Shown piece after piece: positions 1 to 64,000 of a stretch of 64,000 bases of DNA. Each line of letters begins with the position of its first letter. Within the stretch, counting starts at the first letter, position 1. Both the position numbers and the translations under genes were made by a program. Origin of the DNA: Gemmatimonadota bacterium (GTDB taxonomy: Bacteria; Gemmatimonadota; Gemmatimonadetes; Gemmatimonadales; Gemmatimonadaceae). Location of the stretch: assembly GCA_003134685.1 (NCBI GenBank), contig PLCA01000012.1, positions 1,211 to 65,210 of the forward strand, in the 5' to 3' direction. The notes below the pieces were generated by a model. That model saw nothing but the letters and a program-made list of their open reading frames with translations. It was not told the DNA's origin and searched no databases.

Positions 1-57
1 TGGGAGAGCGCCTGGTTTGCAACTAGGAGGTCGCAGGTTCGAGCCCTGTACGCTCCA
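1..57 (+). tRNA. tRNA-Ala(TGC), 5' end outside the window
   Basis: The D-arm end, anticodon arm, variable loop, T-arm and acceptor 3' strand are visible. The anticodon loop TTTGCAA gives anticodon TGC (Ala). The T-stem GCAGG/CCTGT pairs, and the acceptor ACGCTCC plus discriminator A ends at 57; CCA is not encoded. The 5' part lies upstream, so an intact gene cannot be told from a 3' fragment. Everything from the anticodon loop onward recurs at 25.24 kb. Confidence 0.85.
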
Positions 58-258
58 TTGACCTACTTATTCTGGGGCTAGTTTGGGGTCTGTTTGTCCT
101 CGAGCTAGCCCCCTTTCTGCTGTTCCACCGGTCTGCTCACGCTAGGCGTTCTCGCCGCGACGCGCTGCAAATCAGATAACCGACACTCGATCCCCAATAC
201 GCTTGGTGCGCGCGAGAAGGAGTCGGTGCGATGCGCAACCTCCTGCTACTGGAGCAGG
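16..258 (+). repeat. About 240-bp direct repeat, copy 1 (tRNA-Ala tail plus downstream arm)
   Basis: The sequence is nearly identical to 25239-25481. It runs from the tRNA-Ala anticodon loop, through two spaced copies of a GTTTGGGG-type motif at about 77-98, to the palindrome CTCCTGCTACTGGAGCAGG ending at 258. The two copies diverge right after this palindrome. The layout resembles an attL-type end: tRNA tail plus integrase arm repeats. The remaining 120 bp up to the next gene show nothing I recognise. Confidence 0.85.
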
Positions 259-380
259 TGCGCTTACGCCGAGGCGACGCTTACCGGGCACCTGAATGCG
301 GTTCAGCAGGTGGCGGGTTAAAACGCCGGAGTCCAGATTGACATAAGCAACAACGCCACACACATGTGCCAGAGGCATCT

Positions 381-1751
381 ATGCGTCGCTTCGTGACCGC
401 CGCCGTATTCGTCCTCCCGTTTTCGCTTGGCGCTCAGGGACTCCCGCCGGTGGCGGCTGTCGCGCGCGTCGCCGATTCGCTCGCACAGGCGTTCATAGGC
501 GAGCGGGGCGCGCCGAGCGTCGCGATCGCGCTCGTTCGCGGACGCGACACGATAACGATGCGCGCGTGGGGGAAGGCCGACCTTGAAGAAGATGTCGCCG
601 CGACCCCGCGCTCCGTCTATCGGATCGGTTCGGTGACGAAGCAGTTCACGTCCTCGGCGGTAATGCAACTCGTCGAACAGGGCAGGGTGAAGCTCGACGA
701 CTCGATCGGCGCGTACCTCCCGACGCTCCCGATGGCATGGCGGGTTGTCACAGTGCGACAGCTGCTCAATCACACGTCTGGCATCCCGAGCTACACGGGC
801 ATCGGCCCCGCATGGGTGCGCCGGTGGGGCGAGGAGATGACTCCCGATACGCTCGTCGCGCTGACTGCGAACATGCCGATGTGGTTCGCGCCTGGCACCA
901 ACTGGAGGTACGACAACTCCGGCTACGTGGTGCTCGGAATGCTGATCGAGAAGATTACCGGGCACTCGTGGGGGAATGACATCGCCGAGCGATTCGCGAA
1001 GCCCCTCGGTCTTGAAGACACCCGCGACTGCCTCGCGACACCGATCGTTCCGCGCCGGGCGCGCGGCTATGACGCTGCCGGGAACGGGTGGACCAACACG
1101 CAGTATCTCGCCATGTCGCAACCATATTCGGCGGGCGCGTTGTGCTCGACCGTTGGCGACCTCGCGAAATGGAACCGCGCGCTCAATACGGGTCACGTCG
1201 TTTCCGCCGCCTCCTATGCGCTGATGACGACGCCCGTGGGGGCCGCGGCCCCGTCCAGATACGGATTCGGACTCAGCCGCGATACGATCGCCGGCCGGCT
1301 AATGATCGCGCACGGCGGCGGCATTAACGGCTTCGCCAGCGGAAATGCCTGGATTCCGTCCGCCGAGCTCTCGATTACCGTGCTCGCCAATTCCGGCTCG
1401 GCGCATTCGGATGAGTTGCTCAAGCAGCTCGCTCGGGCGGCGCTCGGGGCCCCACTCGAGCAGCCGCCAAAGGTGCTCCCGCTCGCTGCGGCCAATCGTC
1501 AGCGTTATGTGGGCGTGTACGCGCTCGCGTTGCCGAATGGGCCGCGCGACCTCACGGTTGCCGAGCAGGCGGACAATCTCACCGCGCAGCTGGAGGGCCA
1601 GAGCGCCATCCCGCTTCTCTACCTAGGGAACGACACGTTTGGAGTCGGCTTTGACCGGGCGCTCCGATTCATTTTCACCATGAATGGCGAGCGCGCAACG
1701 AAGTTGACCTTGCTGCAGGGCGGCGGGCGCTTCGACGGGCCGCGAAAGTAG
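381..1751 (+). CDS. Secreted serine hydrolase, beta-lactamase/class C family
   Basis: A 456-aa protein of the penicillin-binding-protein-like serine hydrolase family (class C beta-lactamases, DD-peptidases, esterases). The start ATG at 381 gives MRRFVTAAV and a signal peptide ending near GAQG, implying a periplasmic protein; an in-frame GTG at 366 is the alternative. The active-site SxxK appears as SVTK around residue 90, the second motif as YDNSGY around 178, and an HGGG replaces the KTG box near 312. The C-terminal 90 residues form the extra domain common in this family. Substrate cannot be read from the sequence. It is the first cargo gene after the tRNA-Ala module. Confidence 0.9.
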   Translation: MRRFVTAAVFVLPFSLGAQGLPPVAAVARVADSLAQAFIGERGAPSVAIALVRGRDTITMRAWGKADLEEDVAATPRSVYRIGSVTKQFTSSAVMQLVEQGRVKLDDSIGAYLPTLPMAWRVVTVRQLLNHTSGIPSYTGIGPAWVRRWGEEMTPDTLVALTANMPMWFAPGTNWRYDNSGYVVLGMLIEKITGHSWGNDIAERFAKPLGLEDTRDCLATPIVPRRARGYDAAGNGWTNTQYLAMSQPYSAGALCSTVGDLAKWNRALNTGHVVSAASYALMTTPVGAAAPSRYGFGLSRDTIAGRLMIAHGGGINGFASGNAWIPSAELSITVLANSGSAHSDELLKQLARAALGAPLEQPPKVLPLAAANRQRYVGVYALALPNGPRDLTVAEQADNLTAQLEGQSAIPLLYLGNDTFGVGFDRALRFIFTMNGERATKLTLLQGGGRFDGPRK

Positions 1752-1873
1752 TCGGCGGTCGTGCGCGGCTAAGGCTTAGTAGTACGGAGAGAGCAGCCTC
1801 GCTCCTGCTGGAGGAGCCGTAGTACCTTGCGATCGCGTCTGAAAACGCTAGGACACTCGAACGTCGGAGGTCT

Positions 1874-2791
1874 GTGAGAGCAACGATTTTCTTTGCTTGG
1901 CAATCTGATCTCCCTCCGCGAATCGGACGCAAATTCCTGCAGCGTGCGATCGAGGAAGCAATACGCGACCTGCCTGAGGACCCATCTCTCGTTGTTCGGC
2001 CAGAGCTTGATCATGACACTAAGGGTCTACCGGGATCGCCCGCGATGGTCGCTTCGATCCTTCGAAAGATCGATGAGTGCGGTCTGTTCATCGCCGATGT
2101 TTCTCTTACATATCAGAGACTCACCGCTGAAGCAAAGCGGCTAGCGCCCAATCCCAATGTCATTTTGGAAACAGGGTACGCCTTGAAGCGGCTCGGACCT
2201 GAGCGAGTACTTCTGCTGCAGCACAGTGAGTATGGCGGACCAGAGGCGCTCCCCTTCGACTTACGCGGAAACCGTGTTATCACCTTTGAAAACTCGAGGA
2301 CCGCAGAAGAACAACTGAGAAATGATCTGACGGAAGCGATTGGTTTGATTCTAAGAAGAGTTGGAATTCCCGCGGATATACTCCCGCCGGTCGAACTTGA
2401 TTTGAGTTACCGAGATCTGCGAATTGAAAGCGCACGCCACCAGTATCGCTTGCCAGTTTGGATCAAGAACACAGGAGAAGAGATTCTCTCGGGCTGGAGC
2501 CTCGAAGTTGAATTCCCGCCCGCGCTGCTCGAACCCAATTACTCTTATCCGATCGTGCGTGCCGACCAAGATAGAGGCACGGTACTCATGCGAAGAACTG
2601 AAGAGGAACACAGCGGCCCTTTGTACCCTGGGGACAAAAAAGAAGGCATTGGGATTGACTACTATATGGATGATGCGCTATACGAGCGTCGAAAGGTGCT
2701 GTTCGAGCAGGAAGTAACGGCCCGCTTTTACGTCGGCACTCGGTGCATAGCCCGGAAAACGACTAAAGTCCGTGACCTGCAAAAGTTCTAA
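1874..2791 (+). CDS. TIR-like (SWQSD family) protein, possible immune effector
   Basis: A 305-aa protein starting at GTG 1874 with GGAGG four bases upstream. The N-terminal 150 residues carry the signature of a TIR-like/nucleotide-binding family common in defence islands: FFAWQSDLP at the start, LDHDTKG and GSPAM near residue 50, FIADVS near 77, NPNVILETGYA near 97, and PFDLRG near 128. The C-terminal half is predicted beta-rich and not recognised, possibly a sensor. TIR-like domains often cleave NAD+, but catalysis is not shown here. It stands alone, without a cyclase or sirtuin partner. A palindromic CTCCTGCTGGAGGAG lies just upstream at about 1803. Confidence 0.75.
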   Translation: MRATIFFAWQSDLPPRIGRKFLQRAIEEAIRDLPEDPSLVVRPELDHDTKGLPGSPAMVASILRKIDECGLFIADVSLTYQRLTAEAKRLAPNPNVILETGYALKRLGPERVLLLQHSEYGGPEALPFDLRGNRVITFENSRTAEEQLRNDLTEAIGLILRRVGIPADILPPVELDLSYRDLRIESARHQYRLPVWIKNTGEEILSGWSLEVEFPPALLEPNYSYPIVRADQDRGTVLMRRTEEEHSGPLYPGDKKEGIGIDYYMDDALYERRKVLFEQEVTARFYVGTRCIARKTTKVRDLQKF

Positions 2792-2945
2792 GTTTGGGGC
2801 GGCGGCCACGATTCTCCCTCTACAATCATCTCGCTTGCGCCGCGAAAGCTTCGAGCCGCTGAGACCTGCTCGGCCGATCGAATCCGAGTTGCATCGTTCC
2901 CTCAAGCAGCGCTAAGCTCTTGACCGGTCCAAAAAGGGAGCGCCG

Positions 2946-3554
2946 ATGAGAAAGCTCTTTGTTCTACTTTCCGGTCTGGCTGCGTGCGGCGGCTCGTCGA
3001 ACGGCAAGGCGTCAGTCGAAGCGGGGGCGCACAACTCGAAAACCACCCGACCACCGCTTGAGTTCATGGGTGCCAGAGTTGGCGACCCGATGCCGGGCGA
3101 TGCCATATGCCTCCCGAGCAGATTGGGTCAGCAAAGCTGTCAATGGTCCACACAACCAAAGATCGGTAGCGCCTGGATCAAGCAGCCCTCGAAGATCTAT
3201 CTTGACGGAAAGCTGGTTACTTGGGGTTTCACGATGGATGTTGACGCTTTCGACGCTATGTCGGCCGCGTTCTCAAAGAAGTACGGCGCAGCCGACACTT
3301 CCTGGTCTGGCACTACTCCATCACCTACGGGAAGTGGAGCGACGGCCTACGCGGGAAACCAGTGGTGGTTCGCAGACGGTGAGCTTAACCTCGGTCGTGC
3401 AATAGATAATGAGCGGCCGGATCAAAGCTATATGTTCGTCCAGGCTTTCAGCGCGACAAAGAGCGCTGAGCATAACCGCCGCGTTGTTGCTGCCGATTCC
3501 GCTGCCAAGGCAGCTGAGGCCGCCGCAACTCTTAAGGACTTAAACGGTCACTAA
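2946..3554 (+). CDS. Hypothetical lipoprotein
   Basis: A 202-aa protein with a lipoprotein signal peptide: MRKLF, a hydrophobic stretch and lipobox LAAC at residues 12-15, followed by a GGSSNG tether. It is likely anchored in the outer or inner membrane. The mature part has three Cys residues and an Ala-rich predicted helical tail (from about 178). I do not recognise the family. It stands alone between the TIR-like gene and a SRAP remnant. The 250 bp after its stop contain nothing I can assign. Confidence 0.6.
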   Translation: MRKLFVLLSGLAACGGSSNGKASVEAGAHNSKTTRPPLEFMGARVGDPMPGDAICLPSRLGQQSCQWSTQPKIGSAWIKQPSKIYLDGKLVTWGFTMDVDAFDAMSAAFSKKYGAADTSWSGTTPSPTGSGATAYAGNQWWFADGELNLGRAIDNERPDQSYMFVQAFSATKSAEHNRRVVAADSAAKAAEAAATLKDLNGH

Positions 3555-3804
3555 GGCCGTTTTGAAAAGCTCCTCGTTTCTGCTCCTCGCCGCTACACGT
3601 CCACGTTCGCAGGATGTCACCCATTTCAGGCATGCTAGCTCGTCGTCTCTTTGTTTGATTCCCAAGCCCGAGCTCGTGAAGGCTCCCGCTATCCATCAAC
3701 GGCGCTTCTTCAGGGGGAATGGAGATCGAGACCGCCGCTCCTACGGCGCCAAAGGCTCGGACCCGAATACTGGGAATCGAACTCGACGACGTTATCCCGG
3801 GTCT

Positions 3805-4005
3805 CTAGCTTCGACGGGATGAGATTCCAGTGCATCGTCCTGAGGACCCGTTCTTCAGAAACGGATCGAAATAGACAGCTGGAATGTCCTCGTGCGGGTT
3901 CAGGTTGTAGCGAGGCTTCCAGTCGCTCGGGACGAACTTCTTCGTGTAGCCGTAGAGTTTCTCGGTGATCCCGTCGGGATTGATGACCGTCGCGCGTCCG
4001 CACAT
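3805..4005 (-). pseudogene. Truncated SRAP (YedK/HMCES-like) peptidase
   Basis: The first 48 codons are the N-terminus of a SOS-response-associated peptidase, which crosslinks to abasic sites in single-stranded DNA. The invariant Cys2 is in MCGRAT, and PRYNLNPHEDIPAV is the conserved strand that follows. Full-length members are about 200-230 aa; here homology ends near residue 48 and the frame stops at 66. The break lies close to a cargo-block boundary, so this is a relic, not a working gene. Confidence 0.75.
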
Positions 4006-4180
4006 AAGCGAACGCTAGGCACCAGGACAAAAAATCGCCAGAGTCCTGCGATTCCACGTGCATCCGCGCTATCGTGCATCTTGACGTGGTCCCTAAGAGC
4101 GGCGACGATACGCCGTCTCAGACCTGGAGAGGGAGGTTGTCGGCCATGACGGGCACCGCGCAAATCCGGGCAGACCGCAC

Positions 4181-5575
4181 ATGAATACTTCCCTCGCTCA
4201 AGCGGCCAGCGGCCCGACGACGCCGCACCGGGGAACCCAGCCGCAGATGAACGGTCACTTGCTCCTGTGGGCGATCACTTCAGCGCTCGCCGGATTTCTT
4301 TTTGGCTTCGATACCGTGGTCATCTCTGGCGCCGAGCAGACGATTCAGGGGCTGTGGGGCCTGAGCGCCGGGGTGCACGGGATCGCGATGGCCGCGGCGC
4401 TGTACGGCACCGTGGTGGGGTCGTTGACCGGTGGGTGGCCGGCGGATCGGTTCGGCCGCAAGCCCACATTGCTGTGGATCGGTGTGCTCTACATCGGCTC
4501 CGCGGTGGGCTCCGCTTTGGCATCGAATGTCGAAGCATTCATCGCGGCGCGCTTCATCGGCGGCATCGGCATCGGCGTCTCCACAGTGGTCGCTCCGCTC
4601 TACATCGCGGAGATCGCACCGCCGGCGCACCGCGGGCGACTGGCGGGGATGTTCCAGTTCAACATCGTATTCGGCATCGTCATCGCGTTTCTCTCGAACG
4701 CGCTGCTCGCCGGCATTGGCGCCAACGCATGGCGCTGGATGCTCGGCGTCGCGGCGTTCCCGTCGATCGTTTATACATTGATGTGTCTCGCCATTCCGGA
4801 GAGTCCGCGATGGCTGCTCACCAGAAAAGGCGACCGCGAAAACGGACTGCGAGTGCTCCGCCTCATCGAGCCCGCCGCATCGCCAGCGGAGATAGAGGCG
4901 GAAGCGGATGCTATTGTTGCGGCCTCCACGCGACAGACGAGCGCGAGAGGGTTCTGGTCAATGCGTCTGCGTGTGCCGATCATGCTCGCGTTTCTCGTCG
5001 CGTTCTTCAACCAGCTCTCCGGCATCAACGCGATTCTCTACTTCGCGCCGCGGATTTTCGAGATGACAGGGCTCGGCGCCAAGGCCGCGCTGCTGCAGTC
5101 CGTGGGCATCGGCATCACGAATCTCGTGTTCACGTTCGTCGGCCTCTGGCTGATCGACCGCCTTGGCCGCCGCACGCTGCTCACGATCGGCTCCTTCGGC
5201 TACATCGCATCCCTCGGCCTCTGCGCGTGGGCGTTTTTTACCCGGCACTACTCAATCGTGCCAGCGACCATTTTCGCATTCATCGCGGCGCACGCGGTCG
5301 GCCAGGGCACGGTGATCTGGGTACTGATCTCCGAGATTTTCCCCAATCAATATCGCGCGACCGGCCAGTCGCTGGGCAGCGCCACACATTGGATCTTCGC
5401 CGCGCTTCTCACCTCGTTTTTCCCTGCCATGGTGACCGCATTCGCGCCCGGCTACATCTTCCTCTTCTTCTGCGGGATGATGGTGCTCCAACTCATCTGG
5501 GTGAGAACGATGGTACCGGAGACCAAGGGCGTGCCGCTCGAGGAGATCCAGAGACAACTCGGCGTCGAGATATGA
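4181..5575 (+). CDS. MFS sugar porter (sugar:H+ symporter family)
   Basis: A 464-aa, 12-helix inner-membrane transporter of the major facilitator sugar-porter family. Signatures: GGWPADRFGRKP (loop 2-3), PESPRWLL before the central loop, DRLGRRTLL (loop 8-9) and PETKGVPLEEI at the C-terminus. The ATG at 4181 is the longest start; ATG 4247 is possible. It is the first gene of a three-gene operon, and its stop overlaps the kinase start by ATGA. With a fructokinase-like enzyme and a GH32 enzyme downstream, fructose or a short fructan is the likely substrate (inference). Confidence 0.93.
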   Translation: MNTSLAQAASGPTTPHRGTQPQMNGHLLLWAITSALAGFLFGFDTVVISGAEQTIQGLWGLSAGVHGIAMAAALYGTVVGSLTGGWPADRFGRKPTLLWIGVLYIGSAVGSALASNVEAFIAARFIGGIGIGVSTVVAPLYIAEIAPPAHRGRLAGMFQFNIVFGIVIAFLSNALLAGIGANAWRWMLGVAAFPSIVYTLMCLAIPESPRWLLTRKGDRENGLRVLRLIEPAASPAEIEAEADAIVAASTRQTSARGFWSMRLRVPIMLAFLVAFFNQLSGINAILYFAPRIFEMTGLGAKAALLQSVGIGITNLVFTFVGLWLIDRLGRRTLLTIGSFGYIASLGLCAWAFFTRHYSIVPATIFAFIAAHAVGQGTVIWVLISEIFPNQYRATGQSLGSATHWIFAALLTSFFPAMVTAFAPGYIFLFFCGMMVLQLIWVRTMVPETKGVPLEEIQRQLGVEI

Positions 5576-6462
5576 GCGCGCGTCCCGTAATTGCGGGAAT
5601 AGGTGAAGTGTTGTGGGACGTCTATCCCGACGCCGCGCATTTTGGCGGCGCGCCCGCCAATTTCGCCTGCCACGCGGCGAGCCTTGGTGCCGAAGCCTGG
5701 ATGGTGAGCGCGGTGGGTGCGGATGAATTGGGAGATCGGGCGCTGGATTTTCTGGGTCAGCGGGAAGTGCAATGCGCGTCCGTCACCCGCGACCCGAAGC
5801 ACGCGACTGGCCGCGTGCTCGTGACACTCGACGCGACGGGCCAGGCCAGCTATGAATTTGCCGTCAACACGGCGTGGGATCACCTGTCGTGGTCGGATCA
5901 GCGCGCATCACTCGCTCGACGCTGTGATGCCGTTTGCTTTGGAACGCTCGGCCAACGGTCATCCATTTCGCGGGATACCATCCGCCGCTTTGTCGAAGCG
6001 ACCCCCCCAACAGCGCTCAAGGTCTTCGATGTGAATCTGCGGCAGCACTTTTACGACACTGAGACCATCGAGAGTTCGCTCCAGATCGCATCAGCGCTGA
6101 AACTGAACGGCGAGGAGCTTCCGATCGTCGCGGAGGTTTGCGGTATCAAGGCACGGGCGCCCCGCGACGTACTGATGGAGCTGATGACTCGCTACGAGCT
6201 CCGTCTCGCCGCGCTGACGCATGGCCGCGACGGCGCGTTCGTCATCGCGGCCGGTGAAGAATCGGAATGTCCGGCGGTTCCAACGACCGTTGTCGACACC
6301 GTCGGTGCTGGCGACGCCTTTACCGCCGCGCTCGTCTTCGATTTTCTCCGTGGCCTCCCAGTCATGGAAATCAATCGACACGCCAACGCCGTCGCCTCCT
6401 TTGTCTGCTCTCAACCGGGCGCGACCACACCGCTTCCAGCGAGCCTACTGGAATTCGCATGA
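5572..6462 (+). CDS. PfkB-family carbohydrate kinase, likely fructokinase
   Basis: A 296-aa ribokinase/PfkB-family sugar kinase. The N-terminal GGAPANFACHAASLG substrate-binding motif and the C-terminal VDTVGAGDAF signature, with its catalytic Asp, are both intact. The start overlaps the porter stop (ATGA), and its own stop overlaps the GH32 start (ATGA), so the three proteins are probably translationally coupled. It would phosphorylate the imported hexose; fructose is inferred from the GH32 partner. Confidence 0.93.
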   Translation: MSARPVIAGIGEVLWDVYPDAAHFGGAPANFACHAASLGAEAWMVSAVGADELGDRALDFLGQREVQCASVTRDPKHATGRVLVTLDATGQASYEFAVNTAWDHLSWSDQRASLARRCDAVCFGTLGQRSSISRDTIRRFVEATPPTALKVFDVNLRQHFYDTETIESSLQIASALKLNGEELPIVAEVCGIKARAPRDVLMELMTRYELRLAALTHGRDGAFVIAAGEESECPAVPTTVVDTVGAGDAFTAALVFDFLRGLPVMEINRHANAVASFVCSQPGATTPLPASLLEFA

Positions 6463-7994
6463 AGCCATTCGCCGCGCTTGCTGCCTTCTTCTGTATTTTC
6501 TCCGCCCTCGTCTCGGGCGTTCAGGCGCAGAACGAGACATTTCGGCCGCAGTTCCATTTCACGCCTGAGCGGAACTGGATGAATGACCCAAACGGGTTGG
6601 TCTTTTACGAGGGAGAATGGCACCTCTTCTATCAACACAATCCGTACGGCGACAAATGGGGCCACATGAGCTGGGGCCACGCGGTCAGCCGCGATCTCAT
6701 CCACTGGGAGCATCTGCCGCTCGCGCTCGCTGAGGAAGACAGCATCATGATCTTCTCCGGCAGCGCGGTGGTGGACTGGAAGAACACCAGCGGATTTGGT
6801 AGAAACGGCAAGCCGCCACTCGTGGCGATCTACACGGGCCATCGCGAAGGAACGCAGGACCAGCGGATTGCGTTCAGCAACGACCGAGGACGCACGTGGA
6901 CGAAAGTGCCCGGCCCCGTTCTCGATCTGCACATGGCAGATTTCCGTGATCCGAGGGTGTTCTGGCACGACGCGACTTCCCGCTGGGTGATGGCGGTAGC
7001 GCTGCCGAACGAGAAAAAAATTAATTTCTACACGTCGTCCGATCTCAAGCAATGGAAGTACGTCAGTGAGTTCGGTCCCGCCGGCGCGACGGGCGGACAG
7101 TGGGAATGCCCAGACCTGTTCACGCTCCCGGTGGAGGACGGAGGCAGGAAGTGGGTGCTCATCGTGAACATCAATCCCGGCGGTCCGGCCGGCGGTTCGG
7201 GCACTCAGTACTTTACGGGGAAGTTCGACGGCAAGCACTTTGTCGCGGATGGCGCCGTCAAGGATATCCACTGGGCGGACTACGGCCCGGATTTCTATGC
7301 CGCTGTTTCATGGAACGACGTCCCGAACTCCGATGGGCGTCGGGTTTGGATCGGGTGGATGAGCAACTGGCTGTACGGGCAGGACGTCCCCACTTCTCCG
7401 TGGCGCAGCGCCATGACGGTGCCACGGGAGCTCATGCTCCGCCGTACGCCCGATGGCTTGCGACTCGTCCAGAAACCTGTGACCGAGTTGAAGAAGCTGC
7501 GCCTGCCATCACCCCTTCGGTTTCGCGGCGGCACGTTTGCGGCCGCAGCCCGATGGCTCGTTGCACACAATGATCTTCCCCGATTACTGGATGTTGAAAT
7601 GAATTTCAGTCGCGTGACCGGAAAGGATCCCTTCACGGTCAATCTCCAAACGGCGGCGGGCGAACGCACATCACTCACCTTCGATCCCACGCACAACAGG
7701 CTTGTGCTTGATCGGGCCCGCTCCGGACAGACGGGGTTCCACCGCGACTTCTCTACGCGTCATGAGGCGCCACTACGCATCACCAATGGTGATGTCGCTC
7801 TTCGATTCCTGCTCGATGCGTCGTCGATCGAGATCCTGGCTCAGGGAGGCGAAACGTCGGTCACTGAACTCATCTTTCCCACGGCGGGCCCGCGGGGCCT
7901 CACTCTTACATCCGAGGGAGCGACTCCAAACGTGACCGCGATAACCATTCATGCGTTGACCGCCGCGACGCAACCGTCGCGACCCGAGCGTTAA
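6459..7994 (+). CDS. Secreted GH32 glycoside hydrolase (levanase/inulinase/invertase type)
   Basis: A 511-aa protein with a signal peptide (MKPFAALAAF to VQAQ), so it acts outside the cytoplasm. The three catalytic GH32 motifs are visible: WMNDPNG around residue 40 (nucleophile Asp), FRDP around 162 (transition-state stabiliser) and ECPD around 216 (acid/base Glu). The C-terminal 150 residues are the usual GH32 beta-sandwich. The family hydrolyses beta-fructosides (levan, inulin, sucrose). The start overlaps the kinase stop by ATGA. Working model: extracellular fructan cleavage, uptake by the porter, phosphorylation by the kinase. Confidence 0.95.
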   Translation: MKPFAALAAFFCIFSALVSGVQAQNETFRPQFHFTPERNWMNDPNGLVFYEGEWHLFYQHNPYGDKWGHMSWGHAVSRDLIHWEHLPLALAEEDSIMIFSGSAVVDWKNTSGFGRNGKPPLVAIYTGHREGTQDQRIAFSNDRGRTWTKVPGPVLDLHMADFRDPRVFWHDATSRWVMAVALPNEKKINFYTSSDLKQWKYVSEFGPAGATGGQWECPDLFTLPVEDGGRKWVLIVNINPGGPAGGSGTQYFTGKFDGKHFVADGAVKDIHWADYGPDFYAAVSWNDVPNSDGRRVWIGWMSNWLYGQDVPTSPWRSAMTVPRELMLRRTPDGLRLVQKPVTELKKLRLPSPLRFRGGTFAAAARWLVAHNDLPRLLDVEMNFSRVTGKDPFTVNLQTAAGERTSLTFDPTHNRLVLDRARSGQTGFHRDFSTRHEAPLRITNGDVALRFLLDASSIEILAQGGETSVTELIFPTAGPRGLTLTSEGATPNVTAITIHALTAATQPSRPER

Positions 7995-8008
7995 AGATCG
8001 AGAAACGT

Positions 8009-8186
8009 ATGTCCGATTTCTTTCAGGATCCTCCCAGGCTCGGCAACCAGTACGACGACGACGCGCTCCTCCGCGCGTACCCCGCGCGAGAAACAGTACA
8101 TGCGAGCCATGGCGGAGTTAGGTTCGGGCCCGTTTGCTCGTCTGATGGACCGGGTACGGAAAGCGTGGGAGGCGTTTGAGCCTTAA
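8009..8186 (+). pseudogene. Relic of an acyl-CoA dehydrogenase-like gene
   Basis: An ORF opening MSDFFQDPPRLGNQYDDD resembles the N-terminus of DNA-alkylation-response (AidB-like) acyl-CoA dehydrogenases. Similarity stops after about 25 residues. Another frame then encodes MRAMAELG, GPFARLMDRVRK and a stop at 8184-8186, as if a large internal deletion or frameshift joined two ends. It is far too short to be functional. The family call rests on the opening motif only. Confidence 0.45.
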
Positions 8187-8269
8187 GCCGCTGCGGGGCG
8201 GTCGCGCTCCTCAATGTCGATTTTCGGTTGTCCCATTCGACGCTAGTAGAAATTCCTTAAGAGGCCGAA

Positions 8270-8911
8270 ATGAGCAAAACGCTAATCAGGATCACCATGT
8301 CGCTCGACGGCTACGTCGCCGGGCCGAATCAGAGCATGAAGGACCCACTCGGCGTGGGCGGTCAGGCGCTGCACAAGTGGGCGGTCGAGCTCGCCGCATG
8401 GAAAGAGCAGCATGGCCAAAAGGGTGGTGCCGTCAACGCGAGCTCGGCAATCATGCAGGAGATGTTCGAGAACGTTGGCGCGGTGATCATGGGCCGAAAC
8501 ATGTTTGGCGGTGGGCCAGGGCCGTGGAAGCCGGACTGGAAGGGATGGTGGGGCGAGAATCCACCCTATCACATGCCCGTCTTCGTGCTAACGCATCACT
8601 CGCGCGATCCACTTCCGATGCAGGGCGGCACGACGTTTCACTTCGTCACCGATGGAATCGAGTCAGCGCTGAACCAGGCGAAGCGGGTGGCGGCTGCCAA
8701 GGATGTCCTGATCATGGGCGGCGCCCAAACCGTTAACCAATTTCTCGCTGCCGGCCTCGTCGATGAAGTCAACATTTCGATGGCGCAGCTGTTGCTCGGC
8801 GCCGGCGAGCGCCTGTTGGACAACCTGGGCGACCCGCCTCCGCGGTTCGAGCAGACGCGAGTCGTCGAGGCGCCGGGCGTCGTTCACCTGAGGTATCGCG
8901 TCGCGCGCTGA
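8270..8911 (+). CDS. Dihydrofolate-reductase-like (RibD C-terminal domain) protein
   Basis: A 213-aa protein of the DHFR/RibD_C superfamily. MSLDGYVAGPNQS at the N-terminus, AVIMGRNMFGGG near residue 70, a central PVFVLTHH strand and IMGGAQTVNQFLAAGLVDE near 145 are the hallmarks of stand-alone members. These are presumed NADPH-dependent reductases of unknown substrate. AGGCCGAA precedes the ATG. It lies upstream of a DUF899 gene in the same direction. Confidence 0.9.
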   Translation: MSKTLIRITMSLDGYVAGPNQSMKDPLGVGGQALHKWAVELAAWKEQHGQKGGAVNASSAIMQEMFENVGAVIMGRNMFGGGPGPWKPDWKGWWGENPPYHMPVFVLTHHSRDPLPMQGGTTFHFVTDGIESALNQAKRVAAAKDVLIMGGAQTVNQFLAAGLVDEVNISMAQLLLGAGERLLDNLGDPPPRFEQTRVVEAPGVVHLRYRVAR

Positions 8912-8973
8912 GGTCTGGGAAATAGTCGGCAGGCCAGCCAGCTGCACTAAATTCTAAATATCGATTTCAAGGG

Positions 8974-9669
8974 ATGAGGATGAGTGCCCCGCGATATCCA
9001 AACGAAAGCAAAGCGTACCGCGCTGCGCGTGATTCACTGCTCAAAGACGAGCGCGAGCTTGTCAAGAAAGTGAAGGCAGTGGCAGCAAAACGCCGCAAGC
9101 TTCCTCCCGGCGGCCAGTTGAAGGAGGACTACGTCTTCCAGTGGGCCAATGATGGGAAGCTCGGTAAGAGTGTGAAGTTCTCGGAGCTGTTCGGCGACAA
9201 AAACACGCTCCTGCTCTACTCATTCATGTTCGGTCCGAACTGGGACAATCCCTGCCTGTCCTGCACCTCACTGGTCGATGGGTTCGATCGCAGCTGGTAT
9301 CAGGTCAGCCGCGACGCCGCTTTTGTAGCGATCGCCAAAGCTCCGGCAGAGCGAATAAATGCGTGGGCAAAAAAACGTGAATGGTCACAGATTCCGCTGG
9401 TTTCTGGATTCAGCTCGCCTTTCCAGGCCGATTACAAATGTCAGGGAGACTCCGATGACATGCAGCTGCCGGTGATGCACGTATTCAGGAAACAGAAGGG
9501 AAAGATTTTCCATTTCTGGGCCACCGAGCTGTCGGGGAATCACGTCGACACGGTGTGGCCGTACTGGAATCTTATGGACTTTACTCCAGAGGGCCGGCCA
9601 GACATTCCGGTTCCACCGCAGAATTTCAGGTCCGAATTCCTTGAAAAACACTATTTGAATAAGAAGTAG
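8974..9669 (+). CDS. DUF899 thioredoxin-like protein
   Basis: A 231-aa DUF899 protein. An N-terminal helical segment with KRRKLPPGGQLKEDYVF is followed by a thioredoxin-fold core with PCLSCTSLVDGFDR near residue 90 (Cys pair in a CxxC-like position) and later HVFRKQKGKIFHFWATEL. Members are thought to be redox proteins, but no function is established. ATG 8980 is an equally possible start. The MATE remnant begins one base after its stop. Confidence 0.88.
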   Translation: MRMSAPRYPNESKAYRAARDSLLKDERELVKKVKAVAAKRRKLPPGGQLKEDYVFQWANDGKLGKSVKFSELFGDKNTLLLYSFMFGPNWDNPCLSCTSLVDGFDRSWYQVSRDAAFVAIAKAPAERINAWAKKREWSQIPLVSGFSSPFQADYKCQGDSDDMQLPVMHVFRKQKGKIFHFWATELSGNHVDTVWPYWNLMDFTPEGRPDIPVPPQNFRSEFLEKHYLNKK

Positions 9670-9670
9670 C

Positions 9671-10123
9671 ATGGAAGACCTCACCACCGGACCGCTCACC
9701 AGGCATCTGTTGAGGACCACGAGCTTCATGCCCGTGACGATGATCTTCCAGACGCTGTATTTCCTGATCGACCTCTACTGGGTCGGCAGGCTTGGCACGC
9801 ACGCGATCGCCGCCGTTGGAATATCCGGCAACTTCACCTTCATCGTGCTCGCCCTGACGCAGATGCTCGGCGTCGGTACGACGACCGTCGTATCGCACGC
9901 TGTCGGAAGAAAGAATCGCGACGAAGCGCAGCTGATGTTCAATCAGGCGCAGGTGCTGGCGGTCGTTACCGGAATTGCTTTTCTGATTGTGGGGATGCTG
10001 GTGCGGGTTCCGTACAGTCGCGCGTACATGCCGACCGTGTGCGCACCCATGAAGAAAACAAAGGCGCAATTCGGGGGTCTGTTTGGGGGTCTGTTTCTCC
10101 CGCCAAAGTACGATATCGTATAA
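9671..10123 (+). pseudogene. 5' part of a MATE efflux transporter, truncated
   Basis: About the first 120 residues match the N-terminus of a MATE multidrug/Na+ antiporter: TRHLLRTTSFMPVTMIF, LYFLIDLYWVGRLG and VGISGNFTFIVLALTQML, covering roughly three helices of the usual 12 (about 450 aa). Homology stops near 10030, where repeat family A begins, and the frame runs into it, ending in GGLFGGLFLPPKYDIV. This is a clear case of a gene cut by a module boundary. Confidence 0.85.
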
Positions 10124-10215
10124 GTGAGTGACCGGCTCCGACGCTCGGTTTCCCTCTAAAGTCCGGCAAATTGATGTGATTGGTTTGTGCTATGTTTTGA
10201 TTTGCAATCAGGAGA
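10067..10215 (+). repeat. Repeat family A, copy 1 (arm plus eroded tRNA-Ala core)
   Basis: It starts with the paired motif GGGGTCTGTTTGGGGGTCTG, continues with ACCGGCTCCGACGCTCGG and TCTAAAGTCCGGCAAATTG, and ends at ATTTGCAATCAGGAG, which is tRNA-Ala anticodon-arm sequence. It then diverges without a T-arm. It matches 25105-25250 over its whole length and 24925-25050 and 49128-49265 more loosely. It marks the right edge of the truncated MATE gene. Confidence 0.8.
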
Positions 10216-10257
10216 GTGATGCTCGGGAGGTGGCAGCGGTTACTCCGGTCACTCGCT

Positions 10258-10635
10258 CTAAGACCTTGAGCCTGCCGATGGCGCGTGCACAACGGTGAGA
10301 AGGAAGAGGCCGCCGGTCGCAGACCGTGCAGAATGCTCAACGCCAGGCGCGAGGACGAGCAAATCCCCTGCGCGCAATGGATACGCCCGGCCCAACGCCT
10401 GAAAGACAACCTCGCCCTCGAGCATGTGTACGGTGACCGGTCCCTCGGTGCTATGCGTGGGCAGATCTCCACCAGGCGCAATGCCAATCATGGTAAGCCG
10501 CAGCGGTCCTTCCTTGACGAGTGTGCGTGCGCTCCGTCCGTGCTCGGCGAGGAGTACGGGGTCAACCATTCGCTCGTCCTGGGTTAGATGCCGGACGAGG
10601 ACTTCGCCTTCAATGGTGCGGTGCATCGATGACAT
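10258..10635 (-). CDS. Small cupin-domain protein
   Basis: A 125-aa single cupin barrel. GGDLPTHSTEGPVTVHMLEGE (residues 55-75) is cupin motif 1 with a His and Glu, and LRAGDLLVLAPGVEHS (89-104) is motif 2 with its metal-binding His. The substrate is unknown. It is the last of three leftward genes after a Tudor-like protein and the cytochrome b-molybdopterin fusion, with a gap of 77 bp, so it may belong to the same redox unit. Confidence 0.8.
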   Translation of the reverse strand: MSSMHRTIEGEVLVRHLTQDERMVDPVLLAEHGRSARTLVKEGPLRLTMIGIAPGGDLPTHSTEGPVTVHMLEGEVVFQALGRAYPLRAGDLLVLAPGVEHSARSATGGLFLLTVVHAPSAGSRS

Positions 10636-10712
10636 GGTAGCGTCTCTCGTATTGTGTTGGTTAGGCCGTGTTTGATAACCGGAGCCCGGTAGTATACGCT
10701 GCCGTCCCAGCC

Positions 10713-12200
10713 TCAGATCCCAGCCTCCTGGCTGTAATACTGGTGATCCTCGCGCCAGCCACCCTGGCCCGCGCCGATATGCCCATAGTCGTGCACGAAT
10801 TCGATCCGGCGAACGTACTTGACCATCGTGAAGCCTAGTTGCGTTTCCACCCGGAGGCGAAGTGGCGCGCCGTGTGGCACGGGCAGCGGACTGTCGTTCA
10901 TTTCGTAGGCGAGGATCGTTTGCGGGTGCGACGCCAGGGCGATGTCGATCGTGCCGTAGAAGCCGCCCGGGCCGGCGGGATCGGGTTCAGATGTCGACTT
11001 GTCGTCGAGCGCGTAGAACACCACATAGCGCGCGGCCGCGAGCGGGCGACAGTGCCGCACGATTTCGCCGAGCGACACGCCGCTCCAGCTGGCGACGGCG
11101 GACCACCCCTGAATGCAACAGTGTTTGGTGATCTGCGTTTGCTTCGGCCAGCGTCGGAGTTCCGCGAGCGTTAGGTGTAACGGGTGTTCCACCAAGCCAT
11201 CCACGTCCAGCACGAAGCTCGCGAATCGCTCACGCGCCATCGCCGCATACTCGGCGCCCGCGGGCGGGCGTCCGTTCACGCGAAAGTACGGCGAGATCTC
11301 AGTGGGGGCGTACCGCTGCACCGAGCGACCGTACCCGAACAGCGCTCGGCGCAAGGGATCCGTTAGCGCCTGCGTGCGCCGCTGCACCAGTCGTGGATGG
11401 CTGAGCGAGTACCGTGTGGCCACGATGTGGATCACGATGATGCCGGCGAGGCCAGCGAGCCCCACGATGAGCCCGAGCGCGCCGTACGCGAGGCGGATGT
11501 CGCCGAGCACGATCAACCCCATCTCGCTAATCGCGCCGTGTGCGATCACCATCGAGAGGTGCACGACGAAGAACGCGAGGTACGCGCAGAGGCAGAGGAA
11601 GTGAATGCTGCGCGCGGCCTGACGACCCCGAAAGAGCCGGATGTACCACGGAAACCGTGCCGCGATCGAGGGTGACATGGCGAGCCCGGTCGCGATAGCG
11701 AGAGGTGACAGAAGAAAGACCACCGAGAAATACGCCAGCTGCTCAAGTGGGTTGTATTGTCCCGGGGTGACGACGAGATGGGACCCGAGGTAAGACCGCA
11801 AGACGTGCAGAGCGCCCGGGAGAATCGACCAGGAGATGGGGACGAGCCGGCGCCATTCGGGCGTGACGCAGAGCATCACGACATACAGTAGTCCGGTAAG
11901 CAGCCAGCCCGCATCGGCGAGAAAGTGCCAGTGCCGGCCCAGTCCCAGGTTCTTGCGTCCGGGGAGCGCGATCCATGACGAGAACGACTCCTCCTCGTCG
12001 CGCGACGTCCAGAGCTCGTGCGTGGGCAGCCGCTTGCGCGTGAATCGCAGCCATTCGCTACCCGGCGTGCAGTCCTCATTCCAGTAGAGCTTGGGATGCG
12101 CACTCAGGATTTCGAATCCGCTGCGCACGAGCAACGAGATGAAGAGTAGATTGAGAAAGTGCGTCGCGCGCAACCAGAGCGGGAAATCGAGAATCGTCAT
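10713..12200 (-). CDS. Fusion of a cytochrome b561-like membrane domain and a sulfite-oxidase-type molybdopterin domain
   Basis: A 495-aa fusion. Residues 1 to about 260 contain six or so hydrophobic helices with scattered His residues, as in thiosulfate reductase/YedZ-like cytochrome b (LRATHFLNLLF, RSIHFLCLCAYLAFF, HLSMVIAHG). Residues 300-495 resemble the oxidoreductase molybdopterin-binding domain: QITKHCCIQGWSAVASWSG carries the likely Mo-ligand Cys, and GFYGTIDI and EMNDSPLPVPHGAPLRL follow. The partners are usually separate subunits; here the haem membrane anchor and the Mo centre are one chain, which suggests a membrane reductase or dehydrogenase coupled to the quinone pool. Substrate unknown. 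Confidence 0.85.
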   Translation of the reverse strand: MTILDFPLWLRATHFLNLLFISLLVRSGFEILSAHPKLYWNEDCTPGSEWLRFTRKRLPTHELWTSRDEEESFSSWIALPGRKNLGLGRHWHFLADAGWLLTGLLYVVMLCVTPEWRRLVPISWSILPGALHVLRSYLGSHLVVTPGQYNPLEQLAYFSVVFLLSPLAIATGLAMSPSIAARFPWYIRLFRGRQAARSIHFLCLCAYLAFFVVHLSMVIAHGAISEMGLIVLGDIRLAYGALGLIVGLAGLAGIIVIHIVATRYSLSHPRLVQRRTQALTDPLRRALFGYGRSVQRYAPTEISPYFRVNGRPPAGAEYAAMARERFASFVLDVDGLVEHPLHLTLAELRRWPKQTQITKHCCIQGWSAVASWSGVSLGEIVRHCRPLAAARYVVFYALDDKSTSEPDPAGPGGFYGTIDIALASHPQTILAYEMNDSPLPVPHGAPLRLRVETQLGFTMVKYVRRIEFVHDYGHIGAGQGGWREDHQYYSQEAGI

Positions 12201-12266
12201 GGCTAGATGTGGTCGAGACGCAGATCGCTCCGGGGACGGGCTTCGCGCGGACGGTGAATCGAAGGA

Positions 12267-12485
12267 TCAACGCGAGAGCTTTGTCAGCGCGGAGCTCTTG
12301 TGCATCGCGATGTGTTCCGTCTGGTCGCTCTTGATTTCATACTGCGGTTCGTCCTTGCCGGCATGGACCGTGTACGCTTTGAACTGGATCTCCGACGTCA
12401 CGACCCGAGTGATCCGGCCGCTCACGCGGCCCGCTTCAGAGTTCCAGCTCACGTGGTCGCCGCGTTTGAATCGTCGCGTCGTCAT
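12267..12485 (-). CDS. HVA1/DUF2945 Tudor-like small protein
   Basis: A 72-aa basic protein of the hypervirulence-associated TUDOR family. FKRGDHVSWNSEAGRVSG, a central strand and DEPQYEIKSDQTEHIAMHKSSAL match the usual pattern and length (about 65-75 aa). GGAGG precedes the ATG. It is the first of three leftward genes and is divergent from the Rieske-FAD gene. Its function is not established in bacteria. Confidence 0.85.
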   Translation of the reverse strand: MTTRRFKRGDHVSWNSEAGRVSGRITRVVTSEIQFKAYTVHAGKDEPQYEIKSDQTEHIAMHKSSALTKLSR

Positions 12486-12621
12486 AGCAACTGCCTCCCT
12501 CAGGGATCGGTGATATCATGCCGCAATCGCGGGGCCAGCCCGCGTCGCCCACAGACTCGCGGTCGGGTGCCGCTCATCCGGCTCATTCGCATCGCTGTCA
12601 TCGGTGTGGGGTGAGGCGGGA

Positions 12622-12645
12622 CAGGCCGAGCTTGTTGCTCGGCCT
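12622..12645 (+). promoter_or_regulatory. Hairpin in the leader of the Rieske-FAD gene
   Basis: CAGGCCGAGC and GCTCGGCCTG form a perfect 10-bp stem around a four-base loop, ending about 11 bases before the AAAGGAG ribosome-binding site. It has no T-run, so it is not a terminator. It may stabilise the leader or affect translation; this is a guess from position. Confidence 0.4.
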
Positions 12646-12666
12646 GATCATCCCAAAGGAGATCCA

Positions 12667-14190
12667 ATGAACAACACACTCAGCGGGCCTGATCTGACCA
12701 GGGGAATCACTCTCTCGACAATCGCCGACGGCGCTATGCTTCTCGGGCATGCACACGGCGAACCGGCGCTGCTCGTGCGACGCGGAGACAAACTGTTCGC
12801 GATCGGTGCTGTCTGCACGCACTATGGTGCCCCGCTTGCCGACGGATTACTGGTCGATGATACGGTGCGCTGTCCCTGGCATCACGCCTGTTTCAGCGTG
12901 CGCACTGGCGAGGCGCTCCGCCCGCCGGCGCTGGACCCCGTGTCTTGCTGGCACGTCGAGCAGCGGGACGGCACTGCCTATGTTGGAGCAAAGCTTGAGA
13001 GCGTTGGGCCGCCATCGCTCCCGGCGCAAGCCGGCATACCGGAGTCCGTCGTGATCGTTGGCGGTGGCGCAGCGGGCAATGCCGCAGCAGAAATGCTCCG
13101 GCGTCTGGGCTATTCCGGCCGCATCACGATGTTGAGCTCCGATTCGTCTCTTCCCTGTGATCGCCCCAATCTTTCCAAGGGCTATCTGTCGGGCGCTGCG
13201 TCCGCGCAGTCCAACCCTCTCCGATCGGCGGATTTCTACAGAGAACACCGCATCGAGGTGAGATTGGATGCTCGAGTCGCCACGATCGACACAGCGAGTC
13301 GGCGCGTGCAGCTTGTTGACGGCACACGCCATCCCTACGATGCGCTGCTACTCGCCACCGGCGCTGAGCCGGTGCAGCTCAAGGTGCCTGGCGCGAATCT
13401 TCCGCACGTCCATTATCTGCGCACCCTCGCCGACAGCCGCGCGCTTGTAGCCAAAGCGCAGGTGTCGAAGCGGGCCGTGGTGATTGGCGCCAGCTTCATC
13501 GGACTCGAGGTGGCAGCGTCGCTTCGCGCACGGAAGATTGCCGTGGATGTGGTTGCACCGGACACCGTCCCGATGCTGAAAATCCTCGGAGCGGAGGTCG
13601 GAACCTTCATCCGCGCGCTCCATGAGCGACACGGGGTGATGTTCCATCTCGGCACCGCCGCGGCGTCTATAGACGAGCGGAGTGTCACGTTGCAGAACGG
13701 CGAACACCTGCCGGCAGACCTTGTCGTCGTCGGCATCGGCGTCCGCCCGGCGATCGCGCTGGCGGAACAGGCTGGCTTCGCCATCGATCGCGGTGTCGCG
13801 GTGGACGAGCACCTCGAGACGAGCATTCCGGGTATCTTCGCGGCGGGCGACATTGCGCGCTGGCCCGACCGGCTCACTGGCGAGCGCATCCGCGTCGAGC
13901 ACTGGGTAGTGGCCGAGCGTCAGGGGCAGACCGCGGCGCGCAATATCCTTGGAAGACAAGAGCGGTTTGACGCCGTGCCGTTCTTCTGGACCGAGCAGTA
14001 CGATTTCGGCCTCGCGTATGTCGGTCACGCCGAGCGCTGGGACAACGCCGAGATCGACGGGCAGCTTGACGCTGCTAAGCAAGACTGCACGATCACCTAT
14101 CGCCGCAGCGGCAAGAAGTTGGCGGTTGCGGTCGTTCACCGGGATTTGAAGGGCCTCCACGCGGAAGTTGAGTTCGAGAGAGCAACCTGA
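12667..14190 (+). CDS. Rieske [2Fe-2S]-FAD/NAD(P)H oxidoreductase (ferredoxin-reductase/AIFM3 type)
   Basis: A 507-aa protein. The N-terminal Rieske domain has CTHYGAPL and CPWHHACF (CxH and CxxH cluster ligands, residues 43-79). It is followed by a two-nucleotide-binding flavoprotein: VIVGGGAAGNAAAEMLRR (FAD, near 130), PCDRPNLSKGYL, AVVIGASFIGLEVAASL (NAD(P)H, near 275) and the C-terminal GIFAAGDIARW. AAAGGAG lies seven bases before the ATG. It probably passes electrons from NAD(P)H to an unknown acceptor. It is divergent from the cytochrome b-molybdopterin operon, which suggests a shared redox task. Confidence 0.93.
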   Translation: MNNTLSGPDLTRGITLSTIADGAMLLGHAHGEPALLVRRGDKLFAIGAVCTHYGAPLADGLLVDDTVRCPWHHACFSVRTGEALRPPALDPVSCWHVEQRDGTAYVGAKLESVGPPSLPAQAGIPESVVIVGGGAAGNAAAEMLRRLGYSGRITMLSSDSSLPCDRPNLSKGYLSGAASAQSNPLRSADFYREHRIEVRLDARVATIDTASRRVQLVDGTRHPYDALLLATGAEPVQLKVPGANLPHVHYLRTLADSRALVAKAQVSKRAVVIGASFIGLEVAASLRARKIAVDVVAPDTVPMLKILGAEVGTFIRALHERHGVMFHLGTAAASIDERSVTLQNGEHLPADLVVVGIGVRPAIALAEQAGFAIDRGVAVDEHLETSIPGIFAAGDIARWPDRLTGERIRVEHWVVAERQGQTAARNILGRQERFDAVPFFWTEQYDFGLAYVGHAERWDNAEIDGQLDAAKQDCTITYRRSGKKLAVAVVHRDLKGLHAEVEFERAT

Positions 14191-14253
14191 GACGAGCCAT
14201 CGTGAACGAACATTCTTAGTCGGCGATCATGTGATATCGAATTACAAAGAGAG

Positions 14254-14769
14254 CTAATTTAACCCTGAGCAGCTCGTTACAATCTCTCTTAGCTCACGGA
14301 CTCTGATAATTGCTTTCCCGCGCAAAGGGAAATGCATGACGAATACCCTTGATTTACCCATAGTGTCTTGCCAGCCAAAAGAGAAATCCTTTAATCCGGT
14401 ATACTTTTCATAAGCGACTTTGCCAATGAAGCACACCACTTTCGGCATCTCAGCTTCTATAATACGGGAAATCCTTTTCCGGCCGGGCAACTCCTCGCCC
14501 TTGTTAAGCTTGGTGATATCTTGCGTTGGTCTATGGATTACATTCACGAGCCCTAATCCATACACTGCATTGAATTTCTCTTTATAGACCTGCTTTAGTG
14601 CTTCGTCATTTCGAAGTTCTTCTCTTTTTTCCTCGATAACTCCCGCCTCGGAAAGAAGATACCAAAACAGCTTGTTATTGGAAAACGGCACACCTCGGTT
14701 GAATGATCCAAAATGAGGATTGATGCCCACGAAAAGTATTTTTGGCTTCTTGTATTGATAGCGAATCAC
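14254..14769 (-). CDS. Mug/TDG-like uracil-DNA glycosylase superfamily protein
   Basis: A 171-aa protein of the uracil-DNA glycosylase superfamily, closest to mismatch-specific (Mug) enzymes. KILFVGINPHFGSF near residue 10 corresponds to the GINPG active-site motif, FSNNKLFWYLL follows, and MPKVVCFIGKVAYEKYTG and VMHFPLRGKA correspond to the later strands. I chose GTG 14769 because it overlaps the DUF488 stop as GTGA; an upstream ATG (14874) would overlap by 109 bp. The pair is visibly AT-richer than its neighbours, so it looks recently acquired. Confidence 0.8.
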   Translation of the reverse strand: MIRYQYKKPKILFVGINPHFGSFNRGVPFSNNKLFWYLLSEAGVIEEKREELRNDEALKQVYKEKFNAVYGLGLVNVIHRPTQDITKLNKGEELPGRKRISRIIEAEMPKVVCFIGKVAYEKYTGLKDFSFGWQDTMGKSRVFVMHFPLRGKAIIRVRELREIVTSCSGLN

Positions 14770-15296
14770 GTTTTGGGTACGGGGTATATCAGCTGGCCTT
14801 TCCTGACTTTCAAGAATGGCGTTAACCGATGTTTTGCGGCAGACGTGCGGCCAATAATATCCCGTACCAGCCATCCTTTCTTAACAAGCGCATCAGCGAT
14901 GAGTGAACGATGGCAGCGCCATGGTACAGCCTCAGCGCACATGATAGCAGTCTCTCTCAAGCTTGAGATTTTTGTAAGCGCTTCCAAACCTTCCGAGAAT
15001 TCCGGGGTTGCCATATAATCCGCGAATCCCCGGAATGAGACATTGCGCCAACCAAGGTTGATTGAATCTTTTTTTGAATGACGCAGACCGCCAAGCTTTT
15101 TCAAATGCTTGTACCGAATACCGTTTTGTTTTAAGGATTGTTTTAGGGCATCGCCGTTAAATTGTGGATTGTGGCGGGACATGGGTATGGATCTAACATC
15201 AACCACTTCCTTGACACCATGCATTTGTAGCAACTCGACAAATTCGTCAATTTGTCTCGTAGAATGACCGATAGTAAAAATAGACGGTTTTTTCAT
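14766..15296 (-). CDS. DUF488 family protein
   Basis: A 176-aa DUF488 protein: IFTIGHSTRQIDEFVELL at the N-terminus, VVDVRSIPMSRHNPQFN, YKHLKKLGGLR, and IMCAEAVPWRCHRSLIAD near residue 125 (the conserved CAE...CHR motif). The start is ATG 15296; a TTG at 15314 is possible. It overlaps the downstream Mug-like gene by four bases. DUF488 and Mug domains often occur together, and a nucleic-acid repair or defence role has been suggested but not shown. It ends the cargo block before a family-B/tRNA-Ile module. Confidence 0.88.
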   Translation of the reverse strand: MKKPSIFTIGHSTRQIDEFVELLQMHGVKEVVDVRSIPMSRHNPQFNGDALKQSLKQNGIRYKHLKKLGGLRHSKKDSINLGWRNVSFRGFADYMATPEFSEGLEALTKISSLRETAIMCAEAVPWRCHRSLIADALVKKGWLVRDIIGRTSAAKHRLTPFLKVRKGQLIYPVPKT

Positions 15297-15539
15297 ACTG
15301 TTTATGGTTTTCAAGGATACCTTTCACGACTTTGATTATAGCCTGCAGGTGCAGCAACGTATCAAATAGCCGTGGGTCAGGTTGGGATGGCAGGTTGGGT
15401 GCTCGTGATCCTGATGCTCACGGTTTTCTTTTACTGCCGGGTGCATAACCTTCACGCTTAGGTGCGATCCCCCGATGCGCGCTCCTCAGTCCACTGAGCA
15501 GTCCTGGATTCGAAAGCGCCGCATGTGAACAACATTCTT

Positions 15540-15672
15540 GCTGTCGATTCAGCTGTCGATTGACACCGACATTATCCGGCATCCCGAAGGTCCAACTACG
15601 GCAGATCACGCTGTCCGTCAACGATTTACAGATTTCTTGCCGGACTTCTTACTCCCCTGCGGTCGCCTGATA
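15540..15672 (+). repeat. Repeat family B, copy 1
   Basis: Paired direct repeats CTGTCGATTCAGCTGTCGAT, then ATTATCCGGCAT, GCAGATCACGCTGTCC and TTGCCGGACTTCTTACTCCC lead directly into the tRNA-Ile tail. The same block, inverted, occurs at 25659-25800, 27287-27432 and 32674-32815. It looks like the element-side arm that abuts a duplicated tRNA 3' end (attR type). The 240 bp upstream, after the DUF488 start, hold nothing else I recognise. Confidence 0.8.
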
Positions 15673-15708
15673 AGCGTGAGGTCGGTAGTTCAACTCCACC
15701 CAGGCCCA
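15662..15708 (+). other. tRNA-Ile(GAT) 3' fragment (attachment-site relic)
   Basis: CGCCTGATAAGCGTGAGG is the anticodon loop (CTGATAA) and 3' stem of tRNA-Ile(GAT). It is followed by GGTAGTTCAACTCCACC (T-arm, one mismatch) and CAGGCCCA (acceptor plus discriminator). The 5' half is missing: pairing in the anticodon stem fails where family-B sequence begins. This is what integration at the anticodon loop leaves behind. Confidence 0.85.
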
Positions 15709-15804
15709 TGGAATTCCGAGGCCTTGAAATTCTCGCGCGAATCCAAAACTTGATCCTTCGGCTGCGGTGCGGGCTGCGCAGCAGGTTATGAGCCGGTGTC
15801 GGGT

Positions 15805-16956
15805 TTATCGGGAGCCCGTGTCGGGCTCTCCCCGGCGCGGCAAATGAACCGTGAAGGTGGTGCCGCGCTCTTCTGCAGACTCCACTTCGATTCTCCCTTT
15901 GTGCGCGTGCACGATTCGCTCGGCGATGTAGAGCCCTAGACCAAGGTTCCCGGACGATCCGTCGAATCCTGTGTTCCCAGTTGTCGCCGTGCGTTTCATC
16001 GGGTTAAAGATCCCCTTCAACTGGTCGGTCGGTATCGCTGCGCCTTGGTTGTGTATCGCGATCGTGACTTCCTTGTCATCGCCATGGACGTCGACTGTGA
16101 CGTGTGCCCCACTGGAGCCGTGCTCCAGCGCATTGCCGATCAAATTGGTCAAAACCTGGCTTACTCGCGGGCAGTCCCATTCACCCTTGAGTTCGCCACG
16201 CGCGTCGACCTTGATCGCTCGATCCGGATGCGCCGCCGCGATCTCGTCGACGACATCATGCGCAACCTTCCCCATGTTCATCTCGGCACGAACGATCGGG
16301 ATGCCTCCGCCGAGACGGCTTCGCGTGAAATCCAGGAGAGCGCCGATCATCTGGTTCATGCGCTTGGAACTTCTGGAGATCCGCTGTGTGAGCGTTAAGT
16401 GCGGCTCTCTGAGCTCTTGCGTTTCGAGCATGAACTCAGCCGACATCATGACCGCCGCGAGCGGAGTCCTAAGATCATGACCTAGGATCGCGAGGAACAT
16501 TTCCTTCGATTGATCCAAGTCCTGTGTGAACCTCGCAATTCCTTCGGCTAACGCTTGGTCGATCGCTTCGTTGAATCGCGTCAGATCCTCGAGGTCGGTG
16601 GGTGCGATCTCTCCGCGCGCCTTCCTCCAGAGTCGGATCACGCTGGCACGAAGGGCGCGGTACTCCGACACCATCTGATCCGTGGTAAAGCCGCTTTCGG
16701 CCCGATCCGCCCCGTGTTTTTCGGCCGCCGTCTTCTCATCGACGGCTGGTGCGTTCCCCTTTGATTTTTCAGCCTGCTCATGTTTGTCCTGCGGGGTTGT
16801 GAGATCTGCGGCGATCACGGTTAGCATCTCGTTGGCATGGTCGCGGAGCGCCGTGATGTCCATCGAGCTGCTAGGTGGCGCGAGTGTACGTGCGAACGCC
16901 TCCCACTCTGCGAGGATCGGCTCACGGCTCGCCACGATGAAATCTGATAGTCGCAT
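15805..16956 (-). CDS. Cytoplasmic sensor histidine kinase (RsbRD-like N-terminus)
   Basis: A 383-aa soluble kinase. The N-terminal 150 residues (FIVASREPILAEWEAFAR and DQMVSEYRALRASVIRLW) resemble the RsbRD_N/globin-like sensor segment. HisKA has ILGHDLRTPLAAVMMSAEF (His near residue 160), and the ATPase domain has NLIGNALEHG and GNLGLGLYIAERIV. The last two are the N and G2 boxes; the usual DxGxG is replaced by a degenerate HNQGAAI. GGAGG precedes the ATG. No response regulator is adjacent, so it is an orphan. Confidence 0.92.
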   Translation of the reverse strand: MRLSDFIVASREPILAEWEAFARTLAPPSSSMDITALRDHANEMLTVIAADLTTPQDKHEQAEKSKGNAPAVDEKTAAEKHGADRAESGFTTDQMVSEYRALRASVIRLWRKARGEIAPTDLEDLTRFNEAIDQALAEGIARFTQDLDQSKEMFLAILGHDLRTPLAAVMMSAEFMLETQELREPHLTLTQRISRSSKRMNQMIGALLDFTRSRLGGGIPIVRAEMNMGKVAHDVVDEIAAAHPDRAIKVDARGELKGEWDCPRVSQVLTNLIGNALEHGSSGAHVTVDVHGDDKEVTIAIHNQGAAIPTDQLKGIFNPMKRTATTGNTGFDGSSGNLGLGLYIAERIVHAHKGRIEVESAEERGTTFTVHLPRRGEPDTGSR

Positions 16957-17286
16957 CGTCGTCCTCCAGTTCGACGGAACCTCCCAACGGCTGGTTAACA
17001 GGCGATCTCCGCAGTCACAGCTCCGGAGATCCCCGAAAAAAAAAAGACGTGGTGCGCTACGTCAAGAGCTAGGATCTAACGAGGGAAATACCACGAGTTC
17101 ACCTCAATGCCCTCTGGTGCTCCGCCAGCCGTGCTCGACTAAGCCGCCCGTGCGCTCGTCTGAGCTTTGGTCGAGTTTCGGTCGAGTTTCTCAGTACAAA
17201 GTGCTACCTAGTTCTGCGGAAATCGGACGCCGACGCCCGTGCCCCCTATGAGAACGCGACTTTTAGTATTAGAGTGGTCCCCTCTG

Positions 17287-17319
17287 AACTCGAATGGGGT
17301 TCAGGGGGTCGCGGGTTCC
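17287..17319 (+). other. tRNA-Pro(GGG) internal/3' fragment
   Basis: TGAACTCGAATGGGGTTCAG then GGGGTCGCGGGTTC is the anticodon arm (loop with GGG), variable loop and T-arm start of a Pro tRNA. It breaks inside the T-loop and is followed by tandem CTGTCCGTT repeats. The same tRNA tail occurs at 38036-38083 (minus) and 43409-43439. Confidence 0.65.
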
Positions 17320-17452
17320 GATTTACCTACTGTCCGTTACTGTCCGTTGGGTACGCAAAAGTCCGGCAATGGGGACCGGCAGGATGCCGGCGATAGTGGC
17401 TCCTGCCCTATGAAAACCGGCCCCGCGCCGGACTTTGTGTGTTGGCTAACTG

Positions 17453-17497
17453 CGCCTCATAAGCGTGAGGCTAGTAGTTCAACTCTTCCCAGGCCCA
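17453..17497 (+). other. tRNA-Ile-like 3' fragment, anticodon loop CTCATAA
   Basis: It is identical in layout to the tRNA-Ile tails: GCGCCTCATAAGCGTGAGG, a degenerate T-arm and CAGGCCCA at the end. The anticodon would read CAT instead of GAT. Only the 3' part is present. A strong terminator follows at 17514, which supports descent from a real transcribed tRNA locus. Confidence 0.7.
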
Positions 17498-17513
17498 TAA
17501 ACTTTAACTAATT

Positions 17514-17546
17514 GTCCCGCATTGGCTTACGCGGTTGCGGGATTTT
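17514..17546 (+). terminator. Rho-independent terminator of the tRNA-Ile-like fragment
   Basis: TCCCGCA and TGCGGGA pair around a 14-base loop, followed by TTTTTC. It lies 17 bases after the tRNA tail, the same spacing type as the terminators at 27203 and 32590 on the opposite strand. Confidence 0.75.
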
Positions 17547-17676
17547 TCTTATATGGGGAAAGTGTTGGTTAGCAGTGTCGGTTGGCTCTGCACTTCCGCC
17601 ATGCTGGTACGCCGCCAGCACCCGCGTGAGGATTGGACCTTTGATGTAGGATTTCCGGCACCTTCGGGACATGAGC

Positions 17677-17739
17677 TCACGCCCGATGGGCGTGAGGCCG
17701 TTCGAACGAGGTTTTGCAGTCTCCTACTACTGGAGCAGG
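17677..17739 (+). repeat. Double-hairpin element H1
   Basis: Hairpin CTCACGCCCGATGGGCGTGAG is followed 22 bases later by CTCCTACTACTGGAGCAGG. Related pairs occur at 18522-18600, 36773-36851, 41539-41616 and 45330-45401. The first hairpin resembles a tRNA-Ile anticodon arm and the second a Pro/Ala anticodon arm. No T-run follows. Confidence 0.6.
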
Positions 17740-17903
17740 CGGCGTCCGCCCGCTCGCGCGAGATGGGACTTCGCGAACTAGCGGGCTCCTACAATCAACG
17801 GTAGATCGGGAAGGTTCGGCGGAATCAACTGGGAGCCCACATATTAGGCGATGCTCCGGAGGCTTTACCGGGGCAATGTTCTTCTACCCACCCGGGAGGT
17901 TCT

Positions 17904-18359
17904 ATGAGACCCACAATTCTCGCGCTTGCGACTGCTCTATCGATCGTGAGCGCCGCAGCCACGTCGAACACTGCCGCCGCGCAGGCCACTCGCGCCTATC
18001 GTGAAGGACCAGTAGTCGCTGTCTCGTATGTCCGTACCAAGCCTGGCATGTTCGACCGATACATGGAGTACCTCAATACGGCGTACAAGACCAACTTGGA
18101 AGCGGAGAAGGCCGCGGGTCTTGTCACCGATTATGCGATCTACACCTCGGATGCCCGGACCCCCACTGACCACGACGTGATGCTGACAGTGACGTACAAG
18201 AACTGGGCGGCACTCGACAATCTGCGGGATAGAATCGAGCCTGTCGCGAACCGAGTCCTTCAGAACACCGAGCGGCAGCGCGACCAGCAGTACATCGACC
18301 GGGGCGCGATGCGGGAAGTCTTGGGAACGAGAACCTACCAGCAGCTCTATCTGAAGTAG
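17904..18359 (+). CDS. Secreted protein, possible dimeric alpha-beta barrel
   Basis: A 151-aa protein with a signal peptide (MRPTILALATALSIVSAAATS to AAAQA), so it is periplasmic or secreted. The mature part, VVAVSYVRTKPGMFDRYMEYL ... DHDVMLTVTYKNWAALDNL, has the strand-helix pattern of EthD/antibiotic-monooxygenase-like barrels; no catalytic residues can be assigned. GGGAGGTTCT lies upstream of the ATG. It is the only gene between two attachment-relic regions. Confidence 0.7.
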   Translation: MRPTILALATALSIVSAAATSNTAAAQATRAYREGPVVAVSYVRTKPGMFDRYMEYLNTAYKTNLEAEKAAGLVTDYAIYTSDARTPTDHDVMLTVTYKNWAALDNLRDRIEPVANRVLQNTERQRDQQYIDRGAMREVLGTRTYQQLYLK

Positions 18360-18407
18360 TCTCGTCACGGACGACGTGGAGCTGGAGGGGGCCGCGCAGC
18401 TGAGAAC

Positions 18408-18442
18408 AAAAAAACGGGGCGGCCTTTAATGGCCGCCTCGTT
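18408..18442 (-). terminator. Hairpin terminator, best on the minus strand
   Basis: GGGGCGGCC and GGCCGCCTC form a near-perfect stem around TTTAAT. The seven A's on the left give a U-run for minus-strand transcripts. No minus-strand gene ends here, so it may serve a lost gene. It could also work weakly for the secreted-protein gene on the plus strand. Confidence 0.55.
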
Positions 18443-18521
18443 TCCCAGCGTGGATGGGGAACAAAAGTCCCCCCTAAACTTCTTACACGTACTTTCGCGT
18501 AAGCGCCGAACTACTGTCTCC

Positions 18522-18600
18522 TGGGCTTGGAGCAAGAGCCACCGGTAAAGGCTTTCTACCTCACGCCAATAAGACCTCACGCTCGATGAGCGTGGAGTTC
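18522..18600 (-). repeat. Double-hairpin element H2 (degenerate)
   Basis: CTCCTGGGCTTGGAGCAAGAG is followed by CCTCACGCTCGATGAGCGTGG. It shares the block GGCTTTCTACCTCA with the copy at 45330-45401. Confidence 0.5.
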
Positions 18601-18671
18601 GGCGCTGTCGAGCGGCTTCGGCCAAAGAGGATGACGGTCGCCGCTATAACGCTTTCGCTGGTGCCAATCCT

Positions 18672-18872
18672 TTGGAGTCAGCAGACCGGATCCATCTGAG
18701 TTATGCGACGATTGGATACAACAGCCTCGAGGCAATTGCATCGTTGATTGCAGGGTTGTTTGCTGGCAGTGTTGCGCTTGTTGGGTCCGGCATCGACAGC
18801 CTCGTCGAGGTAAGCGCGAGTGGAGTAGCTCAATGGCGCCTCCGGGCGGATCCGGCGTTTGAGACAGGTCGG
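18672..18872 (+). pseudogene. Fragment of a cation-diffusion-facilitator-like transporter
   Basis: The frame encodes YNSLEAIASLIAGLFAGSVA and LVGSGIDSLVEVSASGVAQW, typical of helices 1-2 of CDF-like cation transporters (normally about 200-300 aa). The upstream N-terminus and everything after about residue 62 are missing. It is a short relic between the double-hairpin element and the DUF2156 gene. Confidence 0.65.
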
Positions 18873-18934
18873 TTGTCTTGCGGCGAAGCGAGAGTTCCGA
18901 CCGTGAGGAGCTGTGTGCAGATTCGCGGTCCGGC

Positions 18935-20110
18935 TCAGTCGTGTAGCAACCTCAACGACGCGAAGAGCGACGCAGTTTCCTGCTGTGCTGCCTTTGCAAG
19001 GGCGCGCATGACAAGGCGGATCGACGCGCCGCCGCTGAACGCGTTGGCAATCGCATACAAATCTCGCGGCGAGAATCTCGTACCCTGTCCGATAGCGTAG
19101 ATCGGCTCCCAGGCTTCAGGGTTGAACTTCGCCTTGAACGCGTCGAGGCCAGCGAAGTTGTAAAATCTCGACCCGTGAAGACGCACCCAACGCAGGACGA
19201 GCCGCAGCCACGGCGGGTGCTGGATCGCGGCGACGGGCGCGTGCTGGGACAACGGCGACAGTCCGAGTGTCACATACCTGGACCCGCCCGCCGCAACTGC
19301 ACGCATGGCGAAATCAATCAACAGCTCCGCAGTTCCATTCGGTGCCTCGCGGCCTCTCACTATCTGCTCCACCAGCCAGCCGTCTCGCGCAGGGACTGGC
19401 GAGAGGATCGTGAAGCCCACGACCTGCTGCTCGCTGCGCTCGGCGACGAACACGCGGCGGTCGCGGAGCGCGCTCAACGTCTCGGGCTCGACCATGAAAT
19501 GAAGCGGCGGCAAGTTCCGCGTCTCCAGCCATTCCGCGAGACATCGTCTTAGCGCGGGATGGTCCTCGGCAAGGTGTGACGGCCATTCTGTCACGACCAA
19601 GCCTTTGTTGCGCGCGCGATTGAACTGCGCCCGGAGCGAGCCGCGCCGGTTGACCGCCGCTGGCCACCGATTTGGATCCCAGACGGGTTGGGCACCGAGA
19701 AGCACCCGCGACCAATCTGAGGTTGCGCCGAGGGCGGCATCAAGCCTGGCACCGGCGCCGAAATAGCAAACGCGTTCTCCGCGCGCGCGCGCGTCCGCAA
19801 CGAAGTCGGCGGCAACTGCTTCGATACGCGAGAGATCGCAGACGGGCGCGCCCCCGACGACCCGAACCCGACCATGCTTCACGAAACCGACTACTCCGTC
19901 GCCGGCAGGCGCGAACCACAGCTCAATTCCAGGGTTGAGAATCTGATATGCAGTCGCATTCCAGCCGAATCGGAGAATCAGCTCACGGGCCCGCTCGTGG
20001 TCAGTGTCAGTCGGTGACACGCCCAGGAATGCAAGAGTGATATCCGACACTGCGCGCGCAGCATTCGCACGCGACGCGCCACGATTCGCTGTCGCGCGCA
20101 AACCGTTCAC
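18935..20110 (-). CDS. DUF2156 protein (phosphatidylglycerol lysyltransferase C-terminal-like)
   Basis: A 391-aa protein with the tandem GNAT fold of MprF-type aminoacyl transferases but no membrane domain. GWNATAYQILNPGIELWF, VGFVKHGRVRVVGGAPVCD, LRAQFNRARNKGL and FYNFAGLDAFKAKFNP match DUF2156. Soluble members are often linked to lipid or peptidoglycan aminoacylation; the substrate here is unknown. The start is GTG 20110 and uncertain. It stands alone. Confidence 0.82.
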   Translation of the reverse strand: MNGLRATANRGASRANAARAVSDITLAFLGVSPTDTDHERARELILRFGWNATAYQILNPGIELWFAPAGDGVVGFVKHGRVRVVGGAPVCDLSRIEAVAADFVADARARGERVCYFGAGARLDAALGATSDWSRVLLGAQPVWDPNRWPAAVNRRGSLRAQFNRARNKGLVVTEWPSHLAEDHPALRRCLAEWLETRNLPPLHFMVEPETLSALRDRRVFVAERSEQQVVGFTILSPVPARDGWLVEQIVRGREAPNGTAELLIDFAMRAVAAGGSRYVTLGLSPLSQHAPVAAIQHPPWLRLVLRWVRLHGSRFYNFAGLDAFKAKFNPEAWEPIYAIGQGTRFSPRDLYAIANAFSGGASIRLVMRALAKAAQQETASLFASLRLLHD

Positions 20111-20622
20111 CGTACTTCATGGTGTGGCGCAGAGGCCTGCAAGCCATCGCTTAGGCAGCAGTCAGGGGCGGCACTCCTACAATGATCTTCGTTTTGAGGA
20201 CGCTCAGCTTTCTTGACGTTTTTTCGCAGTGCAGTCTGGGCGCCCAGCGCGCCCACGTTGCCGCCCCGCGAGCGCCGAGTACGACTCCCTCGGAGCAACC
20301 CTCTCCCAAGAAGCTCAGCATTAATAGCTCCTTTTAGGGGCAATTTATCCTACTTTACTGTCTTCATTGATAAAGTCAGGTAAGCTTGCTATAATCGGCA
20401 AGCCTTTGATTCGGGTCGGCGTCACGGGTATTCAGAGGGACTAGTCACGTGCTGCACTCGAGAACATGAGTATCACTCGCGCGGGCGTAGCCGTTGGGTG
20501 CATCCTTGCTTCTCTATAATCACCACTGTCAGGCGCCAATTATTAGGGCAAGGCAGCACAGCCGCAAGCGGCTCCCACCGTACTGCCTCGGCGCTCCGAC
20601 GACGGTGGGCAGCCTTCCGAAA
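20111..20622. other. Intergenic region with one strong promoter and no recognised gene
   Basis: Apart from the consensus-like promoter at 20367-20395 I see only short inverted runs (GCCGCAAGCGGC near 20571). The 230 bases between promoter and the small ORF at 20623 could be a long leader or a small RNA. Confidence 0.4.
20367..20395 (+). promoter_or_regulatory. Consensus sigma-70 promoter
   Basis: TTGATA and TATAAT are separated by exactly 17 bp. Near-perfect boxes are unusual in this GC-rich DNA. Transcription would run toward the 43-aa ORF at 20623 or an unannotated RNA. Confidence 0.6.
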
Positions 20623-20754
20623 ATGGACGGTAAGACGGTAAGTCTTCAAGAGACGTTCAAGGTTCTCTGCGACGTCCTTCAGGTAAAGCCCGACGATCTT
20701 GCAAGGGCGTTCAAGGTGGACGCTGCCGTGCTGGTCACCCTTGAGAAGGGCTGA
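20623..20754 (+). CDS. Small hypothetical protein (43 aa)
   Basis: It starts MDGKTVSLQETFKVLCDVLQ and ends LVTLEKG. DVLQVKPDDLARAFKVDAAVL has the rhythm of a short helix-turn-helix (Xre-like), but it is too short to be sure. No good ribosome-binding site is visible. Confidence 0.35.
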   Translation: MDGKTVSLQETFKVLCDVLQVKPDDLARAFKVDAAVLVTLEKG

Positions 20755-20903
20755 CCGTCGAGCGTTGCGGCCGCCAATTTCTTGAAGATCAGCGTGGTGC
20801 TGATCGCATCCAGTTTACTACCTATGTTCGCCAGGCTCAGCGGTGCGCGGCGAACGTTGGTTGAGAACTGGTGATGGTGGATGGATACGCGGACGCCGAG
20901 GAG

Positions 20904-21095
20904 TTAACCGGAACGTCGGTTCTGAAGCAACTCCTTAAGATTCTGGTTCTGATGACGCGCTTCCAGAAGGTCAAGACGCAGCTCTTCACAGGTTCGATTG
21001 AGGGTCTCGTTTGCCTCAGCGAGCCGCTCAAGGTCGGCGGCTACGCTCGACCACATCTTCTCCGTCTTGCTCGTGTCGGGATCGTCGGGGGACAC
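20904..21095 (-). CDS. Small coiled-coil protein (63 aa)
   Basis: It starts at GTG 21095. The segment ADLERLAEANETLNRTCEEL and the following DLLEARHQNQNLKELLQN form a heptad-like coiled coil over most of the protein. Family not recognised. It is divergent from the ORF at 21207. Confidence 0.4.
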   Translation of the reverse strand: MSPDDPDTSKTEKMWSSVAADLERLAEANETLNRTCEELRLDLLEARHQNQNLKELLQNRRSG

Positions 21096-21206
21096 TCTCG
21101 CAACACCCTATCAAGTTGGTTGGAACCGCCTACTCCAGCGCATCCCGTGCCATGGGCGTACAAGTTCGTATGTACAAAAAATACGGTTGCTCTGAGCTGA
21201 ACAGCG

Positions 21207-21497
21207 GTGGACATTGGCGCAATGACTGAGCACGATGCCGGCGCCGATACGAATGCGGTCCAGGCCCAGTTAACCGCAGCGGTGACACAACATGATATTC
21301 CACTGGAGAAAGTTCGTGCGCTTGTGTGCGCCCTTGTCGACAAGATGAAAGCCGACGGCGCGGCCCCGGAAAAGGTGATTATAGCGGTAAAGCTGGCTGT
21401 TCTCCGCGACGTGACTGTGAGGGCCGCACCCTATTCGCACCAGCTCACCCGCCAGGAGAAGCTTCTTGAGCAGGCGCTCGGTTGGTGCATACAGTGA
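21207..21497 (+). CDS. Hypothetical protein
   Basis: A 96-aa (or 92-aa from ATG 21222) acidic helical protein: VQAQLTAAVTQHDIPLEKVR then ALVDKMKADGAAPEKVIIAVK. There is no membrane segment or known motif. The helical heptad pattern and the size suggest a small regulatory or structural protein, but no function can be given. It lies upstream of the CsbD stress block. Confidence 0.5.
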   Translation: MDIGAMTEHDAGADTNAVQAQLTAAVTQHDIPLEKVRALVCALVDKMKADGAAPEKVIIAVKLAVLRDVTVRAAPYSHQLTRQEKLLEQALGWCIQ

Positions 21498-21767
21498 TAC
21501 TACGGCGCCCCAAGGTGAACGGACTGTCCGTGTTGCGGTGAAGTTTTTCTCCTCGACTTCCTTTCCCACTGAGGACACGAAGGCCAGGACGGTTTGGCTA
21601 GGCCTAGTCCCGAACGGTACGAGTCACATTACCCGCTTGTCCGTTTGTTAGGGTGAGTAAAGGGGTGCAAAGCCAACGTCCCAAACAGCGACAGAGGCCC
21701 GACGCTTGCGTTGGATAGATCGACAAAAACACCGCTCATTTCGCGGCCCACCTCTGTCGGAGGATTT

Positions 21768-21953
21768 ATGACGGACATCAACAAGCGCGGTCTCAAGAAC
21801 GAGACGAAGGGGAAGATCAAGGAAACCGAAGGCAAGTTTCGCGGTGATGTTGGTAAGGCGACCGGTGACTCAAGCGAACACATGAAAGGTCGGGTCGAGG
21901 AAGCGAAGGGCAAGATCCAAAAAGACTTAGGTAAGACTGAGCGGAAGGTCTAA
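21768..21953 (+). CDS. CsbD-family stress protein
   Basis: A 61-aa very charged protein with the CsbD pattern: NETKGKIKETEGKFRGD then MKGRVEEAKGKIQKDLGK. A GGAGG precedes the ATG by four to five bases. CsbD proteins accumulate under general stress (sigma-B regulon in Bacillus); the biochemical role is unknown. Next come a small membrane protein and a PAS/GAF kinase, all rightward, forming a plausible stress block. Confidence 0.88.
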   Translation: MTDINKRGLKNETKGKIKETEGKFRGDVGKATGDSSEHMKGRVEEAKGKIQKDLGKTERKV

Positions 21954-22012
21954 GGCACACCAGCAACCTGTTCTCTGCAGGATTGCGAGCCCACAACGTT
22001 TACGGAGCGGCC

Positions 22013-22171
22013 ATGTTCCTCACAATAGCGCTGGTGTTAATAGTTCTCTGGGCATTGGGGTTCTTTATCTTCCCCGTGGTTGGTGGCCTTGTTCACATCC
22101 TCCTCATCATCGCGGTGGTCGCGATCATCTGGCATTTCCTCAAAGGCCGAAACACTACGCCGCGAGTCTGA
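22013..22171 (+). CDS. lmo0937/DUF5670-type small membrane protein
   Basis: A 52-aa protein with two hydrophobic helices: FLTIALVLIVLWALGFF and VHILLIIAVVAIIWHFLKGR. The pattern and length match the lmo0937/DUF5670 family, often found beside CsbD and other stress genes. The chosen ATG follows ACGGAGCGG. Confidence 0.85.
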   Translation: MFLTIALVLIVLWALGFFIFPVVGGLVHILLIIAVVAIIWHFLKGRNTTPRV

Positions 22172-22225
22172 CAAGGCCTGGGGTGTGCTTTATTCAGAGT
22201 TCCGTGAACGTTCTTTGGTCCGCAA

Positions 22226-24199
22226 ATGAAAGAGTCCGGCAACTCCTGGTCGGACTCTTTCAAGCGTAGCGTTCCTAGTATGGGCGGCACTCCTGGCGAC
22301 GCTCCTTCTTCTGAAAGGAGCTTGCGCGATGCGCTCGCCAAGGCGGAACAGATTCTTGCCGAGTCCCAGGAGCTGGCGCTGATCGGGAGTTGGGAGTGGG
22401 ACATAGCTACCGGCCGCCTCGCCTGGACCACCCAGACTTTCAGGAATTTCGGCGAGGATCCGCACTCGTTCATCCCCTCATTCGAGAATTACACCGAGCG
22501 GCTGCATCCCGACGACCGCGAGATGATGATGCGGACGGTGCAGGGCGCAATTCTTTCTGGAAAACCCTTCGATTACTACCACCGACTGATCAGGCGGGAT
22601 GGGTCGGTGCGCACGCTGCACGCACGGGGACGGGCGATATACGACCGAGATGGCAAGCCGGTGCGCATGGTCGGCACGGGACAGGACGTCACCGAGCGCC
22701 TTACTCTCGAAGCGGAGCGTACGACCCTCGCGGCGGCGGAAGAGGCCAGCCGCCGCATAGGATTCCTCGGGCAAGCGACGCTGGGATTGTACGAGTCCAT
22801 GGACTACGAGTCGCGACTAGTGCAGCTCGCGAAATTCGTGGTGCCGACACTTGGCGATTGGTGCGCAGTCGACATCCTCGAGGAGGATGGCAGGTTCAAC
22901 CGACTCGCAGTCGTGCACTCCGATCCTCAAAAGATCAACCTGGCGAAGGAGCTGGAGGAGCGGTATCCGGAAGACCCGGAGTTGCCGACAAGCCGGTGGA
23001 ACGTTCTGGCGAGCGGAAAGCCAGTGCTTTTCCGTGAGATTACCGATGAGATGATCGACGCCGGTGCACGCGATCCGGTACACGCGGCCCTCATTCGGGC
23101 GTTGGGACTCACCTCGTTCATCATCGTTCCTCTCATCGCGAGGGAGGCGAAGCTCGGGACGCTGACGATAGTGATGGCCGAATCGGGCCGACACTATGAC
23201 GAGAGCGACGTGGAGCTCGCGATGGACCTCGCCCGGAGGGCGGCGATTGCTATCGACAACGCGCGACTACACACGCAGCTCATGAGGAAAAGTGCGGAGC
23301 TGGAGGAGCAGGCGGCGCGGCTCGAACAGGTGGTGCGGGAGCTTGAGGATGCGAACGAGATTCTTAGCCAGCAGGCGACGGAGATGGAGCTCGCTCAGGA
23401 GGCGCTCCACGAGAGCAGCTCCGAGCTCGCGATGCAGGCGGACGAGCTCCAGCGTGCGAACCGTGAACTGGCGCAATCGCAGGGTGTAGCGGAGAAAGCG
23501 AACCATGCGAAGATGGAGTTCCTCGCCGTGATGAGCCATGAGCTCAGGACTCCGCTCAACGCAATCAACGGGTACACCGAGCTCATGGAGATGGAGATCG
23601 GTGGTCTGGTGAGCGTGACACAGCGCGAATATCTCGCGCGAATAAAAAAGAGCGGACAATTTCTGCTCGGCCTGATCAACGATGTGCTTAACTTTGCGAA
23701 GATCGACGCCGGCTCCGTGGACATCAAGCGCGAGCCTGTGCGGCTCGACGCGATTCTCGAGACATCGCACCTGCTCATCGAGCCGCAGATGAAGGCGCGA
23801 AATATCGCATACCGGCATGTGATGATGGATGGGACATGCATGGCGGTCGGCGATTCCGAGAAGATCCAGCAGGTGATACTGAACCTGTTCACGAACGCGC
23901 TCAAGTTTACGGATCCCGGTGGCGCAATAGCGCTTTCCTGCGAGTCCAGCGACGGTTTCGCGAGAATCAAGGTTGCCGACACCGGTCGAGGAATTCCGGC
24001 AGCCAAGCTCGAGTCCGTTTTCGATCCCTTCGTGCAGCTCGATAGAAGCGCGAACGTAGGCAGTCAGCATGGGGTGGGCCTGGGGCTCGCGATCAGTCGA
24101 GAGTTGGCGCGGGCGATGGGGGGCGAGCTGACGGCGGAGAGCGAGGTCGGGAAGGGCTCTGTTTTCACCCTGGCGCTCGAACTTTCTCCCGCTCCCTAG
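22226..24199 (+). CDS. PAS-GAF hybrid sensor histidine kinase
   Basis: A 657-aa soluble kinase. Order: PAS/PAC (about 45-155; ELALIGSWEWDIATGRL, LHPDDREMMMR, VGTGQDVTER); GAF (about 170-350; LVQLAKFVVPTLGDWCAVD, RAAIAIDNARLH); a long coiled coil (355-425); HisKA with FLAVMSHELRTPLNAINGY (His near 438); HATPase_c with ADTGRGIPAAKLESVFDPF and GVGLGLAISRELARAMGG. No TM segment, so it senses an internal cue. No partner regulator is adjacent. Confidence 0.95.
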   Translation: MKESGNSWSDSFKRSVPSMGGTPGDAPSSERSLRDALAKAEQILAESQELALIGSWEWDIATGRLAWTTQTFRNFGEDPHSFIPSFENYTERLHPDDREMMMRTVQGAILSGKPFDYYHRLIRRDGSVRTLHARGRAIYDRDGKPVRMVGTGQDVTERLTLEAERTTLAAAEEASRRIGFLGQATLGLYESMDYESRLVQLAKFVVPTLGDWCAVDILEEDGRFNRLAVVHSDPQKINLAKELEERYPEDPELPTSRWNVLASGKPVLFREITDEMIDAGARDPVHAALIRALGLTSFIIVPLIAREAKLGTLTIVMAESGRHYDESDVELAMDLARRAAIAIDNARLHTQLMRKSAELEEQAARLEQVVRELEDANEILSQQATEMELAQEALHESSSELAMQADELQRANRELAQSQGVAEKANHAKMEFLAVMSHELRTPLNAINGYTELMEMEIGGLVSVTQREYLARIKKSGQFLLGLINDVLNFAKIDAGSVDIKREPVRLDAILETSHLLIEPQMKARNIAYRHVMMDGTCMAVGDSEKIQQVILNLFTNALKFTDPGGAIALSCESSDGFARIKVADTGRGIPAAKLESVFDPFVQLDRSANVGSQHGVGLGLAISRELARAMGGELTAESEVGKGSVFTLALELSPAP

Positions 24200-24303
24200 C
24201 AGGGCTCTTTCGTAAGTCCTGGTGCCATTTTTGTCAGCGTCTCCAGGCGCGGACATCCATCTTCGCGTTTGGTATCCACGGCCTTTCAACCCTCGTCGGC
24301 CCG

Positions 24304-24660
24304 ATGGGACCGACTCGCCTGGACCGACTTCTCGGCGCCCGCTTCGATCCCGGGACGAAGATCGCGGTGCTGCACGGCAATCCCGGCGCGAAGGGCGATT
24401 ACACTCTCAGCCTGCAGTTCCCCGATGGATACAAATTTCCCGTTCACTGGCACCCGGGCGGCGAGCATCTGACGGTGCTGTCGGGGACATTCATGCTCGG
24501 CATGGGGAACACCGCCGACTGGAACACGGTTCGCACCTACGCGCCTGGCGATTTCATCTACGTTCCGGCGCGGCACCCGCACTTTGGCGGGGCGCGGGGA
24601 CTCACGGTGATTCAGCTGCACGGGGAAGGTCCGTTCCAGCCTTCCTGGGTAGCCCAAAGT
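24304..24660 (+). pseudogene. Cupin (ChrR-like) protein, C-terminus replaced by module sequence
   Basis: LQFPDGYKFPVHWHPGGEHL is cupin motif 1 with its HxH and Glu, and YAPGDFIYVPARHPHF is motif 2. Homology ends near LHGEGPFQ (about 24640). The frame then runs into non-homologous sequence with tandem GTGTCCGTTGTGGTGTCC repeats (24776-24794), so the end was probably lost at a module junction. It could still fold as a short cupin. Confidence 0.6.
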
Positions 24661-24924
24661 AGGGGTCCACCAAACAAGGGCTTCGCCGCGGATACAAGGT
24701 CTATGGGAAGAAGTTCGGTAAGTAGACCGCACCGCGGTAGGGATTTCCGCGTCTCGAGCTGCTCGGGTCCACAATGGTGTCCGTTGTGGTGTCCATTCAG
24801 ATGCGCAAAATGTTCGCGGAAATGCGCAAAATCTTCGTAAATGCGCAACGTGCTGAGCAGGATGTTCGTGAAAGGCAGGCGAGTAGGAACTTCTGAGCCT
24901 AATTCATGTTCGTATGAAGCTGCC

Positions 24925-25050
24925 TAATAAGCGTGAGATCGGGGTAAGTTTCGGGGTGAGTTTCTCCCGGCAACCGCAATATTGCGTTCTGAAAAACCGG
25001 CACCGACGCTCGATTCCTCTATGAAGTCGGGCAGAATGTCGTGATTGCTT
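24925..25050 (+). repeat. Repeat family A, copy 2
   Basis: It begins with the tRNA-Ile-like core AATAAGCGTGAGATCGG, then the pair GTAAGTTTCGGGGTGAGTTT, CACCGACGCTCGATTCC and TGAAGTCGGGCAGAATGTCG. It is closest to the copy at 49128-49265. Confidence 0.75.
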
Positions 25051-25104
25051 TGGCGGTTTTCCCGCTTTGGGAACAGGAGATGCCCGCGTTGGAAAATCAA
25101 GACG

Positions 25105-25240
25105 CAATTCGGGGGTCTGTTTCGGGGTCTGTTTCTCCGGCGAAAGTACGACATCCACTAAGTGAGTGACCGGCTCCGACGCTCGGTTCCCCTCTAAAGT
25201 CCGGCAAATTGATGTAATTGGTTTGTGCTATGTTTTGATT
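25105..25240 (+). repeat. Repeat family A, copy 3 (runs into the tRNA-Ala tail)
   Basis: It is nearly identical to 10067-10215: CAATTCGGGGGTCTGTTTCG, GTGAGTGACCGGCTCCGACG, TCTAAAGTCCGGCAAATTGA and GTGCTATGTTTTGATTTGCAA. Here the tRNA-Ala T-arm and acceptor follow intact, unlike in copy 1. Confidence 0.82.
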
Positions 25241-25280
25241 TGCAACTAGGAGGTCGCAGGTTCGAGCCCTGTACGCTCCA
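25237..25280 (+). other. tRNA-Ala(TGC) 3' fragment
   Basis: TTTGCAACTAGGAGGTCGCA and the T-arm/acceptor are identical to 16-57. The 5' half of the tRNA is replaced by family A sequence. It is the second boundary of the 25.2-kb interval that starts with the tRNA-Ala tail at 1-57. Confidence 0.88.
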
Positions 25281-25481
25281 TGACTTACTTATTCTGGGGG
25301 CTTGTTTGGGGTCTGTTTGTCCTCGAGCTAGCCCCCTTTCTGCTGTTCCACCGGTCTGCTCACGCTAGGCGTTCTCGCCGCGACACGCTGCAAATCAGAT
25401 AACCGACACTCGATCCCCAATACGCTTGGTGCGCGCGAGAAGGAGTCGGTGCGATGCGCAACCTCCTGCTACTGGAGCAGG
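25239..25481 (+). repeat. About 240-bp direct repeat, copy 2
   Basis: It matches 16-258 with a handful of differences and ends at the same palindrome CTCCTGCTACTGGAGCAGG. After it, the sequence switches to the P module shared with 36.8 kb. Confidence 0.88.
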
Positions 25482-25657
25482 AACATACATCAACCAAAAA
25501 CGACATTCTGCCGGTGTTCATAGGGGAATCGGGCGTCGGTGCCGGAATGCTCCGACATTCAGGTCGTACCTTGCCGGGAGAAACGGGTAAAGAAACGGGT
25601 AATCGCTACAGACCGATCTTGGGGGCGGTACATCTGCCTTTCGCGAGCAGTGCCGAC
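25467..25657 (+). repeat. Repeat module P, copy 1 (palindrome plus inverted family A)
   Basis: The palindrome GAGCAGGAACATACAT is followed by an inverted family A arm (GACATTCTGCCGGTGTTCAT, GGGGAATCGGGCGTCGGTGC, GAGAAACGGGTAAAGAAACG) and CATCTGCCTTTCGCGAGC. It matches 36833-37021. Confidence 0.8.
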
Positions 25658-25658
25658 C

Positions 25659-25800
25659 TCACGCTTATCAGGCGACCGCAGGGGAGTAAGAAGTCCGGCA
25701 AGAAACCTGTAAATCGTTGACGGATGGCGTGATCTGCCGTTGTTCACCCCTGGTGATGCCGGATAATGTCGGGGTCAATCGACAGCTGAATCGACAGCAG
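25659..25800 (-). repeat. Repeat family B, copy 2, with tRNA-Ile core
   Basis: GACCTCACGCTTATCAGGCG (tRNA-Ile core on the minus strand, no T-arm) is followed by GAGTAAGAAGTCCGGCAAGA, GATGCCGGATAATGTCGG and the pair TCGACAGCTGAATCGACAGC. The 170 bp after it, up to the small ORF at 25977, show nothing recognisable. Confidence 0.8.
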
Positions 25801-25976
25801 CATAGTCCTTGGGGCGAGGCTTAGTAGTCCCACGCGTAACCCGGATGCTCACCGCATCAACGGCCTATGGCCTGACCGTAGTGCCCGTCTACGTCATTTG
25901 ACGCATAGAGTCCCCCGGCCGATCAGGCGATTCTGAAGTTTCGTAAGACTCCCTATCGCCTCGCTGGAGGAATCAA

Positions 25977-26087
25977 ATGAACGTCGACCAACGCACCCAA
26001 CCGACCGTTCGAGAGCGCCTGGAGTTTGCGCTCCTGGGATTGCCCATTTGCCTACTGGCTCCTGTACTCATGAGGTGGCTGACATGA
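25977..26087 (+). CDS. 36-aa membrane leader-like peptide coupled to the lipoprotein gene
   Basis: ATG 25977 sits seven bases after GGAGG, an excellent ribosome-binding site. The peptide has a charged N-terminus (RTQPTVRERLEF), then one hydrophobic helix (ALLGLPICLLAPVLMRWL). Its stop overlaps the ATG of the downstream lipoprotein as ATGA. It may be a real microprotein or a coupling leader. Confidence 0.55.
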   Translation: MNVDQRTQPTVRERLEFALLGLPICLLAPVLMRWLT

Positions 26088-27103
26088 AACCGATTTTAAG
26101 ACTCACGATGTGCCTCAATCTCGCGAGCTGCTCCAACCTGACGCCGCCAAACATGGACCCAATCGCTATCCAGCTGCCGCCTAGCTCATCTCGATTCGTC
26201 CGAGATACGTTGATCCTGACCGTCAGCGACCGCACCGGCTCGCTACATGGCCCCGCATTCCGGTCCTCGCTCGCCACCACGATGCGCACCGCGTTCCCAG
26301 CCGCAGTCATCCTGGAATCGACCGAGGACACTACGGCGCCGCGACGTGTTTTCATCACCGCCACAATCGTCGGATACGGTCCTTCCTGGCAAGACGGACG
26401 GTGGATCGGCCACACCGGAATCGACCTCCTCGTCTTCGATCATCGCGTTTCTGCCGGTAGGCGCCTCGAGAGTTTTATTCGGACGTCGTCGACTTCCGGG
26501 CTTTTCAACAGGGGCAACAAGACTATCGGCGATGTCAGTCGAGCGTCCTTCGATTCGGCGACCAGAGTCGTTGTTGCCTTTCTCGACTCCATCGACGATC
26601 CACGTAACCGCGCAACGCTGCAGTCGACTGCGGAAGTAAGCGAGGCCGAATACGCGCCGTATCTCGCCTCAACAGGGAATGCGTCGCTGGCAGGCAGGGC
26701 GTTTATCAGTTCTGAGGGAGGGAAGGAAAACGTTGCGAAAGGTCAGCCTGTAACCCTGGACCCCGCCACGTCCTCCGCGCGGCGATGGTACCAGCAGTTC
26801 GGCATGGCGTGTGACGCCTTCGACCCATCGGCGTCACCCGACGATCTCTTCCGCCGCACCCACCGCGAGACAGTAACTGATGCCAGCGGCAACTTCACAT
26901 TCGCTGGTGTTCCGCCGGGAACATACTTCGTGCGAACTCGGGTTCTCTGGGATGCCCCAGAGCCGACGGATTTGTTTCATACGATTACAAAGCAGTACGC
27001 GTTGGTTTCGTCAACCGTAACGTTGAAGGAAGCGGAGCAAAAGCAGATCGCCCTGAGTCAAACCGGAAACGCATATCAGCGCTGCCCGAGTCTGAAGCGG
27101 TAA
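26084..27103 (+). CDS. Lipoprotein with a C-terminal carboxypeptidase-regulatory-like domain
   Basis: A 339-aa protein. The signal peptide ends in a lipobox-like LASC at residues 11-14, so it is probably a lipoprotein. The middle, with RRVFITATIVGYGPSWQD and DLLVFDHRVSAGRRLESF, looks beta-rich and is not recognised. The C-terminus (TDASGNFTFAGVPPGTYFVR, near 282) is a CarboxypepD_reg-like beta-sandwich. It overlaps the 36-aa ORF upstream by four bases. The block is closed on the right by tRNA-Ile module elements. Function unknown. Confidence 0.65.
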   Translation: MKPILRLTMCLNLASCSNLTPPNMDPIAIQLPPSSSRFVRDTLILTVSDRTGSLHGPAFRSSLATTMRTAFPAAVILESTEDTTAPRRVFITATIVGYGPSWQDGRWIGHTGIDLLVFDHRVSAGRRLESFIRTSSTSGLFNRGNKTIGDVSRASFDSATRVVVAFLDSIDDPRNRATLQSTAEVSEAEYAPYLASTGNASLAGRAFISSEGGKENVAKGQPVTLDPATSSARRWYQQFGMACDAFDPSASPDDLFRRTHRETVTDASGNFTFAGVPPGTYFVRTRVLWDAPEPTDLFHTITKQYALVSSTVTLKEAEQKQIALSQTGNAYQRCPSLKR

Positions 27104-27202
27104 GTGGGAGGGCACCGAAAGCGGTTTCCCTCATTAGAATGCTGGCCATAGAAGCCAATCAGTAGCCAATCGATAGCAAGGCAGGCCCTCTTTGTCAGAA
27201 TG

Positions 27203-27238
27203 CAGAAACCCCGCTTACGGACGTATCCATAAGCGGGG
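27203..27238 (-). terminator. tRNA-Ile terminator (minus strand)
   Basis: CCCCGCTTA and TAAGCGGGG pair perfectly around a 12-base loop. On the minus strand the stem is followed by TTTCTGC. It lies 17 bases beyond the tRNA-Ile tail; a near copy is at 32590-32625. Confidence 0.7.
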
Positions 27239-27255
27239 CACAAAGTTCTGATTCA

Positions 27256-27300
27256 TGGGCCTGCGAGGAGTTGAACCTCGGACCTCACGCTTATCAGGCG
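27256..27300 (-). other. tRNA-Ile(GAT) 3' fragment
   Basis: Read on the minus strand: CGCCTGATAAGCGTGAGG, T-arm CGAGG-TTCAACT-CCTCG (perfect stem) and CAGGCCCA. The T-stem sequence differs from the copies at 15.7 and 32.7 kb while still pairing, so the copies come from different sources and are not simple duplications. Confidence 0.85.
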
Positions 27301-27432
27301 ACCGTAGGGGAGCAAGAAGTCCGGCAAGAAACCACTAAATCGTTGACGGACAGCGTGATCTGCCGTAGTTGGGCCTTCGGAATGCCGGATAATGTCGGAG
27401 GCAATCGACAGCGGAATCGACAGCAAGACACG
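27287..27432 (-). repeat. Repeat family B, copy 3
   Basis: It shares ACCTCACGCTTATCAGGCGA, AAGAAGTCCGGCAAGAAACC, GTTGACGGACAGCGTGATCT and paired ATCGACAGCGGAATCGACAG with the copies at 15.6, 25.7 and 32.7 kb. Confidence 0.82.
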
Positions 27433-27603
27433 GTCGTCGAAAGTACGTACGACGGAGCCGTTCTTAAGCTATCACCCAGCATCAGGGGGCAAACAGGAAT
27501 TCGGCGAGAAGCCAACACAGGCGCTAACGACCGCTTACCGAGTCGCGACGACGGTTCACCGAAAGGCTGAAGCTCTGTGATATAGGGAGTCGTACGTTGC
27601 AGC

Positions 27604-29793
27604 ATGACTCGGTCTCTCCTCACAGGGGTGTTGCTCGCGGTCGCATCTTTCGCGACTGCTTGGCAGGCGGTAAGCGCACAATCACCCGACAGCGCGCGAT
27701 TCGTCCGTGGGACGGTTCGCGACAATGATGGAGCGCCGATAGCTGGCGTCGATGTGTTTCTGCTCGAATCGCTGGAAGGAGCGACTACAGACTCCGCCGG
27801 CCGATTCACCATCCGCACGATACAGCGCGGAGCGGCGACGATCGTTGCCAGGCGGATAGGGTTTGCACCGACCCAGCGCGCGGTTGATCTCGCGACCGCT
27901 GGCTCCGTCCAGATTTCTCTCGTAAGACAAGCCCCGGTTCTCATCCCCATAACCGTGGTCGCGGGGGCATACACCGCCGGCTCCGAGCGTGGCGCCGTGC
28001 TCAACGCGATTCAGGTGGCATCCACGCCGGGCGCCACGGCGGACATCGCGCGAGCGATCCAAACGCTTCCCGGCGTGCAGAACGTGGATGAGGGTACCGG
28101 GCTTTTCGTGCGTGGCGGCGACGTCAGCGAGACGAAAGTGCTTCTCAACGACGTCGTGATGATCGAGCCCTACAATTACGAGACGCCAACCGGCAACTAC
28201 ACCGTAACCGTCGATCCATTCCTGCTCGACGGGATTTTCTTTTCGTCCGGTGGATTCGGAGCTCGGTACGGCAACATCCTCTCAGGCGTCGCCGATCTTC
28301 GCACTCAGGGCCGCCCGGTTCAGACGTCCGTTGTCGCTACAGCCGGACTTGCTGCTGTTTCAGCGGGACTCAACCTCGCGCTCCCTCATGGCGTCGGGAC
28401 GCACGCGACTGCAACACGAAGCGACACGCGACCAATGTTCAAGCTGAATGGCAGCACCCGCTCCTATTCGCCGGCGCCGAACGGCACGGACTTTAGCGGC
28501 AGTGCCATCTGGAAATATCGGCCGAGCGCCGAGTTCAAGTCATTCGGCATCGTGCGCCACAGTGCACTCGGAATCGAGCCGAGCGATCCGTCTGCGTCGG
28601 GCGGATATGCTGCTGACTTCCGCAGCTCGATGTATCAAACCGGCTGGAAGGATCTCTTCGGCGCCGTCGCGCCGACCATCAGCGTCTCCTCCGCCCAGAC
28701 ACACCGCGCTGAAGAATTCGGCGCCTTCACACTCGGCGACATCGAGCGCTCGACCCAGCTTTTCGCGCAGACAGCGTGGACTGCCGCAAATGCGCTCACG
28801 CTGCGCACTGGTGTGGATGCGGAATGGCGCAGCGCCCGATTCGTTGGAAGAGTGCCAAGCGTGGGACTCACGAAGTTCGATTCGAAAACTTCTGGCGCCA
28901 GGAACGGTCTGTTCGTCGAATCGGATTTCCAGCCGGTGAACGCCCTGAGGCTGGTGACGGGAATCCGCAGTGACCGCTCCTCATTCACCAATGTTCGAAC
29001 GGTTGATCCGCGCGTCTCGGCCGCGCTTCGAGTTGGAGGCAGTGCCACGATCACATCCGCGTGGGGAGTCTATCACCAGGTTCCAGATCCGCTCTACTTC
29101 GACGCCGCCCTGGGTCGACCCGGGCTCGCGCCGATGTCTGCGCGCCAGGCTGTGATCGGGGCGCAGCTCGGGGACGATGCCAACATTGCCCGCGTAGAGC
29201 TGTACGACAAGCAATATCACGATCTGGCGCAGCTGTCGCTCGACAGAGTCGTGGTCGGTGGTGGAACGGGCTCGAGCCACGGTGCAGACCTCTTTCTCAA
29301 GGGCGCCATTCCAGGAATTCTCGGCGGCAGAGTGTCGTACAGCTTCGTCGACGCGAACAGAACGGATCCGACGAGCGGACTCCGGGCCCGAGCGCCCTTC
29401 GATGTCACGCATTCCCTCACCGTTGTCGCGGAGAAGAATTTCGGGATTGGCTGGAACGCCAGCGGCGCGTTCCGCTACGCGACCGGAAAGCCGTACACGC
29501 CCGTCACCGGTGCGACGTTCGATCAAACGCGTCAGCTGTGGGTGCCGAGTTACGGCCCGCCATTCTCCCAGCGCCTCACGCCGCTCCAGCGAGTAGACCT
29601 CTCGATCAGCCGCTTCATACCATTGTCCCCGGAGTCATTCCTCGTCGTGTTCGCCTCAGTCAACAACCTCTTCGATCGGGTGAACGTCTTCGAGTATCGC
29701 TACAGTAGCGACTACACGCAGCGCATTCCCGTTCGAAGCCTGTTCAATCGCTCGTACTATGTGGGCGGCAGTATCTCGTTCGCTCGGCAGTAA
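27604..29793 (+). CDS. TonB-dependent outer-membrane receptor with N-terminal carboxypeptidase-like domain
   Basis: A 729-aa protein. A signal peptide (to VSAQ) is followed by a CarboxypepD_reg domain (residues 32-115; GTVRDNDGAPIAGVDVFLLE, TDSAGRFTIRTIQRGAATIV), a plug domain (140-250; LPGVQNVDEGTGLFVRGGDV, FGARYGNILSGVADLRT) and a C-terminal 22-strand-type beta barrel. It probably imports a ligand across the outer membrane using TonB; the substrate cannot be read. Next to it are a TPR protein and a LytS/LytTR pair, all rightward, so a signal-regulated uptake unit is likely. Confidence 0.93.
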   Translation: MTRSLLTGVLLAVASFATAWQAVSAQSPDSARFVRGTVRDNDGAPIAGVDVFLLESLEGATTDSAGRFTIRTIQRGAATIVARRIGFAPTQRAVDLATAGSVQISLVRQAPVLIPITVVAGAYTAGSERGAVLNAIQVASTPGATADIARAIQTLPGVQNVDEGTGLFVRGGDVSETKVLLNDVVMIEPYNYETPTGNYTVTVDPFLLDGIFFSSGGFGARYGNILSGVADLRTQGRPVQTSVVATAGLAAVSAGLNLALPHGVGTHATATRSDTRPMFKLNGSTRSYSPAPNGTDFSGSAIWKYRPSAEFKSFGIVRHSALGIEPSDPSASGGYAADFRSSMYQTGWKDLFGAVAPTISVSSAQTHRAEEFGAFTLGDIERSTQLFAQTAWTAANALTLRTGVDAEWRSARFVGRVPSVGLTKFDSKTSGARNGLFVESDFQPVNALRLVTGIRSDRSSFTNVRTVDPRVSAALRVGGSATITSAWGVYHQVPDPLYFDAALGRPGLAPMSARQAVIGAQLGDDANIARVELYDKQYHDLAQLSLDRVVVGGGTGSSHGADLFLKGAIPGILGGRVSYSFVDANRTDPTSGLRARAPFDVTHSLTVVAEKNFGIGWNASGAFRYATGKPYTPVTGATFDQTRQLWVPSYGPPFSQRLTPLQRVDLSISRFIPLSPESFLVVFASVNNLFDRVNVFEYRYSSDYTQRIPVRSLFNRSYYVGGSISFARQ

Positions 29794-29801
29794 CCACAAC
29801 G

Positions 29802-30614
29802 ATGTCCTCCAGTAAACCTCAACTCCAAGGATTCAAAGTGAGCAACAAGACTCTTTCGCTAGTAGCCGCTTCGGCACTCGTGATTTCCGGCGCTGCATTC
29901 GCGCAGGCGCCTGCGCTCACCGGCGCCAGCAAATGGACGGACTCCGCCGCTCACGAGATCGACGCCGCCACGGACGCTGGGGATCTGACGCGGCTTCGCA
30001 GCGCGAGGACTCTTCTCGACCGCGCGCTCGTGGCATTTCCCAATGATGCTTTGCTGCTTCACTACAAAGGTTACGAGCTCCATCGCGAGGCATCTCTCCA
30101 AGAGGGTCTCGGACACCGTAACGAGGTTGAGCCTCTGCTCGATCAAGCACGAACGGTTCTCGAGCAATCGCTGGCGGTAAAACCGATGCCAGAGACCCAC
30201 GCGCTGCTGTCGTCGGTGTTGGGCAGGTCGATCGGCTTCCACCCACTGAAGGCGATGTTTCTCGGACCTGAGTCCGGATCACAGATGACATCCGCGATCG
30301 CGCTTGGCCCAAACAACCCCCGGGTGTGGCTGCTGAGAGGCATCGGTGCGATGTTCACCCCGTCCCAGTTCGGAGGCGGAATGTCGGAAGCCGAGAAGCA
30401 CTTGAAGAAAGCGGCGGAGCTGTTCGAGACGGATCATCCGGTTCCGCCCGCCCCTTCGTGGGGAAGAGCGGAAGTCTACGCCTGGCTTGGTCAGGTCTAT
30501 CAGAAGCAGAACAAGCCCGACGACGCCACTGCTGCCTACAACAAGGCGCTGGCGATCGATCCCCAATTCAATTGGGTACGAAATGTGTTGCTCCCCTCAG
30601 TGAAGCCGCGCTAG
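29802..30614 (+). CDS. Secreted TPR-repeat protein
   Basis: A 270-aa protein (258 aa from GTG 29838, which gives a cleaner signal peptide, NKTLSLVAASALVISGAAFAQ). The mature part is helical with tetratricopeptide repeats: LLHYKGYELHREASLQEGLG, and at the C-terminus VYAWLGQVYQKQNKPDDATA followed by a conserved ALAIDPQ. It lies eight bases after the TonB receptor stop, so it is probably in the same operon as a periplasmic scaffold. Confidence 0.8.
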   Translation: MSSSKPQLQGFKVSNKTLSLVAASALVISGAAFAQAPALTGASKWTDSAAHEIDAATDAGDLTRLRSARTLLDRALVAFPNDALLLHYKGYELHREASLQEGLGHRNEVEPLLDQARTVLEQSLAVKPMPETHALLSSVLGRSIGFHPLKAMFLGPESGSQMTSAIALGPNNPRVWLLRGIGAMFTPSQFGGGMSEAEKHLKKAAELFETDHPVPPAPSWGRAEVYAWLGQVYQKQNKPDDATAAYNKALAIDPQFNWVRNVLLPSVKPR

Positions 30615-30624
30615 AATCTCTGTT

Positions 30625-31779
30625 GTGACAGAAGACAAAGAGACGACGACCGCGTCGTCGCGCGCTCGAAACTGGCTACTGTACGCGAGCGCCTGGGTTC
30701 CAGTCGCCGCCGCCTATGCGCAGCTGATCGGTCGCGAGCGCGGCACCTCGGGCTGGAACGCCAAATACTCCGGCGTCGACTACGCGATCATACCCGCTCT
30801 ACTCGGCGTCGCCGTCTGGTGGCTGACGGGACGGGTGCGGTGGCCGGCCAGAAATCCCCTTCTTTTCTTCGCGCTGCACCTTGTTTTCGCTACGATTTAC
30901 AGCGCGGCGTGGCTGGTTCTCGTGTTCGGCTCGATCGCGACGGGAGCTGGCTGGAGCGGCGCTGTGGCGACCACGCGGACGTTCGCCGGCTGGCAGATGG
31001 TTACCGGTTTCTGGACGTACGGGGTAATTGCCGGCATCGCTTACGCAATTCGCATCACGAAGAGCCTGAGAGAGAAGGAAGCAGCGAGGGCTCGCGCTGA
31101 AGCCGCTCGCGTCACTGCGGAGTTGAGTGCACTTCGTGGTCAGCTGAATCCTCACTTCCTTTTCAATACGCTTCACACCGTCATCGCTCTCGTCAGGCGC
31201 GATCCACACAAGGCTGAAGCAGCGCTGGAGCAGTTTGGCGAGATGCTTCGCTACGTTCTCGAACTCAATCGGACGAAGCAGGAGGATGTGCAGCTCGCCG
31301 ATGAAATCGAGTTCGTCAGGAATTTTCTGGCGCTCGAGCAATTGCGACTTACGGATCGCCTCCGCGTCGTCGAGAAAATCAGTCCGGACACCCTCGACTG
31401 CGTCATCCCTTCCCTGACGCTGCAGCCGCTGGTCGAGAACGCGGTGAAGTACGCCATCGCCCCGCGTGTCGAGGGAGGTCGGATCACGATTTCCTCCTGG
31501 CTCGAGGGCTCTTCGCTGGTGCTCGAGGTTGCGGACGATGGTCCGGGGTTCAGTGAGAGTGCCGCGAGCGGAACCGGGGTCGGCTTGCGCGCCGTCAGGC
31601 AGCGGCTCGAGACGCGCCATTCTGGGGAGAGCACTTTCGAGATCAAGTCGGCTCGCGGCGCCGGCTTCACCGTGCGGCTGTCGCTGCCGGCCCGCTCCGG
31701 GGCCGCAGTCCCATCCTTGAGATCGCTCCGACCGCCGGCTGCGCGCCCTGCCGGCTCTCTGGAGAGCGCCGTCGGATGA
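30625..31779 (+). CDS. LytS/YehU-type membrane sensor histidine kinase
   Basis: A 384-aa kinase starting at GTG 30625. About four predicted TM helices occupy residues 15-145, followed by a coiled coil and the His_kinase domain LRGQLNPHFLFNTLHTVIAL (phospho-His near 176), TLQPLVENAVKYAI (N box) and ADDGPGFSES with GVGLRAVRQRLE. Its last four bases overlap the LytTR regulator (ATGA), making a cognate pair. Confidence 0.93.
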   Translation: MTEDKETTTASSRARNWLLYASAWVPVAAAYAQLIGRERGTSGWNAKYSGVDYAIIPALLGVAVWWLTGRVRWPARNPLLFFALHLVFATIYSAAWLVLVFGSIATGAGWSGAVATTRTFAGWQMVTGFWTYGVIAGIAYAIRITKSLREKEAARARAEAARVTAELSALRGQLNPHFLFNTLHTVIALVRRDPHKAEAALEQFGEMLRYVLELNRTKQEDVQLADEIEFVRNFLALEQLRLTDRLRVVEKISPDTLDCVIPSLTLQPLVENAVKYAIAPRVEGGRITISSWLEGSSLVLEVADDGPGFSESAASGTGVGLRAVRQRLETRHSGESTFEIKSARGAGFTVRLSLPARSGAAVPSLRSLRPPAARPAGSLESAVG

Positions 31780-32516
31780 AGACCCGTGCGTTGATCGTCG
31801 AGGACGAGCGGATTTCGCGCGAGAGGCTGAGCGAGCTTCTGGAGCACGTGGAGTGGATCGAGTGCGTTGGCGAGGCGGCAGACGGAATTTCCGCGGTCCG
31901 CATGATTGACGAAATGCAGCCCGACCTGGTTTTCCTCGACATCGAAATGCCCGGGATGACGGGTATCGAGGTTCTGAGTCGAATCACGCACGATCCCGCG
32001 ATCGTTTTCACGACGGCGTACGATCGCTACGCCGTCACGGCGTTCGAGCTCGAGGCGCTCGACTATCTGCTCAAGCCTTTCGGATCAAAGCGACTTGCGG
32101 CGACGCTGGAGCGCGTGAAAAAGAGCCTGGACGGAGGAGGAGAGGTCTCGGTGGCCGAGCGCGCACGCGCGGCTCTCGGAGGTCGGGAGCCCTTCTCGCG
32201 CATTTTCGTGCGGGACCGGGGTCGGATCATCCCGATCGCCGTCGATGGCATCGACCGACTCGAAGCGGAAGACGACTACGTCGGAGTTCACAGTGGGGGG
32301 AAGCGGTATCTCGTCTATCTCACCATGAGCGAATTCGAAGCGCGACTCGATCCTCAGCGCTTCGTGAGGATTCATCGATCCCACATCGTGAATCTCGACA
32401 AGGTTGCGGCCTTCCTGCCCGAAGACGGTGGCCGGTTGTCGATCGAAATGAAGGATGGAACGAAGCTGAGTGCGAGCCGGACCCGGGCTAGGGAGTTGAG
32501 GCATTTAGCGATCTAG
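31776..32516 (+). CDS. LytTR-family response regulator
   Basis: A 246-aa regulator. The REC domain (1-120) has acidic pocket VEDERI, phospho-acceptor Asp in LVFLDIEMPGMTG and Lys in YLLKPFG. The LytTR DNA-binding domain (140-246) has IDRLEAEDDYVGVHSGGKRY and FVRIHRSHIVNLDKVA. It is translationally coupled to the LytS-type kinase. Direct repeats of about 12 bp near the TonB gene would be expected as target sites, but I cannot point to a convincing pair. Confidence 0.95.
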   Translation: MKTRALIVEDERISRERLSELLEHVEWIECVGEAADGISAVRMIDEMQPDLVFLDIEMPGMTGIEVLSRITHDPAIVFTTAYDRYAVTAFELEALDYLLKPFGSKRLAATLERVKKSLDGGGEVSVAERARAALGGREPFSRIFVRDRGRIIPIAVDGIDRLEAEDDYVGVHSGGKRYLVYLTMSEFEARLDPQRFVRIHRSHIVNLDKVAAFLPEDGGRLSIEMKDGTKLSASRTRARELRHLAI

Positions 32517-32524
32517 CCGGATCT

Positions 32525-32575
32525 CGGTAGCCAACCCACAGCAGGAACCGACAGCAGGAACCGACAGCAGACCCA
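32525..32575 (-). repeat. Arm-type tandem direct repeats
   Basis: Three units of CAACCCACAGCAG / GAACCGACAGCAG / GAACCGACAGCAG lie between the LytTR stop and the tRNA terminator, in the position expected of integrase arm-binding sites. Confidence 0.6.
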
Positions 32576-32589
32576 ATTTGGACAGGATG

Positions 32590-32625
32590 CAGAAACCCCG
32601 CCTATGGATGTATCCATAAGCGGGG
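32590..32625 (-). terminator. tRNA-Ile terminator, second copy (minus strand)
   Basis: CCCCGCCTATGGATG and CATAAGCGGGG form the same hairpin as at 27203-27238, with TTTCTGC on the minus strand. It follows the tRNA-Ile tail by about 18 bases. Confidence 0.7.
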
Positions 32626-32642
32626 CAAGAAATTCTGATTCA

Positions 32643-32687
32643 TGGGCCTGGGTAGAGTTGAACTACCGACCTCACGCTTATCAGGCG
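32643..32687 (-). other. tRNA-Ile(GAT) 3' fragment
   Basis: Minus strand: CGCCTGATAAGCGTGAGG, T-arm GGTAG-TTCAACT-CTACC (perfect stem) and CAGGCCCA. With the copy at 27256 it brackets the TonB-TPR-LytS-LytTR block of about 5.3 kb in direct orientation. Confidence 0.87.
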
Positions 32688-32815
32688 ACCGAAGAGGAGT
32701 AAGAAGTCCGGCAAGAAATCGTTAAATCGTTGACGGACAGCGTGATCTGCTGGTGTTTACCCTCGCGATGCCGGATAATGTCGTACTCAATCGACAGCGC
32801 AATCGCGGCTGTTAT
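32674..32815 (-). repeat. Repeat family B, copy 4
   Basis: It carries GAGTAAGAAGTCCGGCAAGA, GTTGACGGACAGCGTGATCT, GATGCCGGATAATGTCG and CAATCGACAGC. The same order and orientation as 27287-27432. Confidence 0.82.
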
Positions 32816-32888
32816 CGGCTTTCGATACTCCATCGGATTTTCTGCGGTGATGGTGTTGACGGGTATATAGACAAGCCGGGTTTCCGCT

Positions 32889-33161
32889 TCACCCCGTCAC
32901 ATTTGTGCAGGAGTGGAAACTAAAAACTAAGTTATCCGTATTGTCGGCAACACCCTTTCCCAGGACACCTGTCATGCCGTCGGACACATCCACCGAACCA
33001 TCCCCACTCTTCGGCGCCCGGATGGCCGGCGCGTTGTGGCTGACCGTCGAAGATGAATCTCGATGGATCAGCGAGGTTCGCATCGCCTCGTCGCAATTGG
33101 CGCCAGTGGAGCCCTGAGATGCCATGACATACGCCACTGACGCCAGCACAAGACAAACCAA
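32889..33161 (-). CDS. Possible small secreted protein
   Basis: A 90-aa frame from TTG 33161 with a hydrophobic start (LVCLVLASVAYVMASQGSTG) that could be a signal peptide, then a Ser/Asp-rich chain ending FSFHSCTNVTG. There are two Cys residues near the ends of the mature part. No family recognised and no strong ribosome-binding site; it may be chance. Confidence 0.3.
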   Translation of the reverse strand: MVCLVLASVAYVMASQGSTGANCDEAMRTSLIHRDSSSTVSHNAPAIRAPKSGDGSVDVSDGMTGVLGKGVADNTDNLVFSFHSCTNVTG

Positions 33162-33236
33162 ATGACTGCGTGCGGTGTCATAAGGTCGTTCGATGCAATC
33201 ATGGGCCGTCCACTCTGCAAACCCTGAGGTGATGCG

Positions 33237-34721
33237 ATGCAAACCAGCCATTTCGTCTCGGCACTCGTTCTGACGGCGACACTCGCGTGCCCGCATGCTG
33301 CGCGAGCTCAACTGAGCCGAGTCTACCCAGGTGGCATGCATCAATACGTGGTGAACAGCGAGATGCAGCTTCCCTCTGTGACGCACTATTCTCTCAAGAT
33401 TCGTCTGTTCCCAGAGGAGGGAAAACTTGAAGTAGTCGCGACGATGACTGTGACAAATAAAACGGGCCAACCAATGTCTGACCTGCCATTCCTACTTTAT
33501 CGGCTGCTCGAGATTCAAAGAGTCAGCGACGAAAATGGATTGCCAATCAAGTTTGAGCAAACGATCGTTAAGGTTGGAGAGAGCAATCTTCAGGCAAGTC
33601 TCACCAGGCTTCGCCTAGCGGAACCAATCGCTTCCGGAGCAAGCATTCGCGTCGCGATTGCCTATCGAGGCTCGATCTTTGGCTATCCCGAAGTTATGAG
33701 CTACGTAAACGACCGCGTGAGCGAGAAATATTCGCTGATCCGCCCCGATGCTCTGGCGTATCCAATGCTGGCTGAGCCGACGTTCGAAAGTCTGCGGAAA
33801 GCCTACGGTATCGATGTGCCTTTTACCTATGATCTCGCAGTGACTGTTCCCGATGAATATCTCGTCGCCTGCGGAGGAGCGCCACTGACGGCGTCAACCA
33901 AAGAGGGTCTCACTACGTTCTCGTTCAAGAGCAAAGTGCCAACCTCGCGCATCGATATTGCAGCGGCGCAGTTCAAAGTGCTCAAAGACGAGACGAAGAA
34001 ACTTGCCGTTTATGTCTTACCAGAGGACGAGAAGAACGCAATTGAGATTCTGAAGGGGACCAGCCGGGCGGTCTCGCTTTACTCGACCATGTTTGGCGAG
34101 TTGAAGGATTATCAGGGCTACACCGTGATCGAGGTTCCAGATGGTTGGGGCTCGCAGGCGTCGGATTACTACTTTCTACAAACCGCAGCGGCGTTCAAAG
34201 ACCTAAAGAGAATCCTCGAGGTCTATCACGAGATTGCCCACAGTTGGAATGCGAAAGCCAAGCCGGAAGTCCGGAACACGCGTTGGTTCGACGAGGCGTT
34301 CGCAATGTACTTTCAGGCGCTCGCGCTGAGAGAATTCGAGGGTGAGCAGGCATATCTGGCAGAGATGGATCGAGATCGCGATTCCTTTATCAAGCGCGCG
34401 CAGAAAGATAAGAAGAACTTCGAAACGCCGATTGCCGAATATGGTAAGTATGACCTCGGCGGCAACTCTTACAACAAAGGCGCGTGGTCGTTGTATGTAC
34501 TTCATCAGCTCGTGGGTGAAGAACAGTTCAAACAAATTGTTAGAACGTTCGTCACGGAGTTTCGCGAGAAGCCCGCAGATTTCAAAGATGTTCAACTAGT
34601 AGCCGAACGGATTTCGCACAGGAATCTGGACAAGTATTTTCAGGAATGGTTCTACACCAGCGGATCTTCTCAACTGTTGGTTGATAGGGTCTCCGTGACC
34701 GAGATCGTGAAAAGGTATTGA
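33237..34721 (+). CDS. Secreted M1-family zinc metallopeptidase
   Basis: A 494-aa gluzincin. A signal peptide (MQTSHFVSALVLTATLACPH to RAQ) puts it outside the cytoplasm. The catalytic HEIAHSWN (HExxH near residue 331) is followed by TRWFDEAFAMYF with the third Zn-ligand Glu, as in M1 aminopeptidases. The N-terminal 200 residues are the M1 beta-domain; the usual GAMEN exopeptidase motif is not obvious (VPDGWGSQASDYY stands in its place), so exopeptidase activity is uncertain. It pairs with an M28 peptidase 36 bp downstream. Confidence 0.9.
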   Translation: MQTSHFVSALVLTATLACPHAARAQLSRVYPGGMHQYVVNSEMQLPSVTHYSLKIRLFPEEGKLEVVATMTVTNKTGQPMSDLPFLLYRLLEIQRVSDENGLPIKFEQTIVKVGESNLQASLTRLRLAEPIASGASIRVAIAYRGSIFGYPEVMSYVNDRVSEKYSLIRPDALAYPMLAEPTFESLRKAYGIDVPFTYDLAVTVPDEYLVACGGAPLTASTKEGLTTFSFKSKVPTSRIDIAAAQFKVLKDETKKLAVYVLPEDEKNAIEILKGTSRAVSLYSTMFGELKDYQGYTVIEVPDGWGSQASDYYFLQTAAAFKDLKRILEVYHEIAHSWNAKAKPEVRNTRWFDEAFAMYFQALALREFEGEQAYLAEMDRDRDSFIKRAQKDKKNFETPIAEYGKYDLGGNSYNKGAWSLYVLHQLVGEEQFKQIVRTFVTEFREKPADFKDVQLVAERISHRNLDKYFQEWFYTSGSSQLLVDRVSVTEIVKRY

Positions 34722-34757
34722 GAAATTAATCTTGAAGAAACCCCGAGGGTTACCGAC

Positions 34758-36344
34758 ATGCCTAACGTCCGTATTATCGCGCTATCACTGATAGTTTCAT
34801 TGGCCTCGTTACCGCTTCTCGCCCAATCAGGATCCGACGAAGACCTGCTCGCACGCATTCGCAAGGAAGAAGCGAACAACTCGCAACTTATGAAGACTGA
34901 GCATGTGCTCACGGATATTTACGGTCCACGCTTGACTGGTTCACCGAATTACAAACGCGCCGCCGACTGGGCCGTCAAACAAATGACAGAATGGGGGCTT
35001 CAGAGTGCGCATCTCGAGTCGTGGAACTTTGGTCATCCGGGTTGGCTTAATGAAAGACTGACTGCGCACATCGTTTCGCCGGTGAAAGAGGTGCTGACCT
35101 GTAAAGTGGTCGCGTGGACACCGGGCACGAAGGGAGTCGTGCGCGCGCGAGTCTATCAATTGATTTTGCCGGAGCAGGCAACACAAGAGCAGTTGACGTC
35201 ATTTTTCGCGACGGAAAAAACAAAAGTACGCGGACGTATCGTTATGGCCGGCAAGCACATCGTTGTGCCAATAACTTTGGATCCGCCGCCGAAACGCATG
35301 ACTGACGAACAAGCCGAGCAGCGCTATGGCCCAAACGCGCCCCCACTAACACCCCCGGCCCCGTCTTCGACTCCTGACCCCCCTGGGCCCGTCCTGCTGA
35401 CTAACCGGCAGATCGACGAACAGCTCGATACGTTTCTAAAGGAAAGTGGCGCGGTGGTTCGCGTGAACGATTCAGGGCGAGAGTTTCGTCAAATTCGAGC
35501 GATGAGTAATCGTACGTTTGACGTGAACAGGGCTCTTCCGGCAGTCGTGATAAGCAATGAAGACTATGGTCGCATCACGCGCATCTTCGCCGATAGCATC
35601 GACGTAACGCTCGAATTCAATATCGTCAATCGCATCTATCCCGAAGGCAAGACCTCATACAACGTAGTCGCTGAGATTCCCGGCACCGATAAGGCGGACG
35701 AGATAATCATGCTGGGTGCGCATTTGGATTCGTGGCATGTCGCAACCGGCGCAACCGATAATGCGATCGCGTGCGCGATCATGATGGAAGCAGGGCGCAT
35801 ACTGAAAACTCTGGGCGTAAAACCACGGCGGACAATTCGTATCGCGCTCTGGGGTGGAGAAGAACAAGGACTACTCGGATCCCAGGCTTATGTTCAAACG
35901 CACTTCGGATCTTTTGAGAATCCGAAACCTGAATATGAAAAGTTTGGTGGCTACTTCAATATCGACAATGGCACCGGGCGGCTTAGGGGCGCAGTTATTT
36001 TCGGCCCTCCGGAAGCGGCCGCCATCATGCGGCAGATACTGGCGCCCTTCAAGGACGATGGAGTTGCGGGTGTGAGGGCTGCGAGCATCCGGGGTCTCGG
36101 CGGCACTGACTACTCGTCTTTCATTTACGTCGGCTTGCCAGCCATTGGGTTAAACCAAGACCCGATCGAATATCAGTCCAATACCTGGCACACGAACCTC
36201 GATACTTACGAGCGCATTCTGGAAGATGATGTAAGAAAAGACGCGTTCGAAGTTGCGTGGTCGGTCTATCGACTAGCGATGCGCGATACGCTGCTGCCTC
36301 GCTTCACACAACAAACGATGCCAAAGATATATCAACCTAACTAA
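34758..36344 (+). CDS. Secreted M28-family zinc peptidase with PA insert
   Basis: A 528-aa protein with a signal peptide ending LPLLAQ. The C-terminal M28 domain has [20 protein letters not shown] (Zn His/Asp), [16 protein letters not shown] (catalytic Glu-Glu), YFNIDNGTG and [12 protein letters not shown] (Zn His). The 150-380 region before it resembles a protease-associated domain with a Pro-rich loop. Likely aminopeptidase or carboxypeptidase working with the upstream M1 enzyme in extracellular protein use. Confidence 0.93.
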
Positions 36345-36469
36345 CGCTGAATGTATCCTTGGAGTCGAATCGCCGCGTTTGCTGGTAGAGAAAGAGAAGT
36401 GGCTCCGCTTTTCTGTACAGCGAAAGGGGCTTGGATAAGTGGATAGCGGGGTGGTCAGGCCGCTGCGGA

Positions 36470-36660
36470 CAGCGGCTGCGGGAAGAAGTATGCCTCGTCT
36501 TGAAGATCTCGGGGTGACCGAAGCGCGCGATGGCCTCCTCGACCGCCGCGATGCAGAAGGTACTGTCGAGCGTGATCGAGATGCGCCAGGACAGGACGCG
36601 TCGGCTCGCCCAGTCCATCATTGCCCGCGGTCATTTCGATGTGAGGCTCGTTCGAAATAA
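36470..36660 (-). pseudogene. IS3-family transposase (orfB) fragment
   Basis: VMDWASRRVLSWRISITLD- and FCIAAVEEAIARFGHPEIF- like sequences on the minus strand are the rve (DDE) core of IS3 OrfB. Only about 50 of some 280 residues remain, and the frame breaks after PEIFKT, just where the catalytic DQGSQF block should come. No inverted repeats are visible. Confidence 0.75.
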
Positions 36661-36772
36661 TTCTCCTGGCCGTGCACCCACGCATCGCCTACGTGACGGA
36701 CATTCAGCAGGCTCCGACAAACCGACTACACGACCGGAGTTGAAATGCGAGACGTGCTGCATTCTTGCTCGA

Positions 36773-36851
36773 CCTCACGCCTATCGGGCGTGAGGTGCGC
36801 CCTTGGCAGCAAAACTCTCTGCGAAGGGTCGCTCCTGCTCCAAGAGCAGGA
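36773..36851 (-). repeat. Double-hairpin element H3
   Basis: CCTCACGCCTATCGGGCGTG and GCTCCTGCTCCAAGAGCAGG are separated by CCTTGGCAGCAAAACTCTCT and GCGAAGGGTC. The reverse complement matches 41539-41616 closely, spacer included. Confidence 0.75.
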
Positions 36852-37021
36852 ACATACATAAACGAACTACGACATTCTGCCGGTGTTCATAGGGGAATCG
36901 GGCGTCGGTGCCGGAATTCTCCGACATTCCTGCCGTACTTTGCAGGGAGAAACGGGTAAAGAAACGGGTAATCGCTACAGACCGAAGTTGGGTCGGTACA
37001 TCTGCCTTTCGCGAGCGGTGA
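36833..37021 (+). repeat. Repeat module P, copy 2
   Basis: It matches 25467-25657: GAGCAGGAACATACAT, GACATTCTGCCGGTGTTCAT, the paired GAAACGGGTAAAGAAACGGG and CATCTGCCTTTCGCGAGCGG. Here it follows the double-hairpin element; in the other copy it follows the tRNA-Ala repeat. Confidence 0.8.
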
Positions 37022-37039
37022 GTAGTTAGCGCGGTCGCG

Positions 37040-37070
37040 GCCTAACAAGGAGTTGTAGCTGACGGCGCGA
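37040..37070 (+). other. attC-like left half site
   Basis: GCCTAACAAGGAGTTGTAGC followed by TGACGGCGC fits the left simple site of an integron attC (R'' GCCTAAC, then AA and a GTTGnAGC-GAC spacer). No matching right half (GTTRRRY) is found within 130 bases, because the CPBP gene starts. It could be a truncated site or chance. Confidence 0.4.
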
Positions 37071-37078
37071 TGGCGGCA

Positions 37079-37915
37079 TCACTCGACAGTAAGAATCGTT
37101 ACTCGCGGCACATTGCCTTGTCCCTCGTGCATGCTTCGGCGATACCACCACCAAAAAGCGAATGTGGCTGAAAGCATCACCACGGCGTAACCGCTCATCG
37201 CCACAAGTTGGACGCGTTCTTGGAATCCGTCTGCTACGACCGACTTCCAAAGACCACTTGAGCTTTTGCCACCGCGCATCCAGTCACCGAAGTTCCAGGC
37301 GGCGTGCAGACCTATTGGCACTGCCAGACCTTTCGTCGCAATCGAGGCCATACCAAAGAGAAGTGATCCAATACTTGCTCCGAAGAGCGCTTCTACCCAT
37401 GTCGAGCCTCCGGCCATGTGTTCAATCGCAAAGACAAACGCGACGATAAGCAATGAAACCAAGAGGCCACGGAGGTGTTCCAACCGACGCAACGGATATC
37501 CGTGAAAGGCCAATTCTTCCCTGCATGACAGTAGCAAATAAGTAGCAAGAGCAGTCGCCGCCTCGAAAAAACTGACCCCCGGAGCGCGGACCCATCGCAC
37601 GTGGCCCTCAAACGCAACGATTGAGGTGTGAAGCGCAACCAGGAGCAATCCGAGAAGAATGCCCACGGCAAAACGCCGCAGGCTCTGTCTACCGAGTGAG
37701 GCCCCCACATCTTTGAGACAGATTCCTTCCCAGCGCACGAAGAGCACAGTCAGAGCGAATGTTCCGAGGCTTGCGACTGTCCCTATAGAGAATGCGGGCG
37801 CTAATACAGGAATTCTGCGCGTCAGGGACGCGGTCGTGGCCAACAAGACGGCGCAGCTGGCGAAGAAGAGTAAGACCCGACCGAACGCTGGCCAGCGACG
37901 CGACTCATTTTCCAT
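37079..37915 (-). CDS. CPBP-family intramembrane glutamic endopeptidase (first)
   Basis: A 278-aa membrane protein with about eight TM helices. Motifs in order: SCREELAFHGYPLRRLE (motif 1, EE, near residue 132), FVFAIEHMAGGSTW (motif 2, His, near 162) and VPIGLHAAWNFGDWM (motif 3, near 197). The family includes CAAX proteases and bacteriocin self-immunity proteins. No Ras-like or bacteriocin gene is nearby; its target is unknown. Confidence 0.88.
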   Translation of the reverse strand: MENESRRWPAFGRVLLFFASCAVLLATTASLTRRIPVLAPAFSIGTVASLGTFALTVLFVRWEGICLKDVGASLGRQSLRRFAVGILLGLLLVALHTSIVAFEGHVRWVRAPGVSFFEAATALATYLLLSCREELAFHGYPLRRLEHLRGLLVSLLIVAFVFAIEHMAGGSTWVEALFGASIGSLLFGMASIATKGLAVPIGLHAAWNFGDWMRGGKSSSGLWKSVVADGFQERVQLVAMSGYAVVMLSATFAFWWWYRRSMHEGQGNVPRVTILTVE

Positions 37916-37986
37916 CGATCATAAAAGTAAGGGTGCGGTTCTTTCACGTACATTGCATCGAAATCGAGCCCACCCCGCGATACTGG

Positions 37987-38022
37987 AGAAAAAAACCCGA
38001 CCGCGCAAAACGCGAATCGGGG
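37987..38022 (-). terminator. tRNA-Pro terminator (minus strand)
   Basis: CCCGA and TCGGG pair, with an inner GCG/CGC, followed on the minus strand by TTTTTTTC. It lies about 14 bases beyond the tRNA-Pro(GGG) tail. Confidence 0.75.
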
Positions 38023-38035
38023 TTCACTTAGCAAA

Positions 38036-38083
38036 TCGGGACGGCGGGATTTGAGCCCGCGACCCCCTGAACCCCATTCAACA
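38036..38083 (-). other. tRNA-Pro(GGG) 3' fragment
   Basis: Minus strand: TTGAATGGGGTTCAGGGGGT (anticodon arm, GGG), then CGCGGGCTCAAATCCCGC (T-arm, perfect stem) and CGTCCCGA (acceptor). The 5' half is missing. The sequence between it and 38340 is AT-richer and holds nothing I recognise. Confidence 0.75.
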
Positions 38084-38347
38084 GGTTACTGGAATTGGAA
38101 GTACTTGCAATCACACGCCTTCTCATTGGGAAATATGGACTTAGGCGCAGCAATTCCATGACTTGCCCGGGGGAGATTTCGGAAGTATTCGGCCTCAAAA
38201 CTATTGGCACCAATAGTTACGCACGCTTCGATATTGACCAAGCCCGAAGGGAAGGTCAACCTTTTCGGGCCAAGGGTCATAAGAGCGCACAGCGCTCTTC
38301 CCCCGGTTTTGGAGAATCACTGACACGCTTTGCGTGCGCCAGTCTCG

Positions 38348-38725
38348 TTAGTGCGTCAACTCCCGATCAACCATGTTCAGCACCTCAAACGCGATGCGCG
38401 CTTCCTCGTGATCAAAAGTAAGCCTCTGGCGAAGCTCGTTTCCGGGATGCACGAGATTGCGATATTGGCGAACGGAGTGCGACAGCTTGTCCACGCTGTT
38501 CGGCACAACGTGAATCTCTACGGCAACGTTAATGAGGTCAGCGAGGTCCCATTTAGTCAGGTCCGCTTTGTTCGGCGCGGACGACGCCGCTTTAGCCTTC
38601 GCGATGTCCGAGGACAGCGCATCAAGCAGTAGCGCCTCGATTGCACCGCCCGCCAAGATAATCACGCTTTTCCAGCAATTGGCTACATATGCGCGCTGTG
38701 GTCGGTGCACGCAGTTAATCTGCAC
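38348..38725 (-). CDS. HEPN-like hypothetical protein
   Basis: A 125-aa helical protein: SVIILAGGAIEALLLDALSS at the N-terminus and RQYRNLVHPGNELRQ near residue 87, which fits the Rx4-6H pattern of HEPN domains seen in toxins and abortive-infection proteins. The segment EARIAFEVLNMVDRELTH ends it. It looks like a short member or a piece of a larger gene. No antitoxin partner is visible. Confidence 0.5.
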   Translation of the reverse strand: MQINCVHRPQRAYVANCWKSVIILAGGAIEALLLDALSSDIAKAKAASSAPNKADLTKWDLADLINVAVEIHVVPNSVDKLSHSVRQYRNLVHPGNELRQRLTFDHEEARIAFEVLNMVDRELTH

Positions 38726-38815
38726 GGCTCGGGAACTGTGTTCAGTTGCTCGCGGGTGGCCAGTAGATAAGAAGCCTTACCGATTCGTGTTCTCGTGGCA
38801 TCGTCGCCTAGCGAT

Positions 38816-39721
38816 TCATACGCCGTTTGACGCTCTTCGAGGTCCAACCGCATCAATGATGTCTGCGTTCAGCAGACGGCGATATACGTACCACGCCAGT
38901 GGGGCAAGGATCAGGAGTGTCACGACACCGCTCGGTCCATCGACGAGGTCGCGAAACCGCGGCTCAACTGCGAAGACGCTAAGAGTAAGGGTCGAGAGCT
39001 GATTGACCACCCCATGGCAAAGAGCGGCGGGGACAACTGACCGTGAGCGAGTGACAACTCCCTGGAGCAACGTGCCACCTGCCACGCAGACGGGAATCCA
39101 AATGAGGTGCCCTAAGACAGGACGTGCCGGATAATTCAACCCGAGCAGAATGAAGGGGGTGTGCCAAAGAGCCCAGATGACACCCGCCATGAGAATTCCC
39201 GGTTTGCCAAAGAGCTCTACGAGTCGCGGGGTCATGAAGCCGCGCCACCCGATTTCTTCGCCGAGGAAGATCGGAATGTTCAAGACGGGCGCAACTAAGA
39301 GCGTGATCCCGTAAGCCAGAAGAAGACGAATTCCAACAGGTTGTGCGCCGCCCGGGATGGCGCGAAGGTTGTCGACGTTCGCTGCAATTGTTCGCTGATC
39401 TGCGAGCAGGTCTGGATGTAGAAGAAAGGTCAGACCGAGGATCGTCGCAATAACTGCCGCTGCCGCAAGCGGAAGTATGACCCAGTCGCGCCAGTGTCCC
39501 GCCCTCAGACCAAGCTGCCCGCGACGAAACACAGGCTCACGAGCGATCACGCGTTGAACAAAAAACGCTGCCAACATTGGGCACAGCATCGCGAGCGGCA
39601 AGCCCGGGAAATGACCAAGTCCCCCTCTGGACCACGTCAACCAGGCGATCGCGAAAGACGAGCCGAAGGTGATCGCGACGTACCAACCGAGTTGGGCGAC
39701 GAGCGCGCGTCGGTTGGTCAT
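38816..39721 (-). CDS. CPBP-family intramembrane glutamic endopeptidase (second)
   Basis: A 301-aa protein with about eight TM helices. Motif 1 is FLGEEIGWRGFMTPRLVE (near residue 155), motif 2 ALWHTPFILLGLNY, motif 3 AALCHGVVNQL. It is not closely similar to the first CPBP protein 1 kb away, so it is not a recent duplicate. The start ATG 39721 (MTNRRALVAQLGW) is preferred; an in-frame TTG/ATG lies 39 bases upstream. Confidence 0.9.
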   Translation of the reverse strand: MTNRRALVAQLGWYVAITFGSSFAIAWLTWSRGGLGHFPGLPLAMLCPMLAAFFVQRVIAREPVFRRGQLGLRAGHWRDWVILPLAAAAVIATILGLTFLLHPDLLADQRTIAANVDNLRAIPGGAQPVGIRLLLAYGITLLVAPVLNIPIFLGEEIGWRGFMTPRLVELFGKPGILMAGVIWALWHTPFILLGLNYPARPVLGHLIWIPVCVAGGTLLQGVVTRSRSVVPAALCHGVVNQLSTLTLSVFAVEPRFRDLVDGPSGVVTLLILAPLAWYVYRRLLNADIIDAVGPRRASNGV

Positions 39722-39744
39722 CTCGCCTGGCCCCGTGCGAGGAA

Positions 39745-40278
39745 TCACGTGACACCACACGACGACTTCGATGATGCACCGGACGCTTGGTCCTCGAGCT
39801 TTATCGAGTGCTGCAACTCATCGCCGCTTATCTCGACCGAAGCGAAGTGCCCGTCGATCAATACATTTCCGTTGCCGAGTCGCAGGCAGATGCGAGCGGC
39901 TGCGGGGAGATAGATGTCGTGGCGGAGATGGTCGCGCACTGAGTTGAATCCGATCGCGACAGGCGTGCGTCTGGCCCGAGGCGCGATTACGATGCCACTG
40001 TCTGTGCGGGTAATCGAGACTGCATAGGGACCGCGCTTGGCCTCGTTGCTGTACCCGATGACGCGGCCAGTGACGATATCCTCGACGCGGACCTCGACCT
40101 GATCGCGATCCCAGCTGTGCACTGCGACGTCGCCGTCGAGCGAGACACGCATGATCGGCAACAGTGAGCTGACGGGCAGATCGACGACGCTGTTTTGGGT
40201 GGAGGGTGTCTGGGCGCTGATATTTGCGAGCGGAACGGAGCCGGCGAGGCAGGCCGCGGCCAAGAGTGTCATGTTCAT
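39745..40278 (-). CDS. Secreted DUF4097-like beta-strand protein
   Basis: A 177-aa protein with a signal peptide (MNMTLLAAACLAGSVPLAN to SAQ). The repetitive strand pattern ISLDGDVAVHSWDRDQVEVR-like, IVIAPRARR, and LRLGNGNVLIDGHFASVEIS resembles the putative-adhesin DUF4097 fold. It is the last of three leftward genes after PadR and HAAS, an association known for these families, which suggests an envelope-stress response unit. Confidence 0.65.
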   Translation of the reverse strand: MNMTLLAAACLAGSVPLANISAQTPSTQNSVVDLPVSSLLPIMRVSLDGDVAVHSWDRDQVEVRVEDIVTGRVIGYSNEAKRGPYAVSITRTDSGIVIAPRARRTPVAIGFNSVRDHLRHDIYLPAAARICLRLGNGNVLIDGHFASVEISGDELQHSIKLEDQASGASSKSSCGVT

Positions 40279-40335
40279 TTGAACCTCATGAAAAGGGAGT
40301 AGCGACCTTGTATTCCTGTGGTTGCGGATGCGGGA

Positions 40336-40989
40336 TCAGCCCCGAAACCGACGAGCCGCGCGCAGGCCGAGAGTCAGCAGGACGTAGAGGACCGTCGTCG
40401 CCGCGAGAGCGAGCGGTACGACCCAGAAGCCGAGCGCCTCTCGCGCGCCGGTCGTATCGGCAAGGATTCCGAAGGTGCGTGTCCCATTCGGGTACACGAA
40501 GTAGCCAACATGGCTCGGGACGAATGCTTTCATCAGCGCCATCGCCGCGAACACGATGATCAGCACGTACCCCACCGCGAACGCGACGCTAACGATTCCT
40601 GCCTTGAGTCCGCCAAACACGTTGTGATACAGACCTTCCGCCAACAGGCGCGGGTGGAAAGTGCTGGCACCCTGCTCCAGGAGGTGGTCGGCGAGGATCG
40701 GACGCAGAAAGTCACGCGGGCGGCCCAGGCGGGCGATGGCGGCCTTGACGCGCGCCAATTCATCTGCGTCATCCTGGTCGCCGGCGGCCGCGAAGCTCTC
40801 CGCGAGGTGACTTCGGAGCTCCAGCACGAGCTCTCGACGCTCAGTTTCCGGAAGTCGGCGAGCCACTCTCGACGCGTTATCGAGATAGTCGTTCCACAGG
40901 CGTAATGCGTCCGCATCTCGCGGGACACCGGATGGACCGCCTTGGTCAACGTTTCCTTCAGTCGAACCAGTCAGGGGTCGATGGATCAC
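40336..40989 (-). CDS. HAAS-domain membrane protein, partner of PadR
   Basis: A 217-aa protein. The N-terminal HAAS-type helical domain (LWNDYLDNASRVARRLPETE, LVLELRSHLAESF, IARLGRPRDFLRP) is followed by three to four hydrophobic helices. I chose GTG 40989 because GTGA overlaps the PadR stop, indicating translational coupling. HAAS/DUF1700 proteins accompany PadR-type regulators and act as membrane-bound signalling partners. Confidence 0.8.
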   Translation of the reverse strand: MIHRPLTGSTEGNVDQGGPSGVPRDADALRLWNDYLDNASRVARRLPETERRELVLELRSHLAESFAAAGDQDDADELARVKAAIARLGRPRDFLRPILADHLLEQGASTFHPRLLAEGLYHNVFGGLKAGIVSVAFAVGYVLIIVFAAMALMKAFVPSHVGYFVYPNGTRTFGILADTTGAREALGFWVVPLALAATTVLYVLLTLGLRAARRFRG

Positions 40990-41378
40990 TTGGCGCTCCC
41001 ACGGATTGTGGGTTCTTGGCGAGTGGCACGCGGGTCGCCCATGAGGCGCTGGACGGCGTAGGTAAGCCGGATCCATGACGTCTTCATCGCGGCGAGCGCA
41101 TCCCGTCCGCGCTCACTCAGGCGATAATACTTTCGCGGCACGCCGCCGGGCACTTCTACCCAGCGCGCGGTGAGCAGTCCATCTTTGTGCAGCCGGCTGA
41201 GCAGCGGATAGATCGTCCCCTCGGTGAGCTCGAACTCCATGGCCCCCGTGACGACGGTGATGAGCTCGTAGCCATAGCGCTCGTGCTTGCGCAGCGAGAG
41301 CAGGATGATGAGCTCGAGCACGCCCTTTCGGACCTGCACTTCCCACTTTTCAGTCGTGGCTTCGAGGCGCGGAGGCAC
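40986..41378 (-). CDS. PadR-family transcriptional regulator
   Basis: A 130-aa PadR regulator. The winged helix shows VRKGVLELIILLSLRKHERY, GYELITVV, LTEGTIYPLLSRLHKDGLL and RKYYRLSERGRDAL. It lies directly downstream of a perfect palindrome (41423-41461), which is very likely its own operator (autorepression). HAAS and DUF4097-like genes follow in the same direction. Confidence 0.95.
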   Translation of the reverse strand: MPPRLEATTEKWEVQVRKGVLELIILLSLRKHERYGYELITVVTGAMEFELTEGTIYPLLSRLHKDGLLTARWVEVPGGVPRKYYRLSERGRDALAAMKTSWIRLTYAVQRLMGDPRATRQEPTIRGSAK

Positions 41379-41422
41379 GTAGGCCAGGTCTTACGAGTGA
41401 ATTGTCATTGGTCTGTACAATG

Positions 41423-41461
41423 TATAGCATAGTACCTTGCATAGCAAGGTACTATGCTATA
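41423..41461. promoter_or_regulatory. Perfect 39-bp palindromic operator upstream of padR-like gene
   Basis: Arms TATAGCATAGTACCTTGC and GCAAGGTACTATGCTATA (18 bp each, no mismatch) are separated by ATA. It contains TATA-rich ends that could be the -10 region for leftward transcription. Position and symmetry make it the likely PadR binding site. As RNA it could form a long stem, but no T-run follows. Confidence 0.85.
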
Positions 41462-41538
41462 AGCGCCCCCGCGAGGCCCCGATCGAACCGATTTGGCGGC
41501 CGAGACGTTCGGGTTCGGCGAGGTCGCCGACGACTGCC

Positions 41539-41616
41539 CCTGCTCTTGGATCAGGAGCGGCCCTTCGCAGAGAGCTTTGCTGCCCAACGGGCACCTCACG
41601 CCCGATGAGCGTGAGG
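41539..41616 (+). repeat. Double-hairpin element H4
   Basis: CCTGCTCTTGGATCAGGAGC, a spacer with CCTTCGCAGAGAGCTTTGCT, then CCTCACGCCCGATGAGCGTG. It is the inverted near-copy of 36773-36851. Confidence 0.75.
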
Positions 41617-41689
41617 TCACGCGCAAAGAGCATAGAGAATCGGCGAGACGACTAGGAGCTGCATCGGCTGACGCAAGCGGTAGCAGCGA

Positions 41690-42235
41690 TCACGGCGTGA
41701 TCGGCGGCGCGTCGAGATCGCACAGATCCTGCGATTCGACCACCGGTTCCTTCTCGTGCTTCGCGGGCACCCCTGAGCTCCAATGCCGTTCGGGAATACA
41801 CGCGGTGAGTACCAGCAGCACCCCGCCGAGGCCAACCACGAACAGTCCAGGCCCCGGTCGCAGCACCAGCATCGTGCTCTCACCACGAGTGTGGGCAAGC
41901 TCCCAAACGCCGATCAGCAACCAGCCGGCGACGCAGGTGATTACAACCCCCAGTGCCGCCGTCACGCGCCGCAGTAGTGTGGGAGGACCGAGCCGAATAC
42001 CGCGGCCGAGCATGACGCCAAGCGCGACGCACACGGCGCCGGCCGACAGCAGCAGGCGCCCGTTCAAGCCGATCACACCGCGCAAAGGGACCAGCCCGGC
42101 GAAATAGTACATCCAGGGCAGGCACGCTCCGATGCCGATCCCGAGTCCACTAAGCACGATCAGGAAGGCCGGCGTCGACCGTCGTCTCGATGCGCGCGGA
42201 CGTGATTCGTTCACGACAACATCGTTCGCCGCCAC
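41690..42235 (-). CDS. Four-helix hypothetical membrane protein
   Basis: A 181-aa protein with a basic N-terminus (RPRASRRRSTP) and four hydrophobic helices: FLIVLSGLGIGIGACLPWMY, LLLSAGAVCVALGVMLG, VTAALGVVITCVAGWLLIG and GLFVVGLGGVLLVLTACI. The last 30 residues are hydrophilic. No family recognised; the spacing suggests an inner-membrane protein. It lies upstream of a lipoprotein gene's end in the same direction, 32 bp away, so they may be cotranscribed. Confidence 0.6.
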   Translation of the reverse strand: MAANDVVVNESRPRASRRRSTPAFLIVLSGLGIGIGACLPWMYYFAGLVPLRGVIGLNGRLLLSAGAVCVALGVMLGRGIRLGPPTLLRRVTAALGVVITCVAGWLLIGVWELAHTRGESTMLVLRPGPGLFVVGLGGVLLVLTACIPERHWSSGVPAKHEKEPVVESQDLCDLDAPPITP

Positions 42236-42267
42236 GGATTCACCGCGCGCCGCGGAACTCGATACCC

Positions 42268-42879
42268 TCAGCGGACCCTGAAGAACAAGAAGATATTCGT
42301 AGAGATATCAGCGGTGATATGGGTCTCGGTCGGATCCTGGAACTGGAGCAGACGCACCTCCGCCAGATTCTTCGTGCCGACGATGAGGTCCCACGTGTTG
42401 CTGTCCTTGACGCCGATGACTTCGACCGTCCACGGACCATCACTGTGGCTGTCGAGGTCGATGATGATGTGGCTGTGGGCCGGGAGCGGCGAGCTCGCCG
42501 TCCCGGCACCAAAGACCCGGGTCATGTCGAGCGTCGAAGGGTGCGCTACACAGTTGCCGACGGTCGGACAGTGCAGCGTGCTCGCGGCGGGCGTGAACCC
42601 AAGCGGCACCATCACGTAGAGCACGGGGATGGACGTGCCATTCGTCGGCGACGCTTGCGCATCGGCGCCCATCTCACAGCCGGAGGGGGACCCAGCGCTC
42701 GGGGGCATCTTGCACTCGAACTGCTTGGTGTAGTCGAGCTGGACCTCATCGCCCTCGAACCACGAAACGGTACTACCGAGCACCGTCACAGGCGGCGGCG
42801 CGGTCGTATCGGTGCTGCCACAACCGATGATTCCAACCACAGCGATGGCGAGCGAGGGAACTAACGACCATTGACGCAT
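42268..42879 (-). CDS. Hypothetical lipoprotein
   Basis: A 203-aa protein from ATG 42879: MRQWSLVPSLAIAVVG with lipobox IIGC (17-20). The mature chain holds several Cys residues (FECKMPPSAGSPSGCEMG, LHCPTVGNCVAH), a segment SHIIIDLDSHSDGPWTVEVI and ends in FLFFRVR. No known domain. It is probably the first gene of a two-gene leftward unit with the four-helix membrane protein. Confidence 0.6.
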   Translation of the reverse strand: MRQWSLVPSLAIAVVGIIGCGSTDTTAPPPVTVLGSTVSWFEGDEVQLDYTKQFECKMPPSAGSPSGCEMGADAQASPTNGTSIPVLYVMVPLGFTPAASTLHCPTVGNCVAHPSTLDMTRVFGAGTASSPLPAHSHIIIDLDSHSDGPWTVEVIGVKDSNTWDLIVGTKNLAEVRLLQFQDPTETHITADISTNIFLFFRVR

Positions 42880-43065
42880 TGTGTACCTCGCGGGCAGAAA
42901 GATGGTTTCAACGGCGAATTGTGTGCGCGACCACAGCGGTTGAGCGGGTCGTTCGGTGAGAGTATCGAAAAACCGGGTGGGCAACCTGATTTGTCCAGCG
43001 ATCGGGCATAGACTCCAGAATCGGCTCGCCGGCGTGGTTCCGCATGGGAAACTGCGCCTGCGTGT

Positions 43066-43114
43066 CTCCTGCTCTCGGAGCAGGAGGTCCCCGGTTCAAA
43101 TCCGGGCGCCCCGA
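43066..43114 (+). other. tRNA-Pro(CGG) 3' fragment
   Basis: CTCGGAGCAGGAGGTCCCCG continuing to a perfect T-arm (CCCGG-TTCAAAT-CCGGG) and CGCCCCGA matches the tail of a bacterial tRNA-Pro. The 5' half is absent. A terminator and an integrase C-terminal stub follow in the order expected of an attL end. Confidence 0.75.
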
Positions 43115-43129
43115 CTGAGTTAAATCTCG

Positions 43130-43163
43130 CCCCGACAGTGATTTATGCTGTCGGGGTTTTTCT
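43130..43163 (+). terminator. tRNA-Pro(CGG) terminator
   Basis: CCCCGACAG and CTGTCGGGG form a perfect 9-bp stem around TGATTTATG-like loop bases, followed by TTTTTC. A clear Rho-independent terminator 15 bases past the tRNA tail. Confidence 0.85.
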
Positions 43164-43220
43164 TTCTGTGAGAGAGTGCGTCTCTTTCTGTGTCTCTAGG
43201 CGTACCGGGCCGTCGCTGGA

Positions 43221-43403
43221 TCAGCCATTCGGCACTCGCTCGCTGATCTTTTTCGGGTGCGACATCACCAGGAGCATCGTGTCGTCGTCGGCCTGCTGGT
43301 AGCAGTTGACCAGCGTCTGGATATCCTTCCACCCGCCGACGGCGGCGACATCCTTGATCGGTAAGTCCTTTCTCGCGGTGGCCCACCCGCGCCGATAGGC
43401 ATG
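43221..43403 (-). pseudogene. Tyrosine recombinase (integrase) C-terminal stub 1
   Basis: A 60-codon remnant: HAYRRGWATARKDLP carries the HxxR box, DVAAVGGWKD the following helix, and LVNCYQQADDDTML the nucleophile Tyr. The tail ends at TGA 43221, facing the tRNA-Pro(CGG) tail. Everything before the His is missing because the next tRNA-Pro(GGG) fragment begins there. The catalytic R and first half of the enzyme are absent, so it is inactive. Confidence 0.88.
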
Positions 43404-43408
43404 CCAGA

Positions 43409-43439
43409 GCGGTCGCGGGTTCAAATCCCGCCGTCCCGA
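43409..43439 (+). other. tRNA-Pro(GGG) T-arm/acceptor fragment
   Basis: GCGGTCGCGGGTTCAAATCC and CGCCGTCCCGA form the T-arm and acceptor 3' strand, same as the minus-strand copy at 38036. It abuts integrase stub 1 and is followed by its own terminator and stub 2. Confidence 0.75.
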
Positions 43440-43450
43440 TTCTGTAAGAG

Positions 43451-43489
43451 AAAGCACTGTCGGCATTTACGCTGATGGTGCTTTTTTTT
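43451..43489 (+). terminator. tRNA-Pro(GGG) terminator
   Basis: AAAGCAC and GTGCTTT pair around a long loop, followed by a run of nine T's. It lies 12 bases past the tRNA fragment. Confidence 0.75.
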
Positions 43490-43500
43490 TGCTACCGATC

Positions 43501-43524
43501 TGGCAGAGTTTCGGCAGAGTTTCT
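43501..43524 (+). repeat. Arm-type direct repeat pair
   Basis: TGGCAGAGTTTCGGCAGAGTTT contains two GGCAGAGTTT units at 11-12 bp spacing, placed between the tRNA terminator and integrase stub 2, like the pairs at 77, 10071, 17330, 24951 and 49141. Confidence 0.6.
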
Positions 43525-43535
43525 CCGTGCCTTTG

Positions 43536-43690
43536 CTAGGCCACGCCTTTCTCTCGCAGCTTCAGCGTAACGCTGGTGACTGCCAGTACCGACTCTTCAT
43601 CCGACTGCTGATAAACTTCCAGCAGCGTGCTCACGTCCATCCATCCACCAGCAGCTGCTACGTCCTCTGCTGCAACGTTTGTTAGATGGC
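43536..43690 (-). pseudogene. Tyrosine recombinase C-terminal stub 2
   Basis: The frame reads EDVAAAGGWMDVSTLLEVYQ, with the nucleophile Tyr in VYQQ, and ends LKLREKGVA before TAG 43536. It is homologous to stub 1 but clearly different, so it comes from another element. The HxxR box is lost; upstream sequence switches to an attC-like half site next to the VOC gene. Confidence 0.82.
43659..43687 (-). other. attC-like left half site at the end of the VOC gene
   Basis: Minus strand ATCTAACAAACGTTGCAGC followed by AGAGGAC resembles an integron attC left half (R'' RYYYAAC, AA, CGTTGCAGC, GGAC). It lies 48 bases past the VOC stop. The right half is replaced by integrase stub sequence. Confidence 0.45.
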
Positions 43691-43734
43691 AGGTCGCTGA
43701 CGCTTGAATCTGATCGTCAGTTAAGCAGCCGCGA

Positions 43735-44100
43735 TCAGTTCGCCCTCTGATGGCCGAATGTTATCCAGAAGCGATTGAGGTCGCGGATGATGAACTCTCT
43801 CATACCATAAAAAGTGTCATGAGGGGGCTTCACCACCTCCACGCGATCCTTGAGTCCTTGATAGATCTCGTCGACGTTGTCGACGTCGAGATACAGATCA
43901 ACCTCGCGACGCTTCTGGGGGCTGCTTTGCCCGCCGGAGTTGAACATGACTTGTCCACCGCCGAAGGATAGAATCGCGAAGCTAAAGCCGCTGCCGCCAT
44001 CGTCGTATGTGTCGGTCACCGTGAAGCCGATCTGAGCGTACCACTCAACGGTCGCGCGAACGTCGGGCACGTGGATCATAGGTGTTACGCTCTTCGCCAT
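43735..44100 (-). CDS. VOC-family (glyoxalase/bleomycin-resistance fold) protein
   Basis: A 121-aa protein: MIHVPDVRATVEWYAQIGFT at the start, SFGGGQVMFNSGG in the middle and MREFIIRDLNRFWITFGHQ at the end form the paired beta-alpha-beta modules of vicinal-oxygen-chelate proteins. VOC proteins act as dioxygenases, isomerases, or drug-binding resistance proteins; metal ligands are only partly evident (His9, Glu). GGGGAA lies before the ATG. The gene is bracketed by inverted GTTAGATGGC sequences, as in an integron cassette. Confidence 0.88.
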   Translation of the reverse strand: MAKSVTPMIHVPDVRATVEWYAQIGFTVTDTYDDGGSGFSFAILSFGGGQVMFNSGGQSSPQKRREVDLYLDVDNVDEIYQGLKDRVEVVKPPHDTFYGMREFIIRDLNRFWITFGHQRAN

Positions 44101-44163
44101 GATGTTTTCCCCGCGAATGACTCGGGCGCCTCTCGCTGTCCGCCGATTCGGACGCCTGGTGCC

Positions 44164-44175
44164 ATCTAACGCCAA
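44164..44175 (-). other. attC-like right half (R') upstream of the VOC gene
   Basis: Minus strand TTGGCGTTAGATGGC: GTTAGAT fits the R' consensus GTTRRRY, and its complement GCCATCTAAC ends the cassette on the other side. A TATAAT lies just before it on the same strand. The remaining 220 bp up to the epimerase gene hold nothing else I can support. Confidence 0.45.
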
Positions 44176-44397
44176 TTATACCGCAAAAGAGTCTTGACTC
44201 CTGTAAGGCACACAGCGTATCCCCGCCCAGATGCTTTGCCGGGCGATTGAGCTAACCTCATCCCACTCCTGCTGAAACGCTGTACATAGATAAGCGTTGG
44301 AAGTGCGCGAAAGGCTGCAAGGAATGCATGTATGGCGCTGCGGGGATTTATCACTGCGTCGGCGGAGTTCACTACGCAATACTGATACTTTTGGTGA

Positions 44398-45288
44398 ATG
44401 CGGATTCTCATCATTGGCGGCACGCGGTTCATCGGCCCGCGCGTCTCGGCACGTCTCGCGGCGAAGGGACACTTGGTGACAGTCGCTCACCGTGGAGTCC
44501 ACAATGCAACTCTGCATCCTGACGTAGTTGTGGTGCGGAACCCTGACCTAGGCCTTCCGATACGACGAATCCCGGACGAGCTCCGCCGGCTCGAGCCAGA
44601 GGTCGTGATTCACATGATCGCAATGGGGGAAGAAGATTCTGAAAGCGCGGTCCAGGCTTTTAGCGGCGTGTCGCGCCGCTTGATAGCACTAAGCAGCGGC
44701 GACGTGTATAAGGCATACGGAATCTTCATGGGTATCGATTCGGGGCCGATCGTTGCAACTCCTCTAGTCGAGGGCGCGACAATCAGAACCATACAATACC
44801 CATACAGACGCGCGGAGACCCCGCCGGAGTCCCTTGAGTTTTGGTACGATAAGGTTCTCGCCGAGCAGGCTCTGCGATCGGATCCTCGTTTGCCGGCAAC
44901 GATTCTTCGCTTACCGAAAGTCTACGGGCCAGAGGACAACGGCGACCTCCGCACTGTATATGCTTTTCGTCACGCACCGACTTGGCGCTGGACCCACGGC
45001 CATGTCGAAAACGTCGCGAAAGCGATCGTGCTGACAGTTACAGACGATCGAGCTACCGGCCAAACTTACAACGTCGGGGAAGAGCATGCGCCGACGATGG
45101 CGGAACGTCTCCTAACATTGCCTGAACGCCCGGATGTGGGACCGGAGACGGGACCGTATCGTTTCGAGCAGAACATGAATTACGACACGTCAAAAATCCG
45201 CGAGCACCTCGGCTACGTCGAAGACATCGACGAGACAATCGCAATGCGTTCGGTAGCAATACTGTCGTCAAACCGCAAGAAGGAGTGA
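44398..45288 (+). CDS. NAD-dependent epimerase/dehydratase-like (extended SDR) protein
   Basis: A 296-aa Rossmann protein. MRILIIGGTRFIGPRVSARL is the N-terminal NAD(P) site, SSGDVYKAY the Ser region, and FWYDKVLAEQALR contains the YxxxK catalytic pair (near residue 150). RLPKVYGPEDNG and TYNVGEEHAPTMAERL follow. It resembles atypical SDRs and isoflavone-reductase-like epimerases; the substrate is unknown. It lies between attachment relics, with a double-hairpin element 40 bases after the stop. Confidence 0.87.
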   Translation: MRILIIGGTRFIGPRVSARLAAKGHLVTVAHRGVHNATLHPDVVVVRNPDLGLPIRRIPDELRRLEPEVVIHMIAMGEEDSESAVQAFSGVSRRLIALSSGDVYKAYGIFMGIDSGPIVATPLVEGATIRTIQYPYRRAETPPESLEFWYDKVLAEQALRSDPRLPATILRLPKVYGPEDNGDLRTVYAFRHAPTWRWTHGHVENVAKAIVLTVTDDRATGQTYNVGEEHAPTMAERLLTLPERPDVGPETGPYRFEQNMNYDTSKIREHLGYVEDIDETIAMRSVAILSSNRKKE

Positions 45289-45329
45289 ATGCGTGGTAGT
45301 GGCAGGGCCCTCACGGTGTCATTCCGCCT

Positions 45330-45401
45330 GCTCTCGGAGCAGGAGCGAGCGGTCAAGACTTTCTACCTCAACATTAACGTCACGCTCGATGAGCGTGAGG
45401 T
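45330..45401 (+). repeat. Double-hairpin element H5
   Basis: CCTGCTCTCGGAGCAGGAGC, spacer with GACTTTCTACCTCA, then TCACGCTCGATGAGCGTGAG. The rest of the 290-bp gap between the epimerase and the aspartic protease shows no convincing gene. Confidence 0.65.
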
Positions 45402-45580
45402 TGGGGAAAATGCCGATTCGCTCTATTCGAAACGGACACAGCAGCACATCCGGGGTGACGAAAGCCTGCGCCTCTAAAGACGCTGGACGTCCAATCTGCA
45501 GTCCCATGCGATTCGCCAGCAGGGCGCGCACAGCCGCGCGGGCCATTGGTTGCCTGACGTCCAAACTGCCGCAACTCAAT

Positions 45581-46837
45581 TCAAATCAAACGCCTTGTTC
45601 TCACGACGATGGTGAGACAGCGAGCGCCGCGTTGAATGCGTAGGGTGCGGCGGCGACCAGGTTCTCCCATGAGAGTACCGAACCGTTCGAGCGTTAATTC
45701 CATTCCCGAGACACTGTCGACCGCGCGAATCAAATCTCCCACGTGTAGTTTCGCCTCACTAGCAGGCGTTCGCGGCATGAGTGCTCTCACCTGAAGCGTA
45801 TCGAAGGCGGAGCCCTCCGCGACCACCTGCGCGCCCAGCATGTCAATCCAATCGGAACGCTTCGCGAGACGTGACGCCGGCACGAGGAGGATGGACGAAT
45901 CCGCAAAGCGCAGTATCACGCGGAAGCGATTGAGAATTTCGCCTCCGAGCACGCCGGCGACGTCGGAAAATCCACTTCCCGCATTGTCGCTTGTGGTGGC
46001 GCTCGCGACCGGGCGCGCGATCGGATAGGGCCCGACCAGCGCCGTCGGTATCCGGAACCGAAATCCCTTCGTCTCGCCTCCAATCGCGAGCCCAAAGATC
46101 GGACGCGTCCATTCATGTCCAGATAGAAGTCCCTCGCGCTTCACCCAAGCGCCGTCGAGCCCAAGTGCTTCGAAGCTGCCTGTGTCCAGCTCGAGCCACG
46201 TTGTCACGAGAGTTCCGTCCGGTCGCGCAAGCTTGACGCTCACGAGCGGACTCTTTCCGCGAAACGTGAGAGGCAGCACCGTTGCGTCGCGAGGAGCTAC
46301 ATAAGTAGCCGGATCAAAGAAGGACACTTCTCGTCTGTCGTAGTCAAGCTCGACGACGAAGCGCGATAGAAAGCCGTAGCCAAGAATGCCGTCGATCGAT
46401 CGGCCGAGGAACGGCTGCAGGCCATCGAGCGGTGCGGAGACGAATTGAATGTTGTCCACGACGTGGGTGCCAAGTCGAATCTCGATCGGGTCGACCTTCC
46501 CCATTTCGATCGCACCACCGGGCTGCTCGACGCGTTCCGGGTTGAGGACGTGCAGATGAAGCTCGGAAACTGCGCGAGCGTTCAGTATATCGTCGTTTGC
46601 CCCCGTATCGAGTATCACGTGGAGGAGTCGTCCGCCCTTCACCCCAATCGTGATGAACGGGATTCGTCCGCCGTATAGATCCATCGGAAGCCGCACGATT
46701 GGACTCGCCGATAAAGGCGTGGCCGCTGGCGGAGTCTGTAACTGTTGGGTGTGGGCCAACGTAGAGATGGAAGCAATTCCGACGGCGGCAGACGCAATGC
46801 GCTTAAAAGAGGCGGATCTGAGCTGGGCGCTTGTCAT
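45581..46837 (-). CDS. Retropepsin-like aspartyl protease with PDZ domain
   Basis: A 418-aa secreted protein (hydrophobic start ASAAVGIASISTLAH, probable signal peptide). There are two retropepsin-like halves: HVILDTGANDDILNAR (DTGA, near residue 75) and TWLELDTGSFEALGLD (DTGS, near 217). A C-terminal PDZ-like domain (LMPRTPASEAKLHVGDLIRA) spans the last 90 residues. Such DTG-DTG-PDZ proteins are common in Bacteroidetes- and Gemmatimonadota-like genomes; physiological targets are unknown. It is divergent from an AraC regulator. ATG 46837 was preferred over an upstream start at 46891. Confidence 0.85.
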   Translation of the reverse strand: MTSAQLRSASFKRIASAAVGIASISTLAHTQQLQTPPAATPLSASPIVRLPMDLYGGRIPFITIGVKGGRLLHVILDTGANDDILNARAVSELHLHVLNPERVEQPGGAIEMGKVDPIEIRLGTHVVDNIQFVSAPLDGLQPFLGRSIDGILGYGFLSRFVVELDYDRREVSFFDPATYVAPRDATVLPLTFRGKSPLVSVKLARPDGTLVTTWLELDTGSFEALGLDGAWVKREGLLSGHEWTRPIFGLAIGGETKGFRFRIPTALVGPYPIARPVASATTSDNAGSGFSDVAGVLGGEILNRFRVILRFADSSILLVPASRLAKRSDWIDMLGAQVVAEGSAFDTLQVRALMPRTPASEAKLHVGDLIRAVDSVSGMELTLERFGTLMGEPGRRRTLRIQRGARCLTIVVRTRRLI

Positions 46838-46978
46838 GTGGTCTATGACTCCAGAATTGATCTGTGTACCGCCAATCATGCGGGCCAACATCTCCCGGCG
46901 CTTGAACGGATCAGACTGCCTTGAAGGATTCGATCTTTTGTGGCACGTTCGGATTTACCCAGTCATGACGAGGGTCAA

Positions 46979-47788
46979 ATGGCTTCAGAAATTTCCACCC
47001 TGTCACGGGCCGAATACACTGCGCTAGCGGTACGGACCTTCGACACGCCTGAGATAATTGTCACGATAACGCGGCACCGCGGCCACTCCCGCACAACGCC
47101 GCATTCTCATGAGGGCCCGTATCTATGCCTGGTGTCATCGGGCGACTTCGATGAGCGCGGTCCGCACCAAAATCTTTCCGTGTCTACGGGTGATGTTATC
47201 GCGCACCCAGGCTGCGATATCCACGCAAACCGCTTCGGCGCAGCGGCGGTGGAGTGCATCAACTTTGCTCCTCGCCCCGCGGGACGACTGAATGCGCTGT
47301 TCTCCGCCTCGATCGTCAGGCCAGACTCGTGGACTGATGCTCATATACTCCACCGGGTAAAGGACGAACTTCGTAGGAACGATCAGTGGACTCCGATTGC
47401 CCTCGAAGTTCTGGCCGTGGAGATGCTCAAAGGACACGCGCGAGAGCGTGAGGCTTCAGTTCGCCCATCGCAGCGGTGCGCTGACCTTCGCGAGTTCATA
47501 GAACGTGAGAGCCCCAGGGTGCCGACACTCTCCGAGCTCGCGAGGCGTTCAGGTGTGCACCCTACATATCTGTCACGACTTTTTCGCGCTGCTTTCGGTA
47601 CCTCACCTGTGGAGCTAGGACGACAGTACCGCGCCGCATGGACGCGCGCGCAGATAGAAAGCACCCCAATGAGTCTCTCTCGTCTTGCGGCAGAGGCGGG
47701 TTATGCGGATCATGCTCATATGTGTCGCGACCTACGCCGGCGCTACGGCATGGCACCCCATCAGCTGCGAGACGGAGAGGCTGCCTGA
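46979..47788 (+). CDS. AraC-family transcriptional regulator
   Basis: A 269-aa regulator. The N-terminal cupin-like sensor domain (HSHEGPYLCLVSSGDFDERG, VIAHPGCDIHANRF) is followed by a C-terminal two-HTH AraC domain (TLSELARRSGVHPTYLSRLF, AAEAGYADHAHMCRDLRRRY). It probably senses a small metabolite. It is divergent from the aspartic protease and codirectional with the amidohydrolase; either could be its target. Confidence 0.93.
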   Translation: MASEISTLSRAEYTALAVRTFDTPEIIVTITRHRGHSRTTPHSHEGPYLCLVSSGDFDERGPHQNLSVSTGDVIAHPGCDIHANRFGAAAVECINFAPRPAGRLNALFSASIVRPDSWTDAHILHRVKDELRRNDQWTPIALEVLAVEMLKGHAREREASVRPSQRCADLREFIERESPRVPTLSELARRSGVHPTYLSRLFRAAFGTSPVELGRQYRAAWTRAQIESTPMSLSRLAAEAGYADHAHMCRDLRRRYGMAPHQLRDGEAA

Positions 47789-47956
47789 TTACGTTTGAAA
47801 GGACGCAACGGTACGCGTGTTCAAGGCTGGCAATCACGGCCTGCTTCTGGCGCGCACAGGTCACGACCGAGAGACCAAATCGCTCGGGCATTACATCCCT
47901 GGATTTCAAGACGGACTAGTTTCGTGGATCAGGCAACACAAGCGCTGCAGTTCACG

Positions 47957-48931
47957 ATGAGCGCCAACGACTCTGTACCTACAAAAATACCCCGCCGAAG
48001 GGTGCTCCTTGAACTGGCCGTCGTTGCGTTTGCTGTGACCAGCGGGTGCGCGACCCCTCGCACGCACCCAGAAGTACGCGGTTTGTGGGATGCCCATTCA
48101 CATTTGTCTTGGTATGGCGACCAAGCACTAGATAGCTTGCTCAAATACGGAGTGGTTGGTGTGCGAGACGTGGGCGGCGATGCCATCCAACTGAGGACGT
48201 GGCGCGATCAGATCGCGCGCGGCGAGCGTAAGGGCCCTCGCATCTTCTTCGCGGGTCCCGTCATCGACGGTCCGAAGAAGAACCCACGTTTCCGCGCCAT
48301 CGTTCAGACGCCTGCGGAGGGTCGCCGTGCGGTGGATTCGCTCGCCGATTTGGGAGTCGACTTCATCAAGACCCATAATGGTCTGACACCAGAGGTATAC
48401 TTTGCCGTGATTCGGGAGGCGCACGCGCGCCACCTGAAGGTTGCGTCGCATCTCCCGAAAGGTATTCCGGCGTGGGTTGCGGTTGACTCTGGTGTCGAGA
48501 GCATTGAGCACGCCGGCGAGTCGATGCTCGCAAGCCCGATATACGCCGGGTATGCGAAAGACGTCGAGGAGGCCAAGGTATGGTGGTCGTCCCCAGCAGG
48601 CGACAGCATGATTGCTCGCCTTGCACGTCAACACATGGTATTTGTGCCGACGCTGGTAGCGTATCGTGCCGTCGCATTGTCTGAGCCAGTCGGACCCTCG
48701 CGCGATGCTTGGCTGAGCACGTTCCGTTTCTTGGTGGAGCTCACAGGACGGATGTACCGGGCAGGCATTGTAATTCTCGCTGGTACTGATTACTCCACTC
48801 CTAGCTTTGCGGTCGTCCCCGGTCAGTCAGTGCTCGAGGAGATAGAGCTGCTTGAATCGGCGGGCTTGTCGCACAATGCGGCCATGGATGCAGCATCCGT
48901 CAACATCGTTCGTTGGCTTGAAAAGCGTTGA
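47957..48931 (+). CDS. Amidohydrolase-superfamily lipoprotein, probably truncated at the C-terminus
   Basis: A 324-aa metal-dependent hydrolase. An N-terminal basic region (IPRRRVLLELAVVAF) and lipobox TSGC suggest a lipoprotein. GLWDAHSHLSW (HxH), GVDFIKTHNG (Lys), HLKVASHLP (His), SIEHAGES (His) and LAGTDYSTP (Asp) are the five conserved metal/active-site segments in order. The usual final strand block (LGxIxxGKxADLxVLD) is missing: the frame ends at WLEKR two bases before family-A sequence. Activity uncertain. Confidence 0.85.
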   Translation: MSANDSVPTKIPRRRVLLELAVVAFAVTSGCATPRTHPEVRGLWDAHSHLSWYGDQALDSLLKYGVVGVRDVGGDAIQLRTWRDQIARGERKGPRIFFAGPVIDGPKKNPRFRAIVQTPAEGRRAVDSLADLGVDFIKTHNGLTPEVYFAVIREAHARHLKVASHLPKGIPAWVAVDSGVESIEHAGESMLASPIYAGYAKDVEEAKVWWSSPAGDSMIARLARQHMVFVPTLVAYRAVALSEPVGPSRDAWLSTFRFLVELTGRMYRAGIVILAGTDYSTPSFAVVPGQSVLEEIELLESAGLSHNAAMDAASVNIVRWLEKR

Positions 48932-48936
48932 GTTGC

Positions 48937-49265
48937 CCGCCTCTAAAGTCCGACGGTTTGTCGTGATTGGTCGAGTAATTCGCTGCGTCGGGAGCAGGTG
49001 TCAGTTCTGGTGTCAGTCGGATACGGACATCCGGAGACAGCAGCTAAGGTTGCACAGAACATTTTGCGATCCGTCAGAGTGAAATGCGGACATCTTGTCC
49101 TACCATAGCTTCTAGTTTCCATGCCTGACAAGCGTGAGGTCGGGGGTCAGTTTGGGGGTTAGTTTCTCCCGGCAAACCCCGATATTGATGTCGGAAAGAA
49201 TCGGCACCGACGCTCGATTCCCCTATGAAGTCCGGCAGATTGTCGTGATTGGTTAAGTAATTGCC
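48937..49265 (+). repeat. Repeat family A, copies 4 (partial) and 5
   Basis: Copy 4 is CCTCTAAAGTCCGACGG at 48941, followed by the pair GGTGTCAGTTCTGGTGTCAG. Copy 5 (49128-49265) has the tRNA-Ile-like core ACAAGCGTGAGGTCGG, the pair GGTCAGTTTGGGGGTTAGTT, CACCGACGCTCGATTCCCC and AAGTCCGGCAGATTGTCG, and runs into the tRNA-Ala tail. Confidence 0.78.
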
Positions 49266-49311
49266 CTGCTTTGCAACCAGGAGGTCGCAGGTTCGATCCC
49301 TGTACGCTCCA
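49265..49311 (+). other. tRNA-Ala(TGC) 3' fragment
   Basis: CTGCTTTGCAACCAGGAGGT through GCAGG-TTCGATC-CCTGT (T-arm) to ACGCTCCA. It differs from the copies at 1 and 25.2 kb in the anticodon stem and T-loop. To its right the DNA is coherent exopolysaccharide-locus sequence, so this may be the outer boundary of the mosaic. Confidence 0.85.
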
Positions 49312-49381
49312 CTCTCTACAACTATTTTCGGTCCGAGTCTCGCCCCGGCTCCCGGCACGGGGCGTAGCGTGATCTGCCGGA

Positions 49382-50320
49382 TCAGTATATCGGAAGATCG
49401 TCGAAGCTGACGATGGCACTGGCATCGCCCTGGATTGGGGCATGATCCAAAGCGCTCTCCGCGCGGTGCACCAACTCCGCAACGTTGATTTTCGACGCCG
49501 CCAGATCCGACACTGCCGAGTAGCCTACGCGAAGACGAACCTGACCGGCAATGGTTTTGTTCTTCGATGCCCGGTCCAGCTCTCGCTGCAGGCGGGCAAC
49601 CAGTAGTCGCGCGCCGGCGGCGTCGGTATCCGGCGCCAGAATCGCGAGCCGAGACTCACCAGCGTGGCCGACGACGTCCGACTGGCGGCTCTGCTCACGG
49701 AAGACGTGGGCGACGTCGGCGAAGCCGACTGGACTTTCCTTCCACAACATACTCGATCCCACTTCGCGATCGTGGACCTGGGGCGCGAACGCGAGGCATG
49801 CAAACGATTCGTGTTTCCTGAGGGCGCGCGCGCCGAGCTTTCCGGCCAACTGGCGCAGACCGAACGACGTGTAGAGGCCGGTTGTGGAATTGACGAAGTC
49901 TTCGGCGCGGGCAATGACGAGCTCGTTGCGTGCGCGAAGGAATGTCTCGAGCTTGACGAAAACCGGCTCGAGATCGACTGGATGACTGCAGTATTCCCAG
50001 GCGCCCGCGCTGAAGGCCGCCATGCGGGCGCGGGGATCGGCGGGTGTGGGGGAAGTGATCACAATTGGTACGGAGTGATCGAAGTGGTCGCCCTCTCGAA
50101 TGGCTCGGCAGACGTCGATCGCTTTCACATCGGCGAGGGATTCGTCGAGTACCAGGAGATCGTGATTGGCCAGACGCGCCAGCTCCATGGTTTGCACGCC
50201 CGAGCGGGTGTGCGCGACGACGTACCCGTGCTGTTGAAAAACGCTCTCCAACGCCCTGCTCATCCAATCGTCGCCGCACGCAATCAAAGCAAGGGGCGGA
50301 CGTTCCTGGGACAGTTGCAT
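49382..50320 (-). CDS. Response regulator with degenerate REC and GGDEF-like domains (A)
   Basis: A 312-aa protein. The REC domain (1-125) keeps the acceptor Asp in LLVLDESLAD, but the conserved Lys-Pro is HP in EYCSHPVD. The C-terminal domain (140-300) has GGDEF-like spacing, with GHAGESRLAILAPDTDAAGA at the active loop: GESRL instead of GGDEF, so no cyclase activity is expected. It is the last gene of the wbpP-like operon and is preceded by a GEMM riboswitch whose 3' end abuts its ribosome-binding site. Confidence 0.85.
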   Translation of the reverse strand: MQLSQERPPLALIACGDDWMSRALESVFQQHGYVVAHTRSGVQTMELARLANHDLLVLDESLADVKAIDVCRAIREGDHFDHSVPIVITSPTPADPRARMAAFSAGAWEYCSHPVDLEPVFVKLETFLRARNELVIARAEDFVNSTTGLYTSFGLRQLAGKLGARALRKHESFACLAFAPQVHDREVGSSMLWKESPVGFADVAHVFREQSRQSDVVGHAGESRLAILAPDTDAAGARLLVARLQRELDRASKNKTIAGQVRLRVGYSAVSDLAASKINVAELVHRAESALDHAPIQGDASAIVSFDDLPIY

Positions 50321-50333
50321 CGAGGCTCCTCTT

Positions 50334-50425
50334 CGGTAGCTCGACTGGCATGGCGCCTGATCAGCGCTTTAGCCTCGTAGCTTTGCGTCGCCACCTTTCG
50401 GTGGGTTTGCCGGTTTTCGGAGGTG
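50334..50425 (-). promoter_or_regulatory. c-di-GMP-I (GEMM) riboswitch upstream of regulator A
   Basis: On the minus strand: CCGGCAAACCCACCGAAAGG, TGGCGACGCAAAGCTACGAG, GCTAAAGC, a variable hairpin, then GCCAGTCGAGCTACCG. This matches the GEMM aptamer in order: GGCAAACC, GAAA tetraloop, GACGCAAAGC, the second stem and the receptor/closing strand. The aptamer ends directly before AAGAGGAGCC and the ATG, so ligand binding could alter ribosome access. Confidence 0.9.
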
Positions 50426-50638
50426 CTAACCTGTCCGGGCTTGGGGCCGCGTACAGGCTGAGCGTGAGTCTTATTGGGGGAGACGACCGAGGCGAGGCCG
50501 GGTTACCAGCGCCGGGGCCCTAGATTCGGCTCTGAGGAGGCTGAAACGGTTAACTTGTTTCCCTATAATGACTTAGTCGAAGCACAGTTTGACAAAACGC
50601 AACAGAATGGAGCCCGTTCTGCTGCCCTTCGAAGTGTC

Positions 50639-51811
50639 CTACTGCATTATGGGGAGCGAGAGAACGAACGAGAATCGCGTTCCTTGGACGCTGGAGTCAA
50701 CCTGCAGCGTGCTCCCCATGGCCTCTACAAGAGTGCGCACGATCGCGAGCCCGAGACCGGCGCTCGAGAACCGAAGCTTCACGCCCTCGGGGGGGAACCC
50801 GTAGCATAGTCTCTCGAGCACGTCGTCCGGTATGCCGGGACCAGTATCTTCGACCCAGAACTCGACCCGGTCCGCCGAAAGTTCGCTACAACCCATCGCG
50901 ACCGAGCCCGCGTCCGTGTAGCGAAGAGCATTGGACGCGAGGTTGAGGAGCGCCTGCTGGATCGCGGATGCGTGCCCGACCCGCGCGTCATTTTCGGGGA
51001 ATTCGACTCCGAGCGGAATTCCTTTCTCCTCGCACATGGGCTGCACGATCGTGGCCACGGAGTGCATGGTTTCGCTGACGGAGAAGGGCATTGGCTTCCC
51101 TTGCACAACACCGTCGCCGCGCGCTGCACCGATGAGATTTGAAACAGTCGTGCTCAACCCGAATGCGGCGCCGTAAATGAGTCCGAGCTGCCGCTCCCTG
51201 ATTGCGTTTGGTGCCGACTTTTCGGCGCGGCGGAGCGCATCGACGAGGAGAAGAATCGAGCAGAGGGGAGAACGAATGTCGTGGGCGATCGCCACCACAG
51301 CGTCCGCGCAATCCGCACCAGTCAGCCGAGAGATGAACTTGCCACGGTCGGTACGCCTCCACGCGTCCTCTGCTTCATCGAGCTTGATCAACGTGCGCAC
51401 GACTTCGTTCGCGTTCAGGTCCGGCGTCACCGCCAGCTCCGAGAGAAAATTCACCTTCAACGAGGAAACGTATTCGCGCGCGATGACAGGAGGGATTGGT
51501 GCGGAGTCAAGAGCGTTGTTGCGGAGGCCCGCGATCAACCAGGTGACGACCTCGTTGAGGCGTTCCCGAACTTCGCGGCGTGTCTGCTTCGTCCCGTGCG
51601 CGATAGTCGTCGCGGTCCGGTCGGCGGCCAGCTCGAGAGCACGGACGAGAGAGCAGCCGGTGCTTATGGAGACCGGGGCCGATTGAGGAGGGGCGCCGTC
51701 GCTTGCTCGACCGCCTGCGCCAGCATTCGACGATGACGAAAAGGGCGAGTAGCCCTGAAAGTTATCTGAAGCTGATGCGGAGTTTGTTGCAGTTGGGTCC
51801 ATCTGCGCCAT
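50639..51811 (-). CDS. Soluble sensor histidine kinase
   Basis: A 390-aa kinase without TM segments. A Ser/Ala-rich, probably disordered N-terminus (1-50) and an unrecognised helical sensor region (55-160) are followed by HisKA, VVAIAHDIRSPLCSILLLVD (His near residue 176), and HATPase_c: NLASNALRYTDAGS, EDTGPGIPDDVL and SAGLGLAIVRTLVEAMGS. It lies between two REC/GGDEF-like regulators in one leftward operon, and is probably their kinase. Confidence 0.92.
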   Translation of the reverse strand: MAQMDPTATNSASASDNFQGYSPFSSSSNAGAGGRASDGAPPQSAPVSISTGCSLVRALELAADRTATTIAHGTKQTRREVRERLNEVVTWLIAGLRNNALDSAPIPPVIAREYVSSLKVNFLSELAVTPDLNANEVVRTLIKLDEAEDAWRRTDRGKFISRLTGADCADAVVAIAHDIRSPLCSILLLVDALRRAEKSAPNAIRERQLGLIYGAAFGLSTTVSNLIGAARGDGVVQGKPMPFSVSETMHSVATIVQPMCEEKGIPLGVEFPENDARVGHASAIQQALLNLASNALRYTDAGSVAMGCSELSADRVEFWVEDTGPGIPDDVLERLCYGFPPEGVKLRFSSAGLGLAIVRTLVEAMGSTLQVDSSVQGTRFSFVLSLPIMQ

Positions 51812-51991
51812 GCTTCCTCGTCCCCCGATTGACCCGCTCGCGGACGCCCATATTGGGGGTATGTACGCATAAGGTCAAGAGCGGCTTACACGTATGACTC
51901 AAGTGTTATGGTTGGAGCGCAGTTTTCCGTCTTGTGAAACGGCAGTTTGCCCTAACGAAATTGGATAGGGGAGTCCGCGGGCGGCGGGCGC

Positions 51992-52927
51992 TCAGGAGAG
52001 GTAGAGATCATCGAAACTCGCCACTGTTTCGCCGTGCGCGTATGCAGCTGCGTGCGCCACTGTACTCTCCGAGCGATGGACAAGCTCGTTTACATCCACG
52101 TTGGCGGCGGCGAGATCCGACACCGCGCAGTAGCCGGCCAGGAGGCGAAACGAGCCCGCGCGAGCGTTGTTCTTCGACACCGCGTCGAGCTCGCGCTGCA
52201 GCCGCGCGACCAGTAGCCTGGCGCCGGCGGCGTCGGTGTCGGGCGCCAGAATCGCGAGCTGGGACTCGCCAGTCTTCGCGACCACGTCCGACTTTCTTGC
52301 TTGTTCACGCACTACGTGTACGACGTCGGCAAAAAACTCGCGAGCCGAACCGTTTCCTCGCTGTCCCGATTCAGGGGCCGCTTGCTCGGGAGTGAATGTG
52401 ACACATGCGAAAGCTTCGTGGTTCCGAATCGCGCGCGCCTCGAGCTGTTCCGCCAGTTGATGCAGCCCAAATTGAGTGTAGAGACCACTCGCCGGATCCA
52501 TCAATGACGTCGTCTGGGACGCCGCCAGCTCCTGCCGCGCGCGGAGGAAGGTCACGAGCCTGAGGAAAAGCCCGTCGACGTCGAGAGGAAGATGACAGTA
52601 CTCCCAGGCTCCGGCGGCGTACGCCTTGATTCGCCCGGGCAGGGTCGAATGCGAGGAGGAGATGATCACGATTGGCGTTGCGTGATCAAACAGCGGGTCT
52701 TCCCGCAGCGCCAGGCAGACGTCGACACCGGTTAGCTCGTGCAGCTGCTCGTCGAGCATCAGGACGTCGTAGCCGCCGCGTCGGGCGAGCTTGAGCGCTT
52801 GCTTGCCCGACCCGGTTCGCGTGACGTCGTATCCCTTCTCCGCGAAAACGCTCTCGAGGGAGCGACACAGCCACTCGTCACTACAGCCGATCAGAGCGAC
52901 CAGTTTGCGCGGATTCGTCTCGGTCAT
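51992..52927 (-). CDS. Response regulator with degenerate REC and GGDEF-like domains (B)
   Basis: A 311-aa paralogue of the regulator at 49382. REC: VLMLDEQLHELTGVDV with acceptor Asp, but LP in EYCHLPLD where Lys-Pro is expected. GGDEF-like domain: KTGESQLAILAPDTDAAGAR, again without GGDEF. The two proteins share long identical runs in the C-terminal half, which points to duplication inside the operon. Its ATG overlaps the epimerase stop (ATGA), tying signalling to sugar-nucleotide synthesis. Confidence 0.87.
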   Translation of the reverse strand: MTETNPRKLVALIGCSDEWLCRSLESVFAEKGYDVTRTGSGKQALKLARRGGYDVLMLDEQLHELTGVDVCLALREDPLFDHATPIVIISSSHSTLPGRIKAYAAGAWEYCHLPLDVDGLFLRLVTFLRARQELAASQTTSLMDPASGLYTQFGLHQLAEQLEARAIRNHEAFACVTFTPEQAAPESGQRGNGSAREFFADVVHVVREQARKSDVVAKTGESQLAILAPDTDAAGARLLVARLQRELDAVSKNNARAGSFRLLAGYCAVSDLAAANVDVNELVHRSESTVAHAAAYAHGETVASFDDLYLS

Positions 52928-54057
52928 GACGCCACCAGCGTAAGAGGGGTTCCGGAATGGTGCGGCGGGTTGACGACTGAAGCCGGTTGGTGACGTGGCA
53001 TTGCGGCAACTGGGTGACCAGCGGTCGCTTGCGCTTTCTCTACATACCAGCCCAACGCCTCTTCCAGTCCTTGCTCAACGCTGTGCGTGGGCGAGAAAGA
53101 GAGCATCCGGCGCGCCTTCTCGATCGATGCGCAGGAGAACCGAATATCACCAGGGCGGAAGGCGTCGTATTGGGGTAGCTCAAGACCAAATCGTGGCTCC
53201 TGTAGCGCCAACCGGTTGCGCATCACCTGAAAGAGCTGATTCAGGGTGACCGATTCGGCACAGGCAACGTTGTATGCCTGCCCCGTTGCGTTGACATCAT
53301 TCACTGTCGCTGCAAGCAGGTTGGCCTGAATGACGTTCGCCACGTGGCAGAAGTCACGGGTGGTTTCTCCGTCACCGAAGATGCGGCACCGCTCGCCTCT
53401 CAGCAGGCTCGCGATCCAGCGCGGAATCACCGCTGCGTAAGCTCCCGCGGGATCCTGACGTCGCCCGAACACATTGAAGTAGCGCAATCCGATGGACTGC
53501 AGGCCGTAACTCATCTGAAAGGCGACGGCGTACGTTTCGTTGGTTGTCTTGCTGGCGGCGTACGGCGATAGCGGGCGCCCCAGCCTTTCCTCGACTTGCG
53601 GATAGTCCGAGGTGTCTCCGTACACTGCGCTCGAAGAGGCGAAGACGAAGCGCTTGACACCCGCGTCCTTTGCCGCGACCAGCATGTTGACGAAGCCATC
53701 GACGTTGACGGCGTTCGTGCGGAGCGGATCATCCATCGACCAGGGAACGGAGCCGAGCGCTGCGTGGTGGAGCACGTAGTCCGCGCCTTTGCAGGCTGCT
53801 CGGCACGTCTCGAGATCCCGGATGTCGCCTTCCACCATCCGGAACTGCGCTTTGCCGTTCAGTGGGCTGGCAAGGACTTCGTCCAAATTGGAGCGATGGC
53901 CGGTCGAGAAGTTGTCGACACCGACAACTGTTTGCCCCAGCGCCAGCAGTTCCTGAAGGAGGTTGGAGCCGATGAACCCGGCGACTCCTGTGACGACCCA
54001 GACCTTGGGAGCTGAACGCAGTTGTGCGCGAAGATGGGGATACGGTGCGGAGATCAC
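52924..54057 (-). CDS. UDP-N-acetylglucosamine 4-epimerase, WbpP/TviC-like
   Basis: A 377-aa extended SDR. KVWVVTGVAGFIGSNLLQEL (NAD site), VGVDNFSTGHRSNLDEV, VLHHAALGSVPWSMDDP, FASSSAVYGD, SPYAASKTTNE (YxxxK), RYFNVFGRRQDPAGAYAAVI and FGDGETTRDFCHV are hallmark runs of WbpP-type epimerases, which interconvert UDP-GlcNAc and UDP-GalNAc. I chose GTG 54057, giving ISAPYPHLRAQL at the start, close to the family length. It provides precursors for the polysaccharide locus and is the first gene of the leftward operon. Confidence 0.93.
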   Translation of the reverse strand: MISAPYPHLRAQLRSAPKVWVVTGVAGFIGSNLLQELLALGQTVVGVDNFSTGHRSNLDEVLASPLNGKAQFRMVEGDIRDLETCRAACKGADYVLHHAALGSVPWSMDDPLRTNAVNVDGFVNMLVAAKDAGVKRFVFASSSAVYGDTSDYPQVEERLGRPLSPYAASKTTNETYAVAFQMSYGLQSIGLRYFNVFGRRQDPAGAYAAVIPRWIASLLRGERCRIFGDGETTRDFCHVANVIQANLLAATVNDVNATGQAYNVACAESVTLNQLFQVMRNRLALQEPRFGLELPQYDAFRPGDIRFSCASIEKARRMLSFSPTHSVEQGLEEALGWYVEKAQATAGHPVAAMPRHQPASVVNPPHHSGTPLTLVAS

Positions 54058-54321
54058 GTGCTCGCAGTGGAAGTGTGCCCGCCGGCCAGATTCAGGGCAG
54101 TCGTGCGCGGGAGCACGTCCACTCGATCTTGCGCGCCGCATGTAGCGGCCATTCTCAGCGACGCGACAAAGCATCTTCCATTCCCACCGAGCCCAACGTT
54201 GTCGGGCGTATAAGTCGTGTTTCTGCAGGCGCTTATGAGTTCGATGGAAGTCCACTGACCGCCGTGATTCGCTCCTTTGTCGCGGTTTTACCCCATTCCT
54301 GTGGTGACCGGGCCACAACCA

Positions 54322-54405
54322 ATTCACACGTTTCGCATAATCGAGTCACGCGTTTCACATAATCGATTCACACGTTTCGCATAATCGATTCACGCATTCA
54401 ATAGA
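54322..54405. repeat. 22-bp tandem repeats in the divergent control region
   Basis: Units at 54322, 54344 and 54366, consensus ATTCACACGTTTCGCATAAT plus CG, with a partial fourth. The 22-bp period (two helical turns) places the units on the same face of DNA, as for cooperative activator binding. They lie between the leftward epimerase operon and the rightward deacetylase gene. The rest of the 560-bp gap (54058-54615) shows no gene. Confidence 0.8.
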
Positions 54406-54615
54406 AGGCGTTCCTGACCGGGACGGTGCAAACAATTAGAATGGCGTCCATTGCGGCGTCAACGGATAGTCGTCTGTAATCGTACTGTAATTGAAAGCAT
54501 CTATATTTTGCGGGCTTAGTTGTTTTGGGTTGAGGCGCCGTCAGCTGGATTGCGAGCGCCTTTGTCCATCCCGCACCGTCCCCCACACAATTCTTGTCAC
54601 GCTAGTGTGTCGATA

Positions 54616-55431
54616 ATGCCCAACGGGCTGTTGAGTTCAGCGGCGCGCCGCGTCAAGGCAGCCGCAGGGTGGATAATTTTTCGGACCGGTCTCTACCGAC
54701 GGATGCGCCGGGACGAAGCGGTAATCGTTCTCTTCCACAGAGTGAACGACGCCCTCCCGAACGACCCGCTGACCTACACCACTCAAAAATTCGAGGAATT
54801 TGTCCGTTTCTTCGGGCGATACTTCGATGTCGTCCCATTGAGTGTGTTGCTGCGACGTTTGGAGACGGGCGCCGAGCTGGCGGCCTGCCTGGCCATCACG
54901 TTCGACGATGGATACCGAGGCAACGCTACCATCGCCGCACCCATTCTCGAGCGCCACGGTCAGACCGCATGTTTTTTTGTAACGACTCAATTCGTCGGCA
55001 CGGATTACGTTCCCTGGTGGGACGCCGAAAAAAAAATCCAGACTAAGTGGATGACATGGGACCAGGCGCGCGCACTTCGTGCGGCAGGCCACGATATCGG
55101 TTCTCATACTCAGACACACCCCGATCTTGGAGTCATTCCCCCAGACGAGGCTCGCCGCGAAATTGGCGGCGGTAGCACCCGTCTCGACGCCGAGCTTGGT
55201 GATCACTCCGGACTTTTCGCCTATCCTTTTGGCGGGCGGAAAAACATGTCCGCAGCGAACCAGGTGGTTGTCGGAGAGCTTGGATTGAGATGCTGTCTCT
55301 CGGCGTACGGAGGCACCGTTCGCACCGGCGACGATCCGCTTCAATTGAAGCGCACGACAATCTCGGACTGGTATCTCTCTCCATACCAGTTCGGCTTCGA
55401 ATTGATGACTGGCCTTCTCAAGCCCAAGTGA
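54616..55431 (+). CDS. Polysaccharide deacetylase (NodB homology, CE4)
   Basis: A 271-aa CE4 enzyme. VIVLFHRVNDAL, ITFDDGYRGNATIAAPIL (motif 1, catalytic base and metal Asp, near residue 100), GHDIGSHTQTHPDLG (motif 2, metal His pair near 163) and GLFAYPFGGRKN (motif 3). There is no cleavable signal peptide, though the N-terminus is amphipathic. It would remove N- or O-acetyl groups from a glycan, consistent with exopolysaccharide modification. Confidence 0.92.
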   Translation: MPNGLLSSAARRVKAAAGWIIFRTGLYRRMRRDEAVIVLFHRVNDALPNDPLTYTTQKFEEFVRFFGRYFDVVPLSVLLRRLETGAELAACLAITFDDGYRGNATIAAPILERHGQTACFFVTTQFVGTDYVPWWDAEKKIQTKWMTWDQARALRAAGHDIGSHTQTHPDLGVIPPDEARREIGGGSTRLDAELGDHSGLFAYPFGGRKNMSAANQVVVGELGLRCCLSAYGGTVRTGDDPLQLKRTTISDWYLSPYQFGFELMTGLLKPK

Positions 55432-55459
55432 TGGCCACTCCGGCCCGCGGGAGGTCGCA

Positions 55460-56650
55460 ATGAAAGCCGCGGCAAAACGCGCCAGAGTTCTCGCTTTGGG
55501 ATCCGGAATAACACTGCTCGGCGTGCTGCGGACACTCTCGGAATCGGGAGCCGATGTCATCGCACTACCGGACATCGACCGCGTCACGCGGCGTTCGCGC
55601 TGGTACCGTGCGGGCCCGCCTGCTTTATCAGGACTGAAAGCAGAAATGTTGGCGCAGCGTCTCGAAAGCCTTCCCGCCCAGACCATTCTCATGGCGAGCA
55701 GCGATCTTTGGGTGAGGACGGTCGCTGCCCTCCCGGCAGCGGTTCGCGCTCGTTATCCGGCCAGCGTCGCTCCTCTCCCCGCACTGGACCTTCTCGTTGA
55801 CAAAGCGCGCTTCGGCGCCGCGCTCGACCGGCTGCAGCTGCCGCACCCTGCGACGCGACTGATGAAGTCGGTTCAGGATCTCGCTGGCGTCTCCGACGCC
55901 GTCCTTCAAAGCTCGTTCCTGAAGCCGGCGCACTCGCAACAGTTTTTCGCCCGCTTCAACGTGAAGGCCTTTCGCATTGTGGACAGGCCCCAGGCAAATG
56001 ATCGGCTGTCCGAGTGCATCCACGGCGGATTCGAGATGATGCTGCAGGAGTACATCCCCGGACCGCCGACCAATCACTACTTCATCGATGGATTTGTCGA
56101 CCGCGACGGCGTAGTCAGAGCACTCTTTGCGCGGCGCCGCTTGCGAATGAGTCCTCCGGACTTCGGGAACAGCACATTGATGATCAGCGTACCAGTGAGC
56201 GAGACGGGTAACGCCGCTCGAACGTTGGAAACCCTTTTTCGAGACATTGACTACCGGGGAATCTTCAGCGCCGAGTTTAAGCGGGATTCCCGGGACGGGG
56301 TGTTCAACATCATCGAGGTGAACGCGAGACCCTGGTGGTACGTCGAGTTCGCCGCCCGCTGTGGAGTCAACGTCTGCGAATTGGCGATACGTGATGCTGC
56401 GGGAGAACCGGTTGAAACGATCTCGGACTACGCAGTCGGACGTCGTTGCGTGTTTCCATACTACGATCTCGAGGCTGTCCGTGTCGAGCGCGCGGCTGGT
56501 CGACTCGGGCTGATAGGGTGGGCGCGATCATGGATCGGGCCATATCAACCGGTCTTTCGATGGTCCGACCCGCTACCCGCCGTGGGCGAGGTTGTGGCGT
56601 TGATCGGGGGACGCATTCGCAGAGTTGGCACGCGGCGCCGACCCGCCTGA
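55460..56650 (+). CDS. ATP-grasp enzyme of unknown specificity
   Basis: A 396-aa ATP-grasp protein. VLALGSGITLLGVLRTLSES is the N-terminal Rossmann-like part, LDLLVDKARFGAALDRLQLP the hinge, SSFLKPAHSQQFF carries the ATP Lys, MMLQEYIPGPPTNHYFIDGF the adenine strand, and FNIIEVNARPWWY the metal-binding Glu/Asn (near 285). It ligates an acid to an amine or thiol; in glycan loci such enzymes add amino acids to sugars. It is codirectional, 28 bp after the deacetylase. Confidence 0.88.
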   Translation: MKAAAKRARVLALGSGITLLGVLRTLSESGADVIALPDIDRVTRRSRWYRAGPPALSGLKAEMLAQRLESLPAQTILMASSDLWVRTVAALPAAVRARYPASVAPLPALDLLVDKARFGAALDRLQLPHPATRLMKSVQDLAGVSDAVLQSSFLKPAHSQQFFARFNVKAFRIVDRPQANDRLSECIHGGFEMMLQEYIPGPPTNHYFIDGFVDRDGVVRALFARRRLRMSPPDFGNSTLMISVPVSETGNAARTLETLFRDIDYRGIFSAEFKRDSRDGVFNIIEVNARPWWYVEFAARCGVNVCELAIRDAAGEPVETISDYAVGRRCVFPYYDLEAVRVERAAGRLGLIGWARSWIGPYQPVFRWSDPLPAVGEVVALIGGRIRRVGTRRRPA

Positions 56651-56785
56651 TCGGTCGTTTGAATGCGTCGGCGCAGCGCCCCAGCGCGCGTTACTATGGA
56701 TGAGATTTGAGCGTCTGATAGTGTAGCAGAAGAGGCATGTGCACAAAGCACGTTGGGACATGCCTCTATAACCGTTTATCGTAAT

Positions 56786-56913
56786 GAGTAACTACGCTGC
56801 TCAGAGCAAAGCCGTCGAGAGGCGGTGACGCAGAGCCACGGGGCTAGAGCGGGTCTTCCGCGAAGCCAGCCGAGCCGCCAGTGAATCCGACAATCGGTCG
56901 GTGCCGCGGCGGC
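56786..56913 (+). promoter_or_regulatory. c-di-GMP-I (GEMM) riboswitch with Rho-independent terminator
   Basis: GAGCAAAGCCGTCGAGAGGC, GGTGACGCAGAGCCACGGGG, CTAGAGCGGG, a variable stem and AAGCCAGCCGAGCCGCC match the GEMM order, with GAGA as the tetraloop. Its last bases GCCGCC (56875-56880) can pair instead with GGCGGC at 56908, which is followed by TTTTTT, giving a mutually exclusive terminator. That arrangement predicts read-through when the ligand is bound (ON switch; inference). Confidence 0.87.
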
Positions 56914-56971
56914 TTTTTTGTTACCAGGCTGCCTCGCACATCGCTCGCCTCAGAATAAAGGAGCTCCGCTC

Positions 56972-59338
56972 ATGCCGTCCATATTCTCGCTCGCCAAGCG
57001 CATCGCAATCCGTACCGCCTGGGTTGCCCTGCTGCCTACACTCATCGTGTGCTCGGGAAACGGGTCGACCGGTACCACCGTGGCGCCACCGGGCACGGTC
57101 TCGGATCTCCTTGTGTCCGGTATTGCAGATAACTCGATCACCCTCTCGTACACACAGGTTGACGATGGTACGGGCCAGCCAGCAGACTACGACGTGCGCT
57201 ATGCCGTCGCACCCATGTCATGGGGTTCTGCGAGCTCGACGGCGAGCGGAACATGCGCGACACCCGTTTCGGGTACAGGAGTTAGTGGGACGCTAACATG
57301 CACCGTGTCAGGTCTGTCGCCTTCGACGACCTACAACTTCCAGTTGATCGCATTTCGTGGAACGCTCCATGGCGATGCAGTTTTCGGAGGCGTTTCGAAC
57401 GTCGCGTCAGCAGCTACGCAAACGCCAGCGGCAGTAGTGACGACAGTGACGGTAGCACCGGCGTCTCCCTCGATCGGCATCGGAGGCACTGCTACGCTTC
57501 AGGCAACCGTGAAAGACGCGCAAGGCAACGTCATGAGCGGACAAACTGTCAGCTGGTCCAGCGACAATACCGCCGCGGCGATTGTGAATGCAAATGGCGT
57601 GGTCACCGGGGTTGCAGCGGGTTTGGCGACGATTACCGCGACCTGCGCAGGAAAGTTGGGCACCGCCAGCGTCACGGTAACTTCATCGCCTCCACCTCCA
57701 CCCGTCGTGACGACCGTCACGGTGGCTCCTTCGACAGCATCGATAGTGGTTGGTGCAACGACGTCCCTGGCGGCAACAGTTAGGGATGCTCAGGGCAATG
57801 TGATGACCGGACAGACCGTGACGTGGTCCAGCGACAACGCGGCCGCGGCGACTGTGAATGCAAACGGCGTGGTCACTGGCGTCGCAGCAGGTTCCGCGAC
57901 GATCACCGCGACCTGCGCAGGAAAGTCAGGCACCGCGGGCGTCACGGTAACTGCAACGCCTCCTGTCGTGACGACCGTTACAGTGGCTCCTTCGACAGCA
58001 TCGGTAGTCGCTGGCGCGACGACGCCGCTGACGGCGACGGTCAGGGATGCTCAGGGAAATGTCATGACCGGGCAGACCATTGTTTGGTCGACCAACAACG
58101 CCGCTGCAGCGACGGTGAATTCGAATGGCGTGGTTACCGGTGTCGCCGTAGGCTCGGCTACGATCACGGCGACCTGTGCCGGCAAGACGGGCTCGTCGGC
58201 CGTTACGGTGACGGCTTCGCCGCCACCGGTGGTGACCACCGTAACGGTGGCGCCTTCGACAGCATCTATAGTTGTTGGTGCGACGGCCCCTCTGATGGCA
58301 ACGGTCAGGGATGCTCTCGGAAATGTCATGACCGCACAGACCATCGTTTGGTCGACCAACAACGCCGCAGCGGCAACGGTGAATTCGAGTGGTGTAGTTA
58401 CCGGGGTCGCAGCAGGCTCGGCTACAATCACGGCGACCTGCGCCGGCAAGGCGGGCTCGTCGGCCGTGACGGTCACCGCTGTTTCGTCGGGAGGGACCTT
58501 GCTGTTCGAGGAGGATTTCGAGGATGCCAATCTCGCGTCGCGCGGCTGGTACGACAACACAGGCGCGGTTCTGTCAACCACGGAACACATTGCCGGCAGT
58601 GTCAGCTCGGCCGAATACAGGTTCCTTGCAGGGGCAACGACCCCGACAAACGGCAATGCCCAGCGCCACAAGTTCACACCGTCGAACTCGTTCTACGTCA
58701 GCTATAACGTGAAGTACAGCGCAAACTGGGTGGGCTCGAATCAGCTCTACCATCCGCACGAATTCTACGCCATGAGCACGTTGGACGGTGATTGGGACGG
58801 CCCGTCGAACGGATTCATGGTTGTGTACATCGAGCAGAACTATCAGAACGGAGGCAAACCGCGGCTTACGGTGCAGGACAACAAATCCGTAAACAGCACG
58901 TATGGTGCGCTACCGCACAACCTCGTCGGGGTAACCGAGGACCGCTCGACCAGCGGCTGCAACGGCATGGCGGAGAGCAACATGTTCTCCGAGTGCTTCG
59001 ACGCGGGTGGATACTGGTACAACAGCAAGCAGCTTCTGGGGCCAGTTGTATTCCAGCCTAATCCGGGAGCGGGCTACAAGAACAACTGGAATTTCGTCGA
59101 AGCCTATTTCCAGTTGAACACGATTGTGAACGGGATTGGCCAGGCGGACGGAGTCATGCAATACTGGTTCAACGGCGCACTCATAATTGACAGGCATGAC
59201 ATTTTATTCCGGACCGGCGCGCATCCGACTATGCAATTCAGCCAGTTCCTGATCGCACCGTACATTGGAGACGGCTCGCCGGTCGATCAGTCGATGTTCA
59301 TCGACAACCTGAGGCTGGCGACTTCTCGAATACCGTAA
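56972..59338 (+). CDS. Secreted FN3/BIG2-repeat protein with C-terminal jelly-roll-like domain
   Basis: A 788-aa surface or secreted protein. A signal peptide (to LIVCSG, possible lipobox) is followed by FN3 (about 30-145), four BIG2 Ig-like repeats (about 155-510, each VTTVTVAPSTASIVVGAT ... GVVTGVAAGSATITATCAGK), then a 280-aa C-terminal domain (LLFEEDFEDANLASRGWYDN, NSFYVSYNVKYSANWVG) resembling concanavalin-like or polysaccharide-lyase folds. Likely a matrix adhesin or glycan-binding enzyme. It is controlled by the GEMM riboswitch 60 bp upstream. Confidence 0.88.
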   Translation: MPSIFSLAKRIAIRTAWVALLPTLIVCSGNGSTGTTVAPPGTVSDLLVSGIADNSITLSYTQVDDGTGQPADYDVRYAVAPMSWGSASSTASGTCATPVSGTGVSGTLTCTVSGLSPSTTYNFQLIAFRGTLHGDAVFGGVSNVASAATQTPAAVVTTVTVAPASPSIGIGGTATLQATVKDAQGNVMSGQTVSWSSDNTAAAIVNANGVVTGVAAGLATITATCAGKLGTASVTVTSSPPPPPVVTTVTVAPSTASIVVGATTSLAATVRDAQGNVMTGQTVTWSSDNAAAATVNANGVVTGVAAGSATITATCAGKSGTAGVTVTATPPVVTTVTVAPSTASVVAGATTPLTATVRDAQGNVMTGQTIVWSTNNAAAATVNSNGVVTGVAVGSATITATCAGKTGSSAVTVTASPPPVVTTVTVAPSTASIVVGATAPLMATVRDALGNVMTAQTIVWSTNNAAAATVNSSGVVTGVAAGSATITATCAGKAGSSAVTVTAVSSGGTLLFEEDFEDANLASRGWYDNTGAVLSTTEHIAGSVSSAEYRFLAGATTPTNGNAQRHKFTPSNSFYVSYNVKYSANWVGSNQLYHPHEFYAMSTLDGDWDGPSNGFMVVYIEQNYQNGGKPRLTVQDNKSVNSTYGALPHNLVGVTEDRSTSGCNGMAESNMFSECFDAGGYWYNSKQLLGPVVFQPNPGAGYKNNWNFVEAYFQLNTIVNGIGQADGVMQYWFNGALIIDRHDILFRTGAHPTMQFSQFLIAPYIGDGSPVDQSMFIDNLRLATSRIP
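57436..58490 (+). repeat. Four tandem DNA repeats of about 255-265 bp encoding BIG2 domains
   Basis: Units begin near 57436, 57706, 57967 and 58231. Runs such as GTGGCTCCTTCGACAGCATC and GATGCTCAGGGCAATGTGAT are shared between units 2, 3 and 4, so the copies arose recently and could expand or contract by recombination. Confidence 0.8.
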
Positions 59339-59716
59339 CGCCGTCTACGACGGTTGGAGGGGCCGAATACTCCGGGTGGCTGACTGTCAAAGTGCGCCTC
59401 TATTGATGGGAGATGTGGTTGGAGGCGATCCCTCGGCGCGCGTCACAGTCCTGTGGCTCTCCCACAACACCTTTGATTAGCCCGTACATCACACGGGTGG
59501 GCTCTGCGAATCCTGTCGGCCTCCCAAGCCGCGTGATGACAGCGGGTTAGCCCGCGAGTGTCGCCGTCAAATCAAGGTGCTGACCGCCGTAGATAGGCGG
59601 CACCTTTGCTGCAACCGCTACCACCGAAAAGCTTGCACGAGTCGGACACCATGGACTGAGACTAATGAGTCCGATCGATGGCTTGCTTAGTGTCCGACAG
59701 GGGCGACGATAGATCA
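59339..59716. other. Intergenic region after the BIG2 gene
   Basis: It holds a hairpin terminator (59574-59608) and several GC-rich inverted runs (GTACATCACACGGGTGGGC near 59483), but no ORF or riboswitch I can support. Confidence 0.5.
59574..59608 (+). terminator. Probable terminator hairpin
   Basis: AAGGTGC and GCACCTT pair, with an inner CCGCC/GGCG stem, and the right arm merges into TTTGCTGC. The T-run is short, so termination may be weak. Confidence 0.5.
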
Positions 59717-60649
59717 ATGCTCACAGTGATGTTTGCAACTCGCAACGGAATGCACACGCTTCCAGGCGTACTTTCCGCGTATCGCCAACTCGAAGTGCCA
59801 ACAGGTGGTTGGAAGCTCATCGTAGTGGACAACGCAAGCACGGACGCAACCGGCGAAATCATCAAGTCATTCCTCGACCGACTGCCGCTCACATATCTCT
59901 ACGAAGAGAAACCCGGCAAGAATCTCGCTTTGAACACCGCACTCGATCAAGTCGAAGGGGATCTGGTTCTGCTGACCGATGACGACGTTTTCCCTCGATC
60001 GAACTGGTTGGTCTGTATGCGGAACGCGGCCGACAGTCTCCCAGCATATTCAGTCTTTGGCGGGGTTGTCCGGCCTCATTGGGAGGTCATGCCTCCCAAC
60101 TGGATCGTTGAGTGGGTGCCGGGCGGGCCCGTATTTACGCTCACCCCACCGTCCATGCCCGAAGGCCCAATGGCTCCCGGCTCTGTATATGGCCCCAACA
60201 TGGCGGTGCGCACGGAGATCTTTAGGCAAGGCTTTCGCTTCGACCCGACCATTGGGCCTCGGAGAGCTAACTACGCGATGGGAAGCGAAACCGAATTTGT
60301 CGTACGATTGGCGAAGCATGGCCATTCCGCCTGGCACGTTCGTGATGCCGAGGTAGAGCACTTCATCCGTGATTTCCAATTGCACCGGTCCTGGATCCTG
60401 CGTCGGGCGATCCGGTTCGGGCGCGGTCACTATCGTATGACCCACACTGAGCAACGCCGGCAATTATCGACCTGGCGCGGAATACCAAGGCATTTATTCA
60501 AGCAACTGCTCGTGCAAACGGCGCTGGTTCTGAAAGGCGCAGCGTGCTTCGACGACGAAACTGTTTTCCGCGCGCGATGGACCTTCAATGTCGTGTGGGG
60601 TCAGATCATCGAAGCGCGTAACCTGCGCGGCCAGCCGGTATCAGCATGA
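59717..60649 (+). CDS. Glycosyltransferase family 2
   Basis: A 310-aa GT-A fold enzyme. MLTVMFATRNGMHTLPGVLS and LIVVDNASTDATGEIIKSF form the nucleotide-sugar site, VEGDLVLLTDDDVFP the DxD-type metal motif (near residue 90), and AMGSETEFVVRLAKHGHSAW the acceptor/catalytic ED-like region. It lacks TM helices except a possible amphipathic C-terminus. It adds a sugar during exopolysaccharide assembly. Its stop overlaps the FkbM gene start (ATGA). ATG 59717 was preferred. Confidence 0.92.
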   Translation: MLTVMFATRNGMHTLPGVLSAYRQLEVPTGGWKLIVVDNASTDATGEIIKSFLDRLPLTYLYEEKPGKNLALNTALDQVEGDLVLLTDDDVFPRSNWLVCMRNAADSLPAYSVFGGVVRPHWEVMPPNWIVEWVPGGPVFTLTPPSMPEGPMAPGSVYGPNMAVRTEIFRQGFRFDPTIGPRRANYAMGSETEFVVRLAKHGHSAWHVRDAEVEHFIRDFQLHRSWILRRAIRFGRGHYRMTHTEQRRQLSTWRGIPRHLFKQLLVQTALVLKGAACFDDETVFRARWTFNVVWGQIIEARNLRGQPVSA

Positions 60650-61638
60650 GTTCCAACTGGTCACAATCAGAGCTTCGCAACCGGCGACGAGCGACGCGGT
60701 TATCGGGGATGTCTATGAAAAGGGAGTTGGTGTATGACGTAGGCTTCAACATTGGACAGGATACTGCGTTCTATCTTTCTCGCGGCCATCGAGTGGTGGC
60801 AGTCGAGGCTGATCCGACTTTGGCCGAAGCTGGGCGTAAACTGTTCAGTCGCGATATCGAAGCGGGAAATCTCGAAATCGTGAATGTTGGTATCGCGCAG
60901 GAAGAAGGGTCGGCCGAGTTCTGGATCTGTGAGGGAAAGCCGGAATTCAACTCGTTCTATCAAGGGATTGCGGCACGCAACGGTTATCAGAGCCATCCCA
61001 TACAGATTCCTACGACGCGGTTTGCTTCGGTGCTGCGGCGTTTCGGAACACCGTACTTTCTGAAAATTGATATAGAAGGTAACGAGATGTTATGCCTCGA
61101 CGACCTAAACCCATCCAGCTTGCCAAGATACATCTCCATAGAAAGCGAATGTGCAGTCGACGCTAAACCGATCAGTGCAGCCGACGGACTGCGCGTCTTG
61201 CACAAGCTTCGTGACTTGGGATATCAGTCGTTCAAGCTCATAGATCAATTCACTTTCTGTTCGATATCTGTCCCGCCGTCACTCAATTACATCATTGATA
61301 GCATGTCGAGAAAATGGCTGATGCGGGCTCCACTAAACGTCATCCGAGGCACGCACCGTCTTTCGCAACACCTGATGACCAAACCCAAGCTGGAGCGCAG
61401 TCTTCGATGGAAGTTCCCGCTGGGCTCGTCGGGCGCGTTGGGAGAGGACACGGCCGGAACATGGATCAGTTGCGAGGCCGCTGAACGGGCGTACCGCCAG
61501 CACCGCGAATCCTACTTTCGGACACCAGGTGTGGCGCACCATTCGTTCTGGTGCGACTGGCACGCCAAGCTGGAAACTCAGGCTCCCGCGGACCGGCTCA
61601 ACCGATCGGTTCGCAGTGAAGAAAGGAACATCTCATGA
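60646..61638 (+). CDS. FkbM-family SAM-dependent methyltransferase
   Basis: A 330-aa protein. LVYDVGFNIGQDTAFYLSRG is SAM motif I, RVVAVEADPTLAEAG motif II, and YFLKIDIEGNEMLCLDDL the FkbM signature, with a 110-aa C-terminal extension of unknown role (ALGEDTAGTWISCEAAERAY). It probably O-methylates a sugar. The first 25 residues may be dispensable: an internal ATG gives MKRELVYDVG. Both ends overlap neighbours by ATGA. Confidence 0.92.
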   Translation: MSSNWSQSELRNRRRATRLSGMSMKRELVYDVGFNIGQDTAFYLSRGHRVVAVEADPTLAEAGRKLFSRDIEAGNLEIVNVGIAQEEGSAEFWICEGKPEFNSFYQGIAARNGYQSHPIQIPTTRFASVLRRFGTPYFLKIDIEGNEMLCLDDLNPSSLPRYISIESECAVDAKPISAADGLRVLHKLRDLGYQSFKLIDQFTFCSISVPPSLNYIIDSMSRKWLMRAPLNVIRGTHRLSQHLMTKPKLERSLRWKFPLGSSGALGEDTAGTWISCEAAERAYRQHRESYFRTPGVAHHSFWCDWHAKLETQAPADRLNRSVRSEERNIS

Positions 61639-62975
61639 CTTCCGTCACCATTGGCCATGCGCATACCCCGACGTCCTCGGCAACGCTTGCGCTGCAGCAC
61701 CGAGCTCACGAGATCATTCCGGGCGGCGCTCACACTTACGCCAAAGGTGACGACCAGTACCCCGAGACTGCACCCCCATTCATCGCTCGCGGCTCAGGAT
61801 CGCACGTATGGGACCTGGACGGAAATGAGTTCATTGAGTACGGCATGGGCCTCCGATCGGTCGCATTGGGTCATGCCTTTCCGTCAGTGCTGGAGGCAGT
61901 CCGACAAGAGCTGGTAAATGGCAGCAACTTCACCCGTCCGAGTCCCCGCGAAGTAGAATGCGCAGAGACTTTTCTCTCGTGTGTTTCTGGCGCGGAGATG
62001 GTCAAGTTCGCCAAGAACGGCTCCGATGCGACAACTGCCGCCCTCAAACTGGCTCGAGCCTATACAGGGCGTGATCTCGTCGCGATCTGCGGTGATCAGC
62101 CGTTTTTCTCGACTGATGACTGGTTCATCGGTTCTACGAAAATGCCGGCGGGCATTCCCGATGCAATCCGCGAGCTTACGGTCAAGTTCCGCTTCAACGA
62201 CTCCAGCAGCCTCGAGTCGTTGTTCATAGCGCATCCCAATCGAATTGCCTGTGTGGTACTGGAAGCCGAGACGGCCGTCCCTCCTCAACCGGGTTTCCTG
62301 GCGGAGGTGCGTGGGCTGTGCGACCGTCATGGCGCGTTGCTTGTGCTTGACGAGACGATCACAGGATTCCGGTGGCATGTTGGCGGCGCACAACGCCTGT
62401 ACGGCATCGTGCCCGATCTTTCCACGTTTGGTAAAGCCCTAGCCAACGGTTTCGCACTCGCCGCTCTCGCGGGAAAGCGAGAGGTGATGGAGCGCGGGGG
62501 ACTGACGCATTCGAAAGAGCGTGTGTTCCTGCTGTCGACGACGCACGGTGCGGAAACGCATTCGCTTGCGGCGGCAACCGCCTCGATGCAAGTGTTTCAA
62601 AATGAGCCGGTCGTCCAGACGCTGTACCGTCAGGGCGAGAGGCTGCGGCGCGGCGTCGAAGAAGTCGCGCGACGGCACGGGGTCCAAGACTACATCCAGG
62701 TTGTTGGCCGATCATGCAACCTGGTCTTCTCAACGAAGGGAGCCGATCACAAGCCCTCGCAGGCGTTTCGCGCGCTGTTGATGCAAGAGCTGATTCGCGG
62801 CGGTGTTCTGGCTCCGTCGTTCGTGGTGAGCTACTCACATAGCGATGATGACATCGATCGAACCATCGAAGCAGTGGATTGCGCCGCGGAGGTGTACGCT
62901 CGCGCCCTGACGGATGGGGTAGATTCGCATCTCGTCGGCCGGCCTGTGAAGCCGGTCTTCCGCCCCTTCAATTGA
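61635..62975 (+). CDS. Class III PLP aminotransferase / glutamate-1-semialdehyde aminomutase-like
   Basis: A 446-aa PLP enzyme. AHEIIPGGAHTYAKGDDQYP at the start, FAKNGSDATTAALKLARAYT, LLVLDETITGFRW (PLP Asp) and DLSTFGKALANGFALAALAG (Schiff-base Lys near residue 270) follow the class III order. In this glycan locus it more likely makes or transfers an amino group on a sugar-linked substrate than serves haem synthesis (inference). It is coupled to FkbM upstream by ATGA; the next frame overlaps its stop as TTGA. Confidence 0.9.
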   Translation: MTSVTIGHAHTPTSSATLALQHRAHEIIPGGAHTYAKGDDQYPETAPPFIARGSGSHVWDLDGNEFIEYGMGLRSVALGHAFPSVLEAVRQELVNGSNFTRPSPREVECAETFLSCVSGAEMVKFAKNGSDATTAALKLARAYTGRDLVAICGDQPFFSTDDWFIGSTKMPAGIPDAIRELTVKFRFNDSSSLESLFIAHPNRIACVVLEAETAVPPQPGFLAEVRGLCDRHGALLVLDETITGFRWHVGGAQRLYGIVPDLSTFGKALANGFALAALAGKREVMERGGLTHSKERVFLLSTTHGAETHSLAAATASMQVFQNEPVVQTLYRQGERLRRGVEEVARRHGVQDYIQVVGRSCNLVFSTKGADHKPSQAFRALLMQELIRGGVLAPSFVVSYSHSDDDIDRTIEAVDCAAEVYARALTDGVDSHLVGRPVKPVFRPFN

Positions 62976-63052
62976 CTCTTCCCGGACTCAAGAACCGCGG
63001 CGCTCATCGGACGGAAGTAGTAGCACGAACCGATTCGCAGCGCCGCGTGAGT

Positions 63053-64000
63053 GTGTCGCCCTCCATCTTCGACGAAGCTATCACCGCCGAAGAGAGAGTG
63101 AGCGAAGCGTGTGCTGGGGCACCTGCTGGTGCTCGATCTGTTCCGAAGGCGCCACGGATCGGTGTGATCTATCCTTCTGGTTGGGGTAATCTCGGAGACG
63201 AGGCGATACTTCAGGCTACGTTCCAGGCTCTACGTCAGCGCTGGCCGGAAACGGAGCTGCGCGCGTTCACACTGCATCCCGCGCGTACGGCCGCCAATCA
63301 TGGCGTGGCCGCCGAGCCTCTGACAGGTGTGAATCGCCCGCTGTTCTGTGCACCCAGGGAGGAGGAGCCGTTTCCTGTGCGTGCCGCGCGGTCGATAGCA
63401 CGCCGAACTCGCCGCGTGCCGCTGATGGGACAGGTGACGAGATGGGCCTCAGACTGGACCGCTGACATGGTCTTCGAGGCCAAAGCGCTCGCGCGCGCGT
63501 GGCGATGGTTGCGATCAGCTGATCTCCTTCTCGCCTCGGGTGGCGGCCAGCTTGATGACGTTTGGGGGGGTGCCTGGGGCCAGCCTTACGCGCTAGCGCG
63601 TTGGGCCTGGCTCGCGAAACGCGCGGGAGTGCCGTTTGCCTTTCTCAGCGTCGGTTATGGCGGTGCGTCAACCTGGCTGAGCAGACGACTTTTACGCTAC
63701 GCAGTCGAACAGGCTACGTATTGTTCCGTTCGAGATTCCGGATCACGCGCGCTTACCGCGCAACTGGGGATCAAACGCGACATCCCCATCGTGCCGGACC
63801 TTGCATTTGCGCTCACCTGCGAGGCGCAGTGGCCGCGTCGGCGACCCGGGTATGACGTGGGTATCAGCCCGATGACGTACCTCCGCCCCGGCAGCTGGCC
63901 CAGCGAAGACGCAGCGGAATACCAGCGCCTCGTAGGTCTCTGGGCCGACCTGGTGACTGCCACCGTAATAGATGGCAATCGCGTGCAACTGTTCGTCAGC
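63053..64000 (+). CDS. Polysaccharide pyruvyl transferase family protein, 3' end outside the window
   Basis: An open frame to the window end. RIGVIYPSGWGNLGDEAILQ is the N-terminal nucleotide-binding-like loop, LLLASGGGQLDDVWGG the central motif, VPFAFLSVGYGG and YCSVRDSGSRALTAQLG the GT-B-like core, and VPDLAFAL the inter-domain strand. The family transfers pyruvyl ketals onto sugars (CsaB/WcaK/AmsJ type). The start is uncertain: GTG 63053 (used), GTG 63047, or TTG 62972 overlapping the aminotransferase stop. Pyruvyl groups would make the exopolysaccharide acidic. Confidence 0.85.
   Translation, partial: MSPSIFDEAITAEERVSEACAGAPAGARSVPKAPRIGVIYPSGWGNLGDEAILQATFQALRQRWPETELRAFTLHPARTAANHGVAAEPLTGVNRPLFCAPREEEPFPVRAARSIARRTRRVPLMGQVTRWASDWTADMVFEAKALARAWRWLRSADLLLASGGGQLDDVWGGAWGQPYALARWAWLAKRAGVPFAFLSVGYGGASTWLSRRLLRYAVEQATYCSVRDSGSRALTAQLGIKRDIPIVPDLAFALTCEAQWPRRRPGYDVGISPMTYLRPGSWPSEDAAEYQRLVGLWADLVTATVIDGNRVQLFVS

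Follow-up and report, generated by a model that had tools for sequence, protein, structure and literature searches.

A four-gene operon of an uncultured Gemmatimonadota bacterium lies between two direct copies of a module built around the 3' end of a tRNA-Ile gene, which raises the question of how it came to be there. We analysed a window of 64 kb that comprises bases 1211-65210 of the 73-kb contig C15, in a genome (G000) of 3.6 Mb that is 98% complete and assembled in 16 contigs (such an assembly may carry joins). A reading of the sequence alone had taken the operon for the cargo of a cassette, and this is borne out by matching arm repeats at the ends of the segment and by a relative in which this half-site occurs together with an integrase. 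We hold it very probable that the cassette is an integrated element with the att ends of a tyrosine integrase targeting the anticodon loop of tRNA-Ile, that its integrase was lost, and that it was stacked by accretion. The anatomy of the cassette, the matching of segment ends, the sources of the tails and the integrase-bearing relative that shares the half-site are direct observations.

The cassette and its end modules

The two modules occupy positions 27151-27425 (left) and 32533-32810 (right) of the window and consist, in the sense of the tRNA (minus strand), of family B (~125 bp), a 45-nt tRNA-Ile tail, a terminator hairpin and arm repeats. The sequence-only reading had described flanking modules of the same order and orientation on the minus strand, and both are present where it placed them, except that its left limit (27203) leaves the left arm repeats (27151-27180) just outside. 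The modules are 85-86% identical across ~220 bp (BLAST, E 6e-70), and their core pattern has 8 matches in the 64-kb window versus 0.00 expected. The cassette itself (27300-32687, minus strand) measures ~5.39 kb between two tRNA-Ile cores, and its proximal end is on the right. tRNA identity runs in both tails from CGCCTGATAA, in the anticodon stem/loop, through the tRNA 3' end, and the arm motif GCTGTCGRTT is found at both cassette ends (tails and arms were mapped by BLAST).

At the proximal end, the 3' tail of tRNA-Ile(GAT) (32643-32687, minus strand, like all the module parts that follow) has the T-stem GGTAG/CTACC. Next to it lies a terminator hairpin supplied by the element (32596-32625; inverted repeat CCCCGCTTATGGATAC..CATAGGCGGGG); the inverted repeat is kept in copies at C16:159169, in G176 and in G092, and the hairpin would terminate a regenerated tRNA-Ile. 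The proximal (P) arm (32533-32571) contains GCTGTCGGTT twice and one variant, GCTGTGGGTT, and its motif class also adjoins an integrase in the relative G016 and truncated integrases in G117 and G168. The distal (P') arm belongs to family B (27300-27425) and combines GCTGTCGATTCCGCTGTCGATT at 27403-27424, i.e., GCTGTCGATT twice, with a conserved spacer, as an alignment with further copies from this genome and its relatives shows. Beyond the cassette, the distal tRNA-Ile tail (27256-27300; T-stem CGAGG/CCTCG) is part of a neighbouring element at 25.67-27.30 kb, to which a terminator hairpin (27209-27238) and a degenerate P arm (27151-27180; GCTATCGATT, GCTACTGATT) also belong, and the family B P' arm of the right-hand neighbour was placed by alignment at 32687-32810. 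That family B is the end of an integrase gene was considered but found no support: only small indels separate the aligned copies, and they show no homology to recombinases.

The repeats just after one tail match those before the next tail, in the tandem run on contig C16 as well as in the window and in relatives. Several repeat types recur in this way at both ends of segments (ACTGTCCGTT, GTGTCCRTT, GCTGTCGRTT, GTGTGCCCGTT and others). In a permutation analysis of 13 segments of this genome and its relatives, the summed end-match was 137 versus an average of 108 when ends were mispaired, and none of 20,000 shuffles reached the observed sum. The ends are of unlike type in two segments (C16 151068-159126 and G092 199-2497), and in several others of the 13 the match to the segment's own end is among the best but not the top one. 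Since the ends of segments match, every segment represents a single element, and two elements join at the module between neighbouring segments.

The two tails differ in source. The right one is identical (45/45) to the resident tRNA-Ile(GAT), whose intact gene lies at C16:143365-143438, whereas the left one is identical over 42/42 nt to the intact tRNA-Ile of G013, G045, G085-087, G089, G091, G131, G169 and G301, which belong to other genera except for one congener, G169. Their T-stems differ in three of the five pairs, with changes on both sides, so that both stems still pair, as had been claimed; when either tail is joined to the resident 5' half, ARAGORN calls a tRNA-Ile. The proximal tail of an element is its own contribution, which assigns the left tail to the neighbour at 25.67-27.30 kb; different histories for the two cassette ends would thus be expected, and the tail identities support them, in agreement with the proposal that the ends came from separate integration events. 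The tails also show that an arriving element can give an essential tRNA gene a different 3' half with its stems still paired.

The array, its integrases and the origin of the cassette

The window begins inside a tRNA-Ala(TGC) gene at its left edge, and a two-base gap interrupts this gene just left of the window. The gene (window 1-57; C15:1186-1267) carries a two-N scaffold join and a short duplicated stretch, and it is because of the join that ARAGORN misses it. Ala tails are found at 25236-25280 and 49265-49311, and Pro(TGG) and Pro(GGG) tails are also present. The sequence-only reading had named tRNA-Ile modules; it missed the tRNA-Ala anchor of the array, the Ala and Pro tails and an apparent inversion. 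All modules between 25.5 and 38.1 kb are on the minus strand and those on either side on the plus strand, which we read as an inverted block: the ~12.5 kb that hold the cassette appear to have been turned around. At 24776-25280, three consecutive arm units carry almost no cargo (C-type arm, 22-nt Ile core, F-type arm, Pro-like core, F-type arm, Ala tail). The 22-nt tRNA-Ile core stub recurs at 24922, 25653, 36770 and 49123, near or directly before F-type arms, and the stub at 25653 carries an insert shared with G161 and G170. Two c-di-GMP-I riboswitch aptamers lie just outside the array (50332-50421, minus strand; 56795-56882, plus strand), where response-regulator/GGDEF genes and a gene for a Big_2 repeat protein are nearby.

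Behind the intact tRNA-Ile on C16 stands a tandem series of further tails, arranged in the same way. Other tRNA-Ile tails are distant from that gene, at C12:283692 and at positions 177870 and 377520 of C4, and one of these lies ~10 kb downstream of tRNA-Pro(TGG) and the full-length integrase found there. The genome holds about two dozen arm modules in four families, a lower bound that covers the genome stretches read, versus seven tyrosine recombinases in a PF00589 profile search, two of which resemble XerC/D.

On contig C15 this search reported no PF00589 recombinase, which agrees with the earlier statement that the cargo has no mobility gene. The window does hold C-terminal remnants of tyrosine integrases (43236-43406 and 43539-43679), beside the Pro(TGG) and Pro(GGG) tails. 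No intact B-type integrase was found in the genome; what comes closest is an enzyme of 419 aa at tRNA-Pro(TGG), 42% identical, besides a fragment at tRNA-Ser. Integrase-bearing relatives that share the half-site of the cassette do exist. In these, the integrase lies directly behind the arm repeats and adjoins an intact tRNA-Ile, in truncated form in G117 and G168 and at full length (412 aa) in G016. The G016 element is 13.9 kb long, with TGTCGATT repeats beside the tRNA gene and repeats of the same type plus a tail closing its far end. Its integrase goes with a slightly different repeat, GGTGTCGATT in place of GCTGTCGATT, and the truncated integrases, which are of the same group (the G168 copies are 69-71% identical to that of G117), adjoin GCTGTCGATT repeats. 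In G129 and G120, full-length related integrases are paired with arms of the GTGTCC type. We rejected G117 as an autonomous parent, its integrase being truncated at the N-terminus, and used G016 instead. For the present cassette, neither an intermediate nor the deletion step itself was seen.

Given integrase-bearing relatives and degraded pieces of integrases, we model the cassettes as remnants of elements whose sites were retained while the enzyme was lost. A tyrosine integrase, presumably of the G016/G168 type, would recombine in the anticodon loop of tRNA-Ile, the cores being 3' halves of this tRNA. The direct repeats that flank the core (GCTGTCGRTT here) recur as TGTCGATT pairs in the integrase-bearing G016 element and are candidate arm-binding sites for such an enzyme. 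The element would bring its own tail and terminator, so that the tRNA gene it enters is rebuilt. The integrase would then have been wholly lost, with the sites and the four-gene operon kept, and successive insertions at an existing tail may have placed elements side by side, the stack lying inside a larger composite island anchored on the tRNA-Ala in which the window begins. The cassette would now be stranded unless a matching integrase arrives. Several observations weigh against this model: neither an empty site nor an excised circle was seen, the genome has no intact B-type integrase, two of the 13 segments have unlike ends, and the G016 integrase goes with a deviating repeat.

The abundance of modules relative to integrases could also point to an active system, in which modules are recombined in trans and resident integrases shuffle cassettes among Ile, Ala and Pro tails on an integron-like platform. 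This would fit with the tails of several tRNAs in a single array, with modules that are nearly perfect, the right one among them, and with the related integrase that this genome carries at full length at tRNA-Pro(TGG). We nevertheless consider it unlikely: the B-type integrase is not resident, the P arm of the left neighbour is degenerate, and no empty or rearranged versions were seen, the flanks being without close counterparts in 18 congeners. Integron arrays hold many units between repeated recombination sites, each without a recombinase of its own, and this layout is shared by the present array; the sites here, however, are of the att type, with a tRNA core and direct arm repeats, and a recombinase beside the array was not found. 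Unlikely, too, is the wider idea that Gemmatimonadota maintain living cassette arrays, in which the 3' tails of several tRNAs are interchangeable sites and a few integrases gather, invert and exchange operons in trans, as in an integron-like gene bank.

The bracket might instead stem from homologous recombination between module repeats at dispersed places, or from segmental duplication between them, with no integrase involved for this cassette. The modules are indeed repeats of ~85-90% identity, and the block from 25.5 to 38.1 kb is apparently inverted; yet the ends match within segments, the distal tail comes from a different tRNA lineage, and tail, terminator and arms are complete and in the order required of an integrase site, which makes this origin quite improbable.

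The cargo operon

The cassette is filled by four intact open reading frames on the plus strand, none of which encodes a recombinase or relaxase. They encode a TonB-dependent receptor with a carboxypeptidase-regulatory-like N-terminal domain (27604-29793; 729 aa; Pfam PF13715, PF07715 and PF00593), a TPR protein (29802-30614; 270 aa; Pfam TPR families), a LytS-type sensor kinase (30625-31779; 384 aa; PF06580 and PF02518) and a LytTR response regulator (31776-32516; 246 aa; PF00072 and PF04397). The operon had been called complete for uptake plus regulation; it is intact in all four genes, and uptake is a putative role taken solely from the family of the TonB receptor. The stop codon of the LytTR gene is ~17 bp from the arm, and thus no integrase remnant is left in the cassette. 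Before the receptor gene, the direct repeats ACCGCTTACCGA ... GGTTCACCGA (27530-27565, plus strand) form a putative LytTR operator; similar repeats precede the operon in G169, G117, G118 and G119, and the cargo may be a self-regulated receptor/two-component operon.

The four-gene operon is present in many genera. In genus g29 (G117, G118 and G119), its neighbours on either side are conserved, and a search beside it found no Ile module; in genus g9 its neighbours are partly conserved. The genes outside the cassette in the window were not near the operon at any locus examined, and neither they nor their proteins have close counterparts in 18 congeners. The TPR gene occurs in only three of these 18, and G169 is the only one in which the whole operon was seen, on a contig of 4644 bp that stops where the operon does on either side. 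Synteny conserved between the cargo and outside genes, which had been named as the observation that would speak against a cassette, was looked for and not found. Since the operon elsewhere has conserved neighbours and no modules, and the outside genes here are different, it belongs to the chromosome as a unit in some lineages and is the cargo of a cassette in this genome. That the operon is part of the resident chromosome here too, and the tails chance or unrelated repeats alongside, can hardly be true. The conserved neighbours in g29, and partly in g9, would favour it, but the outside genes of this genome are different and strain-specific, and eight core matches stand against none expected.

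Relation to known systems

The closest known kinds are the cis-mobilizable elements (CIMEs) and, in Dehalococcoides, the islands that stand in tandem at ssrA; the anatomy fits these and does not make a new system. The array reads as a scaled-up form of the stranded islands known from tRNA genes. Streptococcal CIMEs have att sites at both ends, have lost integrase and transfer genes, carry 1.2-13 kb of cargo and form tandems by accretion, and gene-less microCIMEs measure 130-220 bp (PMC7563491). The cassette similarly keeps core, arms and tails at both ends, lacks integrase and transfer genes, has a small cargo and stands in tandem, while the cargo-less units at 24776-25280 resemble microCIMEs. 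The streptococcal examples of that study, however, were found in tandem with ICEs or IMEs at a single target gene (PMC7563491), whereas here many integrase-less units mix several arm families and tRNA cores away from tRNA-Ile, and a conjugative parent was not identified. In Dehalococcoides, long strain-specific runs of islands are separated by repeats of the 3' end of an RNA gene, and 15 islands, about half, have no integration module (PMC3146451); the run of cargo islands described here is alike in both respects. The differences are that the Dehalococcoides islands use a serine recombinase and a tmRNA target, with all repeats at most 100 kb downstream of ssrA (PMC3146451), and that the array is of the tyrosine integrase type, has its sites in the anticodon loop, involves several tRNA genes and runs in both orientations.

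The islands sought by Islander share with the cassette a tRNA-gene target, an anticodon-centred crossover and an element that rebuilds the gene and leaves a displaced fragment behind (PMC4383910). This finder demands an integrase gene in the interval, together with a matching tRNA gene that shares its replicon and orientation, and it reported only four tandems of at least three islands in 2168 genomes (PMC4383910). The cassette fails these filters and would be missed: it contains no integrase, both its bounds are tails, and the intact tRNA-Ile is on another contig (C16:143365). Tycheposons are likewise bordered by tRNAs, carry cargo and depend on a tyrosine recombinase, but they encode this enzyme (PMC10872708) and the cassette does not. 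The array differs from what is known in that several tRNA cores and arm families are mixed, in both orientations, on a contig from which tRNA-Ile is absent. Because standard finders need an integrase and a nearby matching tRNA gene, such arrays are invisible to them. If stranded cassettes are this common in Gemmatimonadota, a sizeable share of the strain-specific genes of an abundant soil phylum moves, or has moved, by a route that is not counted.

A phage or viral origin was rejected, the family B pattern having no exact match in viral contigs. The named relatives with the module are Gemmatimonadota assemblies, with one exception: a 3.7-kb contig with a family B arm (JADGNP010000557.1) is filed under Candidatus Sulfotelmatobacter. 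This contig is probably misbinned; otherwise, it would represent a transfer across phyla.

Follow-up and report, generated by a model that had tools for sequence, protein, structure and literature searches.

Integrase stubs behind tRNA-Pro tails as probable remnants of two stacked integrative elements in a Gemmatimonadota genome

The sequence analyzed here, which we call the window, is a 64,000-nt stretch of a Gemmatimonadota bacterium (C15:1211-65210, in a 3.63-Mb draft genome of 16 contigs). Between positions 43060 and 43700, the window presents in order a tRNA-Pro tail (tail 1), a hairpin with a T-run, the end of an integrase gene (stub 1), a tRNA-Pro(GGG) tail (tail 2), another hairpin with a T-run, arm repeats, and a second integrase end (stub 2). 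The features of this locus are the following, where G002 and G005 are genomes of relatives, and C10 and C12 are other contigs of the same genome.

43068..43086, plus strand: recombination core CCTGC-TCTCGGA-GCAGG followed by AG, which corresponds to the tRNA-Pro anticodon stem-loop
43068..43115, plus strand: tail 1, displaced 3′ tail of tRNA-Pro(UGG) type, tRNA positions 28-75, 46/48 identical to the tRNA-Pro(UGG) at C12:273759
43129..43157, plus strand: terminator-like hairpin and T-run 3′ of tail 1, fold of -20.5 kcal/mol
43221..~43405, minus strand: integrase stub 1, the final ~61 codons (LWHAYRR through the stop), with the HxxR box (HAYRR) and the tyrosine (NCYQQ) kept
43405..43411, no strand: putative deletion junction, where integrase 1 (LWH codons) is joined to position 46 of tRNA-Pro(GGG), tail 2 having no anticodon arm
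43411..43439, plus strand: tail 2, displaced 3′ tail of tRNA-Pro(GGG), positions 46-74, 29/29 identical to C10:17976
43454..43485, plus strand: terminator-like hairpin and T-run 3′ of tail 2, fold of -24.9 kcal/mol, conserved in G002 and G005
43502..43523, plus strand: two direct arm-type repeats, GGCAGAGTTTC twice (P′ arm), conserved in G002, G005 and C10
43536..~43666, minus strand: integrase stub 2, last ~45 codons, with the tyrosine (EVYQQ) kept, DNA identity of 91%/88% to G002/G005

This order of tails, terminators, arm repeats and stubs had been described in an initial annotation of the window, and it is borne out by tRNA comparison, folds and translations. The same annotation assigned tail 1 to tRNA-Pro(CGG), which has to be corrected: when compared with the tRNA genes called by ARAGORN from fetched stretches, tail 1 is 95.8% identical to tRNA-Pro(UGG) versus 85% to CGG. 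The seven bases TCTCGGA in the place of the anticodon loop mismatch both genes. The assignment of tail 2 to tRNA-Pro(GGG) stands, as it is identical to the genome's own gene (E-value 1.7e-7 in 73 kb). Tail 2 begins at tRNA position 46, and thus the whole anticodon arm is missing from it. Both enzymes had been described as cut to 55-60 codons, which is close to the ~61 codons that we measure for stub 1 and wrong for stub 2, with its ~45. Nor is stub 1 cut exactly at the HxxR box; the cut is two codons before it and the box is intact. The residues themselves, HxxR and tyrosine in stub 1 and tyrosine in stub 2, are as described.

The core at 43068 is one of ten copies in the genome at two mismatches or fewer, and in other genomes this same position comes directly after the P-arm (see below). 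Neither a P-arm nor the 5′ half of a tRNA lies on its left, and its overlap TCTCGGA fits no tRNA. ARAGORN calls no tRNA gene in the window, because the tails lack their 5′ halves, and the one tRNA-Ala gene is cut by the window start and by an N gap. To the left of the core, two genes at 41733-43029 (a membrane protein and a lipoprotein-like protein) are 91% identical to G005:C58, a match that stops 39 nt before the core.

Are the stubs integrase ends? In a search with a profile of their own tyrosine-recombinase family, stub 1 has an E-value of 4e-28 and stub 2 of 5e-13. With generic Pfam models, which are weak on such short pieces, stub 1 matches PF00589 with an E-value of 0.0019, below the model cut-off, and stub 2 matches nothing. 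The best matches of stub 1 in relatives have 64-71% identity. The final family profile, of 422 positions, was rebuilt without an ORF of L086 that we rejected as an integrase; it is an amidohydrolase-like gene, and its matches, including window 48083-48787, were discarded.

The region 43411-43666 (tail 2, terminator, arm repeats and integrase 3′ end) matches as one block in two relatives, at 91% in G002:C184 (257 nt, from tail 2 through integrase 2, E-value 1e-98) and at 88% in G005:C210. The G005 block lies directly behind an intact tRNA-Pro(GGG) at 31740-31813; a P-arm follows 4.2 kb on (36023-36103) and then a displaced Pro(GGG) tail (36139-36184), for an element of ~4.4 kb in all, whose own integrase has an open frame of only 200 aa. 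In G002, the block lies behind a displaced tail and the integrase gene runs off the contig end. From these positions of the homologous block, we infer that each stub marks the attL side of an integrative element that has decayed. Both stubs are C-termini of one tyrosine-recombinase family, with the DNA comparison as the decisive evidence, and a chance origin of the tail 2 and stub matches is excluded.

The family has many full-length members. In many genomes, relatives with a complete gene stand behind intact tRNAs for Pro, Ala, Arg, Gln and Ile, and most of the integrases examined are convergent with, and about 60-200 bp from, a tRNA-Pro (UGG, CGG, GGG), Ala(UGC), Arg(UCG), Gln(CUG), Ile(GAU) or Ser(GGA). 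In the same genome as the window, a full-length integrase of 419 aa (C12:273929-275185), which scores above the PF00589 cut-off, lies 97 bp behind the intact tRNA-Pro(UGG) at C12:273759 and is convergent with it. A search of public genomes with the C-terminal profile gives 35 loci, nearly all titled Gemmatimonadetes, Gemmatimonadaceae or Gemmatimonadales; an earlier scan of public genome contigs with the C12 integrase gave no match. A displaced tRNA fragment opposite a restored tRNA is present in G005 and in C12 and C10; the restored tRNA is absent from the two window units themselves, and an attL/attR pair is seen in a relative. Full-length relatives next to Pro tRNAs, which the initial annotation suggested looking for, thus exist, and together with the attL/attR pair they support its proposal that the tRNA modules of the window come from tyrosine recombinases, whose attachment regions they are.

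The other end of these elements is marked by the P-arm, the left flank common to the core copies of the genome. Thirteen aligned copies give a model of 117 positions, in which AGTTTC-type repeats occur twice, along with a CCGGCACCGACGCNCGATTCCCCTATGAA block. By this model the genome of the window has 15 copies, G005 and G015 have 7 apiece, and 20 of the 61 genomes have one or more. The 15 conserved P-arms in the genome of the window are to be set against one intact integrase of the family. At the anticodon stem-loop lies an inverted-repeat core with a 7-bp overlap. Directly after the P-arm in other genomes comes the anticodon arm of a Pro, Ala, Arg or Gln tRNA, which suggests that crossover takes place in the anticodon stem-loop. 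The same region is used by classical tyrosine recombinases (PMC8371274).

The two stubs lie in a larger island, of which we list the other relevant features.

1..57, plus strand: 3′ part of the tRNA-Ala(UGC) that anchors the island (the gene starts at -24, with an N gap in the assembly)
25118..25280, plus strand: P-arm, core and displaced tRNA-Ala(UGC) tail (25236-25280, 45 nt, 98%), inner attR of the island
36832..36967, minus strand: P-arm and core TCTTGGA, right end of a one-gene unit, E-value 2.9e-43
38036..38080, minus strand: tRNA-Pro(GGG) tail, 98%, left end of the unit 38080-36832
45327..45345, plus strand: second core, with the overlap TCTCGGA as at 43068 (identical 19-mer), possible right end of the element starting at 43068
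49148..49311, plus strand: P-arm, core and displaced tRNA-Ala(UGC) tail (49265-49311, 47 nt, 94%), outer attR of the ~49-kb island

With its two displaced Ala tails behind P-arms, this is an accretion island of ~49 kb built in two steps, and the stubs lie in its outer part. Also in the island are displaced Ile(GAU) tails at 15659, 17453, 27300 and 32687, and Pro(GGG) tails at 288, 17292 and 38080. The unit 38080-36832 measures 1.25 kb and has a single cargo ORF (37079-37915), for a Rce1-like protease. Elsewhere in the genome, C16:143365-153343 has an intact tRNA-Ile(GAU) and, behind it, stacked displaced Ile tails at 147824, 149067 and 151025, with one to few genes each, and then a P-arm with a Pro-type core. 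A module of ~80 nt between a Pro-type and an Ile-type core occurs at 36770-36850, 41539-41618, 45327-45404 and about 18515-18602, and in the three aligned copies (36850, 41539, 45327) both cores mark the limit of similarity, as would result from recombinational exchange at the cores.

The overlap TCTCGGA is identical at 43068 and 45327, which fits a single element, since the ends of an element have to agree with each other. The interval holds the two integrase stubs, a glyoxalase-like gene and an epimerase-like gene, and lacks genes of its own for recombination or transfer. A P-arm search finds none at the core at 45327, so the right end is incomplete. The joined flanks of 43068 and 45327, as an empty site, were not found in 60 relatives; that search returned the two halves in the genome of the window itself, 91 nt of the left flank in G005, and short matches to the core. 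We think it likely but unproved that 43068-45345 is one element. Insertion at a site other than a tRNA is clearer at C4:78047-79651, which has the core TCTTGGA at both ends, with a tail and a 51-codon stub on the left, and a P-arm on the right.

The glyoxalase-like ORF (43735-44175, minus strand) is flanked by an 11-bp inverted repeat, GTTAGATGGCA/TGCCATCTAAC (43679-44172), which presumably fits the R′/R′′ consensus of integron attC sites, and the break of stub 2 falls within about 14 nt of one copy of the repeat. No integron-type integrase was recognized among the PF00589 hits of the genome, which were typed in part and include two Xer-like ones. We dropped an integron explanation for that reason, and keep the repeat as a remark on this gene. 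Other features of the window are two c-di-GMP-I riboswitches, at 50332-50421 (minus strand, 79 bits) and 56795-56882 (plus strand, 58.7 bits), and a perfect 18-bp inverted repeat with a 3-nt spacer (TATAGCATAGTACCTTGC) at 41423-41461, upstream of a PadR-type regulator gene (40986-41378, minus strand), of which it is possibly the operator.

The locus is best explained if the stubs are remnants of two integrative elements that belonged to a single lambda-like tyrosine-recombinase family of Gemmatimonadota and that lie stacked in the larger accretion island. The proposed intact order is the tRNA anticodon arm (core) with the tail, which the element brings along, a terminator, arm-type repeats, an integrase gene pointing to the tRNA, cargo, the ~117-bp P-arm, and the core again, an order that is found in G005 and elsewhere. 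Judging by what is known of the family and by the anatomy of the sites, a crossover in the 7-bp anticodon loop would restore the tRNA and displace the host tail to the far end. Deletion would have removed the cargo and most of both integrase genes and kept the attachment end, leaving integrase 1 joined to the middle of tail 2, and integrase 2 cut ~45 codons from its end. To this reading, attachment-side remnants of two decayed and stacked tRNA-targeting elements shortened by deletion, we give a probability of roughly 0.88. Tandem stubs in another MAG, L159 (see below), speak for it as well. The retained ends may still serve as substrates for an integrase acting in trans.

That the arm-proximal 3′ end of the integrase is preferentially kept, as the initial annotation had it, is a general trend in the family. 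Of 29 truncated integrases away from contig edges, 26 keep only their last 35-141 codons with respect to the 422-position profile (p about 1e-11 versus uniform breakpoints, only indicative since the copies were assembled by hand, diverged N-termini may have been missed, and some truncations may be shared). Such an excess is what one would observe if the integrase 3′ end were a working part of the attachment site, providing extra arm sites or spacing, so that 35-140 codons are selectively kept. This would be compatible with decay by deletion, and would suit both the ratio of 15 P-arms to one intact integrase and an arrangement found in L159 (JANLGX010000518.1, reversed, 2817-5518), where a tRNA-Pro(UGG), an integrase stub, a tail, an integrase stub, a P-arm, a core and a tail come in a row, the second unit having ~0.47 kb and no cargo. 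On the other hand, the arm repeats sit between the terminator and the integrase stop, such that the stub need not be functional, and C10:30843 has a tail, terminator and arms with almost no integrase. Erosion towards a protected tRNA-side end produces the same skew, and is the interpretation we prefer; a working stub is a tentative idea, with the odds against it.

Somewhat less plausible in our opinion is a phylum-specific, integron-like traffic of small one-gene cassettes, in which a few resident integrases would move many integrase-less units in trans, between tRNA anticodon arms and also between non-tRNA TCTYGGA cores, with the stub kept as part of a working attachment end. Each unit would have a standard P-arm at one end and, at the other, an equally standard set of tail, terminator, arms and, in some units, an integrase stub.

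How the enzyme bodies were lost is a question that the breakpoints address. The initial annotation attributed the loss to repeated integration and excision, that is, crossovers between attachment sites would have excised the enzyme bodies and left the 3′ ends. Cores do seem to be exchange points, as in the module at 36850, 41539 and 45327 bounded by Pro-type and Ile-type cores. But the homology of integrase 1 ends in the LW codons before HxxR, and the next bases are tRNA position 46 onward, outside the anticodon-arm core, where ordinary deletion fits better than integration and excision. No match spanning this junction was found among 60 relatives. The homology of stub 2 to relatives breaks off at ~43667, inside the gene and with no core there. 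As neither break is at a core, plain deletions sparing the attachment end would account for both. Moreover, excision from core to core would take stub and tail away together, and the truncation points of the 29 copies are scattered over 35-276 codons from the integrase end. We consider excision an improbable origin of the stubs, and retain deletion.

An assembly artefact joining unrelated contigs is a concern in a 16-contig draft with an N gap inside the tRNA-Ala at the window start, but it is very improbable here, given that there is no gap at 43060-43700, that the junction is well inside the contig, and that tandem stubs recur in the independent assemblies L159 and L187. Archaeal SSV-type integrases are 'suicidal', their gene being split by its own integration, and we reject this type, despite its similar-looking C-terminal fragments beside tRNA tails, because here the full-length genes are intact while integrated beside intact tRNAs and the core lies ~100-200 bp outside the gene, not inside it.

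These results identify the agent behind the tRNA-like repeats of the window, and the 117-bp P-arm with the anticodon-arm core offers a portable signature by which mobile units can be delimited in Gemmatimonadota, a phylum represented mostly by metagenome assemblies in the collections searched. Should units lacking an integrase move in trans, they would constitute a natural single-gene cassette system built on tRNA attachment sites, not on attC.

In the streptococcal ICE/CIME model, elements keep their attachment ends, lose their recombination genes and are stacked by accretion. The window elements are similar in that they keep attachment ends, have no recombination genes and are stacked with others. 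They differ in that several units, 1-2 kb long, have roughly one gene each, and the unit discussed here has an incomplete right end. A cis-mobilizable element keeps both attL and attR; 43068-45345 has an attL-like end and then a core without a P-arm, and other units such as C4:78047-79651 do keep both.

The term cis-mobilizable is also used for Dehalococcoides, where ssrA islands form a tandem array behind a single RNA gene, with copies of that gene's 3′ end between them, and 15 of these islands, without integration modules, are possible cis-mobilizable elements (PMC3146451). Both systems have stacked units bounded by RNA-gene 3′ ends, with integration genes often missing. The Dehalococcoides islands use a serine recombinase and the tmRNA T-loop at one locus, whereas here we find tyrosine recombinases, anticodon arms, several tRNAs, and nested and scattered copies. 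In the additive flexible islands of Methylophilaceae, as given in the available text of that study, inserts of 330 bp-42 kb lie behind 20-mer repeats of the tRNA-Lys 3′ end (PMC10872708), and the inserts behind tRNA 3′ ends are of similarly variable size here; a conserved P-arm and integrase stubs, both present here, are not described in that text. The Islander catalogue, in the portion available, collects tRNA-integrated islands with a tyrosine integrase, a restored tRNA gene and a displaced fragment (PMC4383910), compared to which our copies are decayed and nested. Displaced tRNA fragments resulting from integration are well documented in general (PMC9897764).

Since ssrA islands, tRNA-Lys islands and displaced tRNA fragments have already been described, the mechanism is known, and the window elements belong to a known kind, that of integrase-less, cis-mobilizable elements in accretion islands. 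In the open-licence papers searched we found no description of this Gemmatimonadota family, of its P-arm, or of its high ratio of ends to intact enzymes. This Gemmatimonadota group carries unusually many elements that have no enzyme of their own.

Follow-up and report, generated by a model that had tools for sequence, protein, structure and literature searches.

The window analysed here, a stretch of 64,000 nucleotides, contains a polysaccharide locus with two riboswitch aptamers, RS-A and RS-B. Its genes and features are the following:

49382-50320, minus strand: regulator A, with a REC domain and a degenerate GGDEF domain in which AGESR replaces GGDEF (PF00072 6e-11, PF00990 3e-6)
50326-50331, minus strand: Shine-Dalgarno sequence of regulator A, GAGGAG, of which GAGG is part of RS-A P1 (sequence reading)
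50332-50421, minus strand: RS-A, a c-di-GMP-I riboswitch aptamer with a canonical pocket (RF01051 79.0 bits, E 7e-14)
50418-50423, minus strand: 5' strand of RS-A P1, CCUCCG, complementary to the Shine-Dalgarno sequence (sequence reading)
50639-51811, minus strand: histidine kinase (PF02518 3e-20; PF00512 4e-4, under its cut-off)
51992-52927, minus strand: regulator B, a second REC plus degenerate GGDEF protein (PF00072 2e-13, PF00990 2e-7)
52924-54327, minus strand: NAD-dependent sugar epimerase/dehydratase (PF01370 3e-64)
54616-55431, plus strand: polysaccharide deacetylase (PF01522 9e-22)
55460-56650, plus strand: ATP-grasp-like protein (PF15632 2e-5, 24.9 bits, under the cut-off of 29.1)
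56795-56882, plus strand: RS-B, a GEMM-I-fold aptamer of the A20/G48 sub-class (RF01051 58.7 bits, E 7e-9)
56795-56799, plus strand: 5' strand of RS-B P1, CGCUG, pairing with 56879-56883 (covariation across phyla)
56805, plus strand: A at the Vc2-G20-equivalent, model position 11 (RF01051 alignment)
56833, plus strand: G at the Vc2-A48-equivalent (RF01051 alignment)
56872-56919, plus strand: intrinsic terminator (hairpin -25.9 kcal/mol)
56972-59338, plus strand: secreted or lipoprotein-like protein (PF02368 3e-40 in 4 stretches, PF00041 1e-7)

The start of the epimerase/dehydratase is uncertain, its domain starting at residue 111. The protein downstream of RS-B comprises an fn3 domain, four Big_2 repeats and a C-terminal part without a Pfam match, and carries a lipobox-like, non-canonical LIVC motif. 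These domains agree with the preliminary description of the locus, which put one aptamer ahead of a regulator and the other ahead of a BIG2 protein. A mobile island carrying RS-B was also considered and rejected: copies of a tRNA 3' end were located at positions 25, 25248 and 49279, and none was found on this contig past the right-hand end of the locus.

When the whole window was searched with cmscan, exactly two RF01051 (c-di-GMP-I) matches were obtained, both aligned over the full length of the model (1-87/87) and well above the cut-off of 35 bits; the genome holds four in total, the further two being on other contigs. The Infernal scores support the earlier proposal of two GEMM aptamers, one on the minus and one on the plus strand, whose coordinates had been correct to about 10 bases. 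From its covariance score, RS-B can be assigned to the GEMM-I fold and no further, and it has mismatched P3 pairs in the Rfam alignment. Those mismatches are the single point in favour of both matches being chance structures or decayed, functionless copies, which we regard as extremely improbable in view of the E-values, the compensatory changes observed in orthologues and the conservation of the expression platforms.

In RS-A, all ligand-contact bases are canonical in the RF01051 alignment (G20, A47, A48 and C92). Its 3' end lies 11 nt from the ATG of regulator A and the Shine-Dalgarno sequence is part of P1, as expected from the previous placement of a minus-strand aptamer beside the ribosome-binding site of this gene. 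The pairing CCUCCG...CCGAAGAGG is retained in RS-A orthologues, and a regular-expression search detected CCTC-like 5' and GAGG-like 3' flanks in 16 of the 76 G20/A48 matches of the survey described below. Since the P1 helix contains the Shine-Dalgarno sequence, RS-A is predicted to be a translational OFF switch: bound c-di-GMP would stabilise P1 and hold the Shine-Dalgarno sequence inside it, and translation of the REC/degenerate-GGDEF regulator would be shut off. In ViennaRNA calculations, free and aptamer-constrained folds of RS-A were only 1.5 kcal/mol apart, and folds without ligand presented no cleanly free Shine-Dalgarno sequence. An alternative pairing, CGAGGCU/AGCCUCG, was not favoured (-36.4 kcal/mol when forced vs. 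-37.7 kcal/mol for the free fold). Such free energies model neither ligand nor tertiary contacts; they were not taken as proof, and by themselves would not prove a switch. Judged by its pocket and its anatomy, RS-A is probably an ordinary c-di-GMP sensor that turns the regulator off.

RS-B keeps A47 (56832) and C92 (56878), and has A and G at the positions equivalent to G20 and A48, the latter being described as a key ligand nucleotide (PMC3764141). The equivalence of model position 11 and G20 follows PMC9262584 and PMC11218506. Conservation of the ligand-contact bases, on which the initial proposal depended, was thus complete in RS-A and limited to A47 and C92 in RS-B, where G20 and A48 are changed. 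P1 of RS-B is uninterrupted, with no A95 bulge; in the sub-class, 99.5% of P1 cells were paired across phyla and 3 of the 5 pairs had changed on both sides. The 5' arm of the terminator, GAGCCGCC (56872-56879), includes C92 and C93, and the 3' arm GGCGGC (56908-56913) is followed by T6 (56914-56919), in agreement with the GCCGCC previously noticed as common to aptamer and terminator. A consensus terminator scan did not list this hairpin, whose loop is longer than the scan allows. Because the terminator shares bases with P1 and C92, a transcriptional ON switch is predicted: ligand would stabilise P1 (CGCUG/CAGUG) and withhold GCCGCC from the terminator, which would let transcription enter the Big_2 protein gene. 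RS-B therefore reads as a switch that probably turns the surface protein on. The two platforms, a Shine-Dalgarno sequence in P1 vs. a shared-base terminator, fit the original assignment of one aptamer to translation and the other to transcription, and their anatomy points to opposite signs, OFF for RS-A and ON for RS-B, where the preliminary description had given none.

That description had further held that the same messenger tunes both genes. The pockets speak against this: position 20 is G in RS-A and A in RS-B, which also has A48 changed to G, and two different messengers are the more likely arrangement. A20 has been reported for c-AMP-GMP-binding variants (PMC9481103) and G20A-GEMM-I has been described bound to cGAMP (PMC6274999); published A20 aptamers can also retain c-di-GMP binding (PMC9481103). 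The most likely ligand of RS-B is 3',3'-cGAMP, either alone or with some c-di-GMP binding retained.

An RF01051 survey of 61 genomes yielded 110 matches over the cut-off, with four pocket types (G20/A48, 76; A20/G48, 21; A20/A48, 10; other, 3). G48 was accompanied by A20 in 21 of 22 cases and by C at the U90-equivalent in all 22. A simple compensation of A48G by U90C was rejected; C is also found with A48, in 26 of the 87 readable matches, so the G48-C coupling is one-sided. Terminators sharing bases with the aptamer were found in 12/21 A20/G48 vs. 0/76 G20/A48 matches, and 9/21 A20/G48 matches failed the strict terminator rule. In an alignment of 43 sub-class sequences, 93.3% of cells were paired and 16 of 27 pairs had changed on both sides; none of 500 shuffles scored as high.

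Within the order, 44 of 288 genomes carried the sub-class, one further pattern match (G200) having been discarded by eye. It was mostly located upstream of Ig-like lipoproteins. A lipobox was present in 34 of the 44 downstream proteins, a rough figure because the automatic frame choice errs in places (an internal start for the window's gene, a doubtful frame at L301), and Pfam searches of eight chosen A20/G48-controlled proteins gave Big_2 in six and nothing in two. A loose pattern scan of named genomes was too permissive, returning at least 116 stretches, and yields no carrier count. A regular-expression filter left eight of these, six of which were judged aptamers by eye and confirmed by cmscan (L121, L133, L147, L197, L203 and L217; 6/6), while L186 and L193 were dropped by eye as non-aptamers.

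We then turn to the enzymes that could supply the ligand. Among the 10 PF00990 matches of the window's genome (98% complete), none was of the Ser type; five were canonical diguanylate cyclases (GHxxGD-type Asp), and five were degenerate or without the motif. Neither was a SMODS synthase found in this genome, and for both reasons cGAMP is only a candidate ligand of RS-B there. The other pattern-carrying genome of the genus, G014, had no Ser-type GGDEF among nine matches. One reading of this lack of a synthase is that RS-B is an orphan: a cGAMP-type aptamer, horizontally acquired or ancestral, whose host lineage has lost cGAMP synthesis or never possessed it, the aptamer serving as a constitutive attenuator or persisting as a relic. 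The pattern was indeed present in only 2 of 19 genomes of the genus, apart from a diverged copy in G011 (L073). In that copy, however, both aptamer and terminator are preserved, identity to the window is 83.7% in the aptamer region vs. about 65-67% in the coding part, and P2 shows a C-G to U-A double change, which together suggest selection on RS-B and make the orphan reading improbable.

Serine at the position of GacA Ser348 is the rule for cGAMP (Hypr) cyclases (PMC6456294). A MASE1-like GGDEF orthologue was found in 32 of the 288 genomes, with Ser at this position in 31/31 readable sequences and Tyr, His, Asn or Gln (22/7/1/1), never Arg, at the cross-dimer position; its N-terminal part reads as a multi-pass sensor. 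The sub-class and the Ser-type cyclase co-occurred (both/sub-class only/cyclase only/neither) across genomes (23/21/9/235, p=5e-15), within family f2 (23/14/5/60, p=6e-9) and by genus (8/8/3/60, p=6e-5), although not exclusively. The orthologue was absent from 21 of the 44 carriers; G057 and G268, for instance, have the sub-class and no Ser cyclase, with one Asn type in G057. Hidden Hypr enzymes in such carriers were not borne out among the 20 domain-level GGDEF matches retrieved, 18 being Asp and the two Ser matches being pieces of the orthologue.

Because the window's genome lacks a recognisable cGAMP synthase while possessing Asp-type cyclases, some weight must be given to both riboswitches sensing c-di-GMP. 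The A20/G48 pocket would then still prefer this ligand, the regulator being lowered and the Big_2 protein raised. Several near-complete genomes with the sub-class and no Hypr orthologue are consistent with this, as is a description of G20 as influencing selectivity without acting as a strict filter (PMC9262584). We nevertheless consider it rather unlikely, since A20 is a c-AMP-GMP hallmark, the distribution of the sub-class follows that of the Hypr cyclase across the order, and relatives contain five tandems in which an A20/G48 aptamer lies directly upstream of a G20 aptamer before the same gene (e.g., G054:C1). This would be odd for one ligand, although same-ligand tandems exist (PMC9481103).

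The tandem leader is predicted to be a cGAMP-AND-c-di-GMP gate, in which an A20/G48 aptamer with its terminator would be followed by a canonical c-di-GMP aptamer freeing the Shine-Dalgarno sequence, the AND operating across transcription and translation. For the window itself we favour, with moderate confidence, a c-di-GMP OFF switch in RS-A and a cGAMP-type ON switch in RS-B, the two having different pockets. More tentatively, a cGAMP pathway distinct from c-di-GMP signalling may be envisaged throughout this order of soil bacteria, in which the MASE1-like Hypr cyclase would make the messenger, A20/G48 antitermination would read it, and Ig-like lipoproteins would be the output; tandem leaders would combine the two inputs as an AND gate, and the window would split them over two genes with opposite signs.

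c-di-GMP and cGAMP differ by one base, and near-identical proteins and RNAs make and read both, which raises the question of how cells separate them. With both pocket types side by side in one locus, and in a single leader in relatives, this question becomes directly testable. The Ser-type cyclase and the A20/G48 aptamer may serve as sequence markers for cGAMP signalling outside established groups, with Ig-like surface lipoproteins as a suggested output. A literature search, outside which most subscription papers lay, found no paper joining Hypr, GGDEF and Gemmatimonad, none joining Gemmatimonadetes, c-di-GMP and riboswitch, and none combining three of cAMP-GMP, riboswitch, Gemmatimonad and c-di-GMP-I.

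Compared with known systems, RS-A shares with c-di-GMP-I riboswitches of the Vc2 type (RF01051, GEMM-I) the fold, all four pocket bases and the placement at the start codon. RS-B shares the fold, A47 and C92, and differs in A20, G48, C at the U90-equivalent, an uninterrupted P1 and CUCAGA in J1/2. In D. acetoxidans, seven riboswitches are clustered within 7 kb; they differ in being paired with AdoCbl switches, and the accessible part of Table 2 of the same paper lists no c-AMP-GMP/c-di-GMP-I tandem like that of the relatives (PMC9481103). Like the Hypr GGDEF enzyme GacA, the relatives' cyclase has Ser at the position of Ser348 and, in most sequences, Tyr at the cross-dimer position, but it has a MASE1-like multi-pass N-terminus and is absent from the window's genome. 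Three aptamers that we take to be of the classic-looking GEMM-Ib type (L366, L369 and L370) read AAUACUCAACC...GGGGCGGAAAGCC with A48, whereas RS-B reads CAGAGCAAAGCC...GACGCAGAGCC with G48. L366 and an A20/G48 aptamer, L364, occur together in one Geobacter MAG. With the GEMM-Ib (3',3'-cGAMP, c-AMP-GMP) riboswitches of Geobacter, RS-B shares A20 together with A47 and C92, in a genome that, by contrast, is without a Hypr cyclase. The Geobacter riboswitches exert ON regulation of surface functions, lack of ligand leading to termination (PMC6456294), and the sign predicted for RS-B is likewise ON, again for a surface function.

Searching the window with cmscan and Rfam 15 confirmed both aptamers of the preliminary description at their stated places, each matching the c-di-GMP-I family (RF01051) over its full length:

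50332-50421, minus strand: RS-A, c-di-GMP-I aptamer (RF01051) before regulator A; 79.0 bits, E 7e-14, full length
56795-56882, plus strand: RS-B, c-di-GMP-I aptamer (RF01051) before the Big_2 protein; 58.7 bits, E 7e-9, full length

A search of the whole genome (3.63 Mb, 98% complete) returned four RF01051 matches, two of them outside this contig. These are G20/A48 c-di-GMP-I switches, located before a Big_2 protein (C11:30573-30661) and before a peptidase-M15-like protein (C12:195310-195402).

Position 11 of the model corresponds to G20 of Vc2 (PMC9262584, PMC11218506), and A48 is named together with G20, A47 and C92 as key to ligand recognition (PMC3764141). In the alignment to RF01051, A47 and C92 were retained in both aptamers, while the G20-equivalent was G in RS-A and A in RS-B, where the A48-equivalent was G. 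A20 is the change found in c-AMP-GMP-binding variants, and an aptamer with a similar key pocket change gained affinity for c-AMP-GMP, with that for c-di-GMP perhaps slightly reduced (PMC9481103); further, a G20A GEMM-I aptamer has been crystallised with cGAMP (PMC6274999). The idea that the same messenger tunes both switches was therefore not supported by the G20-equivalent position, and two messengers are more likely than one shared.

The pocket bases were also surveyed in 61 related genomes, 42 of which contained RF01051 matches (117 in total, all examined as sequences). The 110 matches over the cut-off comprised 76 G20/A48, 21 A20/G48, 10 A20/A48 and three others, G48 occurring together with A20 in 21 of 22 instances. 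The A20/A48 group (L080, L081, L082, L086, L093 and five more) mostly read GAGCACACC...GCCGCAAAAC, and the chosen frame (104-236 aa) has its start codon 1-9 nt past the aptamer in several of them.

Members of the A20/G48 sub-class share a P1 with CUG/CAG, a J1/2 of CUCAGA (or near), A20, G48 and a 3' GCCGCCAG. Alignment of 43 distinct members, drawn from several phyla, showed pairing in 93.3% of structure cells and changes on both sides in 16 of 27 pairs, neither value being reached in any of 500 shuffles; the members were partly gathered by a core-fixing pattern, so that core conservation is by construction, while stem pairing is not. P1 covaried (CGCUG/CAGCG, CUUUG/CAAAG, UCCUG/CAGGA), and the A49-U pair of the model was missing in all 43, with A and C at those positions. 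The pattern matched 45 of the 288 genomes of the order (reversed control, 2/288), including two of the 19 in the window's genus (G000, its own genome, and G014); G011 holds a diverged copy (L073) missed by the pattern. The match in G200 was dropped as a non-aptamer by eye. Among the matches listed for named genomes, carriers include a Gemmatimonadetes MAG (L197), a Chloroflexi-labelled MAG, two Nitrospirae, a Geobacter and an Acidobacteria MAG.

The expression platforms differed as well: a terminator whose 3' arm pairs to the aptamer end was found in 12 of 21 A20/G48 vs. none of 76 G20/A48 matches, the latter type often lying a few to about 30 nt upstream of the start codon. In RS-B, the terminator arm GAGCCGCC occupies C92, C93 and part of P1, so that a ligand-stabilised P1 should block termination, and RS-B should, on this fold model, be an ON switch (terminator hairpin, -25.9 kcal/mol; free fold with terminator, -58.3; aptamer pairs enforced, -51.2). 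In RS-A, the CCUC of P1 pairs with the GAGG of the Shine-Dalgarno, and bound ligand should thus hide the latter; RS-A should be an OFF switch, although fold energies alone do not decide. This anatomy supports the earlier proposal that one switch acts on translation and the other on transcription. A regular expression for the RS-A-like layout was satisfied by 16 of the 76 G20/A48 matches. Upstream of RS-B, at a distance of 27 nt, lies a perfect 10-nt inverted repeat (AGAGGCATGT/ACATGCCTCT, 56731-56740 and 56758-56767, 17-nt spacer), a candidate terminator without T-run or a candidate protein site.

RS-A precedes regulator A, a REC protein with degenerate GGDEF, followed on the same strand by a histidine kinase, a second such protein (regulator B) and an NAD-dependent sugar epimerase. 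RS-B, on the plus strand, stands after a polysaccharide deacetylase and an ATP-grasp-like protein and before a protein with fn3 and four Big_2 repeats, behind which come a family 2 glycosyltransferase, an FkbM-type methyltransferase and a class-III aminotransferase. The entire stretch is colinear on one contig of the congener G014 (~90% nucleotide identity); G009 and G011 also have the segment from RS-A to the epimerase, while G016 has the part with regulator A. Regulators A (49382-50320) and B (51992-52927), with ~65% nucleotide identity in cross-matches (L010/L105), look like paralogues; as neither keeps the GGDEF motif, they may bind a nucleotide rather than make one. To the right of the window (L394, C15:65000-72945), glycan-type genes and more Ig-like lipoprotein frames were observed, and the genome search returned no RF01051 match there. 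A tRNA 3' half occurs at 1-57, 25240-25281 and 49271-49311, with exact AGGAGGTCGCAGGTTCGA at 25, 25248 and 49279 (0.01 expected; spacing 25.2 and 24.0 kb), an arrangement resembling a tandem pair of island-like segments beside a tRNA gene that stops just short of the riboswitch locus. A 41-nt direct repeat (83% identical; 48940-48980/49222-49262) lies just before the third copy.

Most proteins under A20/G48 control are secreted or lipoproteins, with many starting M-x-F-x-[FH]KL-x-x-RLA, and Big_2 was detected in six of eight chosen for Pfam, as well as in the window's own RS-B protein. Since a Big_2 protein (its end Polysacc_lyase-like, just under the Pfam cut-off) is likewise controlled by the canonical G20 switch on C11, both messengers may converge on such surface proteins.

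The cGAMP maker of Geobacter is a GGDEF enzyme with Ser348 in place of the canonical Asp, and a cross-dimer Arg changed to Tyr or others favours cGAMP (PMC6456294). One Ser-type GGDEF apiece was found in G037, G052 and G054, all with several sub-class members. Orthologues (E below 1e-90) occurred in 32 of 288 genomes, with Ser in all 31 with a readable motif (one was truncated) and Tyr (22), His (7), Asn (1) or Gln (1), never Arg, as cross-dimer residue; control GGDEF matches had Asp in 18/18. Sub-class and orthologue co-occurred in 23 genomes, with 21 holding only the sub-class, nine only the cyclase and 235 neither (p 5e-15); the counts were 23/14/5/60 within family f2 (p 6e-9) and 8/8/3/60 by genus (p 6e-5), shared ancestry inflating the first two associations and, to a lesser extent, the third. 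Sub-class carriers in which no Ser-type GGDEF was found make the link an association, not a rule: G000 (ten GGDEF matches, five Asp and five degenerate or motif-less; no SMODS match), G014 (nine GGDEF matches), G268 and G057, the last with one Asn type. GGDEF proteins with Asn at this position comprise L247, L250, L282 and L352; by eye, the first three share a cysteine-rich, ferredoxin-like N-terminal region. The ligand of RS-B in this organism may be c-di-GMP or cGAMP from a source that escaped recognition, or the aptamer may be an orphan.

Of the 44 sub-class sites that had 300 nt or more of downstream sequence, five were followed 3' by a G20 aptamer (L013, L019, L039, L042, L308) and five by another sub-class aptamer. 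For four of the five heterotypic leaders, the stretch beginning with the second aptamer was folded. The MFE structures paired a post-aptamer CCUC to the Shine-Dalgarno region for G054:C1, G054:C176 and G052:C17, and not for G054:C246. The 5' GAGG of the second aptamer can claim this CCUC as P1, taking it off the Shine-Dalgarno region, which predicts ON at translation. The c-AMP-GMP/c-di-GMP-I pair is not in Table 2 of a review on tandem riboswitches (PMC9481103); with the upstream ON terminator, the second aptamer's ON at translation predicts an AND gate.
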